A DNA stretch of 26,985 nucleotides from positions 1-26,985 of the IMG/VR virus record IMGVR_UViG_3300013125_000879. One strand, given 5' to 3'. Origin of the DNA: a virus. The notes under the pieces are model-generated. The model was given only the letters and a program-made list of their open reading frames with translations. It ran no database searches and was not told the origin of the DNA. Positions 1 through 26,985 of the stretch are shown one piece after another (within the stretch, counting starts at the first letter, position 1; the number at the start of each line of letters is the position of its first letter). Position numbers and translations under genes: made by a program.

Positions 1-1845
1 TTCATATAAAACACCTGTAACATTTTTTCTGAAGAAATCATTATTGGTTAGTAATTCTGCGTATGATTTAGCAATATATTTTCTCTCATTATCTGATTTT
101 TTAATATACCAATCATAAGTTTCATTAATATAAACTTCGTATAAAATATCTGAAATATTTTTTAAACCATCTATATTCTGAATAGATGTTACTTGTGGTA
201 GTTGTGTCTGAGTTGGATAGGTTGTCCAATTTCTAGGTTTTTCTATGATTACCTCATAATCAGAAACACTATAGACCAATGCTCTTTGAATGATTTGACC
301 ATATGCAGTAGTATAGACATATGTATAGGGTTTAAAAATATTGGTAAGCCCTGTTAGAGATGTTGATATCTTTATTCTACCATTATCAGTATATAGATAT
401 GAATTCAGTGTCACACCACTTATCAATTGCTCATTAAAAAATGTAAAACCTGAGGTAAATCCTGAACTTATCTGTGACAATTTATCATACAATTTATATT
501 TAAGATATGGAATTGACGTTGAAAAAATATATTCATCATAAGCATCAGTAAATTGAAATACTAATCCATCATAATCAAAATATTTATTGAATAGATTTTC
601 TTTCGGTGATAATATTATATCTATAAAATCTGTACCACCACTAGTCCATGTAAAAGCAGATAATGTATAATAATCACAATGAGGTGTATAGTCCGTCACT
701 TTTTCTATTGCATCATACCAATCTGTTGCAACATTAAGATTTTCAATAAAAAAAGTACAATTAGATAAATCTGTTAATATATAACTGGGAATGGTTTCCT
801 CTAATATGATATAGTTATTTTGTATATTTTTAATAAATTGCCACATTTCTAAATGTGTTGTTCCACCTGTAAAGAACGTTGATCCACTAAATATATTCAA
901 ATAGATATAATCACCAACTCTAAAATCTGTACCTAAAGGCATAGGAACGGATGTATATCCACTTAGACTATTTGTGATACCTGAAACGATATTACTAAAT
1001 GTACCACCTGTTGTTGAACCGGATCTTATCATATAACTATCATGATGATAGTTTATAGTTATATAATTAGATGTATAACTCACTGCTGGTATACCACTTA
1101 TCATTATTTCATTATATCTACTATAATTTTCAGATAATTGTTTTCTAGCAAAATCATAATCAGTAAAAATAATCTTAGATGATTCAGTAGAACCTGTTCT
1201 ATCATTCAATAGATTATATTGAATTAAATTTTTAAGAATATATGATTTACCTTCAATAAAATATTTAGGCTCATTAAATATTGGAAACACTAATCCATTA
1301 TTAGACAAATAGAATTGTTTATCAGCGTTCTTACCTAGCTTAACACTACAACTAAATTTTTCAGATTTTTCTCTAGTTGATAAATATCCAGCGTTATTTA
1401 GAAAATATTGTTGATCTACTGAATAGATATCATTCTCAGTTTGATTTGTTTGATTCTTTAGTAATACTAGATGTCCTGGTATTAATTTAACATCATTAAT
1501 TTCGAACCATTGATAATCTATATCAATATTGGTATCTGCAGCAACATCAACAAATATGATATTTTTCATAGTTCTATCAATAACATCATATTCATTATAC
1601 ATATTAACAAGGGAATAACCATCACCTGTTAATAGATTTTCCATATTATAAATATCATCTAAGTTATTAACATAGGTGAATGTAACACCAGTTAGATATT
1701 TATTAAGTCTGAAATAAATATCACTAACTGAAATAAATCTATTTTCGTTATAAATTTCTGTACGATTCTGTTGATAATATATAAATGGCGAAGTTATACC
1801 ACTCTTGATCCAATCAAGTCTTCGATTCCATATATTGTTTTGCAT
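1..1845 (-). CDS. Large phage structural (tail/baseplate-like) protein, 3' end outside window
   Basis: An uninterrupted minus-strand frame begins with ATG at 1845-1843 (MQNNIWNRRLDW...) and stays open for 615 codons to the window edge, so the C-terminus is missing. The protein is rich in Thr, Ser, Asn and Tyr and contains about ten [ST]-G-x-T tetrapeptides (SGIT, SGYT, SGST, SGFT twice in close succession), mostly in turns between short beta-like segments. The same motif fills the large gene at 2641-6876, so both probably belong to one structural module such as baseplate, tail or fibre. No enzymatic motif was seen. The start follows an A/T-rich stretch (1846-1921) shared with the divergent gene at 1922. 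A structural role is inferred from size, composition and the related neighbour; the exact part of the virion cannot be assigned. Confidence 0.75.
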   Translation of the reverse strand, partial: MQNNIWNRRLDWIKSGITSPFIYYQQNRTEIYNENRFISVSDIYFRLNKYLTGVTFTYVNNLDDIYNMENLLTGDGYSLVNMYNEYDVIDRTMKNIIFVDVAADTNIDIDYQWFEINDVKLIPGHLVLLKNQTNQTENDIYSVDQQYFLNNAGYLSTREKSEKFSCSVKLGKNADKQFYLSNNGLVFPIFNEPKYFIEGKSYILKNLIQYNLLNDRTGSTESSKIIFTDYDFARKQLSENYSRYNEIMISGIPAVSYTSNYITINYHHDSYMIRSGSTTGGTFSNIVSGITNSLSGYTSVPMPLGTDFRVGDYIYLNIFSGSTFFTGGTTHLEMWQFIKNIQNNYIILEETIPSYILTDLSNCTFFIENLNVATDWYDAIEKVTDYTPHCDYYTLSAFTWTSGGTDFIDIILSPKENLFNKYFDYDGLVFQFTDAYDEYIFSTSIPYLKYKLYDKLSQISSGFTSGFTFFNEQLISGVTLNSYLYTDNGRIKISTSLTGLTNIFKPYTYVYTTAYGQIIQRALVYSVSDYEVIIEKPRNWTTYPTQTQLPQVTSIQNIDGLKNISDILYEVYINETYDWYIKKSDNERKYIAKSYAELLTNNDFFRKNVTGVLYE

Positions 1846-1921
1846 TTATAAACTTTTTGTATTTAATACTATATATAAAAAAATAAAGACAAAATGTCTC
1901 GCAGAATGAAAAAACTAAGAT

Positions 1922-2245
1922 ATGAATGATATTAATAATATAGAATCCATAAAGGATAAGCAAGAAAAATCAAACAAATTAATAGATTATTACATTAATG
2001 ATGTCAACATTGAATCATGGTTAAATAATAATGAAAAAATCACTATTATCAACTTTAAAGATAGAGTAGAGTATAAAAAATTCAACAAATATCATAGATT
2101 GAATGGTCCTGCTATAGATTATAATAATGATTCTTTAGATAAATATTATTATAAAGGAAAAAATTATGATTCTAAAGAAGAATGGTTAAAAGTAACAACG
2201 AAAGAATTAAGAAGAATTAAGATAAAGAGATTGAAAAATCTTTGA
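1922..2245 (+). CDS. Small MORN-like / HR-x-x-GPAI repeat protein
   Basis: This 107-aa protein has a central segment (about residues 55-90) reading YHRLNGPAIDY followed by a KYYYKGKNYDSKEEW-type stretch. It resembles the H-R-x-x-G-P-A-[IV] ... W/Y-Y-x-x-G-K repeat common in small phage and giant-virus proteins and loosely related to MORN/YwqK repeats. One repeat is clear. The N-terminal 50 residues are charged and Asn-rich, and the C-terminus is basic (KELRRIKIKRLKNL). The gene diverges from the structural gene at 1845 and converges with the gene ending at 2262. The biochemical role of such proteins is unknown; only the repeat match is claimed. Confidence 0.6.
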   Translation: MNDINNIESIKDKQEKSNKLIDYYINDVNIESWLNNNEKITIINFKDRVEYKKFNKYHRLNGPAIDYNNDSLDKYYYKGKNYDSKEEWLKVTTKELRRIKIKRLKNL

Positions 2246-2261
2246 ATCTGAACTTTTTTCT

Positions 2262-2528
2262 TTACTTTCTGTATATGATACAATAGGGAGAATTGTCGCA
2301 AATTTCTAATATATTCTGATATTTTTTTCGAACTAATTCTGGTTCAGAATTAGTTCCAGATAGTGGAATTACTTTTTTTAATAGTTTATAATTAATGTCA
2401 TTAGGTTCACCTTTAAATAGCACTTTGTCTATTTTATCATCTAAAATAAAATTTACTATATCTTCATTTAATCTAATTTTATTATTATATGGTTTGAAAA
2501 ATATATTATCCTTTAGATTAATCTCCAT
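2262..2528 (-). CDS. Hypothetical protein, 88 aa
   Basis: A compact minus-strand gene starting with ATG at 2528. The product is charged with alternating hydrophobics (MEINLKDNIFF...), has no signal peptide or membrane segment, and ends in a Cys-containing tail (EICDNSPYCIIYRK). I do not recognise a family. It sits alone between the convergent MORN-like gene (16 nt gap) and the divergent structural gene at 2641. Upstream is an A/T-rich sequence which on the minus strand reads roughly TATATTAAGAAAAA, similar to stretches before other genes here. Confidence 0.5.
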   Translation of the reverse strand: MEINLKDNIFFKPYNNKIRLNEDIVNFILDDKIDKVLFKGEPNDINYKLLKKVIPLSGTNSEPELVRKKYQNILEICDNSPYCIIYRK

Positions 2529-2640
2529 AATTACATTTTTTTCTTAATATATTTATTTTTAATATAAAAGTTTATAAATGTAATATGGATTATTCAGAAG
2601 CAATTATATTTTTTATATATATAAGAAAAAATATTTTTTA
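2529..2640. promoter_or_regulatory. Divergent A/T-rich promoter region
   Basis: This 112-nt gap separates divergent gene starts. It carries TATATATATAAGAAAAA near the plus-strand gene and an inverted TATATTAAGAAAAA near the minus-strand gene. Similar TATATATAA plus A-rich stretches precede the starts at 1922, 8140 and 12776. A phage-type promoter is an inference from position and recurrence, and chance matches are likely at this base composition. An 18-codon frame (2585-2641) lies inside but shows no sign of being a gene. Confidence 0.3.
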
Positions 2641-5600
2641 GTGAATAATTTACTATTTTTTAATAATAAGGGGTATCCACATAATTTTCAATATAATGAT
2701 AATACGGAATGCTGGGAAGGAAAAATAATTTTTGATGAAAATTCGGATCAGACATTCAAAACACAAAGTTTACACATATTCGAAAATGTTGAACCAATAG
2801 AATTTCAAATTGATGTTGATTTATTACAATTAGAATATAATAATAATAGCGGGTTGACTATTACTAGTGAAACTGATTTTAGTGATGAAATAATAACAAA
2901 TATATTAAAGGTAAACGAGTCTGATTCTTTTTATTCTAAATGGATATTCGGTGATAACTTTCATAGAAAATTTCCTGTTGGTACCATAATTCAATTCTCT
3001 GGTATAACACACGCTGATTTTAATGACAATCAATTTTTCACAGTTTTAACAGTTAAAAAGAACGCTTTTCTAATATTAACTAGAACTGATAATAGTACAT
3101 TTAATTACACCTATATTTCAGGTGGTACTGTAAATTCACTCAATATGATTTCTATTAATGATTATAATAGAAATCTATCAGGAAATACTTATTTTTTTCA
3201 AAATTTATATAGTGATAAAAAATTCTCTATTATTAATTCAGATCTTAATGATGCTATTGTAAGTGTAAAACAAAGTGGTATGACCAATTCATATTTAAAT
3301 GAATTACAATTAAATGGCTTCAAAGATCAAATATTCACACTAAAAATTGGTCTATTAACCGAAAGACCAAAGATATTACAGAATGATGTTGTTCTAACAG
3401 AAGAAATCTATAACTATTATATAGATGTTGGAAAATATGCCAGATTACTATCACCAGAAACTATTTATACTGTTAGTGGTCCAACATTACAGAAAAATGA
3501 GATTATATTTGAGGATTATCTCGGTAATAAATTATATAGTGGTTACACATTTATTGTTGATTCATTAGTTGATACAAAAGATATATCAACAAAAAAATTA
3601 ATATTTAAACAATACTATCAACAATCAGATGATTATCAATATTATAAATATGATAAACTTTATTTTAAAAATCAATGGAATGTTATCTACCTCAGTGATA
3701 CAATAGACATTAATATAGGAGATACCTTACAATTAAGTGGTATATCTGGTAGTACTTTATATATGCATAATAGAGAATTTAATATAAGTAATGTTGTATA
3801 TAATAGTGCAACTAACACTACTATTTTATTTACACCTGACTATGTTATTGACGAAGAAAATAGTTACTATTTAATAAAGAAGAAACTATCATCTAATCAA
3901 ATAACAAAAATTAAAGTAACACCAAGCGGCAACGTTACAGCATTTAATAATATAGTAATAAAAAATGCTTATTGTTACTTAACATCAAATATTCTAAATT
4001 TCTCTCAATATTATGTTACTGGTGTGACTAATAGTGTAAATTCTAATACTATTGATGCTTTTGTAGATAAATATAAATCAACGTTATATCAATATGGTAT
4101 AGATATCTATCATACACTTAGAAGTAGTATAGATTATTTATCTATTGAAAGTTTATATGGTTCATATACAAATTATTTTAGTGTATCTGGTTATACGAAT
4201 GGTGTTAAAATTACAGATAACTTTTCTTTATCAATAAATGGTTTAACTCAAAAATATAACATAATCACAAATGAGAAATTATATAATGAATATACAAATA
4301 GATCAGATGAAGATTTATACAAATCAGAAGTTAGTTCTGAAATTTTATTTAATTTGAATAATGATACTGATAGATTTGGATTTAGATTAACTCTTAATGG
4401 AAACCAATATTATATTAGTTACTCAGCTGATACAATCAACACTATAAATAGTTTTATAGATACCTATTATACAATATTTGAAAATAATGGTTTTATTATC
4501 AATAGTGAATATAGTTCAAACTACTCAGGTTACACCTTAGTTATAAGTACTGATGTTGATATTTGGAATTTGAATATAATGGTTAATATTTTATCAACTT
4601 ATCAAATAATCGAACATCAAAGAAATAGAGCTATATTATTGAGTGGTAATGAAATACATAGTACTAACAATTTGTTTAATTTTGGTTTATCAACAGGTAT
4701 GTTAATAAAACTTACTGGAAGTACATATAGTCAAAATAATAAGGAATATAATATAATTAGTTTAACTCAGGATATAATAGGCTTATCATATCAAGGTGTA
4801 TTTGAAAGTGAAAATGATGTCTCTATCTATTTTTCAACTAGAGAATTTATTAGAAAACCCAGAGGTGAATATGAGAAGGATATATATTTAAGAGCTTATT
4901 GGAGCTTACCATATGATAATAGCCTGGATGAGTCTATATTTTTCTATGATATAACCGGAGATCAATTAACACCATATAATAATAATTCTCTATTGACTTA
5001 CACTGGTCAAAAACCTCTAATTGATAGTACAACCAATAATGTTGTTTTTTTAAATACCGAACCTAATAAAGATTACACACGGGTGAATAATCCTAAGTAT
5101 CAACAAACTGTATTTGATGAATTAATTTTTAAATTGGAGCAATTAGATTCATCTGAAAGTTATAACTGGATACCTGAACCATTAGAAATCTTTATTGGAT
5201 ATAATTCACCAAATGAAGGAGTGAATACTAGAATATTAAAAATTGAGAAAATTGAAAAACAACAAAATAATGACAATTATTTTTCATATAGTGGATATAC
5301 AAATTCAGGTTCATCAATTTCGACCCCCAATTTTATACTAAGTGGATATACATTAAATTATCAAGCACCTATAGATTTTAATTTTATATCTTATGGATTT
5401 AAGAAAGATCAAATCATTAAAATAACCTTTAAGGATCAAAACGAAACGAATCAGAAAATATTTGAAAATTATTACAACTATAAAATTCAAGATGTTTCTA
5501 GAACTAAAATCATAATTGATACTGGTTATACATATAATCAAGATACTTATGATAGTGGTATAACATACGCAACTGGATTTACTTATTTTAATTCTACTGG

Positions 5601-6876
5601 TACTACGTATTTCTTTAAATTAGAAGTTCAACCAAAAGATATACTTTATTGTCCAATGTACGGACAAACAGAAATAGAAGATATTAGATATAAAGTTAAT
5701 CTTAATAATTTAGGTGTACAATCTGAAGAAGATGTTTATCAAATATTATATCAATCTGATATACAAGATAATGCTATTGATTACACTTTATTTAATAGAA
5801 AACGAAAAGAAATGTTAACTACATTTAGAGAAATTTATGATTATATAGGTTCATATAAATCATTAGTTAATGCTATTAATTATTTTGGATATAATGATTT
5901 ACAATTATATGAATATTATAGAAATATAGATCAATCATCTCCACTTTATGGTAAATTACACAAAGTTTTAATTCCGGATATTTTTGATAATACTGTTGAA
6001 GGTTGGAATGAAATGGATTTTATTGGAGGTAAATATCAAAATCAATATTCTTGGAAGAAGACAAATTTATTTAATTTGGCATATAAAATTACAAATGAAG
6101 ATGGTGATAATGTTTTAATTTACTCATTAGATGAAGTTCAATATAAATTGACAAAATTAAAGAATTGGTTAAGAAAAAATATTATACCAGTTTCTGCTAA
6201 TTTATTAGATATTACAGGTGTAGCTGATTCAAATGGTACATTTTATCAAGAGTATGATGAATCAAATCAGACTATTAAATCAGTCGTTGAGAGAGATTCA
6301 ACGGTAGTCAATTTCACTTATACGGCAACCCTAAATTTCGGTTCAGATTATTTGATAACGGTTAATTTTTACACTATGTCTGGTGCAACCGGAACTACCA
6401 TTGATAATAATGACGTACCAGTTCATTTCACTGCAAAAATAAAGACTTTCTATCTTTCCGGTTCAACTATATTAAATCCAACTGATACACTTGTACCTGT
6501 ACAATATTTAAAAATAAATAAGAATGATTTAAAACCATTTAGTTTTAATATTAATAAATATGTAGATCCTTATATTTATATTGAGACTACAACCTATGAC
6601 AATGATGGAAGTGGATTAGGATATGTTAATAATAAATTATTTTATTATGATGAACCTAGAAATTGGTGGATAGTAAATCATAATTTTGATTTACATCAGA
6701 TGAAATATTGGCAAACAACTAATTATATTAGCAATGAACCTAAGAAATGGGTTGGTGTAGATATTGTAACTGATAGTACTGTGATATCAACACCAATAGA
6801 AACTATTGTAAAAGTGAATACTTTAAACAATACTTATATTTCACAAATATCATCAAATAGTTCTATTCAAAAATAA
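2641..6876 (+). CDS. Giant phage structural protein (baseplate/tail-like), 1411 aa
   Basis: A 1411-residue protein using GTG as start (VNNLLFFNNKGYPHNF...); no earlier in-frame start is available. It is Asn/Ser/Thr/Tyr-rich, beta-prone, and holds about twenty [ST]-G-x-T tetrapeptides (SGYT, SGIT, SGST, TGFT). The region near residues 1055-1200 (LTTFREIYDYIGSYKSLVNAINYFGY, then a conserved-looking KLKNWLRKNIIPVSA stretch) resembles the helical region of tail/baseplate proteins that recognise a repeating 'l..l..y.gs..gl..ai..fG' pattern, as in phage tail protein I-like families; this is a weak match made by eye. The next gene (6889) starts 12 nt downstream and carries the same SGYT motif, suggesting one structural operon. 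Likely part of the baseplate or tail; the exact component is unknown. Confidence 0.75.
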   Translation: MNNLLFFNNKGYPHNFQYNDNTECWEGKIIFDENSDQTFKTQSLHIFENVEPIEFQIDVDLLQLEYNNNSGLTITSETDFSDEIITNILKVNESDSFYSKWIFGDNFHRKFPVGTIIQFSGITHADFNDNQFFTVLTVKKNAFLILTRTDNSTFNYTYISGGTVNSLNMISINDYNRNLSGNTYFFQNLYSDKKFSIINSDLNDAIVSVKQSGMTNSYLNELQLNGFKDQIFTLKIGLLTERPKILQNDVVLTEEIYNYYIDVGKYARLLSPETIYTVSGPTLQKNEIIFEDYLGNKLYSGYTFIVDSLVDTKDISTKKLIFKQYYQQSDDYQYYKYDKLYFKNQWNVIYLSDTIDINIGDTLQLSGISGSTLYMHNREFNISNVVYNSATNTTILFTPDYVIDEENSYYLIKKKLSSNQITKIKVTPSGNVTAFNNIVIKNAYCYLTSNILNFSQYYVTGVTNSVNSNTIDAFVDKYKSTLYQYGIDIYHTLRSSIDYLSIESLYGSYTNYFSVSGYTNGVKITDNFSLSINGLTQKYNIITNEKLYNEYTNRSDEDLYKSEVSSEILFNLNNDTDRFGFRLTLNGNQYYISYSADTINTINSFIDTYYTIFENNGFIINSEYSSNYSGYTLVISTDVDIWNLNIMVNILSTYQIIEHQRNRAILLSGNEIHSTNNLFNFGLSTGMLIKLTGSTYSQNNKEYNIISLTQDIIGLSYQGVFESENDVSIYFSTREFIRKPRGEYEKDIYLRAYWSLPYDNSLDESIFFYDITGDQLTPYNNNSLLTYTGQKPLIDSTTNNVVFLNTEPNKDYTRVNNPKYQQTVFDELIFKLEQLDSSESYNWIPEPLEIFIGYNSPNEGVNTRILKIEKIEKQQNNDNYFSYSGYTNSGSSISTPNFILSGYTLNYQAPIDFNFISYGFKKDQIIKITFKDQNETNQKIFENYYNYKIQDVSRTKIIIDTGYTYNQDTYDSGITYATGFTYFNSTGTTYFFKLEVQPKDILYCPMYGQTEIEDIRYKVNLNNLGVQSEEDVYQILYQSDIQDNAIDYTLFNRKRKEMLTTFREIYDYIGSYKSLVNAINYFGYNDLQLYEYYRNIDQSSPLYGKLHKVLIPDIFDNTVEGWNEMDFIGGKYQNQYSWKKTNLFNLAYKITNEDGDNVLIYSLDEVQYKLTKLKNWLRKNIIPVSANLLDITGVADSNGTFYQEYDESNQTIKSVVERDSTVVNFTYTATLNFGSDYLITVNFYTMSGATGTTIDNNDVPVHFTAKIKTFYLSGSTILNPTDTLVPVQYLKINKNDLKPFSFNINKYVDPYIYIETTTYDNDGSGLGYVNNKLFYYDEPRNWWIVNHNFDLHQMKYWQTTNYISNEPKKWVGVDIVTDSTVISTPIETIVKVNTLNNTYISQISSNSSIQK

Positions 6877-6888
6877 ATATATAGGTAT

Positions 6889-7209
6889 ATGGGAAGATTA
6901 AGTAGACCTGCGAATGTTGTTAATACTGAAAATGTATCTAGTGGTTACACATACCCAATCAGTAGCGTTGTCTTGAGTGGCGAAACTAAAAATATCTATG
7001 TATTTGTTGATGAATCTGGTAATGTTAATCAAATTGAGAAAAAACAAAAAAAAGAAAGATTAAGATATTACATTGATCCGAATATGCCACAGGTAGAGTT
7101 TATTCCTGATTGTTTAATCGGTATAAATGATCCAGTGAGTGGAGATTGCTCTTTAGGTATAGGATTAGGTATAGGAGATAATCTATTTGCCAGGGCAAAC
7201 TACTCTTGA
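6889..7209 (+). CDS. Small structural-module protein, 106 aa
   Basis: Begins 12 nt after the 1411-aa structural gene and is probably co-transcribed. The N-terminal half contains SGYT and SGET motifs like those of its neighbour. The centre is basic (EKKQKKERLRYYIDP), and the C-terminal half holds Cys residues and a Gly-rich stretch (DCSLGIGLGIGDNLFARANYS). It has no signal peptide or membrane segment. Context suggests a minor tail or baseplate component; no family is recognised. Its stop codon overlaps the end of the convergent minus-strand gene by 10 nt. Confidence 0.65.
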   Translation: MGRLSRPANVVNTENVSSGYTYPISSVVLSGETKNIYVFVDESGNVNQIEKKQKKERLRYYIDPNMPQVEFIPDCLIGINDPVSGDCSLGIGLGIGDNLFARANYS

Positions 7210-7499
7210 TCTTCAAATGAATCAAGATACAATTTATTCATATATTTCTCAATATTATTACATATAGGTAATTTACCGTAAACATTCTCTTTTTCATTTA
7301 TACATCTGAATCCAACATTTTCAATGAAAAATAAATTAATTAAATTATTATCTATTTTTATACCTCTATATTGTAATAAAATTCTGAGTTGATCTTCACT
7401 ATAATTTTCTAGTAATTTATTTATAGAACTTGTGATGTTATCATCATATTTTTTATCTCTTAATCTTTGTAAACTCTCTACGATTAAAAATTTTTTCAT
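7200..7499 (-). CDS. Hypothetical protein with capsid-targeting-like N-terminus, 99 aa
   Basis: The last of three minus-strand genes, 5 nt after its upstream neighbour. The protein starts MKKFLIVESLQRLRDKK: a short basic, Phe-containing N-terminus ending in Ile-Val-Glu followed by Ser. This resembles the T4 capsid-targeting sequence (MKTYQEFIAEA) and the N-termini of several other small proteins in this window. The body is predicted to be mainly helical (SSINKLLENYSEDQLRILLQ) with two Cys residues. No known domain was recognised. The virion-packaging idea is inference only. Confidence 0.55.
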   Translation of the reverse strand: MKKFLIVESLQRLRDKKYDDNITSSINKLLENYSEDQLRILLQYRGIKIDNNLINLFFIENVGFRCINEKENVYGKLPICNNIEKYMNKLYLDSFEDQE

Positions 7500-7504
7500 A
7501 TCTT

Positions 7505-7864
7505 TTATTGTTTTGAATTGTTAATACATTCTATTGCAATATCATTCAATTCACCTTTTTCTATCAATTCTTCTAATTTCATTGATTCTACAATAGAATA
7601 TAAGGAAACATCATGAATATAAAGAAAAGTATCATATCTACCATAATCTTCACCATATATAAATTCATCTAAATCAATCTTATCTATATTCTGCGTACCA
7701 TCTTTAAAGATTACACCAACAACCATTAATTGATTTTGTCGCAGATCTTTATAACAATCATGCTCAGATATATTGATACCATCTCTAATCTTATTACTAT
7801 CGGGATCTAGTAGAAATAAATATAATAATTCATTTAATCTTATAACAACACCATCATACGTCAT
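7505..7864 (-). CDS. Hypothetical protein, 119 aa
   Basis: Middle gene of the three-gene minus-strand cluster. Its ATG overlaps the stop of the upstream gene in an ATGA arrangement (7861-7864), which suggests translational coupling. The product is acidic and soluble, with an N-terminal hydrophobic segment (ELLYLFLLDPDSNK) too short and too charged to be a membrane helix, and a glutamate-rich helical C-terminus. No family was recognised. Confidence 0.55.
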   Translation of the reverse strand: MTYDGVVIRLNELLYLFLLDPDSNKIRDGINISEHDCYKDLRQNQLMVVGVIFKDGTQNIDKIDLDEFIYGEDYGRYDTFLYIHDVSLYSIVESMKLEELIEKGELNDIAIECINNSKQ

Positions 7865-8082
7865 GTAATATTATTTATTTTCTTCATTTTAATAATTCTA
7901 GATAATAATTTATTATCATTGATTAATTTATTTTTATCTATAATAACTTCATTTATAGAAAGAAAATCAATATCATCATTATATTCAATCATAAAATTAA
8001 TCACATTAATTCTATTCTCTAAGTAAATGTTTTTTGGTCTGCTCATTTTCTTAGCATATATGATATTAAAACCTTCATTCAT
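7861..8082 (-). CDS. Hypothetical protein, 73 aa
   Basis: First gene of the minus-strand cluster, starting 57 nt from the divergent ruvC gene. The product is Asn/Ile/Lys-rich, with a basic N-terminal segment (YAKKMSRPKNIYLENRINV) and a basic C-terminus. No recognisable domain. The ATGA overlap with the next gene supports it being a real coding sequence. Confidence 0.5.
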   Translation of the reverse strand: MNEGFNIIYAKKMSRPKNIYLENRINVINFMIEYNDDIDFLSINEVIIDKNKLINDNKLLSRIIKMKKINNIT

Positions 8083-8139
8083 TTCAATATTTATAGAACT
8101 CTTTTTTCTTTATATATAAAAAAAATTAAAAACAGTTTA

Positions 8140-8838
8140 ATGATATTTATAGGTTTAGATGTTTCTAAAATTTCAACCGCACTCTGTATTGAAAAAAATG
8201 ACGAGGTGAAAATATACAGTTATACAACTAAAAAGAATAATAATAACTGGCTAAAATGTACCAGTAATTTTATTAACTATAGAAATATAGTATATAATTA
8301 TGATTTGGAAACGGATTATAGTAAATCTGAAATATTAAAACTAATTGAATTTGATAAGATTACTGATATGATTGTTAAAGATATTTTTGATAATTATAAT
8401 AAAAAAGATAAAATAAGAATTGCTATAGAAGGTTATTCATACAATTCAAGAGGACCTATATTTGATCTTATAGAATTCACAACAACTCTTAAAAATAAAC
8501 TCTTAAAGAAAATAAAAAATGAAAATGATATTATAATTATATCTCCAATGACATTAAAAACTGAAGTGTGTAAGATGATTTATCTACCTAGAATAGAATT
8601 AACAGGTAAAAAGAAAGTGAAATCAATATTACACTATGAAAATAAATATGGTAAATCTGCTATCAAATTTGATAAATGGGATATGCTTTATGCCTTTATT
8701 GATAGTAATATAGATATGGATATAAAGGATTGGATTAAATTAAATATTGATTCTATCAGCAAAAATAAAGAAGTTCCTAAACCATTAGATGATGTGATAG
8801 ATTCAATCTTTCTTAAAGAAACGATAAAAAAGTTTTAA
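8140..8838 (+). CDS. ruvC: RuvC-like Holliday junction resolvase
   Basis: A 232-aa protein with the RNase H-like fold pattern of RuvC resolvases: GLDVSKISTALCI puts the first acidic residue at D7, IAIEGYSYNS gives E97, and the C-terminal PLDDVIDSIFL supplies D218 and D221, equivalent to the paired aspartates in RuvC. The segment IIIISPMTLK (131-140) corresponds to the strand and loop before the DNA-binding helix. In this family the enzyme cuts Holliday junctions symmetrically; in phages it resolves branched replication and recombination intermediates before packaging, a role played in T4 by the unrelated gp49. It diverges from the small-gene cluster ending at 8082. The 45-residue insertion after the first strand is larger than in bacterial RuvC. 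Function is confident at fold level, moderate for exact substrate. Confidence 0.75.
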   Translation: MIFIGLDVSKISTALCIEKNDEVKIYSYTTKKNNNNWLKCTSNFINYRNIVYNYDLETDYSKSEILKLIEFDKITDMIVKDIFDNYNKKDKIRIAIEGYSYNSRGPIFDLIEFTTTLKNKLLKKIKNENDIIIISPMTLKTEVCKMIYLPRIELTGKKKVKSILHYENKYGKSAIKFDKWDMLYAFIDSNIDMDIKDWIKLNIDSISKNKEVPKPLDDVIDSIFLKETIKKF

Positions 8839-8946
8839 TATATACAAGAAAATCAAAAATTCGGGGGGGAGAAAATATTATTTATTATATATTATCAAGA
8901 TCTTGCATGTTTTTATAAATAAATGAAAATTAAGTAGTTATATACG

Positions 8947-9354
8947 ATGTTAATTACAAAAAAAGTATGTATAAGAATAAATACTACCGCTATGTGTAAA
9001 AAATCAACAAAACAAAATGAATATGAACTCTTAAGATTTTGTAACAAATTAAATTCTAATATAATTGGTGGTGCTTCTAAATTATTTGAATATTTCATCA
9101 AAATGTATAATCCAGATGAAATAACTACATATGCAGATAGAAGTTTTAGTCAAGGTAATTTATATAAACAATTAGGATTTGAATTTATTAGTAAAACTGA
9201 ACCAAATTATTATTATATTATTGATGGTATTAGAAAGCATAGATTTAATTTTAGAAAAGATAAATTGGTTAGAGAAGGTCATGATAAAAATAAGACTGAG
9301 CATGAAATTATGTTAGAAAAAAAATATATAGAATATACGATTCTGGAAATTTAA
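8947..9354 (+). pseudogene. C-terminal fragment of a phage homing-endonuclease-type protein, frameshifted
   Basis: The 135-aa frame contains the stretch YELLRFCNKLNSNIIGGASKLF, then YADRSFSQGNLYKQLGFEF, NYYYI and KTEHEIMLE. This is characteristic of the C-terminal domain found in many phage and giant-virus homing-endonuclease-like proteins, which normally ends HEIM(L)ER-x-Y-RIYDCGN. Here the end reads KKYIEYTILEI, but the +1 frame of the same DNA (9330-9380) reads YRIYDSGNLKFNYVR. A single missing A in the A8 run at 9322-9329 therefore explains the altered tail. The N-terminal half of the family is absent, and the upstream 108 nt hold no replacement. I read it as a decayed relic. The restored frame would overlap the start of the gene at 9364. 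The frameshift could also be a sequencing error. Confidence 0.65.
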
Positions 9355-9363
9355 AATTTAATT

Positions 9364-10266
9364 ATGTACGAAGAAAATAAAGAATATAAGTTCAATCCAA
9401 AACATATAAAAATATATGGCCCAGCAATTAATGAGGCTCAACAAATTGATCCAAATATAATTCCTGATTTTCCTATTAATAAACCCGTAAAATTTAATGA
9501 AAATCTTATGAAAAAGGCTATAAAATATGGTCTTATAATATTAATAAATTATAGAGGAGATAAGGATAAATGGCGTGGTGGTCGTGAAAGAACTATTCAG
9601 CCTATGGTTCTCGGTGTAAATAAAAATACTCGAAATATGTTAATCAGGGGGTGGCATTTAGAAGGTTGGAGTGTTTCACAAAGAGCAGAAACTAAAAAGG
9701 TTTGGAGATTATTTAAAACTGATAATATTGTATCTATGACTTTTACGGGTAATTTTTTTAGGCTTCCACCATCTGGTTATAAAATGAACGATAGAATTAT
9801 GACAGAAAAAACATTAGCAAGAGCTGATTTTAATGAAATAAGGAGAAATCAAGATTCTTTATTAAAAGGTGGAAAAATTCAAGCTGAGGAAGAAACAACA
9901 ATAGCAAAAACAACTGGAGGTGTAATAAGTATAGAATTAACAAATTCTAATTCTCAAATAGATTTTAAAGCACCTTATAAAAATTTACTTATTAATAAGA
10001 AAAATTTAGATACCGTTAGATTTATGAAGGATCCAAATACTTTAGCATTAAAATTTTCAATTATGAAGAGTATGTTTGGTAATAAATATTTAACAATTGT
10101 AGGAGCAGTAGGTACTATTAATAAACAAGTTAAGGTATTTGATGGTAAAAAATTATTAGGTAATTATAAATGTATTCGTTCATTTTTAGGTTCAGATTTA
10201 TCTAAAAATAAAATTATAGATAATCAAAGTATATTTGATTTATATGTATTCAATAGAAAATTATAA
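9364..10266 (+). CDS. WYL-domain-like protein, 300 aa
   Basis: Residues about 58-146 (LIILINYRGDKDKWRGGRER, then TIQPMVLGVN, RNMLIRGWHLEG, VWRLFKTDNI) follow the WYL-domain pattern: a strand with YRG, a charged turn, an R-x-[IV]-x-P-x-x-L strand, a segment reporting on a hydrophobic 'WYL-like' strand, and an F/R-x-x-x-I motif. WYL domains bind ligands, often nucleic acids or nucleotides, and usually sit in transcription regulators or defence regulators. No helix-turn-helix is visible here. The C-terminal half (about 150-300) is unrecognised and rich in Lys and Asn. It starts 9 nt after the homing-endonuclease relic. The WYL assignment is by eye and tentative; transcriptional control of phage or host genes is a guess. 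Confidence 0.5.
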   Translation: MYEENKEYKFNPKHIKIYGPAINEAQQIDPNIIPDFPINKPVKFNENLMKKAIKYGLIILINYRGDKDKWRGGRERTIQPMVLGVNKNTRNMLIRGWHLEGWSVSQRAETKKVWRLFKTDNIVSMTFTGNFFRLPPSGYKMNDRIMTEKTLARADFNEIRRNQDSLLKGGKIQAEEETTIAKTTGGVISIELTNSNSQIDFKAPYKNLLINKKNLDTVRFMKDPNTLALKFSIMKSMFGNKYLTIVGAVGTINKQVKVFDGKKLLGNYKCIRSFLGSDLSKNKIIDNQSIFDLYVFNRKL

Positions 10267-10290
10267 TAATTATGCTAATTGTTTTGGAAA

Positions 10291-10365
10291 ATGAAATTAG
10301 ATGAAATTTTTGATTTTCTTAAAGATCCATACCTTTGGTTAGCAACAAAAAAGTATAATATATGA
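10291..10365 (+). pseudogene. C-terminal remnant of the tandem MKIKKF paralogue family
   Basis: A 24-codon frame (MKLDEIFDFLKDPYLWLATKKYNI) ends in a TGA that overlaps the ATG of the next gene (ATGA). Its last residues, WLATKKYNI, match the C-termini of the two following paralogues, ELAAKKYNL and EVTSNKYNL, at the same position relative to the stop. I read it as the surviving tail of a third, deleted copy; it could also be a translated leader peptide that couples to the next start. A second tiny frame (10272-10304) lies just upstream and is not supported. Confidence 0.4.
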
Positions 10366-10730
10366 AAATTAAAAAATTTAATGAATCAACAGATACTTTT
10401 AAACCACTAAAAGTTGAGGATAAAAAAATTTATTATAAAATTAAAGTTGATAATTCATTTATAAAGTTTGAAATTGCTTTAGATAAATTAGGAATAAAGA
10501 AGATGGTTATGAGTCATTATGATTTTGATAATACTTATATTAAAGATATTATTGCAAATAATGTTTATGTTTATGTATTTATAGATTTCTTTAAAAATAG
10601 ATTAGGTCAAGATACATATGAAATATGTGTTCAAGATAGAATTTTTGATACAGAAATAAAAACCTATACTAATGGTGGTGATGTTTTTGTGTCTGATTAT
10701 GAATTAGCAGCAAAAAAATACAATCTATGA
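10362..10730 (+). CDS. Tandem paralogue A with capsid-targeting-like N-terminus, 122 aa
   Basis: Starts MKIKKFNES and is clearly related to the next gene: both share IALDKLG (near residue 40), a NGGDV[FY]V stretch and a terminal [AS]xKYNL. Its stop overlaps the next ATG (ATGA). The N-terminal MKIKKFNE followed by Ser resembles the T4 capsid-targeting sequence and the starts of several unrelated small proteins in this window. The body is mixed alpha/beta with no known domain. Function unknown. Confidence 0.6.
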   Translation: MKIKKFNESTDTFKPLKVEDKKIYYKIKVDNSFIKFEIALDKLGIKKMVMSHYDFDNTYIKDIIANNVYVYVFIDFFKNRLGQDTYEICVQDRIFDTEIKTYTNGGDVFVSDYELAAKKYNL

Positions 10731-11101
10731 AAATTAAAAAATTTGAAAGTTTTATAATTCCAGGAGGTGATAATTTAATTTACTATACCTTACATATTAA
10801 TGGGTCCTGGGATAAATTTTTAATAGCATTAGATAAATTAGGAGTCCGAAGAGAACAATTTTTAAATGATTGGAATATAGAAGATATAAGTGATTTATCA
10901 AGTACTAATGCTGAATATTTTAAAAAAGATACAATAGTTTTTTTAATAAAAAATCAGTATTTCTACATTAGAAATGTGATTGATGATTTTTACAATAATA
11001 CCGGCTTAGGTAAAATATTATATAATCATGAAAAATTAATTAATGGTGGTGATGTTTATGTTGAAGATTGGGAAGTAACATCAAATAAATATAATTTATG
11101 A
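10727..11101 (+). CDS. Tandem paralogue B with capsid-targeting-like N-terminus, 124 aa
   Basis: A diverged copy of the preceding gene (shared MKIKKF start, FxIALDKLG, NGGDVYV, final NKYNL). The first 7 residues MKIKKFE are followed by Ser. The order of blocks is conserved while the middle has diverged strongly, as expected for an old tandem duplication. Four-nucleotide ATGA overlap with the preceding gene. No domain recognised; role unknown. Confidence 0.6.
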   Translation: MKIKKFESFIIPGGDNLIYYTLHINGSWDKFLIALDKLGVRREQFLNDWNIEDISDLSSTNAEYFKKDTIVFLIKNQYFYIRNVIDDFYNNTGLGKILYNHEKLINGGDVYVEDWEVTSNKYNL

Positions 11102-11104
11102 AGA

Positions 11105-11441
11105 ATGATAAAAAATTTTGAAAGCTTTGGTGATAGTATGTATCCTATTGATGATATATATAATTGGTGGACTGGTATTAAAGTTTCTGAAAAATGAATA
11201 TTATTATATTATAGATTTAAATAATATATTCTTACCAAATAAAATGTTTCAATTAGATAAAGGTTTAAAAAATGTTGTAGTAAATTTTTATTCTAAAAAT
11301 GGTATGAAATATATAGAATCTAGATTAAAAAAAGTAGATTTAATATCTGGAGGATTAATATTTCATGAAACTAATTCAAATATACATGTAGTAGATATAA
11401 CTAAACCAATTAAAATTTCAAAACTACATATTAGTAGATAA
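11105..11441 (+). pseudogene. Frameshifted small gene with MIKNFES N-terminus
   Basis: A 30-codon frame starts at 11105, 3 nt after the previous stop, with MIKNFESFGDS, the same N-terminal style as its neighbours, and stops at 11197 just after VSEK. The +1 frame then continues uninterrupted to 11441 (NEYYYIIDLNNIFLPNKMF...ISKLHISR). Removing one A from the A5 run at 11190-11194 would join them into a protein of about 111 aa. Reading the +1 frame alone from a TTG at 11118 gives a hydrophobic start (MKALVIVCILLMIYIIGG), a possible membrane segment, but TTG starts look unusual here and this frame is antiphase to the better N-terminus. Real decay, a sequencing error and programmed frameshifting all remain possible. 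Confidence 0.5.
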
Positions 11442-11457
11442 ATACAATTTATAAAAT

Positions 11458-11718
11458 ATGGCAAGATTATTTAATGAAATACCAAAAATGCTTAAAAGAT
11501 TGAGTATAATCTCACAATATAATAATTTTAGACAATTAGGTGTAGATGATGATATTGTGTATCTAAATGAAAAAATAACTGATCTTTATGATATGAAAGA
11601 TGATACAGAATTACTCATAAAAGAATTCAACTATTGTGCTAAAATGATTAATATGTTATATGATGAAATAGATTATGATTTTAAGAAAAAAATATTAGAA
11701 GAAGGAAAAGAAGTTTAA
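11458..11718 (+). CDS. Hypothetical helical protein, 86 aa
   Basis: Starts 16 nt after the frameshifted gene and ends just before a strong bidirectional terminator, closing this plus-strand run. The product looks all-helical and acidic (NEKITDLYDMKDDTELLIKEF, LYDEIDYDFKKKILEEGKEV). No recognised family, signal or membrane segment. Confidence 0.55.
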   Translation: MARLFNEIPKMLKRLSIISQYNNFRQLGVDDDIVYLNEKITDLYDMKDDTELLIKEFNYCAKMINMLYDEIDYDFKKKILEEGKEV

Positions 11719-11721
11719 AAT

Positions 11722-11750
11722 AAAAAAGCCTGATTTAATCAGGCTTTTTT
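11722..11750. terminator. Bidirectional intrinsic terminator
   Basis: AAAAAAGCCTGA and TCAGGCTTTTTT form a perfect 12-bp stem around a 5-nt TTTAA loop. With poly-A on one side and poly-T on the other it can stop transcripts on both strands, ending the plus-strand gene at 11718 and the minus-strand gene at 11752. Confidence 0.9.
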
Positions 11751-11751
11751 A

Positions 11752-11952
11752 TTAAAATAATTTTGAAATTTCATCCGCTATTTCATCAAAATATTCTTCT
11801 TTTATCGCATATGTTTCATGATCAGGACCATAAATACCTTCTTTATAATTATTTAAAATATCAAGTATTTTTTCTTTATTATCAGAATAGAAAATATCAA
11901 TATAATCATCTCCTGATTCACTAATCTTATTAAATTCTTTTATGTGTTTCAT
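11752..11952 (-). CDS. Small acidic protein with capsid-targeting-like N-terminus, 66 aa
   Basis: Starts MKHIKEFNKISES: a basic amphipathic N-terminus with Phe and an Ile-Ser-Glu followed by Ser, closely resembling the T4 capsid-targeting sequence with its cleavage motif ([IL]-x-E). The rest is strongly acidic, with a mixed strand and helix pattern (DYIDIFYSDNKEKILDILNNY). It lies 14 nt after deoC and is probably co-transcribed with it. Both carry a similar N-terminal extension. Function unknown. Confidence 0.6.
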   Translation of the reverse strand: MKHIKEFNKISESGDDYIDIFYSDNKEKILDILNNYKEGIYGPDHETYAIKEEYFDEIADEISKLF

Positions 11953-11966
11953 AATTTAATATTTTT

Positions 11967-12776
11967 TTAATAACTACTAGTTCCTGTGCCTTCAGCACCA
12001 CCAAATATAGAATCAACTGATGCAAAACCAACACCAAATCTATCTACATAAGGCGCAAATTTTTTCAAGTCTGCTAATGTTCTTATACCACCAGAAGCTT
12101 TAATTTTCATATCAGAGCCTTCTTGTTCTATGATTTTTCTCATTATCTGAACCTTATTTAATTCTGCTACACCTGGATTATCACTTGGTGTTTTCATTCC
12201 TGTTGAAGTTTTAATGAAATCAGCACCAGCTTCTATACATATACGAGTTGCATTTTCTGTAGCTTCTTCACTCAACTCACTTGATTCAACAATAACTTTT
12301 AAAACTATTTCATCACCATCTTTATTAGTATGAGAATGACATTCATCAACTAAGGTTTCAACATCATAAACAAAATTATAATCACTTAACCCGAAATTGT
12401 TTTTTTCTTTCTCAACATATTCTATCAATTTAGGATAATCTAACACCATATCAACCTCATCAGCTCCAGCAGCAATAACTTGTTTAGTTTCAGATAATTT
12501 TTGTTCTGTTGTATCTGTTCCGTGAGGAAAACTTACAACTGTACAAACCAATACCGGTGAATTTGAAAGTGCCTCAGCTGCAACTTTAACCATTTTTGGT
12601 AAAACACAAACTGATTTTACACCAAGATTATTAGCCTTTTCACATAAAGCCAATATATCATTTTCAGTTGCACCCGGATTGAGTAATGTATAATCTATGT
12701 GTTCAATTAAGTTAGGTTCAGCAACTGATTCATTCATTTTATTTAAGAAATTCTTAAAATCAAATATTTTGCTCAT
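11967..12776 (-). CDS. deoC: Deoxyribose-phosphate aldolase (DeoC) with N-terminal extension
   Basis: This 269-aa class I aldolase cleaves 2-deoxyribose-5-phosphate to glyceraldehyde-3-phosphate and acetaldehyde. Family motifs are intact: IDYTLLNPGAT (27-37), EVDMVLDY with D109, DFIKTSTGM with the Schiff-base lysine K189, KASGGIRT with the second lysine K226, and a C-terminal Tyr (Y269) that assists proton transfer in characterised enzymes. The fold is complete and should be active. Oddly, the usual start of the family lies about residue 22; the extra N-terminus (MSKIFDFKNFLNKMNES) resembles the capsid-targeting-like N-termini of neighbouring small proteins, with Met-Asn-Glu before Ser. In the phage it could salvage deoxyribose from degraded host DNA or be packaged in the virion. 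Probably an operon with the 66-aa gene at 11752. Confidence 0.92.
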   Translation of the reverse strand: MSKIFDFKNFLNKMNESVAEPNLIEHIDYTLLNPGATENDILALCEKANNLGVKSVCVLPKMVKVAAEALSNSPVLVCTVVSFPHGTDTTEQKLSETKQVIAAGADEVDMVLDYPKLIEYVEKEKNNFGLSDYNFVYDVETLVDECHSHTNKDGDEIVLKVIVESSELSEEATENATRICIEAGADFIKTSTGMKTPSDNPGVAELNKVQIMRKIIEQEGSDMKIKASGGIRTLADLKKFAPYVDRFGVGFASVDSIFGGAEGTGTSSY

Positions 12777-12803
12777 ATTAAAAATTTTATTTTTCTTTAT
12801 ATA

Positions 12804-13209
12804 TTAATTTTTGATATTGTTTTTTGTCTTTAACTTCATCCGCATACTCTTTATTGAATAATAAGATTTATTCAATTGCTTAGCACAATATTTAATACTT
12901 TTATCGTAATTATTAATTAAAAAATTAATTTCTTGTTCTCTCCAATATTTCTTAGGTGTATTAAATACCATATGTGAACATATTTCATCATACCAACCAT
13001 TATTTCTAGCCGAAGAAGCTGCACCTCTACTATTAATATTAAAATCCGTTCTATATTTAAATTTAATAGCTTCGGCTTTACAATTTTCATATGTCCAGTA
13101 GATAGTATTTCCTCCTAGCATCTTTTTTTCTGAAATCATTTCTATTTTTATATTTCAATGCAATTTCATGACATCTATCCTTTGTCCAATAATTATTTGG
13201 CTTCTTCAT
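12804..13209 (-). pseudogene. Frameshifted homing-endonuclease-type DNA-binding protein relic
   Basis: Two overlapping minus-strand frames together make one protein. Frame 1 starts at 13209 (MKKPNNYWTKDRCHEIALKY...NDFRKK) and stops at 13087. Frame 2 starts at 13139 and runs to 12804. Both carry the same [YW]T-x-[DE]-x-C-x-x-x-A-x-K[YF]K-x-R-x-[DN]F repeat, and frame 2 continues with GWYDEICSHM, a module common in phage homing endonucleases and Vsr-like proteins, then a C-terminal helix-turn-helix (YWREQEINFLINNY, YCAKQLNKSYYSIKSM). Removing one A from the A7 run at 13122-13128 would fuse them into a single protein of about 134 aa. No nuclease domain is present, so it is a DNA-binding remnant or an accessory factor. 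The RHH gene lies 1 nt upstream. Confidence 0.6.
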
Positions 13210-13210
13210 T

Positions 13211-13381
13211 TTATAATTTTATTTTTGATACATCTTCATCTACACTCTTAAAAAAATCTTTTAATATTGAATTGATTAAATATGATCTATTTGAAGTTAA
13301 TTCATCTATTATAATAAGCAACTCATTATCAATGGTTATTGATAATTTCTCTCTTTTAGCCTTGTCATATATTTTTTTCAT
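13211..13381 (-). CDS. Ribbon-helix-helix DNA-binding protein, 56 aa
   Basis: A short minus-strand gene (ATG at 13381-13379). The pattern is that of Arc/CopG/MetJ-type repressors: basic N-terminus (KAKREK), a beta-strand LSITIDN, helix A (ELLIIIDELTS), a turn NRS and helix B (YLINSILKDFF). RHH proteins bind DNA as dimers through the paired strands and often regulate their own gene. It stops 1 nt before the homing-relic gene start at 13209 and is divergent from another RHH gene at 13495. The same layout recurs at 19400-19864. Confidence 0.7.
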   Translation of the reverse strand: MKKIYDKAKREKLSITIDNELLIIIDELTSNRSYLINSILKDFFKSVDEDVSKIKL

Positions 13382-13433
13382 TATAGTATATATAAATATT
13401 TAAAATAAAAAATGGTATTTTTTACCATTTTTT
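13381..13433. promoter_or_regulatory. Shared 18-bp block plus 11-bp inverted repeat (copy A)
   Basis: TTATAGTATATATAAATA at 13381-13398 is identical to 19574-19591. It includes TATAAATA, the T4-type late promoter consensus. It is followed by AAAAAATGGTA (13407-13417) and TACCATTTTTT (13423-13433), a perfect inverted repeat with a 5-nt loop. It sits between divergent RHH genes, which suits an autoregulatory operator and promoter; the hairpin could also act as a terminator. Operator role is inference. Confidence 0.55.
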
Positions 13434-13494
13434 TACAAAAACTTTAATATTAAAACTCAATATAATCTATTGAAATAAAATAAATATTAATATA

Positions 13495-13653
13495 GTGAAA
13501 TTCAATAAGAAAAAAAGTATTAGTATATCAATACATCCGGAGATATTAAATTTAATGACAATTTACTGCAAAAAACATAAGATTAATAAATCAAAGTTCA
13601 TAGAAAATAAAATTATTAAGTATCTCGAAACAAAAAATAATAAAATAGAATGA
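13495..13653 (+). CDS. Ribbon-helix-helix DNA-binding protein, 52 aa, GTG start
   Basis: Starts with GTG (VKFNKKKSISISIHPEI...) because the next ATG lies inside the fold. The strand KSISISI, helix A (PEILNLMTIYCKKHK), the turn INKS and helix B (KFIENKIIKYLE) give a complete RHH pattern. It is closely related to the protein at 19697 (shared KKK[ST]xSxSI and KINKSK[FY]IE-like block). Its TGA overlaps the ATG of the SbcD-SbcC gene (13650), so the two are translationally coupled and the regulator may control that gene. Confidence 0.7.
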   Translation: MKFNKKKSISISIHPEILNLMTIYCKKHKINKSKFIENKIIKYLETKNNKIE

Positions 13654-16600
13654 TAATTGCACACTTGGGTGATATCCATATATTGAATGAAAATAGACAC
13701 GATGAATATCAGAAAGTATTTAATAGATTATACAAAAAATTACAAGAATTAAAACCTGATAGGATAGTAATTGTAGGTGATTTATTTGAAAGTAAATTAA
13801 CTTTATCTAACGAAGCTAAATTATTAGCTGGAAATTTTTTAAATAATTTATCTAAAATATCAAAAATTATAATTACTTGTGGTAATCATGATTTGAACTA
13901 TAAATCATTAAACCGAATTGATAGTATTGAAACCATTGTTAAATTGATAAATAATACTAATATTACTTATTATAATAAAAGTGGTATTTATAAAGACGAT
14001 CAAATTTCTTGGGTAGTATATCATCATCCAGAAAAAAATATAGATCCTTGGATCGGGCAGATAAAAGATAAAAATCAAATTTATGTTGGACTTTTTCATG
14101 ATCCGATACAAAATTCTTCAACCGATATAGGTAAAGTATTTACCGATAAGTCACTAAAAGATATATCATATTTTAATCATAATGATTATATGATGCTTGC
14201 CGATATTCATAAAAGACAATACTTTAGAAAAAATAAATCAGCTGCATATTGTGGATCATTAATACAAAAAGATTATGGTGAATCAATTGATAAACACGGA
14301 TTTCTTTTGTGGAATTTAATAAGTGCGACAGAATTTGAAATAACAGAATATGATATTGAAAATGATCATAGATTTCTTAATTTATATATCGATGAAGAAA
14401 CTGACTATGAAAATCTTAAAATTAAAGTAGAAAATTTAACCGAAGATACTGAAATTAAGGTTCATTGGAAAGATTTAAGTTCAAATATTAATACTATTAA
14501 TGAAAAACAAATCAGAGATTATATCAAAGAAAATTTGAATACGACAAAAGTTAAATTTGAAAAAATTTTTGTTTATAATGACGTTATAGATTCTGAAATG
14601 TTATCTGAATCTTTAGATTTAAGTGATACTGACATACAAAATAGTATATTTAAGGAATACCTTGAAAATCAAAAATATAAAAAAGAAGATATTGATGAAA
14701 TTTTAAAAATTGATCAAATTATCAACAATAGATTGAACCTTAAAAATACTAAAGCTAATATACAATGGAGTGTAGATAAGTTCTGGTTTAGTAATTTTAA
14801 ATCATATGGTGACGATAATAAAATTGATTGGAATGATATTGATGGCATGATTCAAATAATCGGATTAAATCAGGAAGGTAAAACTACAATTTTGGATGCT
14901 TTGACTTATATTTTATTTGGTAAAACAACAGTTACCTTATCACCTGAAAAATTCGGTGATAGTAGATACATAAATAATAAAAGAGATTTGGACTATTGCT
15001 TAGGTGGTGCCATTATAGATGTGGATGGTGAAAAATTTATTATACAACGAAAAACAGAAAGAATTTGGAATAAGAACAAGACGATTATTTCTAGTTGCCC
15101 AACCACACTAGATTTCTATAAAAATGAAGTATCAGAAAAAAATAAATTAACAGATGAAGTCAGAGTAAAAACGCAAGAAAAATTAGAACTAATTATAAGT
15201 GACATAGCATCATTTATAAGATTATCATACACTAACGCTGATAATCTGAACTCAATATTATCAGAAACCAGAAGTGTTTTTATGGATAATATAATCAGAG
15301 ATGCAGGATATGATGTTTTTGAAATTAAGTTAGAGGAATTTAAAGAATATAAGAAAGAATTGAGTGAGGAAAAAATAATACTAGATATACAAGAATCAGA
15401 AGCTAGAATAGATGAGTTAAGCACAAATATTGAAAATAAAAAAATAGAAATAGATACCAATAAGACCTTAATAGAAAATTTTGATAATGAATTATCTAAC
15501 CTCAACAACAAAAGAGATGATTTTAATAAAAAATTAAATAATATAGACTCATCAATGATTAATTTTGATGAAAATATTAATCTTAATTCTATTGAAAATT
15601 ACGATAAAAAAATAGAGGAACTTAAAATTCAAAATGTCATTTTGGAAAGAGAAATTAAAGAATTACCTTTAAACTTTGATACAAAGAAACTTAATGATCT
15701 AAAAATAAAACTTAAAGAAACTAATGATAAAATATCTGAAAGAAAAGATGAAATTTCAAATTTAAAAAATCTTATAACAGAATCAGATAATAAAAAAGAT
15801 AAGGTACTATCTAAAATTAAAGAATTAAAAGAGTCTGAGATTAAGAAATTACAATTTAAAATTAATAATAATGAACTTAAGATAGAAATGATTAAGAATC
15901 AAATAGATAAAATCATAAATGAAGAAATTAGAAATATTGATTCACAAATTCAAAATATAATTCTACAAAGGAATGAAATAAATAATAAAATTAAGCTACT
16001 ACAAAAGGATGGAATTAATGCTAAAAATGCAAATGATAAGCTAGATAAAGAAATAGATGAGTTGAAAAATTCAACATCTTGTCCAACTTGTGGTAGAGAA
16101 TATGATAGCAACGATCCAAAGTACTCTGAGCATTTGAATCATCTACAAGAAAATATCAAAGAATTAGGAGAAGAGAAAAAGGAAAATACAGATAAAATAC
16201 AGAAATACTTATCAGAATATAAAAAACTGAAAAATACTCTACCTAGCTTAGATGATAAGGAAAAAGTATTAGAAGAGAGCAAGAAGACAATTAATAATAG
16301 TATTTATTCTGAGAAAGTTAAAGAAAAAATTGTTGAAGCAGGTGATGTTAACATTCTAAAACAAGATAATTTAACTACTAAATCAATAATTGAACAGATT
16401 AAAAATGATAATTATGATAATGCGCCATCACTTAAAGAAAATGTTTTAAGAGGTGAAATCATACTTAAAAAGATAGAAATTTCTAGAAATGAAAATTTAA
16501 AAGTTATTAAAAATCTAGAAATAGAATTAAAAAATTTCAATATTGAAAGTATTGAAAATGATATAGAAATTGAAGAAAAATTGAAAGAAAAATTTGAACT

Positions 16601-17378
16601 TAGAAATACAAAGATTTCTCAAAAAGATAATATAAAACTTTCAATTGAAAATTTTGAACTGAAAATAAAAGATTTACAATTAGAGATAGATAAATTTCAA
16701 GAGTATAAATCTAAAATTGAAGAAAATGAAAAAATTCAAATATCTATCAACGATTTAGAACAAAAGATTAATATTATCAAAGATAATATTAAAGAGATTA
16801 ATCAAGAAAATATAGATTATGAGAAAGATATATTATTAAAAAATAGTGAAATAGATACAATATCTATTAACATTAAAAAATATTTGAAACAAAGAAAAAA
16901 AGAAGAACTTCTTAAAGAATATCAAAAATGCATATCAAGAGATGGTATACCTACCTTTTTATTGAAAAAATCTATACATCTAATAAATAAGGAATTGAAT
17001 GATTTATTATCTAATGTTAATTTTACTTTATTTTTTGATGAGAATTTAACTTTAAGAATGAGTGCTAATGATAGATTGGATGTAAGTCAAAACTCTATAG
17101 AAAGTTCAGGAATGGAAAGAACATTCTGCTCACTTGCCTTAAAAATAGCATTAAGAGAAATTAACGTTAAATCTAAACCAACTTTCATTTTTCTTGATGA
17201 AATTATGGGTAAATTAATTGGTGATTCAGTACAACAATTTATAGATTTTTTAGATGTAATTAAAACAAAAGTAAAAAAAGTTGTTATTATAGAGCATGTT
17301 CATCCGATAAACTATCAAGCTCTCATTGAAGTTAAAAAAGATGAAAAATTGATCTCACACCTAGAATTAAAATATTAG
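13650..17378 (+). CDS. Fused SbcD-SbcC (gp47-gp46, Mre11-Rad50) recombination nuclease
   Basis: A 1242-aa single polypeptide joining the two subunits that are separate in T4 (gp47, gp46) and bacteria. Residues 1-230 are a Mre11/SbcD metallophosphoesterase: D8 and H10 (LGDIH), D44 (VGDLFE), N79/H80 (CGNHD), H150 (GLFHD) and H187 (ADIHKRQ). Residues about 370-1242 are a Rad50/SbcC SMC-like ATPase: Walker A IIGLNQEGKTT (403-413), long coiled coils, a zinc hook with C811-P-T-C814, signature SSGMERT (1152-1158), and Walker B FIFLDE (D1183, E1184). The complex resects DNA ends for recombination-dependent replication and repair. All catalytic motifs are present. Preceded by a coupled RHH gene. Sure of function, less sure how unusual the fusion is. 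Confidence 0.93.
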   Translation: MIIAHLGDIHILNENRHDEYQKVFNRLYKKLQELKPDRIVIVGDLFESKLTLSNEAKLLAGNFLNNLSKISKIIITCGNHDLNYKSLNRIDSIETIVKLINNTNITYYNKSGIYKDDQISWVVYHHPEKNIDPWIGQIKDKNQIYVGLFHDPIQNSSTDIGKVFTDKSLKDISYFNHNDYMMLADIHKRQYFRKNKSAAYCGSLIQKDYGESIDKHGFLLWNLISATEFEITEYDIENDHRFLNLYIDEETDYENLKIKVENLTEDTEIKVHWKDLSSNINTINEKQIRDYIKENLNTTKVKFEKIFVYNDVIDSEMLSESLDLSDTDIQNSIFKEYLENQKYKKEDIDEILKIDQIINNRLNLKNTKANIQWSVDKFWFSNFKSYGDDNKIDWNDIDGMIQIIGLNQEGKTTILDALTYILFGKTTVTLSPEKFGDSRYINNKRDLDYCLGGAIIDVDGEKFIIQRKTERIWNKNKTIISSCPTTLDFYKNEVSEKNKLTDEVRVKTQEKLELIISDIASFIRLSYTNADNLNSILSETRSVFMDNIIRDAGYDVFEIKLEEFKEYKKELSEEKIILDIQESEARIDELSTNIENKKIEIDTNKTLIENFDNELSNLNNKRDDFNKKLNNIDSSMINFDENINLNSIENYDKKIEELKIQNVILEREIKELPLNFDTKKLNDLKIKLKETNDKISERKDEISNLKNLITESDNKKDKVLSKIKELKESEIKKLQFKINNNELKIEMIKNQIDKIINEEIRNIDSQIQNIILQRNEINNKIKLLQKDGINAKNANDKLDKEIDELKNSTSCPTCGREYDSNDPKYSEHLNHLQENIKELGEEKKENTDKIQKYLSEYKKLKNTLPSLDDKEKVLEESKKTINNSIYSEKVKEKIVEAGDVNILKQDNLTTKSIIEQIKNDNYDNAPSLKENVLRGEIILKKIEISRNENLKVIKNLEIELKNFNIESIENDIEIEEKLKEKFELRNTKISQKDNIKLSIENFELKIKDLQLEIDKFQEYKSKIEENEKIQISINDLEQKINIIKDNIKEINQENIDYEKDILLKNSEIDTISINIKKYLKQRKKEELLKEYQKCISRDGIPTFLLKKSIHLINKELNDLLSNVNFTLFFDENLTLRMSANDRLDVSQNSIESSGMERTFCSLALKIALREINVKSKPTFIFLDEIMGKLIGDSVQQFIDFLDVIKTKVKKVVIIEHVHPINYQALIEVKKDEKLISHLELKY

Positions 17379-17433
17379 TACATAAGAGATCCGGGGAGAT
17401 TAAAAATAATATATAAGTAAACACATATATAAA

Positions 17434-17637
17434 ATGGGAATAGTAAGAACATTAAAAGGAGAAGATGGTAGACCCTACGTATCATTAGAAGATCTAATCA
17501 GGGAAGTTGAAGATGCTAAAACTCAAAAAGAATTTGAAGATTTAGATGAGAGACCTAACTTTATAGATATCGTTCTTAAAACACTCAGAAATATGGAAAC
17601 AGAATATTATGACAAGTACTTATTTAAAAAAAAATAA
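17434..17637 (+). CDS. Hypothetical small acidic protein, 67 aa
   Basis: Follows the SbcD-SbcC gene by 55 nt; an A/T-rich TATATAAA stretch precedes the ATG. The product has an acidic helical core (SLEDLIREVEDAKTQKEFEDL) and ends with Lys-rich residues. It has no known domain. The next gene starts 4 nt after its stop, suggesting an operon. Confidence 0.5.
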   Translation: MGIVRTLKGEDGRPYVSLEDLIREVEDAKTQKEFEDLDERPNFIDIVLKTLRNMETEYYDKYLFKKK

Positions 17638-17641
17638 AAAA

Positions 17642-17953
17642 ATGTCAACATTACAACAAACCCAAGCAGATAATATATTCAGTGTCACTGATAAGAATTC
17701 TCAAGAATTATTAAGAATTTATAATAATGGCGATATATATTATAGAAAAGATAATCAAATGGTAAAAGTAAATATACCAGAGGAAATTTCAGAAGCATTT
17801 TTAATGACAATATTAGGATATACTGGTAATAATCCTGAAGAAATAATAGTTGAAAAAATTTCTCAGCACAAATGTTCAGATGAATATTTTAACAAAATGG
17901 AGAAAGCATTCAGAAAGTATAAACTTCAAAAACTTCAAAAACTTAATAAATAA
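17642..17953 (+). CDS. Hypothetical protein, 103 aa
   Basis: The ATG at 17642 (MSTLQQTQADNIFSV...) is preferred over an in-frame ATG at 17609, because that one would overlap the upstream gene and add a low-complexity Lys stretch. The region LLRIYNNGDIYYRKDNQMVKV suggests a small beta-structured domain seen in several phage hypotheticals ('NGDI' motif), followed by helices. The C-terminus repeats KLQKLQKLNK, coded by a tandem 9-nt repeat (17921-17945). Function unknown. Confidence 0.5.
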   Translation: MSTLQQTQADNIFSVTDKNSQELLRIYNNGDIYYRKDNQMVKVNIPEEISEAFLMTILGYTGNNPEEIIVEKISQHKCSDEYFNKMEKAFRKYKLQKLQKLNK

Positions 17954-17987
17954 TTTTTCATTATTTTTTATTTTAATTTTAATTCCT

Positions 17988-17995
17988 TATCTTTG
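17988..17995 (+). promoter_or_regulatory. Possible Bacteroidetes-type -7 element upstream of pncA
   Basis: TATCTTTG matches the Bacteroidetes -7 consensus TAnnTTTG and lies 23 nt before the pncA ATG. No clear TTTG -33 element is seen at the right spacing, so the promoter call is weak. TATAAATA at 18009-18016 abuts the start codon and is more likely chance. Confidence 0.4.
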
Positions 17996-18018
17996 TTACA
18001 ACAAATAATATAAATATT

Positions 18019-18702
18019 ATGAATATTGAATTAGACGAAACTCAAAAAATTTCAGTGGTTTTTGATAAAACCGCTAGCCACAATGTTGATCCTCAGAAAG
18101 GATTTACTCCGCTTTGTCCTGACGAATTGCCAGTAAATGAAGGTGATAAAATTGTAGACGAATTGAATGGTCAAAACAATTTGGTTAAGTATAAAACTGT
18201 TTCTAAAGATGTTCATCCTGCTAATGCAATTTGGTTGGCAAATTCGAAAAAGCCTCAATTTACACCAGTTAAAGGTGAAAATGTTGATATTGCTTGGAAT
18301 GCACATTGTATGTCCGGTACTTACGGTATGGAACTTATTGATGGTCTTCCTGAAATGAAAGAGTATGATTTCTTTCTTGCAAAAGGCTTTGAACCTGACC
18401 TTCATCCATATTCAAGCTGTTATCATGATCTTAACAAAAAAATTTCTACCGGACTTATTGAATGGTACGAATCAAAAAATATTACTACTGTGATTGTTGC
18501 TGGATTAGCCACAAATTTCTGCGTATCAGAGACATGTAAGGATTTATCTGAAGCAGGATTTCAGGTTATTCTTAATCTTGGTGGATGCAGAGGCATCGGA
18601 ACTGAAGAAGAAATTAATAAAATCGTTAATGAATTAGTTGATACATTTAATGTAATTATCGTAAATTCTTATAACGAAATTGAAGTTACTCTCCAACCTT
18701 GA
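18019..18702 (+). CDS. pncA: Nicotinamidase (PncA)
   Basis: A 227-aa isochorismatase-fold amidohydrolase that deamidates nicotinamide to nicotinate. The catalytic triad is visible: D24 (VDPQKGFTP), K122 (LAKGFEPD) and C168 (LATNFCVSE). The metal site fits D64 and H66 (KDVHPA) with H96 (WNAHCMSGTYG). Length and order suit the PncA family, and the HCM-GT and GLAT-CV blocks support nicotinamidase. Its product is the substrate of PncB, whose gene lies 2.1 kb downstream on the same strand. Codons include more G/C (CCG, GCC, GGC) than in neighbours, perhaps recent acquisition. Its 3' end overlaps the convergent GIY-YIG gene by 34 nt. Confidence 0.9.
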   Translation: MNIELDETQKISVVFDKTASHNVDPQKGFTPLCPDELPVNEGDKIVDELNGQNNLVKYKTVSKDVHPANAIWLANSKKPQFTPVKGENVDIAWNAHCMSGTYGMELIDGLPEMKEYDFFLAKGFEPDLHPYSSCYHDLNKKISTGLIEWYESKNITTVIVAGLATNFCVSETCKDLSEAGFQVILNLGGCRGIGTEEEINKIVNELVDTFNVIIVNSYNEIEVTLQP

Positions 18703-19403
18703 TACCTTTTGTTTAATCTCTTCGAATGATATAATACCCATTTTTTAGAATTATATTCAGGATGCTTCTCTAAAAAATCTGGTATTCCAGAAGCAGTAAT
18801 GTATTTTTTATCATCAGGTGTTAAAATTTCAAATACTCCAACATTTGGATTTTTAGCACCTTTTTTTGTTTCACTATACAACTTTTTTGTTTTTTTACTT
18901 CTTTTTAATCCGAAAGATGGTGACAACTCACCTTTTTTACCATAATTCCAATTACCTTCACCACTATGTCTCTCACTTGCAATTTTCTTTTGTTTTTCTG
19001 ATGCCTGATAGATACCAGTTTTACCTTTATTCCAAGGTGTTTTTCCTTCTCTTGATTTTCTAATTTTTTCTTTTGTTTCATCTGAATGTTTTTTACCATA
19101 AAAACCATTATTTTTACCATATAAAACAGGATAATCACCTCCACCTTTACAAATATTATATCCTTCCTCTATTGTATTATAATATTTAATCCAATATTTT
19201 TCTCTTTCGTTCAATTCTTCTTTATCTTCACAATATTCTATAATACCTCTTACAAAATTATCTAATCCATATTTTTTTATATCTTCTAATAGTTTAGGAC
19301 CACTACCACGATAATTATCATATTCTATGTCAGTTGAATGTTGTCCTATATATGCTTTACCATTAGTAAGATTTACAGTTTTATAAATATATTTATATTT
19401 CAT
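18669..19403 (-). CDS. GIY-YIG homing endonuclease with NUMOD3 motifs
   Basis: A 244-aa protein. Residues 1-85 form a GIY-YIG nuclease variant: YIYKT (5-9) with AYIGQHS (17-23), RGSG (32-35) and the helix LNEREKYWIKYY with a candidate catalytic Glu near 68. NUMOD3-type DNA-binding repeats follow (FYGKKHSDETKEKIRKSREGK at 101-121, then TPWNKGKTG), with repeated K/G-rich modules to about residue 200. The C-terminus (KSKKWVLYHSKRL-like, ending QGWRVTSISL) resembles the DNA-binding tails of T4 Seg/I-TevI-like enzymes. The ATG overlaps the TGA of the RHH gene upstream (ATGA). It is antisense to pncA and overlaps its end, so pncA or its flank may be the homing target. No sign of decay. Confidence 0.88.
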   Translation of the reverse strand: MKYKYIYKTVNLTNGKAYIGQHSTDIEYDNYRGSGPKLLEDIKKYGLDNFVRGIIEYCEDKEELNEREKYWIKYYNTIEEGYNICKGGGDYPVLYGKNNGFYGKKHSDETKEKIRKSREGKTPWNKGKTGIYQASEKQKKIASERHSGEGNWNYGKKGELSPSFGLKRSKKTKKLYSETKKGAKNPNVGVFEILTPDDKKYITASGIPDFLEKHPEYNSKKWVLYHSKRLNKRYQGWRVTSISL

Positions 19404-19558
19404 AGTATTATATCTTTTTTCAGGACATTATTATCTTTCAAGTCTTTATATATTAAATATTCAATATACTTAGATTTATTTTCAAATTTTTCTAAAAAAG
19501 TATATACATTACTATTTAATGATATTGATACTTTTCTTTTTGTTTTTGGTTTTTTCAT
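19400..19558 (-). CDS. Ribbon-helix-helix DNA-binding protein, 52 aa
   Basis: The product has a basic N-terminus (MKKPKTKRK), a strand VSISLN, helix A (NVYTFLEKFEN), then K-S-K and helix B (YIEYLIYKDLK): an RHH repressor pattern. Its stop overlaps the ATG of the GIY-YIG gene (ATGA), so they are coupled and it may regulate that gene. It is divergent to the RHH gene at 19697 and carries the same upstream element as the gene at 13211. Confidence 0.72.
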   Translation of the reverse strand: MKKPKTKRKVSISLNSNVYTFLEKFENKSKYIEYLIYKDLKDNNVLKKDIIL

Positions 19559-19573
19559 ATTTATTTAGTATTT

Positions 19574-19616
19574 TTATAGTATATATAAATAAAAAAATGT
19601 CATATTTTTCCATTTT
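19574..19616. promoter_or_regulatory. Shared 18-bp block with degenerate inverted repeat (copy B)
   Basis: TTATAGTATATATAAATA (19574-19591) is identical to copy A at 13381-13398. It is followed by AAAATG (19594-19599) and CATTTT (19611-19616), the same arms as in copy A with a weaker centre. It lies between the divergent RHH genes at 19558 and 19697, consistent with a shared operator or promoter. Confidence 0.5.
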
Positions 19617-19696
19617 GATTTGGCAGTTAGAAAATTTGGTCTTTTTTATCTTTTTTATTTTAAACCATTTTCAATTTTTTATCTATAAAAAAATAA

Positions 19697-19864
19697 ATGG
19701 CAAGACCAAAAACAACTGATAAGAAGAAAACTTTATCAGTTTCAATTAATATTGAATTAGATGAAATCTTGGATAAGATTTGTGAGGAAAAGAATATTAA
19801 CAAATCTAAATACATAGAACATCTTATTAAGAAAGCAATGGAGAAAGAAAAAAGCAGAGATTGA
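19697..19864 (+). CDS. Ribbon-helix-helix DNA-binding protein, 55 aa
   Basis: MARPKTTDKKK leads into strand TLSVSIN, helix A (ELDEILDKICEEKN), turn INKS and helix B (KYIEHLIKKAMEKE). It is the paralogue of the protein at 13495 (shared KKK-x-[IL]S[IV]SI and INKSK[FY]IE). It ends inside a terminator hairpin. Likely a dimeric repressor acting at the shared element between it and the divergent RHH gene. Confidence 0.75.
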   Translation: MARPKTTDKKKTLSVSINIELDEILDKICEEKNINKSKYIEHLIKKAMEKEKSRD

Positions 19865-19874
19865 CACAATCTCT
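19856..19874 (+). terminator. Intrinsic terminator overlapping an RHH stop codon
   Basis: AGAGATTG and CAATCTCT form an 8-bp stem with an ACA loop, followed by ATTTTTATTTT. The stop codon of the RHH gene (19862-19864) lies within the hairpin. It separates the RHH gene from the lipoprotein promoter. Confidence 0.75.
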
Positions 19875-19893
19875 ATTTTTATTTTAAATAACA

Positions 19894-19925
19894 TTTGTTT
19901 ATTTGAAAAAGCATGATTATATTTG
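19894..19925 (+). promoter_or_regulatory. Bacteroidetes-type promoter for the lipoprotein genes
   Basis: TTTG (19894-19897), 20-nt spacer and TATATTTG (19918-19925) match the Bacteroidetes housekeeping sigma consensus (TTTG / TAnnTTTG). The sequence TATATTTGTATTCTAAT recurs exactly at the pncB promoter. It lies 46 nt before the first lipoprotein start. Confidence 0.75.
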
Positions 19926-19971
19926 TATTCTAATAATAATTCAATAAAAAATAAATTAACATAAAAACAAG

Positions 19972-20436
19972 ATGAAAAATTTTATTACATTTTTAAGTAT
20001 TAGTATTTTAATGACGATGTTGTCGTGCGACAATAAGAGTAACGTCAGAAAAGAATTTGTTACAGATAAATTATCTGTAAATATGTCCGAAGTCGAATTG
20101 AAAGATGTTGAGATAAAAGAATTTACACTCTCAGGAAGAGAAGCGTATGTTGAAATACACGAATATATAAGTGATAGGCAACTATTTATGCTTGATATTG
20201 CCAGATCTTTAAATCAACCTCTAAGTGGTTATTATGATAGCCTTGTTAACAAATCTGATTCAATAGCAAAATTAGCTATTGAACCAAATGTTAAAAACTT
20301 AACCTTTTACAAATTAACAGCAATTAAACTTGATAGTTCTGGTGACACAACACTATTAAATCATTATTATTTTGATAATAATAGTAATTTTGTTGATATT
20401 GGAATGAATATTTATAAAAAATCTAATAAAAAATAA
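19972..20436 (+). CDS. Putative lipoprotein, 154 aa
   Basis: A signal peptide with a lipobox (MTMLSC, lipidated Cys at residue 19) is followed by a soluble domain of about 135 aa with helices and strands (SGREAYVEIHEYISDRQLFMLDIARSL). No known family recognised. The gene is driven by a strong-looking bacterial promoter and is followed 3 nt later by a second lipoprotein, so both probably reach the host envelope together. Roles such as superinfection exclusion or lysis are speculative. Confidence 0.7.
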   Translation: MKNFITFLSISILMTMLSCDNKSNVRKEFVTDKLSVNMSEVELKDVEIKEFTLSGREAYVEIHEYISDRQLFMLDIARSLNQPLSGYYDSLVNKSDSIAKLAIEPNVKNLTFYKLTAIKLDSSGDTTLLNHYYFDNNSNFVDIGMNIYKKSNKK

Positions 20437-20439
20437 AAA

Positions 20440-20763
20440 ATGAAAAAAAATTATGTATTCCTATTCATTGTGGTTGCAATGATGGTCTCGTCTTGTGCAA
20501 ATTCTAAACATATCAGAATGCCAATTGAAAAACAAATTGATGGTAAAACTTACGTAATTGACACCACAGTAAATGTAAAACCTTATGGTCTTTTTAATCA
20601 AGAAAAGAAGAAAATTGAAGGTGTAGAATATAAATTAGTTGTTGGTAATGTAATCTGGAGCGTTATTCTGATAGAAACAATTGGTGTACCAATTTATTTT
20701 ATTGGATGGCGATTATTTGAACCTGTTGGATTAGAATCAGATAAAATTAAAATTGCAAAATAA
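20440..20763 (+). CDS. Putative lipoprotein of a conserved phage family, 107 aa
   Basis: Signal peptide with lipobox (VSSC, Cys at residue 19), then a domain containing YGLFNQEKK and the block GNVIWSVILIETIGVPIYFIGW-type hydrophobic stretch ending FEPVG. I recall this YG-x-x-N ... GNV-W-x-x-x-L-x-ET-I-x-x-P-x-Y pattern from small proteins of Bacteroidetes phages; that is recollection, not a search. The hydrophobic block may be a membrane segment. Second gene of a two-gene unit, with a strong terminator directly after it. Confidence 0.65.
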   Translation: MKKNYVFLFIVVAMMVSSCANSKHIRMPIEKQIDGKTYVIDTTVNVKPYGLFNQEKKKIEGVEYKLVVGNVIWSVILIETIGVPIYFIGWRLFEPVGLESDKIKIAK

Positions 20764-20765
20764 GT

Positions 20766-20797
20766 CAAAAAGTCCAGAAAAAATTCTGGACTTTTTG
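20766..20797 (+). terminator. Strong intrinsic terminator
   Basis: A perfect 14-bp inverted repeat (CAAAAAGTCCAGAA / TTCTGGACTTTTTG) with an AAAA loop, a few nucleotides after the second lipoprotein's stop codon. Its 3' arm overlaps the -33 TTTG of the pncB promoter. Confidence 0.9.
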
Positions 20798-20824
20798 ATT
20801 TTAAAAAAAATATATGTATATTTG
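20794..20824 (+). promoter_or_regulatory. Bacteroidetes-type promoter for the pncB-clpS-clpC operon
   Basis: TTTG (20794-20797), a 19-nt spacer and TATATTTG (20817-20824) match the host consensus and the promoter at 19894. It lies 23 nt upstream of the pncB ATG. No other strong promoter was seen before the genes up to 26288. Confidence 0.75.
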
Positions 20825-20847
20825 TATTCTAATTAATATAAAAATTT

Positions 20848-22188
20848 ATGAAACCAATAATTAGAAGTATTCTAGATAATGATCTTTATAAGCTAAGTAT
20901 GCAATTTTTTGTTCTGGATCATTATAATGATGTAGATGTAATTTATGCGTTTAGTAATCGTGATAAATCAATGAAATTTACTGCTGAAGCAGTAAAGGAA
21001 ATCAAACATCAAGTTAAATTGATGTCAAAATTAAAACTTACTGATGAAGAATATGATTGGATGAAAGAAAATCTTTATTTTCTTCCTGTAGCATATCGTC
21101 AATATTTAGCAGCTTATAGGTTCAATTCTAAACAAGTGAAAATTGTTCTCAACTCTGAAAATGAGTTACAAATTTCAATCGAAGGTAAATGGAGAGAAAC
21201 TATACTTTGGGAGGTACCACTAATGGCTATCATTTCAGAAGTTTATTTTAGAATGATTGATACTGATTGGAGTATGAAAGGTCAGGAAATTCTTGCAAAT
21301 TCAAAAGCAAAAACTTTAAGTGAAGCTGAATGTATTTTTACAGATTTTGGTACTCGTCGTAGACGCAATTTTGAAACCCAGGAAATTGTAGTTTCAGAAA
21401 TGAAAAAATACAACGGATTTGCTGGTACTAGCAATTGCTATTTAGCTATGAAATATGATGTTAAAGCGCTCGGAACTTGCGCACACGAAGCAATTGGTGC
21501 GGTTGCTGCTCTAGAAAGTCTGAATCATCCAAATAAGATATTTATGGAAAGGTGGACTAAAACCTATAAAGGCACATTAGGAACTATGCTTCCTGATACT
21601 TTTGGTATTGATACATTCCTTCGAGATTTTTCTTTAGAAAAAGCCAAATTATGGGATGGTGTAAGGCATGATTCAGGTGATCCATATGTGTTTACTGATA
21701 AGATCGTTGATCATTATAAAAAGATGAAAATTGATCCTATGAGTAAACTTATTGTATTTAGCAATGCACTAGATATAGAAACTACAATTAAATTGAAAGA
21801 ATATTGTAAAGATAAAATTCGTTGTTCTTTTGGTATTGGTACTAATTTCACTTCTGATTTTATGAAAAAGACTAATCCCAATGCAAAAAGTAATCCGATG
21901 AATATGGTCATTAAAATGACAATGGCTGATGGTATTCCAGTTGTCAAATTGTCAGATACTCCAAGTAAGGCAATTGGTGATCCAAAAATGGTCGAAATTA
22001 TGAAATATATTCATTTCTTCAATTATCTAAACGATACTATTTCTATTTTTGAAAAATCATTAGAAAAATATAAAGTGGAACTAAGTAAAAGACCTGATAG
22101 TCTATTTTATTCTGGTTTAGTTAAAGAAACAGAAGAATATATTAAAGAGTTGGAACACGAAGAAAAGAAAAATAAACTTTATAAATAG
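20848..22188 (+). CDS. pncB: Nicotinate phosphoribosyltransferase (PncB)
   Basis: A 446-aa protein aligning by eye over its full length with bacterial PncB: LDNDLYKLSMQFFVLDHY (9-26), WRETILWEVPLMAIISEVY (115-133), DFGTRRRRNFETQE (167-179), the phosphorylatable histidine in GTCAHEAIGA (H213), LRDF (258-261), GVRHDSGDP (271-279) and SFGIGTN (327-333). It converts nicotinate and PRPP to nicotinate mononucleotide, the committed Preiss-Handler step, with ATP hydrolysis through the His. It is not the nicotinamide-specific NadV/NAMPT seen in other phages. The C-terminus (about 400-446) is charged. It heads the operon pncB-clpS-TM gene-clpC, with clpS 16 nt downstream. Confidence 0.92.
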   Translation: MKPIIRSILDNDLYKLSMQFFVLDHYNDVDVIYAFSNRDKSMKFTAEAVKEIKHQVKLMSKLKLTDEEYDWMKENLYFLPVAYRQYLAAYRFNSKQVKIVLNSENELQISIEGKWRETILWEVPLMAIISEVYFRMIDTDWSMKGQEILANSKAKTLSEAECIFTDFGTRRRRNFETQEIVVSEMKKYNGFAGTSNCYLAMKYDVKALGTCAHEAIGAVAALESLNHPNKIFMERWTKTYKGTLGTMLPDTFGIDTFLRDFSLEKAKLWDGVRHDSGDPYVFTDKIVDHYKKMKIDPMSKLIVFSNALDIETTIKLKEYCKDKIRCSFGIGTNFTSDFMKKTNPNAKSNPMNMVIKMTMADGIPVVKLSDTPSKAIGDPKMVEIMKYIHFFNYLNDTISIFEKSLEKYKVELSKRPDSLFYSGLVKETEEYIKELEHEEKKNKLYK

Positions 22189-22204
22189 TTATAATATAAT
22201 AGGT

Positions 22205-22498
22205 ATGAGTGACACAAAAATTGAAACGAAAACTCTAGATGAAATTTTAGCAGAATCTGGAATCTCTTCTAGTTCTGAATCTAAATTAATCTTATGGAAT
22301 GATGATCACAATTCATTTGAATGGGTAATTATATGTCTAATCACATATTTAAAATTTTCATTTGAAAGAGCTGAAAGTACAGCTTGGACTGTTCATCTTC
22401 AAGGTAAAGATATCATCAAAACTGGCTCAAAAGAATCTTTGATGCCAATTAAAAAAATATTAGAAGAAAGAGGATTGACATTATCAATCGAGGAATAA
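22205..22498 (+). CDS. clpS: ClpS-like N-degron adaptor
   Basis: A 97-aa protein with a flexible 25-residue N-terminus and a ClpS core: LILWNDDHNSFEWVI (28-42), with N32-D33-D34 that bind the alpha-amino group of an N-degron, and the TVHLQGK strand (H64). The Met40 gatekeeper of E. coli ClpS is replaced by F38, as in the 'NTFD' type that I recall from Bacteroidetes, suggesting host origin. In the family, ClpS delivers proteins with bulky N-terminal residues to ClpA-type unfoldases. It lies in one operon with an unfoldase (22743), fitting that partnership. Which host or phage proteins it selects is unknown. Confidence 0.88.
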   Translation: MSDTKIETKTLDEILAESGISSSSESKLILWNDDHNSFEWVIICLITYLKFSFERAESTAWTVHLQGKDIIKTGSKESLMPIKKILEERGLTLSIEE

Positions 22499-22499
22499 A

Positions 22500-22736
22500 A
22501 TGAGAAGATTTATAGCCAAATATTTATTGTATATTTACAATAATTTAATAAAAGATTCAGATTTAGATATTTTTAAAGACTGGGCAAAACCTGTAATAAA
22601 AATTCTAAATTCTATTAGAATTTTTTATATTTGGATAGGATCTATTATATTTTTTCCTATCTTTGTAATTGGTATGATTTTTGGTATATCGAAAGATTCA
22701 TTAGAAATTAAAAATATATATTCTAACAAAAAGTAA
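22500..22736 (+). CDS. Small membrane protein between clpS and clpC, 78 aa
   Basis: ATG starts 1 nt after the clpS stop; clpC starts 6 nt after this gene's stop. One clear hydrophobic segment lies near residues 43-64 (IFYIWIGSIIFFPIFVIGMIFG), preceded by basic and amphipathic residues (MRRFIAKYLLYIYNNLIKD) and a soluble stretch (DIFKDWAKPVIKIL). No known domain was recognised. Position between adaptor and unfoldase suggests a part in the same process, such as recruitment to the membrane; this is inference. Confidence 0.6.
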   Translation: MRRFIAKYLLYIYNNLIKDSDLDIFKDWAKPVIKILNSIRIFYIWIGSIIFFPIFVIGMIFGISKDSLEIKNIYSNKK

Positions 22737-22742
22737 TAAATT

Positions 22743-25700
22743 ATGAAGCAATCAAAAAGTGTAGAAGAGTCTATTAAAAGTAGTAAACAAATTGCAATTG
22801 GTATTGGGTCTAATACAATTAGACCCGAACATTTATTTTTAGCACTAGTTAACGAAGATCCAAAGATTTATTCTCTGTTGGAGGATATTCTTAATGTAGA
22901 AAATGTAAAACAAACTTTACATGATTGGTCACTAGCTTATCAGTATCAGATTGGAATAAATAAACTGAGAAGTAATTCTAAAATTTCACTTGATTCTGAA
23001 ACAGATAAAATTCTTAAAAATGCAATTTCATTTGCTGAAAAAATTAATGCTGATGAAGTTGAGGCTGAGCACGTATTCTCAGCAATACTAGAAAATAAAA
23101 CTAATTTGGTAACGGAACTTTTTAGTAAAAATCCTGAAATTATTAAACTTATCAAAGCAAAACTTAGAAATGAGGAGGAAGAAGTTGATTTTAGTAACGA
23201 ATTAGAAGGAGAAGGTAATATGGAAATGGAAGAACCAGTAAACGAACCCGAAGCTAAGGGTAATAAGAATTCTAAAACCAAATTAATTGATCAATTTGGT
23301 ACAGATCTTACAAAACTAGCTAAAGAGAATAGTTTAGATCCCGTTGTTGGTAGAAAAACTGAGATAAAAAGAATTTCACAAATTCTTTCGCGTAGAAAAA
23401 AGAATAATCCAGTTTTGGTAGGTGAACCAGGTGTAGGTAAATCTGCAATTGTTGAAGGTATTGCACAATTAATTGTTGAAGGTAAAGTACCAGAAAATCT
23501 AAAAGATAAGAGAATTATCACACTTGATATGGGTTCTTTGGTTGCTGGTACTAAATATCGTGGTGAATTTGAACAAAGAATGAGAGGAATCATCAAAGAA
23601 ATGGAAGAAAATCATAACATTATTCTATTTATTGATGAAATTCACACAATTATTGGTGCAGGATCTGCTCAGGGTTCTCTTGATGCTGCTAATATGTTGA
23701 AACCAGCATTATCTAGAGGATTTTTTAGGTGTATTGGTGCGACAACACTTGAAGAGTATCGTAAATATATTGAAAAAGACGCAGCTCTTGAACGTAGATT
23801 TCAGAAGGTAGATGTAGATCCCAATTCAAAATCTGAAACATTAGAAATTCTTAAAAATCTAAAAGAGAGATATGAAGATTATCATAATGTTACCTATACC
23901 GATGAAGCACTGAAATATTGTGTAGAATTAACTGATAAATATATGTCAGAAAAACATCTACCAGATAAGGCAATCGACGCTATGGATGAGGCAGGTTCAA
24001 AAGTTCATGTTAATAAGAACATTGAAACACCTAAAAAAATTCAGGATCTTGAAAAGAAAATTAAAAAAATAAAAACCGAGAAAGAATCATATGTAAATGA
24101 GCAAAAATTTGAAATGGCGGCTGAGAAAAGAGATCTTGAAAAGGAATTGACAAAACAGTTAAATTCAGAAAAAGAAATCTGGAAAGCTGAAATTTCTAAA
24201 GTTAGAGATATTGTATCCAAAGATGATGTGACAGAGGTTATCGCATTAATGACAAAAATTCCAGTAGATAATGTATCATCTGATGAAAATACTAAATTAA
24301 AAGTTATGTCTAGTAAAGTTAAAGGTATTGTTATCGGACAGGATGATGCTGTAGATAAACTTGTACGAGCAGTTAAAAGAGCAAGGATCGGTATTAAAGA
24401 TCCAAAAAGACCTGTTGGTTCATTTATTTTCTTGGGTCCTACAGGTGTGGGGAAATGTCACGGTAAAGGAACAAAAATATTAATGTTTGATGGTAGTATT
24501 AAAAATGTTGAAGATGTATTACCAGGAGATTTATTAATGGGTGATGATTCTACACCAAGAACAGTGATTTCTTTAGCAAGAGGTAAAGATAAGATGTATC
24601 GAATAAATCCATTAAACGGTGGAGATTCATTCGTTTGTAATAATCCGCATATTCTCTCACTTAAAAAAACAGGCTCATATGAAACGGTAAATATACCACT
24701 AAATGAATATCTAGAAAAGAGTAAATGGTTCAAGCACATTCATAAATTATGGAGAACTAATGTTGAGTTTCCATCAAAAATGGTTAAAATAGATCCATAT
24801 TTTATGGGATTATGGTTAGGTGATGGTAATAGTCATAATTGTGGGATAACTACAGCAGATTCTGAAGTAGTAGATTATATATACAAAATAGCTAGAGATT
24901 GGAATCTTAATGTTAGAGTTGACGAATTAGAAAACAATAAATCCAATACATACGTTTTAACGGGTAATATTAAAGGAGAGTATCATAATAATAATTTAAT
25001 GACAACTTTCAGAGAATATAATTTAATGAAGAAATATAAAGAGAAAGATATTACTAATAGCAAATTTATTCCTGATGATTACTTATATAATGATTCTTCT
25101 GTTAGAAAAGCAGTTTTAGCTGGACTTATTGATAGTGATGGGTATCATCATCATAATTGTTATTTGATATCAACCAAATATGATAAATTAGCGGATCAAA
25201 TTCTATTTTTATCTAGAAGTCTTGGATATAGAGCGTCAAAAACACCAAAAATAGTAAACGGAGATATATATTACTCTATTAATATATGTGGAGATTTAAG
25301 TGATCTTAATATTATTTTAAGTAAAAAGCAATCTACAGCAAGAAAACAAAAAAAGAACGTAATGTTGACAGGATTTGATGTGGAATATATTGGAGTTGAT
25401 GACTATTATGGATTCGAAATTGATGGAAACCATTTATATTTATTAGGTGATTTTACTGTGACTCATAACACATACCTTGCCAAAGTTCTTGCGAAGGAAC
25501 TTTTTGGATCAGAAGATTCAATGATTAGAATTGATATGAGTGAATATATGGAGAAACATACAGTTTCTAGGTTAGTTGGAGCACCTCCTGGATACGTTGG
25601 TTATGAAGATGGTGGTGAATTAACTGAAGCAGTAAGACGTAAACCTTATTCAATTATCCTTCTTGATGAAATTGAGAAAGCACATCCTGACGTTTATAAC

Positions 25701-26288
25701 ATTCTTCTTCAGCTTCTTGATGATGGTGTACTAACTGATAGTTATGGTCGTAGAGTTGACTTTAAAAACACTATTATTATTATGACATCAAATGCCGGAT
25801 CCAGAAAACTTAAAGATTTTGGAACTGGTATTGGTTTCAAGACTGATGTTTCTCAGTCTGATAAAAATAGTGTTATTGAAAAAGAATTGAAAAAAATCTT
25901 CAATCCTGAGTTTATGAATCGTATTGACGAAGTTATAATGTTTAATTCTTTAACAAAAGATAATATTGGTACCATCGTAGATGTTGAAGTTAAATCTACT
26001 ATTCAGAGGTTGAAAGATATTGGATATGAAATTACAATCACAACCTCTCTAAAAGACTTTTTATTTGAAAAAGGTTACGATCCCGATTATGGTGCAAGAC
26101 CATTAAAAAGAGCAATTCAGAAATATATTGAAGATAAAATCACAGATGCAATTATTAATGAAGAACTTAAAGTTGGTGATAGAATATCAATAAGATACGA
26201 TAAAACTTCTAATGATGTTAAAATTGTGAAATTGACTTCAAAAGATAAAGGAATCGAAACCGAATTAAGCGAGACACCGGCTAAATAA
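22743..26288 (+). CDS. clpC: ClpC-type AAA+ unfoldase interrupted by an intein
   Basis: A 1181-aa precursor; with the intein (residues 572-909) removed, 843 aa remain, the usual ClpC length. Order: Clp_N domain (1-150), D1 AAA+ with Walker A GEPGVGKS (227-234) and Walker [10 protein letters not shown], a UVR-like middle domain ([15 protein letters not shown]), D2 with Walker A GPTGVGK (565-571) completed by T910, a second Walker B ([13 protein letters not shown]) and a C-terminal domain. The GIGF motif in D2 (GTGIGFKTD) is the kind of loop that docks on ClpP, so it may work with host ClpP; no phage ClpP is seen here. It unfolds substrates, presumably those ClpS delivers. Followed by a terminator. 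Confidence 0.93.
24456..25469 (+). mobile_element. Intein with LAGLIDADG homing endonuclease in ClpC D2 Walker A
   Basis: A 338-aa in-frame insertion starting at C572 ([18 protein letters not shown]...) directly after the Walker A lysine and ending H908-N909, with Thr as the +1 extein residue. Splicing blocks: block A (start Cys), block B (NNPHILS, H636), and block F/G ([18 protein letters not shown] followed by FTVTHN). Two LAGLIDADG-like motifs, FMGLWLGDG (687-695) and LAGLIDSDG (792-800), mark the homing endonuclease. Removal would restore GPTGVGK-T and an active ATPase. It is full-length and appears functional. Confidence 0.93.
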
Positions 26289-26303
26289 AAATAAATTTAA
26301 AAT

Positions 26304-26333
26304 AAAAAAAGTCTCAGAAATGAGACTTTTTTT
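26304..26333 (+). terminator. Intrinsic terminator of the pncB-clpC operon
   Basis: AAAAAAAGTCTCA / TGAGACTTTTTTT, a 13-bp stem with a GAAA tetraloop, starts 15 nt after the clpC stop codon. Confidence 0.9.
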
Positions 26334-26345
26334 ATTTTAAAGTAT

Positions 26346-26353
26346 TATATTTG
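26346..26353 (+). promoter_or_regulatory. Possible -7 element upstream of small gene
   Basis: TATATTTG matches the same Bacteroidetes -7 consensus and lies 18 nt before the ATG at 26372. The -33 region has no clean TTTG, so confidence is moderate. Confidence 0.45.
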
Positions 26354-26371
26354 TAAAAATATATAAAACGT

Positions 26372-26548
26372 ATGAAAGATTCTAAAGTAAATATTGATTA
26401 TTTGAAAGCTATTCGCAGAGGTAGTCGTGATGCTGAAATTGAGAATAGCACAGGTTGGTATGCTAAAAATAAAAAGCATAAAACTCTAAAAGATTATTCT
26501 AGAAAGGGTAAGAATAAACTTTATAAACAGGACTTGGAGATTGATTAA
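26372..26548 (+). CDS. Small basic conserved-type protein, 58 aa
   Basis: MKDSKVNIDYLKAIRRGSRDAEIENSTGWYAKNKKHKTL... is rich in Lys/Arg. The pattern LKA-[IL]-R-R/K-x-S-R-[DE]-x-E-I and the later KHK-x-x-K-x-YSRK resemble small conserved Bacteroidetes and phage proteins of unknown function. It sits between a terminator and another terminator, so it is a single-gene unit. Basic character suggests nucleic-acid contact; not proven. Confidence 0.6.
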   Translation: MKDSKVNIDYLKAIRRGSRDAEIENSTGWYAKNKKHKTLKDYSRKGKNKLYKQDLEID

Positions 26549-26580
26549 AAAAATAGAGCTTTTAAGCTCTTATTTTTTTT
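26549..26580. terminator. Bidirectional terminator
   Basis: AAAAAATAGAGCTT pairs with AAGCTCTTATTTTTT with poly-A and poly-T flanks. It ends the plus-strand gene at 26548 and the minus-strand small membrane gene, whose stop codon lies within it. Confidence 0.8.
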
Positions 26581-26669
26581 CTTTTAATGACATTTAATAG
26601 TGTGAGTGTCGCCATCACTACAGATAAACATACTATTACAATATATAAGCTAATTATAATTTTTATCAT
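26562..26669 (-). CDS. Small single-span membrane protein, 35 aa
   Basis: A short minus-strand frame: MIKIIISLYIVIVCLSVVM..., a single hydrophobic helix followed by a basic tail (IKRKKIRA). Its ATG overlaps the stop of the upstream gene at 26666 (ATGA), supporting translation. Its stop lies within the terminator hairpin. Function unknown; the small size lowers confidence. Confidence 0.5.
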   Translation of the reverse strand: MIKIIISLYIVIVCLSVVMATLTLLNVIKRKKIRA

Positions 26670-26893
26670 TTTATTATTCTCATATTTGTATTAGATATTG
26701 GTAATCTGAATATGGGATATTTTTTAGGCTTTCCTGTTTTTTCATCAATTTCATCAGATTCTTGAATAACTTCGTAAAAACCTTCTAAATATTTAACAGT
26801 AGATATATTATTAAAGTGATAAATTTTATCACCTTGATAATCTTTTTTTATCTCTATTGTTTTTTGTGTAGTATTAAATATTAATTCTTGCAT
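26666..26893 (-). CDS. Hypothetical protein, 75 aa
   Basis: Starts MQELIFNTTQKTIEIKKDY; mainly beta pattern (FYEVIQ, YPIFRLPIS) with an acidic-Lys linker (ESDEIDEKTGKPKK). No known family, though I recall similar small proteins in Bacteroidetes phages. It lies 4 nt after a partial gene and overlaps the next small gene, so this is a minus-strand operon. Confidence 0.55.
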   Translation of the reverse strand: MQELIFNTTQKTIEIKKDYQGDKIYHFNNISTVKYLEGFYEVIQESDEIDEKTGKPKKYPIFRLPISNTNMRIIK

Positions 26894-26897
26894 ATTT

Positions 26898-26985
26898 TTA
26901 TTTTATTTTATTAATAAATTCTATTGCTTCTTTTTCTAATTGCTTTTTATCACCAATATTGTTGATAATATGATCATAATTGAAA
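26898..26985 (-). CDS. C-terminal end of a possible nucleotide kinase, cut by window edge
   Basis: Only about 28 residues are visible: FNYDHIINNIGDKKQLEKEA then IEFINKIK. The pattern, a strand with a 'hxxDHxIxNxG' turn and a final amphipathic helix, is like the C-terminus of P-loop nucleoside or nucleotide kinases (for example dNMP kinase). This is a weak match; the start and the P-loop are outside the window. Confidence 0.35.
   Translation of the reverse strand, partial: FNYDHIINNIGDKKQLEKEAIEFINKIK

Follow-up and report, generated by a model that had tools for sequence, protein, structure and literature searches.

The internal proteins (IPI, IPII and IPIII) and Alt of bacteriophage T4 carry a short N-terminal capsid-targeting sequence (CTS) with aromatic residues three apart and an [IL]xE/A cleavage site (the slash marks the scissile bond), followed by unrelated bodies. 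As described in PMC9026906, mutations at residues 4 and 7 of IPIII affect capsid targeting and those at residues 8 and 10 affect processing, the core proteins of T4 are fragmented by cleavage, and foreign proteins have been packaged via T4 targeting, so that a small basic body is not required for it. Counter-defence roles are known or assumed for IPI and IPIII (PMC9391042). The inner-body or ejection proteins of phiKZ and SPN3US are likewise head-packaged proteins that a related protease cleaves after Glu, but the SPN3US motif reads A-x-E and several of the propeptides are longer than 100 residues (PMC5694885), whereas the peptides studied here have 10-20 residues with aromatics.

The window (the whole stretch of 26,985 nucleotides analysed here) comes from a virus related to the "Mahaphage" genomes of 634-735 kb. 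Bacteroidetes are the predicted hosts of the relatives of this huge phage. A longer, 86-kb contig of the same virus was also used, and agreement between both may not be independent. With a probability of about 75%, we propose that these huge phages run a T4-like capsid-targeting system at large scale, whose cargo would be packaged, cut and delivered. The putative tag is an N-terminal peptide of 10-20 residues, M-(basic/hydrophobic)-[FY]xx[FY], followed directly or a few residues on by [ILVM]xE/[ASN]. Open-access titles and abstract openings retrieved with narrow terms included, among the matches listed, none about Mahaphage or Lak genomes with capsid-targeting tags.

A sequence-only reading of the window had pointed out six genes, named here by the position of their first nucleotide, whose proteins begin with a short stretch ending in Glu-Ser. 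All six starts were confirmed (Table 1), and the shared element proved not to be uniform. The aromatic pair [FY]xx[FY] is present in 10727, 11105 and 12776 (3/6) and absent from 7499, 10362 and 11952, while an [FILVM]xE site before the Ser is present in four of the six (7499, 10362, 11952 and 12776) and absent from 10727 and 11105. Three N-termini (7499, 10362 and 11952) thus have the site without the pair, and only DeoC (12776) combines both, with its pair at P10/P7 and not at P7/P4. One cleavable tag common to all six was ruled out, two of them lacking a cut site and one scoring at background. The bodies had been described as mostly unrelated, which does not hold for 10362 and 10727, since these are paralogues. 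Glu-Ser within residues 7-18 was found in 8 of the 34 called ORFs of the window versus 1.4 expected (p=5e-5, for a range chosen post hoc), three of them (1922, 22205 and 22743) not being tag-like in appearance; over the whole 86-kb contig the excess was only small (13/130 vs 7.4, p=0.03). Five window bodies were measured and are acidic (net charge -1 to -18, compared with +2 to +10 for T4 IPI-III), so they are not the small basic bodies of the T4 internal proteins.

Table 1. Features of the six window genes, with scores from the pooled profile.
Feature	Coordinates	Strand	Evidence or remarks
DeoC tag-like N-terminus MSKIFDFKNFLNKMNE/S	12729..12776	-	pair F7/F10; candidate cut site M-N-E/S at 16; pooled-profile p=0.0005
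Deoxyribose-phosphate aldolase DeoC, 269 aa	11967..12776	-	Pfam PF01791 E=9e-16; PDB 6d33 E=1.7e-31
Late-promoter-like element TAATATATA	12798..12806	-	lies 30 nt 5' of deoC
Tag-like N-terminus MKHIKEFNKISE/S of 11952	11917..11952	-	site I-S-E/S, no aromatic pair; pooled-profile p=0.0005
66-aa acidic protein, no family	11752..11952	-	ORF; Pfam without match
Short tag-like N-terminus MKIKKFNE/S	10362..10385	+	cut site F-N-E/S, no aromatic pair; pooled-profile p=0.012
122-aa protein, no family, paralogue of 10727	10362..10730	+	Pfam; identity
N-terminus MKIKKFESF	10727..10753	+	pair F-E-S-F; no [FILVM]xE site in first 20 residues; pooled-profile p not <0.05
124-aa protein, 42% identical to its paralogue 10362	10727..11101	+	
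30-aa ORF MIKNFESF...	11105..11197, TGA	+	pair F-E-S-F; no cut site in first 20 residues; pooled-profile p=0.25
Weak tag-like N-terminus MKKFLIVE/S	7476..7499	-	pooled-profile p not <0.05
99-aa protein, no family	7200..7499	-	no viral fold match at E<=0.001

DeoC is a strong candidate for capsid targeting. Its alignment to PDB 6d33 begins at query residue 23, and none of the 39 distinct solved sequences matching DeoC aligned before query residue 13, the ten best beginning at residues 22-24. N-termini of the same type are found in the DeoC of LR756501 (MVKNFDKFVRE/A) and of IMGVR 3300033514_000249 (MIINYNKFKSHIQE/N), and DeoC was tagged in all three DeoC-bearing phages of the analysed set, which is a subset of all the DeoC matches found. 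The 11952 gene starts 14 nt 3' of the deoC stop, and the two are probably on one transcript.

The case for capsid targeting is moderate for the predicted tags of 11952 and 10362. In 11952 the best profile register is MKHIKE/F and not the ISE/S that had been proposed. The AlphaFold model of the 10362 protein (pLDDT 38) was too poor for use, and a viral-contig search with 10362 matched only the window's own longer contig. For 7499 the case is weak: one helix spans residues 6-15 of its AlphaFold model (pLDDT 68), and hence the tag-like stretch may simply be the first helix of the protein. Assignments of function from these two structures were discarded as too weak. In 10727 and 11105, Glu-Ser lies inside the F-x-x-F pair with no [FILVM]xE site near; their E/S is therefore probably not scissile, and these N-termini need a reading other than capsid targeting with E/S cleavage. 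Since 11105 stops at 30 aa and the +1 frame is then open to 11441 (a TTG ORF from 11118), it is either a micro-ORF or a frameshifted gene; the arrangement is identical in the 86-kb contig, which may not be an independent observation. Searches of PHROGs and Pfam with five small window ORFs (7499, 10362, 10727, the 11118 frame and 11952) gave no match below E=0.01.

One question is whether such N-termini stem from translation initiation or from the composition of an AT-rich genome with Lys/Ile/Asn/Phe-rich starts, in which Glu-Ser would be incidental. Lys- and Ile-rich words are indeed in excess at the N-termini of these genomes, and 7499 and 11105 score at background level. Regular expressions were enriched at N-termini but also matched often elsewhere (in LR756501, the 'strict' one at 50/1039 N-termini against 47/3532 internal and the 'core' one at 105/1039 against 183/3532) and were replaced by profiles. 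Because the ORFs came from a simple ATG/longest-ORF caller, some of their starts are incorrect (e.g. that of the LR756504 protease) and some genes were missed, such as Alt and gp67, both absent from the 269 ORFs called in T4. The profile obtained from LR756501 N-termini (hereafter the W01 profile) reads [FY]xx[FY][ILV][NK]E/[AS], and its key positions coincide with residues 4, 7, 8 and 10 of T4 IPIII. A second profile was trained on LR756504, LR756500 and IMGVR 3300033514_000249, and each was used to score genomes outside its training set at the 1% level. The W01 profile matched 35 of 943 ORFs in LR756504 (9.4 expected), 44 of 697 in LR756500 (7.0) and 15 of 69 in IMGVR 3300033514_000249 (0.7), whereas it matched only 4/130 in the 86-kb contig and 1/34 in the window. 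With the second profile, 102/1039 matches were obtained in LR756501 (10.4 expected) and 23/130 in the 86-kb contig (1.3).

IPII and IPIII were recovered by a profile that had not been trained on T4: among the 269 T4 ORFs, gp61.1, IPIII and IPII held ranks 1-3 and IPI rank 93 with the W01 profile, and the second profile placed gp61.1 at rank 1, IPI at rank 4 and IPIII and IPII at ranks 10-11. When the ordered motif (pair, then site) was counted at N-termini and in internal Met windows, it was in excess at the N-termini of LR756501 (71/1039 vs 23/3532, p=6e-28), LR756504 (37/943 vs 19/2403), LR756500 (29/697 vs 5/1659) and the 43-kb contig G002 (16/69 vs 3/190), and it was found at none of the 108 N-termini of crAss001, where the second profile gave 3/108 (1.1 expected). 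In the 86-kb contig outside the window the aromatic pair was in excess (17/94 vs 15/206, p=0.006), the cut site was not (7/94 vs 15/206), and the two together were marginal (4/94 vs 2/206, p=0.08). There was no excess of the combined motif in PTm1 (2/318 vs 8/960) or Lak-A1 (4/423 vs 12/1796), and the profiles showed a weaker excess there (9-13/318 with 3.2 expected, and 11-27/423 with 4.2 expected, respectively). The 5- to 15-fold excess of the ordered motif in four sets, the transfer of the profile to the T4 internal proteins, the count of zero for the combined motif in crAss001, and the concordance of tags between orthologues described below speak against the compositional explanation for the lineage and make it improbable.

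About 83 LR756501 proteins are tagged, across 66 body families, DeoC and PPK2 being among them, so that unrelated bodies have an N-terminus in common. In alignments of 82 and 78 proteins, only Met1 and one Glu were conserved at >=90%, with a mean column identity of 5%. T4 has three internal proteins and Alt, as opposed to tens of tagged proteins per genome here; the cargo would also differ in being larger, acidic and enzymatic, and the consensus P2 is Asn/Lys. When orthologues were matched without their first 30 residues, both members were tagged in 5 pairs, one in 29 and neither in 495 (Fisher p=0.0004); extending the tag range to residue 28, a post hoc change made after GluRS (glutamyl-tRNA synthetase) had been missed, gave 8, 33 and 488 (permutation 0.0002). 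The tag is modular. More pairs were discordant than concordant, and DeoC and GluRS account for six of the eight concordant ones, GluRS being tagged in three phages. Candidate cargo, judged by sequence, includes the window's DeoC, GluRS, PPK2, a radical-SAM protein and an Acb1-like 2H phosphoesterase. Thioredoxin, a PAS kinase, UvsW and DegT are likely false positives among the tag calls. A nicotinamidase-like reading of the tagged LR756501 protein 455943 is not claimed, as it has no Pfam family.

Domains of the S77 protease and the Gp23 capsid protein, as in T4, were present in all four larger relatives searched. PF03420 was detected at E<=0.001 in 4/6 records, two of which exceeded the curated cut-off, and PF07068 exceeded its own in 4/6; neither was found in the window's 86-kb contig or in G002, both of which are fragments. 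The S77 domains of LR756501 (24.1), LR756504 (24.7) and LR745206 (20.1) fall below the curated 27 bits and are mutually alignable by tblastn. In LR756501, LR756504, LR756502 and LR745206 (634-735 kb) the S77 protease shares its ORF with a scaffold-like domain that contains 11-13 copies of roughly YSxYIAE, counted as [YFH]xx[YFH][ILVM][AGN]E, and has a 14-residue unit (about YSxYIAExLDKSI). The tag looks like one unit of this repeat. With the W01 profile, the protease ORF ranked first for internal matches in LR756501 (14, next 5; 1039 ORFs) and LR756504 (11, next 4; 943 ORFs); with the second profile the LR756501 protease was outside the top six ORFs, as were those of LR756500 and PTm1, which had three W01-profile matches each, tied with others. 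The LR756500 protease ORF has two copies of the repeat by regular expression. T4 gp21/gp22 differ in having no tandem repeats, the cut sites being present in gp22 and the aromatic repeats absent. An S77-type domain also occurs in the PTm1 'prohead core scaffolding protein and protease' and the Serratia phage BF 'prohead core scaffold and protease', but PTm1 has a 16/32-residue periodicity, whereas the 14-residue YSxYIAE array was observed in the four genomes of 634-735 kb.

Transfer to other genomes and to T4, the protease and capsid domains and the tandem repeats of the protease ORF support a T4-like system at the level of the lineage. The sequence-only reading is thus partly supported: the core of its capsid-targeting and propeptide idea has good sequence support for these phages, and the support is uneven gene by gene in the window. 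The tag might instead be a core-association signal confined to structural and scaffolding proteins that take part in head assembly and, like T4 gp67/gp68, are for the most part degraded or expelled, and never delivered. The LR756501 protease itself and the LR756500 capsid protein are tagged, and T4 core proteins are known to be fragmented (PMC9026906); however, there is scant reason for enzymes such as DeoC, GluRS, PPK2 and a radical-SAM protein to take part in assembly, and we regard this explanation as unlikely. The cytoplasmic action of enzymes such as GluRS and DeoC would fit a signal for localization to a phage compartment other than the capsid (replication focus or membrane), which is very improbable given the resemblance of the tag to the head-protease ORF repeats and to the T4 CTS residues.

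Under the T4-like capsid-targeting reading, we infer docking, cleavage, packaging and injection of the tagged proteins, as follows. The aromatic pair and the Ile/Leu of the tag would copy one 14-residue unit of the S77-fused scaffold-like domain. In late expression the tag would pack beside the scaffold repeats and pull its protein into the prohead core, where the head protease would cut the scaffold, the capsid precursor and the tags, each after the Glu; scaffold fragments would exit, and the freed cargo would remain with the packaged DNA and enter the next host with it. We lean slightly towards a more specific version, in which the tag is scaffold mimicry, by one repeat unit, on dozens of takeover and metabolic proteins, and a starter kit of some 50-100 proteins is injected, with GluRS, DeoC, PPK2 and an anti-CBASS-like enzyme as candidate members. 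If true, infection would begin with translation, nucleotide and counter-defence enzymes ready-made. Copying of a scaffold repeat would also give structural meaning to IPIII residues 4, 7, 8 and 10, and the tag would serve as a sequence-level predictor of virion cargo among the large number of uncharacterized genes in huge phages, possibly being usable for loading proteins into very large capsids.

Sequences upstream of the tagged genes were also compared. The T4 late word TATAAATA was ruled out, occurring before only 1/82, 2/45 and 1/34 of the tagged genes, and the upstream 8-mers of LR756500 (TTTGGATT) look like a paralogue family instead of a promoter. The word TAATATATA, which was chosen from 8-mers enriched in these same genomes, was not enriched before tagged LR756500 genes (0/34 vs 17/592) and was enriched before those of LR756504 (19/45 vs 69/831) and LR756501 (21/82 vs 105/886).

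The window spans an entire 26,985-base virus record, and its genes were also present, in reversed order, in the 86,112-base contig IMGVR_UViG_3300013137_002967 (hereafter G001). The large window protein encoded at 2641-6876 matched LR756501 and LR756503 (735 kb) with 38% identity over 96% of its length, the next matches being LR756504, LR745206 and LR756502 (634-642 kb), over 62-67% of the length. Judged by size, the matched records are the four largest genomes in Al-Shayeb et al. 2020, which makes the window part of a relative of the largest phages in that study; an excerpt of the paper assigns its largest genomes to the Mahaphage clade and gives Bacteroidetes as the predicted hosts of the five largest (PMC7162821).

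All six N-terminal peptides listed by the sequence-only reading are encoded in the window. They had been taken for one shared N-terminus ending in Glu-Ser, but they are not uniform: only in DeoC do an aromatic pair ([FY]xx[FY]) and a site ([FILVM]xE before the candidate cut) occur together; the rest carry one element each. The bodies had been called mostly unrelated, which fails for 10362 and 10727, since these are paralogues, and holds for the tagged proteins of LR756501, with their 66 body families. The 11105 gene is a 30-aa ORF with an open +1 frame after it. Glu-Ser within residues 7-18, a range picked post hoc, was found in 8 of 34 window ORFs (p=5e-5 against an expected 1.4), although three of these do not resemble tags, and in 13 of 130 G001 ORFs, a slight excess (7.4 expected, p=0.03). 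Among individual window genes, membership of the tag (about [FY]xx[FY][ILV][NK]E/[AS], the slash marking the candidate cut) is most likely for DeoC and proven for none. A short ORF just 5' of 10362, at 10291-10365(+), ends in KKYNI, much as 10362 and 10727 end in KKYNL/NKYNL, and is perhaps a decayed third paralogue of them.

Elements of the six window N-termini and candidate sites in the capsid precursors of four relatives
Feature	Start (strand)	Pair	Site	Remark
DeoC	12776(-)	FKNF	MNE/S	pair 3 residues farther from site than consensus
10727	10727(+)	FESF		without [FILVM]xE
11105	11105(+)	FESF		without [FILVM]xE
7499	7499(-)		IVE/S	without pair
10362	10362(+)		FNE/S	without pair
11952	11952(-)		ISE/S	without pair
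LR756501 capsid precursor			MNE/N43	candidate
LR756504 capsid precursor			IHE/N42	candidate
LR756500 capsid precursor			LYE/N44	candidate
PTm1 capsid precursor			INE/N42 and INE/S54	candidates

ORFs were called on overlapping pieces of LR756501, LR756504, LR756500, PTm1, G001 and the virus record IMGVR 3300033514_000249 (hereafter G002). Without any profile, F.NE (33 versus 3.6 expected), FINE (15 versus 0.4) and K.FE (38 versus 6.0) recurred at the N-termini of LR756501. A two-block profile, seeded with the loose pattern [FY]x[NKE]E[SA], was learned from one genome set and applied to a different one, internal Met windows serving as the control; 1% of ORFs is expected to pass the 1% level. Beyond the seed, it learned preferences for [YF] at P7, [QE] at P5, [FY] at P4 and [ILV] at P3, P1 being the Glu before the cut. 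At the 1% level the LR756501-trained profile detected 35/943 ORFs in LR756504, 44/697 in LR756500, 15/69 in G002, 4/130 in G001, 1/34 in the window and 9/318 in PTm1; the profile trained on LR756504, LR756500 and G002 (hereafter the second profile) detected 102/1039 in LR756501, 23/130 in G001, 4/34 in the window and 13/318 in PTm1. A motif search, which the sequence-only reading had proposed across the genome, gave enrichment when a pair followed by a site (spacer up to 6) was counted at N-termini versus internal Met windows: 71/1039 versus 23/3532 in LR756501 (p=6e-28), 37/943 versus 19/2403 in LR756504 (p=3e-9), 29/697 versus 5/1659 in LR756500 (p=2e-11), 16/69 versus 3/190 in G002 (p=8e-8) and 5/130 versus 2/316 in G001 (p=0.02). 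No significant enrichment was observed in PTm1 (2/318 versus 8/960), Lak-A1 (4/423 versus 12/1796), T4 (4/269 versus 4/847, p=0.10) or crAss001 (0/108 versus 1/544). Another N-terminal word recurs in Lak-A1 (MK250015, 1-381 kb), L.ES (14 versus 2.1 expected; ESLF, 6 versus 0.2), which is possibly a diverged tag.

In T4, internal proteins are directed by a capsid targeting sequence (CTS). The LR756501 profile was run unaltered on the 269 called T4 ORFs, from which Alt and gp67 were absent, and it ranked IPIII second and IPII (MKTYQEFIAE) third, gp22 11, gp24 22, gp68 60, gp23 89, IPI, with its longer propeptide, 93 and gp21 265. With the second profile, IPI ranked 4, IPIII 10 and IPII 11. The 1% level was passed by 13 and 15 T4 ORFs, respectively (2.7 expected), and by 0/108 and 3/108 crAss001 ORFs (1.1 expected). 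According to an excerpt on mutational work with IPIII, targeting by the 10-residue CTS depends mainly on residues 4 and 7 and processing on residues 8 and 10 (PMC9026906); these correspond to P7, P4, P3 and P1 of the aligned huge-phage motif. That T4-like phages could use the CTS to package various proteins is already proposed in the same source. The 'hypothetical' T4 gp61.1 (NC_000866 19130(-), 54 aa; MKTFKEFIKE/D) ranked first with both profiles, and its N-terminus suggests that it may be an overlooked internal protein.

S77 protease (PF03420) and Gp23 (PF07068) domains were found by domain search in LR756501, LR756504, LR756500 and PTm1, with no match to either in G001 or G002, both fragments; S77 also occurs in Lak-A1, LR745206 and Chryseobacterium phage MA9V-2. 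The protease ORFs of the first four are long (589-807 aa), and in LR756501 and LR756504 the C-terminal part is an array of 14-residue periodicity with a unit of about YSxYIAExLDKSI. When ORF interiors were scanned with the LR756501 N-terminal profile, the protease ORF gave 14 matches in LR756501 (at most 5 in any other ORF of the 1039) and 11 in LR756504 (at most 4 in any other of the 943), while those of LR756500 and PTm1 tied with other ORFs at 3. With the second profile, in which Ala at P2 is not favoured, the proteases of LR756501, LR756500 and PTm1 lay outside the top six ORFs; this and the ties at 3 speak against a likeness of tag and array. A regular expression for the repeat found 13 copies in the protease ORF of LR756501, 11 each in LR756504, LR756502 and LR745206, and 2 in LR756500, the maximum in non-protease ORFs of LR756501, LR756504 and LR756500 being 3; the PTm1 protease ORF shows a periodicity of 16/32 instead, along with many [ILV]xE sites. 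By the LR756501 profile, E65 of T4 gp23 is one of about 42 positions that make up the best-scoring 0.1% of ORF interiors in T4, and an excerpt of PMC5694885 gives a gp23 propeptide of 65 residues. Candidate sites lie at about equal positions in the capsid precursors of all four relatives and would be cut; at P1' (after the cut) of the tags themselves, Asn comes third in frequency, with 23 cases behind Ala (34) and Ser (31).

Proteins with a profile p<0.005 and Glu at P1 were considered tagged, about five false calls being expected in LR756501. There were 83 in LR756501, 48 in LR756504 and 36 in LR756500, falling into 66, 43 and 25 body families. Pfam scans covered member sets of 82 and 78 (25/51 and 25/26 families listed) and 20 single proteins. 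Among the matches listed were PPK2, radical SAM, DeoC, polynucleotide kinase phosphatase, LRR proteins, Gp23, DUFs and a 2'-5' ligase/Acb1-like protein (2_5_RNA_ligase2, 1.4e-10; Acb1, 6.5e-7); the tagged thioredoxin, PAS/histidine kinase, UvsW and DegT aminotransferase are probably false calls. In the single scans, 14/20 proteins had no Pfam family at E<=0.01 and 2/20 only weak zinc-ribbon or Ig-like matches. Two proteins without a Pfam family in single scans (LR756504 603568 and 624103) have N-termini with YHFT/YHWT followed by L..I, which we take to be reminiscent of ADP-ribosyltransferase folds like T4 Alt.

The G002 GluRS (PF00749, 1.6e-88) begins with MKILKNYNDFASSKLNE/S, and solved GluRS align to it from residue 18 at the earliest, best from 23 (20 matches listed, E<=1e-60); those of LR756501 and LR756504 also have N-terminal extensions, ending MKE/S and LKE/S. 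DeoC is tagged in G001, G002 and LR756501, and solved DeoC enzymes align downstream of the tag, the ten best from residue 22-24. A DWDDN family is tagged in G001 (MKRIRKWKDFLFE/Y, p=0.0002) but not in LR756504, which indicates a module that proteins can acquire or lose. When bodies were paired by reciprocal best hits, both members were tagged in 5 pairs, one in 29 and neither in 495 (Fisher p=0.0004). With the range extended to residue 28, after GluRS had appeared among the discordant pairs, the counts were 8, 33 and 488 (at least 8 in 0.0002 of 5000 within-genome label permutations), or 5, 31 and 493 without the first profile block (0.002); these pairs are interdependent, since 6 of the 8 concordant ones come from DeoC and GluRS. 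Five tagged G002 proteins (22042, 23071, 28154, 37062 and 38938) share a module, about S[IV]RDxMxPKSxxxI, between the cut site and their bodies; it may serve as another sorting or protective element, or the five may belong to a single paralogue family.

The word TAATATATA, picked from 8-mers enriched 5' of tagged genes, occurs in the 80 nt preceding 19/45 tagged versus 69/831 other ORFs in LR756504, 21/82 versus 105/886 in LR756501 and 0/34 versus 17/592 in LR756500; it preceded 4/12 versus 12/118 in G001 (p=0.04) and 6/23 versus 9/46 in G002 (p=0.37), and lies 30 nt upstream of the window deoC. Since it also precedes the LR756501 protease and, among untagged LR756504 ORFs, one that we read as a tail-sheath-like protein (169409), it is likely a late promoter.

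In the mechanism we propose, tag and scaffold repeat would present one common surface of two aromatics and Ile/Leu, by which tagged proteins would enter the core during assembly, standing in as scaffold. The protease would cleave repeats, capsid precursor and tags alike at [ILVM]xE/[ASN], and the cargo would be retained on DNA entry and exit together with the DNA. Pair-only proteins (10727 and 11105) would be targeted and untrimmed, and site-only proteins may be weak clients or chance. A narrow literature search gave no match on the scale of the tag in the largest phages, on enzyme cargo or on the likeness of tag and scaffold repeat.

Elsewhere in the window, the translation of 22743-26288(+) reads as a ClpA-like ATPase whose second Walker A (GPTGVGK) is split by an intein-like insert (CHGKGTKI...HN/TYLAK), adjoined by a ClpS adaptor gene (22205-22498, Pfam 9e-14). 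The 1242-aa ORF at 13650-17378 looks to us like an SbcD-SbcC fusion (T4 gp47-gp46) in a single chain. An untagged isochorismatase-family protein (18019-18702), a possible nicotinamidase, lies about 2 kb from an untagged nicotinate phosphoribosyltransferase (20848-22188); they form a possible NAD salvage pair, perhaps acting against NAD-depleting defences.

Follow-up and report, generated by a model that had tools for sequence, protein, structure and literature searches.

Short autoregulators that share an operon with a nuclease, with the operator lying over the promoter, are known from C-protein restriction-modification systems; C proteins are HTH proteins, act as a single regulator, and are tied to methylases. 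RHH proteins of ∼50 amino acids, such as CopG, omega, and SvtR, bind short, symmetric sites in the promoters of their own genes. The accessible part of one account of T4-type homing endonucleases describes control through promoter choice, autorepression, and RNA hairpins, with I-TevI itself acting as the repressor on an operator that resembles its homing site (PMC2988022). T5orf172/DUF723 nuclease genes of phages lie at exchange boundaries (PMC10448857), and the accessible portion of that text contains neither the word "promoter" nor the word "ribbon"; in the portion of PMC10853773 at hand, the RHH protein is DndE. Our search of titles and abstract openings, which covered few subscription journals and no bioRxiv, retrieved no RHH-controlled homing endonuclease or TnpB.

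The cassette described here shares features with several of these systems and differs from each. Like the T4-type genes and I-TevI, it combines mobile phage nuclease genes, a putative operator over the nuclease promoter, and insertion beside conserved genes, but the accessible account (PMC2988022) has neither a separate repressor nor a cross-family operator, and here one operator would serve different nuclease types among the IMG/VR cassettes. Some cargo families (DUF723 repeats, T5orf172) and the location at phage exchange sites are those of PMC10448857, as far as the available text goes. TnpB cargo in some cassettes recalls IS200/IS605-type TnpB, except that the promoter and candidate operator are those of homing-endonuclease-type genes. 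Unlike C-protein systems, the cassette joins two divergent RHH proteins to mobile nucleases that can replace one another; unlike CopG, omega, and SvtR, the RHH proteins form a divergent pair that would guard a mobile nuclease.

The window, the whole 26,985-nucleotide stretch of viral DNA analyzed here, holds two loci that were originally predicted to share one layout, in which a minus-strand RHH gene leads into a homing-endonuclease-type gene and faces a divergent plus-strand RHH gene. All four small open reading frames (ORFs) are present, but only locus 2 has an intact-looking nuclease gene. This gene (18669 to 19403, minus strand) is of the GIY-YIG homing endonuclease type with NUMOD3 repeats: NUMOD3 matched above the Pfam cut-off (8.5e-13), GIY-YIG just under it (6e-4), and a PHROG for homing endonucleases matched at 2.9e-36. 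Its 3' end overlaps that of pncA (18019 to 18702). RHH gene C (19400 to 19558, minus strand), on the nuclease side, shares 4 nt with the nuclease gene. Farther upstream is the putative operator/promoter element TGACATTTTTTTATTTATATATA (19580 to 19602, minus strand), which has 0 mismatches to the consensus and a class I left flank, AAAATGGAAAAATA, followed by the divergent partner, RHH gene D (19697 to 19864, plus strand), with the N-terminal arm MARPK and Pfam matches to RepB-RCR_reg (8e-6) and, under the cut-off, RHH_1 (0.0015).

At locus 1, RHH gene A (13211 to 13381, minus strand) ends 1 nt before a broken gene for a protein with WTK repeats. The first piece of this gene (13087 to 13209, minus strand) and the main repeat ORF (12804 to 13139, minus strand; assigned from the ORF list, Pfam, and PHROG) lie in different frames, and Pfam and PHROG searches found no nuclease domain, so the homing endonuclease gene once proposed here does not hold up as such. 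It is probably a homing endonuclease remnant, as judged from a relative (L108) that joins the same repeats to a GIY-YIG domain. The promoter core of locus 1 (13387 to 13409, minus strand) has 3 mismatches to the element and lacks TGAC. An inverted repeat, AAAAAATGGTA-ttttt-TACCATTTTTT (13407 to 13433), partly kept in the related contig G006, is a possible operator of this locus. The divergent RHH gene B (13495 to 13653, plus strand; Pfam RHH_3, 1.4e-5) overlaps with its stop codon the start of a fused, SbcCD-like gene 47/46 (13650 to 17378, plus strand), which lies outside the module and served as the neighbor in site comparisons.

The 18-bp block TTATAGTATATATAAATA is, as predicted, identical at the two loci (13381 to 13398 and 19574 to 19591); elsewhere in the window it has three further matches, each with 3 mismatches. 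On the minus strand at locus 2, it reads TATTTATATATACTATAA, a phage promoter core, TTWATATATAC, plus downstream bases, directed into the nuclease-side RHH gene. TTTATATATA occurred 48 times, versus 4.2 expected, in 284 upstream regions from five related contigs, with a peak 20 to 29 nt before the start codon, so that by sequence and position the core is a general phage promoter. The block also contains TATAAATA on the plus strand, but a T4-like late promoter in that direction was rejected by position: TATATAAATA has nine sites without a clear peak, and since TTTATATATA does peak, the promoter should face the other (minus) strand. Across eight related records, the whole 18-mer was found with ≤1 mismatch at five places, four of them RHH modules (including the two of the window) and one a TnpB-like ORF, but the core is common to many other genes, and the 13 matches with 2 mismatches were a mixture of RHH, nuclease, and ordinary genes. 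Because its core is the promoter of many other genes, the block itself was rejected as the RHH site; what singles out RHH and nuclease genes is a neighboring box, TGACWTT, which stands beside the core at locus 2 and is eroded at locus 1. The inverted repeats of the original prediction are present at both loci, but they do not exceed chance by themselves: the best arm was 11 bp at locus 1, reached in 19 of 300 shuffles, and 8 bp at locus 2, reached in 185 of 300. The AAAATG...CATTTT arms of locus 2 (19594 to 19616) are within this chance range and fall in a stretch that the window shares with a module at another site in contig G007.

A probe combining the box and the core, TGACWTT-W4-TATTTATATATA, recovered 78 stretches from IMG/VR, representing 51 distinct contexts. 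A nuclease-type gene follows in 47 of the 49 readable contexts, and in 42 of 44 when the five contexts used to build the probe are excluded; 23 of these 47 genes were scanned against Pfam or PHROGs, and the rest were assigned by similarity or by eye from motifs. The count includes nuclease genes that are cut off or seem to be incomplete (L057, L077, L101, and L112) and one whose sole match is a PHROG of unknown function (L126). In the two remaining readable contexts (L059 and L120), a non-nuclease ORF comes first, with an HNH-like ORF farther on in L120. The cargo comprises DUF723, DUF7487, GIY-YIG, LAGLIDADG, HNH-like, and 12 TnpB-like genes; the families of L064, L073, and L100 were read manually rather than taken from script labels. 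An RHH gene stands between element and nuclease in 32 of the 51 contexts (29 found by profile, plus L141, L144, and the G007 module behind L076), a further RHH-like ORF in L068 was missed by the profile, and a divergent RHH gene lies upstream of the element in 28 of the 51. The spacing is tight: the element precedes the RHH ATG by 13 to 24 nt in 29 of 29 cases, and 23 of 27 nuclease genes have their ATG at −4 to +2 nt relative to the RHH stop. A control probe with TGAC reordered to CAGT matched one stretch in IMG/VR, compared to 78, and the real probe gave eight matches among 84,980 bacterial and archaeal genomes, where no RHH or nuclease ORF begins within 60 nt of any match. Among 96 core promoters of five contigs, TGAC occurs in 6 of 18 before RHH or nuclease genes and in 0 of 78 others (P = 2e-5), and it is absent from the other 12 of the 18. 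By these counts, the TGAC element is specific to nuclease genes.

We consider it fairly likely that these loci belong to a mobile nuclease cassette in which an exchangeable nuclease sits behind a constant RHH pair acting as repressor of its promoter. The phage promoter TTWATATATAC would drive a short operon consisting of a gene for an RHH protein of ∼50 amino acids and an overlapping or abutting nuclease gene, and a second RHH protein would come from the divergent upstream gene. The putative operator, a pseudo-dyad of the form (AAAATA or TTTTT)-TGACWT-(TATTTT or TAAAA), would lie within the promoter of the nuclease; taking the TATATA that closes the core as the −10 element places it at roughly −35 to −18. 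A box that lies within this promoter and is missing from ordinary promoters is what we would expect of a blocking site. We infer that RHH dimers bind this operator and block transcription of the RHH and nuclease genes from the TATTTATATATAC promoter, which would therefore keep the selfish nuclease low and autoregulated. RHH control of the nuclease, part of the original prediction, is probable; the 18-bp block as such is not supported as its site. The host-type promoter TAnnTTTG was found in only 1 of 30 regions upstream of the divergent RHH gene, so the idea of a repressor made early from a host-type promoter lacks general support.

Alternatively, TGACWTT could be part of a phage promoter class read by a sigma factor or an activator, with the RHH proteins as activators or unrelated passengers. 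The box lies at a fixed distance from the core, although the search pattern imposes this, and the distance to the start codon is kept too; moreover, TnpB genes carry the box without an adjacent RHH gene, and the box varies in modules found through their proteins. We nevertheless regard a promoter class as unlikely: ordinary genes have the same core without the box (0/78), the variable dyad arms track the RHH type, and the box lies within the promoter itself, a position seldom bound by activators.

Cassette recurrence was also evident when the search started from the RHH protein. The divergent pair was found at 22 of 30 distinct places (44 loci merged manually), each of the 22 accompanied by a nuclease gene or what remains of one; the element scan had already recovered 9 of them. 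Among relatives, the module comes and goes at single sites, as expected of homing-type elements. Between gene 46 and orf17434, it is present in G002, and the gap is 55 bases in the window and G001, 42 in G006, 36 in G008, and 1 in G007; between nampt and clpS, it is present in G007 and replaced by 16 bases in the window. We infer mobility by homing; the nuclease would be swapped while the RHH-operator part stays constant. No near-identical phage was found by megablast among deposited phages, and a PHROG scan of ten ORFs from G001 and the window named few.

The prediction of a mobile or duplicated module survives in its first half: a recurrent, apparently mobile divergent-RHH/nuclease module is seen, but a recent duplication was rejected because the loci each have relatives of their own elsewhere. 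Counterparts of locus 1 precede gene 47/46 in G006 and G007, and G008 has the partner RHH gene and a repeat gene only; modules similar to locus 2 stand at different sites, in G002 and G007. Instead of a recent duplicate of locus 2, locus 1 appears to be a decayed copy, and the window would hold one intact-looking and one decayed copy of a cassette found in many large phages. The shared block could instead be a recombination anchor, in which the RHH genes and the element provide homology for nuclease swapping and have no regulatory role. This would fit the constant RHH-operator part beside a changing nuclease and the long identical noncoding stretch that the window shares with G007, where it occupies another site, but the element is only ∼40 bp, its spacing to the start codon is fixed, and TnpB genes without RHH also keep it. 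We find a purely recombinational role quite improbable, although both roles may coexist.

By sequence, the divergent proteins resemble known RHH repressors of the MetJ/Arc superfamily. Genes B and D are paralogues, as was predicted (38% over 47 amino acids; tblastn, 1e-7), and D had no tblastn match at 0.01 among deposited phages. At an E value of 0.01, 6 of 20 divergent-class proteins matched Pfam RHH_1 and 5 of 20 RHH_3, and, in a likeness to repressors of the CopG/SvtR type, their profile matched NikR (3.6e-5), CopG, and 2kel, which we take to be SvtR. The profile alignments covered 20 of 28 divergent and 22 of 29 nuclease-side proteins, plus that of gene A. The predicted RHH nature of the minus-strand proteins holds as far as they match the plus-strand type (C versus D, 41%, 1e-4; A versus a G007 partner RHH, 41%, 1e-4), but they gave no Pfam RHH match themselves, none of 23 nuclease-side proteins had a Pfam RHH family match or a match among PDB sequences, and the compatible fold prediction is weak. 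The AlphaFold model of C (pLDDT, 82) has an extended N-terminal part and then two helices, as do the monomer models generally; the best structural matches of the nuclease-side model, all weak, were ParD (Z = 3.5), NikR (3.2), and CdbA (≤3.5), and Foldseek gave none at E ≤ 0.001.

The layout of an RHH gene overlapping the nuclease gene behind it is reminiscent of type II toxin-antitoxin operons; we know of no such operon that includes a second, divergent RHH gene. It is very improbable that the overlapping RHH protein is an antitoxin that neutralizes the nuclease by binding, despite the similar layout, ParD antitoxins as best structural matches, and a weak CcdA match for 1 of 23 nuclease-side proteins, since these proteins are mostly 47 to 60 amino acids long (one is 78), hardly beyond an RHH fold, and are encoded ahead of six or more nuclease types.

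The favored repressor pair leads to the question of which RHH reads which operator. The operator arms are complementary at 149 of 204 positions versus 108.6 (standard deviation, 8.2) in shuffles, a value reached in 0 of 5,000. An A-type left flank accompanies 8 of 8 divergent RHH proteins with an RPK arm versus 2 of 20 others (P = 1.4e-5), and in 12 new modules, where exact TGACWTT occurs in three and TGACCTT, TGATATT, CGACTTT, etc., in the others, the figures for the RP type are 7 of 7 versus 0 of 5 (P = 0.0013); these covariation tests ignore the relatedness of modules. The operator flanks vary with the type of N-terminal arm (RP or other) that the divergent RHH protein carries, and RHH type and operator type are coinherited; inheritance of whole modules would also give this association.

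TnpB-like genes bear on control in trans. The 12 such contexts (six scanned, five in the same clusters, and L077 judged by eye) include TnpB matches at 3e-11 (PDB), and 11 of the 12 lack an adjacent RHH gene; L092 (guided_TnpB, NCBIfam, 1.7e-41) lies behind an RHH pair. RHH genes were found in 6 of 13 records with unaccompanied nucleases, and in G012 and G015 their type differs from that of the TnpB operator. Some TnpB and other nuclease genes that have this operator but no RHH gene of their own may be controlled in trans. A speculative and rather doubtful extension is that RHH-operator types act as phage immunity groups, in which the resident RHH silences matching-operator nucleases, including TnpB, of coinfecting relatives; if true, one exchangeable, trans-acting repressor code would span a whole class of selfish nucleases.

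The hosts of the cassette are a group of very large phages, which often carry mobile nucleases of many kinds behind the RHH pair and its control sequence. The pair and this sequence probably keep the selfish genes low. A dedicated, conserved repressor pair would differ from the controls given in the accessible sources for phage homing endonucleases, whose tight regulation is well known, the noncoding signature is a simple means of finding such nucleases, and the two-class recognition system is testable. If our reading is true, the mobile nucleases of huge phages form a regulon, with one operator across homing endonucleases and TnpB.

The original prediction placed one 18-bp block at two loci of RHH genes in the window, and two exact copies were confirmed, at 13381-13398 (locus 1, ~12804-13653) and 19574-19591 (locus 2, ~18669-19864). 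On the minus strand the block reads TATTTATATATACTATAA and immediately precedes the gene for the nuclease-side RHH. The core of the block is ordinary, because the promoter motif TTTATATATA is common in these phages: among 284 upstream regions of ORFs from five related contigs, it was observed 48 times versus 4.2 expected and is sharply concentrated 20-29 nt upstream of the start codon. The 18-mer as a whole is less ordinary than its core. Across eight related records, it is present with ≤1 mismatch at 5 places, namely four RHH modules and one TnpB-like ORF, in keeping with the predicted association with RHH genes; its 13 two-mismatch matches are mixed, including RHH genes (L020, L027), nuclease genes (L016, L026), and ordinary genes (L021, L025, L029). 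The inverted repeats seen at the loci were equalled in 19/300 (locus 1) and 185/300 (locus 2) shuffles and are ordinary for such AT-rich DNA.

Additional divergent RHH pairs are present in relatives of the window, retrieved through NAMPT and gene 46/47, and the type of gene behind the nuclease-side RHH changes from module to module. In contig G007, it is a LAGLIDADG gene before gene 47 (Pfam LAGLIDADG_3, 2e-5) and, by family scan, a DUF723 with T5orf172 gene before clpS and a DUF7487 gene beside ruvC; in G002 it is a DUF723-type gene (by eye) at the end of gene 46; in G006, where the RHH is frame-broken, a short repeat protein follows. Four module nuclease genes run into the 3' end of a conserved, convergently oriented neighbor (pncA, gene 46, ruvC, and nampt). 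The interval from gene 46 to orf17434 holds a module in G002 and measures 55 bases in the window, 42 in G006, 36 in G008, and 1 in G007; that from nampt to clpS holds a module in G007 and 16 bases in the window. Such polymorphic sites are what mobile genes look like, with homing as the putative route.

On the nuclease strand, the spacers have in common TGAC(A/T)TT-W4-TATTTATATATA, which is whole in five of the seven modules compared. When 2.9 million IMG/VR contigs were scanned with this pattern, 78 stretches in 51 distinct contexts were recovered, versus 1 stretch in a control scan with TGAC reordered to CAGT. Two contexts run into a contig end, L109 downstream of its RHH and L103 within a MerR-like, perhaps IS607-type, ORF; 47 of the remaining 49 lead to a nuclease-type gene (exceptions, L059 and L120), as do 42/44 after the five consensus sources (L064, L074, L076, L107, L128) are dropped. 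Among the 47 are 12 TnpB-like genes together with DUF723, DUF7487, GIY-YIG/WTK-repeat, LAGLIDADG, HNH/endonuclease VII-like, and other endonuclease genes, 23 contexts being assigned by family scans and the remainder by similarity or by eye. A nuclease-side RHH was found in 29/51 contexts by RHH profile, or 32/51 with L141, L144, and the G007 module behind L076, and a divergent RHH in 28/51. The true pattern matched 8 times in a set of 84,980 genomes of bacteria and archaea, and the two ORFs opening near them (ATG within 60 nt) are neither RHH nor nuclease by eye. The element is followed by a MerR-like ORF, resembling the N terminus of an IS607-type recombinase, not only in L103 (10158-10361, running off the contig) but also in L055 and L063. 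In L059, the element precedes a 92-aa ORF followed by a 134-aa protein that is conserved and RHH-like in its N-terminal part; the same arrangement exists at L161, the two lying on different contigs that include a 735-kb huge phage.

A protein-first search with alignments A5 and A6, both of the divergent RHH, gave 44 loci, merged into 30 distinct places. A divergent nuclease-side RHH stands at 22 of them, followed by a nuclease-type gene in 21 and an apparent remnant in one (L205); nine of the 22 were known already from the element set. The eight places without an adjacent partner comprise five that resemble other RHH families (L190, L192, L208, L209, L215), one with a WTK-repeat gene 0.6 kb away (L178), one with no recognized gene nearby (L181), and one ∼0.85 kb from the L121 module on the same contig (L177).

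The TGAC box appears to be specific, within limits. Among 96 core promoters followed by an ORF in five contigs, TGAC is at its fixed place in 6/18 before RHH or nuclease genes versus 0/78 others (Fisher 2e-5), five of the six being modules used to derive the box and the 0/78 being the informative part. By our own count, with one site inside the locus 2 operon dropped, TGAC is found at 6/9 promoters next to an RHH gene versus 0/8 other nuclease promoters (p 0.009). The rule is not strict: TnpB-like genes in IMG/VR bear the box without an adjacent RHH, and exact TGACWTT is present in only 3/12 new modules found by protein. A nuclease gene behind the minus-strand RHH had been proposed for both loci of the window; it holds at locus 2, where a GIY-YIG/NUMOD3 gene follows RHH C, and fails at locus 1, where RHH A is followed by a broken repeat protein in which family scans detected no nuclease domain. 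With that gene broken and TGAC missing (3 mismatches), locus 1 looks decayed, a picture that L205 resembles; its RHH pair is retained before gene 47/46. At the same site, the RHH of G006 is frame-broken and the box altered, and in G008 the nuclease-side RHH was not found.

The flanks of TGACWT vary as a dyad, an A-type left arm going with a T-type right arm and the reverse. In dyad, Mantel, and arm-type tests that all ignore shared descent, flank positions were complementary in 149/204 cases versus 108.6 (sd 8.2) shuffled, a value reached by 0/5000 shuffles; for each RHH gene of the pair, protein similarity correlated with operator similarity (Mantel r 0.27 and 0.25; p 0.0002 and 0.0006); and the left flank was A-type (class I) with 8/8 divergent RHH proteins bearing an (A/G/V)RPK N-terminal arm versus 2/20 with other arms, and, among 13 modules outside the first set, with 7/7 of the RP type versus 0/5 (L205, with an eroded operator, left out). 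The RPK arm resembles an AT-hook core and could read the operator arms. Of 13 records with an operator-bearing nuclease lacking its own RHH, six have RHH matches elsewhere, in every case including one or more divergent pairs, and in these the nuclease may be controlled in trans. The RHH type fits the operator flank in G011, where RPK pairs occur alongside class I TnpB operators, and in G019 and G009; it does not fit in G012 and G015, and G010 is ambiguous.

The window is a virus record of 26,985 bases. Every window protein compared is 100% identical in the 86,112-base IMG/VR contig G001 (IMGVR_UViG_3300013137_002967), and a 604-aa G001 protein shares 46% identity across 94% of its length with one from the 735-kb uncultured huge phage LR756501.1. 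The latter carries a module, L158, with a divergent RHH pair and a DUF723-type gene, as well as elements with one and two mismatches before an L073-like gene (L155) and a DUF7487-like gene (L154); when two mismatches are allowed, however, the pattern is also found before a portal-like gene and three others that do not look like nucleases by eye (L151, L153, L156, L157). Four further huge-phage records gave no clear case. Upstream regions in G001, G002, G003, G006, and G007 feature two prominent motifs, TTWATATATAC and TAnnTTTG, each peaking 20-29 nt before start codons; the second, known as the Bacteroidota promoter motif, occurs 62 times in 284 regions. A third, AAACTTT then TATAA, seemingly precedes divergent RHH genes (by eye). 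The window also encodes a single 1242-aa protein of fused genes 47 and 46 (13650-17378; SbcD/SbcC-like, Metallophos plus AAA_23), ClpS (22205-22498), and, just downstream, an 1181-aa ClpA (22743-26288) with an apparent intein at the second Walker A motif (GVGK-C...HN-T, with a LAGLIDADG-like stretch; by eye). A 135-aa ORF (8947-9354), with a homologue before orf9364 in G007, shares 62% identity across 102 aa with the C-terminal region of the DUF7487-type nuclease L089. A PncA-like gene (18019-18702, by eye) and a NAMPT-like gene (20848-22188), whose product matches annotated nicotinate phosphoribosyltransferases, form an NAD salvage pair, which, with a PurA-like ORF in G001 (L032:16492-17667) and DeoC in the window, both by eye, suggests a broad nucleotide program.

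If the TATATA at the core end is taken as the −10, the TGACWTT box would lie at about −29 to −23 and its dyad at about −35 to −18, within the footprint of the polymerase. Because the box falls there and ordinary-gene promoters are without it, the dyad is best explained as a putative repressor site. In 29/29 cases, the RHH start codon follows the element by 13-24 nt, and the nuclease start is −4 to +2 nt from the RHH stop in 23/27; given these fixed spacings, repressor and nuclease are probably cotranscribed and translationally coupled, and a repressor RHH within the nuclease operon would amount to autoregulation.

Searches of the openly accessible literature brought up no account of this RHH-nuclease cassette. 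A review of T4 mobile elements describes control by I-TevI autorepression, promoter choice, and RNA hairpins (PMC2988022). Nuclease genes at exchange boundaries, with the same cargo families as here, have been described (PMC10448857), in a text that lacks the words promoter and ribbon. Homing-nuclease cassettes as such are known; what we rate as unreported is a dedicated control system, read from sequence, that would extend to TnpB.

Follow-up and report, generated by a model that had tools for sequence, protein, structure and literature searches.

The synthesis of NAD+ by phages is already known from NadV/NatV salvage, from NARP1 and NARP2, and from the independent NAD+ synthesis of jumbo phages described in 2024. 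NARP1 and NARP2 are reportedly the subject of a 2024 study by Osterman and colleagues, and NARP2 is composed of a nicotinamide phosphoribosyltransferase and an adenylyltransferase. The abstract of the 2024 jumbo-phage study reportedly credits part of 668 gut jumbo phages with the full gene set of either the salvage or the Preiss-Handler pathway. The established enzymology from nicotinamide to NAD+ runs through PncA, PncB, NadD and NadE. In the survey of the phage NAD+ network by Iyer et al. (PMC9503650), NadV, NadM and NadR are presented as the principal NAD+-synthesis enzymes, and PncA, PncB and NadE are absent from the text; phage NAD+ synthesis had been proposed earlier by Iyer et al. as a counter to host NADases. 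Vibrio phage KVP40 possesses a NadV/NatV (NadM)/NadR salvage, reported by Lee et al. 2017 and covered in PMC9503650. NARP1, which consists of Adps and Namat, uses ADP-ribose and nicotinamide (PMC13232231 and PMC12774641), and Li et al. 2024 (Microbiome 12:268, PMC11662467) deal with jumbo phages of the gut that synthesise NAD+ independently. The published text on phage Atu_ph07 deals with NadR and PnuC and holds no PncA-PncB route, and a 'Nicotinamidase' entry in a table of gut phages carries no comment. No description of a phage PncA-PncB route was found in the literature on phage nicotinamidase, PncB and the Preiss-Handler pathway, with Li et al. 2024 lying outside this comparison.

The locus described here lies in a window of 26,985 bases (the whole stretch of DNA analysed), an IMG/VR fragment that is 100% identical over its full length to part of the 86-kb phage contig G001. 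The following features were observed in the window:

13650..17378, plus strand: fused SbcD/SbcC-like nuclease (gp47/gp46 type), upstream neighbour, conserved in relatives
18019..18702, plus strand: pncA, predicted nicotinamidase, 227 aa (from ORF coordinates, Pfam, NCBIfam, PDB, AlphaFold model and residues)
18669..19403, minus strand: GIY-YIG/NUMOD3 homing-endonuclease ORF, antisense, inserted between the pair and overlapping the 3' end of pncA
19856-19874: second terminator-like hairpin, between pncA and pncB
20765..20798, called on the minus strand: terminator-like hairpin with a 15-pair stem, immediately 5' of pncB
20848..22188, plus strand: pncB, predicted nicotinate phosphoribosyltransferase, 446 aa (from ORF coordinates, NCBIfam, PDB and residues)
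22205..22498, plus strand: ClpS-like adaptor, downstream neighbour of pncB, conserved
22743..26288, plus strand: ClpA/ClpB-like unfoldase with an in-frame intein (Hint and homing endonuclease), downstream neighbour, conserved

The route predicted from these genes resembles the NadV/NatV salvage of KVP40 in that it would start from nicotinamide and end at NAD+, is phage-encoded and occurs mostly in large phages, and NadR is likewise present in the window's phage; in KVP40, however, NadV makes NMN directly, whereas here PncA would first deamidate nicotinamide and NaMN would then be formed. As with NARP1 and NARP2, NAD+ would be rebuilt from NADase products, but by different enzymes, and the arrangement is not of the NARP2 type, the lone NAPRTase-family gene in each record being PncB and no second NAPRTase/NAMPT-type gene being found in 20 records with PncB. 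The phages are comparable to those of Li et al. 2024 as giant phages with NAD+ synthesis genes, whereas the present lineage comes from IMG/VR metagenomes. The jumbo phages Atu_ph07 and Phosso are alike in carrying PncB, an isochorismatase-family PncA, NadE and a nucleotide adenylyltransferase, but their PncB is only 32–35% identical to the window PncB and the tree places it on a branch of its own that is very long.

The window PncA belongs to the isochorismatase superfamily (Pfam Isochorismatase, 5e-11, above the gathering cut-off) and matches the NCBIfam nicotinamidase PRK11609 at 4e-21 and 76 bits, missing the equivalog cut-off of 174 bits. This shortfall counts against the pathway reading, and it favours the reading that the isochorismatase-fold protein hydrolyses some other amide and that PncB alone serves NAD+ salvage, as does the breadth of the superfamily, which takes in biuret, triuret and ureidoacrylate hydrolases. 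The same cut-off, which is built from bacterial orthologues and is no functional criterion in itself, is also missed by the PncA of the 735-kb phage LR756501 (134.8 bits) and of Phosso (33.7 bits). The nearest PDB sequences to the window PncA are nicotinamidases, and the AlphaFold model (made with IMG/VR rows only; mean pLDDT 94) finds its best fold match among nicotinamidase structures (2wt9, TM 0.82/0.89), the nearest being those of Acinetobacter, Leishmania, yeast and Drosophila, with biuret, triuret and ureidoacrylate hydrolases ranking lower. The residues D24, K122 and C168, which the first-pass annotation had described as intact, are present, and this catalytic triad and the metal ligands D64, H66 and H96 are near-invariant among 57 distinct phage homologues. 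With nicotinamidases at the top of both the sequence and the fold rankings, the metal site and triad conserved and PncA strongly linked with PncB and NadE, hydrolysis of another amide is very unlikely.

PncB clears both nicotinate phosphoribosyltransferase cut-offs of NCBIfam, with 460 bits against PRK05321 (cut-off 379) and 426 bits against TIGR01514 (cut-off 270), and matches the PDB entry 1vlp at 6e-86. Its residues H213, R170-R172, S195, N196, D275 and S276 are invariant in 79 phage homologues, and the GVRHDSGDP motif is intact, as the earlier description had it for H213 and this motif. The window protein also runs on for about 50 aa at the C terminus, an extension absent from relatives. 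Taken with the PncA results, family, structure and residue evidence lends good support to the proposed conversion of nicotinamide to nicotinate and on to NaMN by the two predicted enzymes. PncA would convert nicotinamide to nicotinate and NH3, PncB would use nicotinate and PRPP (with ATP) to form NaMN, NadD would adenylate NaMN to NaAD, and NadE would amidate NaAD to NAD+. On the sequences and the model, a functional PncA and PncB very probably provide the opening half of a pathway, encoded by the phage, that leads from nicotinamide to NAD+.

The first-pass annotation had proposed a search of phage genomes for co-occurring pncA and pncB, and the search was positive. A profile of close PncA retrieved 21 records from IMG/VR, 20 of which also encode PncB, with one NAPRTase-family gene each. 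PncB was found in at least 207 IMG/VR loci, and at the best 80 of these PncA lies within 8 kb in 55 cases, all on the same strand, compared with 11 of 80 bacterial loci, while NadE is near PncB at 51 of the same best 80 viral loci and at 3 of 80 bacterial loci; the PncB loci counted are related, and the counts are those of non-independent events. PRPP synthetase was found as a partner in only 2 of 28 PncB records. Acinetobacter phage MD-2021a was left out as a phage example, its pncB being flanked by bacterial genes. The annotation had held that its proposal would be refuted if the pair were widespread in phages for which a role is already on record; the wide spread is found, with PncA near most of the best 80 PncB loci, and a described role is found in part, in the jumbo-phage NAD+ synthesis of Li et al. 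2024. Of all features of this well-supported pair, the close linkage to a nicotinamidase has been described least.

Given that pncA and pncB are common in bacteria, and that a same-strand PncA is nearby at 9 of 80 bacterial PncB loci, the contig might be suspected of being bacterial DNA that was binned wrongly, with pncA and pncB serving ordinary host metabolism, but several observations argue for a viral origin. The neighbours in the window are phage-like, comprising the SbcCD fusion, a RuvC-like resolvase and homing endonucleases. The 330-kb relative G006 shows matches to phage DNA polymerase, phage PhoH and a tail protein (the last one weak), together with topoisomerase II subunits. Terminase was detected above cut-off in 11 of 40 PncB records, including some with full gene sets, and the window PncB falls in a phage-only clade of a tree that needs several exchanges of the phage and bacteria labels. 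Mis-binning is thus extremely improbable.

The remaining steps of the pathway were observed in relatives of the window's phage. G006 encodes PncA, PncB, NadD and NadE and so covers the whole route between nicotinamide and NAD+, with a NadD scoring 142 bits against TIGR00482 (cut-off 112) and a glutamine-dependent NadE of 588 aa. Full or near-full NAD+ gene sets are also present in LR756501, in Phosso and in further phages; LR756501 carries PncA, NadR, NadE and PncB inside about 8 kb and a NadD-type gene (31142) elsewhere in the genome, and Sinorhizobium phage Phosso carries PncA, an NMN adenylyltransferase-like gene, PncB and NadE inside about 6 kb. NadD-type genes were assigned by NCBIfam in G006, G019, G043, G026, G034 and LR756501 (31142), several of them being partial sequences just under the cut-off. 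PF01467 matches in LR756500 (35594) and G014 were dropped as NadD candidates, NCBIfam giving the CoaD type for both, and the counts from a NadD HMM were not used as evidence, since this model, seeded with one protein of Phosso, gave 16 loci and was too narrow.

Contig G001 adds a NadR (adenylyltransferase and ribosylnicotinamide kinase) and a NAD+-dependent DNA ligase to PncA and PncB, and NadD and NadE were not found in this 86-kb fragment, which is only part of a probably much larger genome and would explain their not being seen. This absence counts against the pathway reading for the window's own phage, and so does the known preference of NadR-type adenylyltransferases for NMN over NaMN. 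The suggestion that NAD+ would be restored with host NadD and NadE looks wrong for the group, where NadD and NadE genes are carried by relatives themselves and G006 is complete; the window's own phage also has NadR. Hosts commonly carry these enzymes as well, and the phage copies may merely raise an existing flux. Judged by their gene sets, phages of this group are probably able to rebuild NAD+ on their own.

As the first-pass annotation had it, pncA and pncB are on the same strand, 2.1 kb apart, both ORFs lying at the coordinates listed above. The GIY-YIG homing-endonuclease ORF between them is outside the pathway, is likewise found between pncA and pncB in the relative L010, and is accompanied in the window by two small ORFs between the pair. 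The hairpin at 20765-20798 also has a T-rich tail at its end in the plus-strand sequence, and the terminator-like hairpins between the two genes, a further point against the pathway reading, make a single transcript improbable in the window's phage. The gene order SbcCD - PncA - PncB - ClpS - ClpA is kept in several relatives, and pncA-pncB is a conserved neighbourhood, though probably not one transcript in the window's phage. The dN/dS values of the pair range from 0.14 to 0.28 (NG86, clearly diverged window relatives only) and, with dS near saturation, are evidence of constraint and give no precise rate; purifying selection acts on both pncA and pncB. The pathway reading is built on what the sequences show, namely the identity of the genes, their catalytic residues, the selection on them, their linkage and the complete sets in relatives, while enzyme activity, flux during infection and physiological role we infer.

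As to that role, the NAD+ pool would likely be maintained in infection by recycling nicotinamide from any NAD+-cleaving enzyme, of phage or host. The sources of nicotinamide are enzymes that cleave NAD+, among them host NADases and ADP-ribosylating enzymes, and the NAD+-dependent ligase releases NMN, so the ligase by itself does not explain PncA; in a parallel branch, the phage NadR would recycle the NMN from the phage's own NAD+-dependent ligase. One reading is cofactor supply only, with more NAD+ for the phage's consumers (NAD+-dependent ligase, ADP-ribosyltransferases and redox enzymes) while a very large genome is replicated. It is consistent with the NAD+-dependent ligase and NadR of the window's phage and with a NAD+-dependent ligase in 11 of 28 PncB records, and a 2026 review ascribes jumbo-phage NAD+ genes to supply for DNA synthesis. 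Against it stand the other 17 records, many of them fragments, in which no such ligase was seen, and the release of NMN instead of nicotinamide by the ligase; the chances of cofactor supply alone are roughly even. The other reading is that the pathway evolved chiefly to rebuild NAD+ from nicotinamide freed by NADase defences (Thoeris, SIR2-type and DSR), as a Preiss-Handler analogue of NARP1 and NARP2. The predicted route begins with nicotinamide, which by established biochemistry is the product common to all NADases. The same purpose was proposed for phage NadV systems by Iyer et al. 2021 and 2022, and NARP1 was shown experimentally by others, as cited in the PMC12774641/PMC13232231 literature. 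No anti-defence gene was found adjoining the pncA-pncB pair, however, and the cofactor-supply role requires no defence; it also weighs against this reading that NADases, being subject to inhibition by their product, could be relieved of it when nicotinamide is removed. Counter-defence as the chief purpose is possible but falls short of probable. No computed result prefers counter-defence over cofactor supply, both fit the data equally well, and the two are not mutually exclusive.

It is rather doubtful that these genes represent a third widespread route of NAD+ reconstitution in giant phages against NADase defences, in which PncA deamidation would be followed by formation of NaMN through PncB and by NadD and NadE, independently of ADP-ribose and of the NMN-forming NadV. 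Rescue by such a route is predicted to depend on nicotinamide and PRPP and not on ADP-ribose. The strong nicotinamidase linkage sets the PncA-PncB route apart from both NadV and NARP. If the route is functional, certain giant phages would produce NAD+ from nicotinamide by enzymes of their own and would be partly free of the host NAD+ supply, even when the host destroys NAD+ against infection.

A GIY-YIG/NUMOD3 homing-endonuclease ORF is located in the gap between pncA and pncB of the window, with a counterpart in the relative L010, while no such ORF was present between pncA and pncB of the relatives L003, L004, L067, L068 and L221.

Window 18669-19403, (-): GIY-YIG/NUMOD3 homing-endonuclease ORF, overlapping the pncA 3' end
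L010:6566-7297, (-): its counterpart in the relative

In L003, a ParB-like gene (L003:9002-9847) fills the gap. The window PncB carries a C-terminal extension of about 50 aa (22014-22188), which is missing from its relatives. Downstream, window 22205-26288 harbors a phage ClpS adaptor gene followed by a ClpA/ClpB-like unfoldase gene with an in-frame intein; among the relatives, the unfoldase ORF is short in L003 and L227, where its length points to an intein-free form, and long in L221. Elsewhere in the window, Pfam and PHROG gave no match for the 1411-aa protein at 2641-6876, which is probably a virion or tail-fibre-like protein, and one further phage-encoded enzyme was annotated:

Window 11967-12776, (-): DeoC, deoxyribose-phosphate aldolase (TIGR00126, above its cut-off)

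In CAKLQH020000008.1 (L018), named Acinetobacter phage MD-2021a, pncB is flanked by the bacterial genes serB, psd, dtd and sseA, and therefore at least this stretch of the record looks like bacterial chromosome. A 6-kb stretch of Sinorhizobium phage Phosso (L019:4581-10668) encodes NadE, PncB, Nudix, NMN adenylyltransferase, PncA-like and nucleoside deoxyribosyltransferase proteins, and Phosso, as a cultivated phage, represents a good model for experiments.
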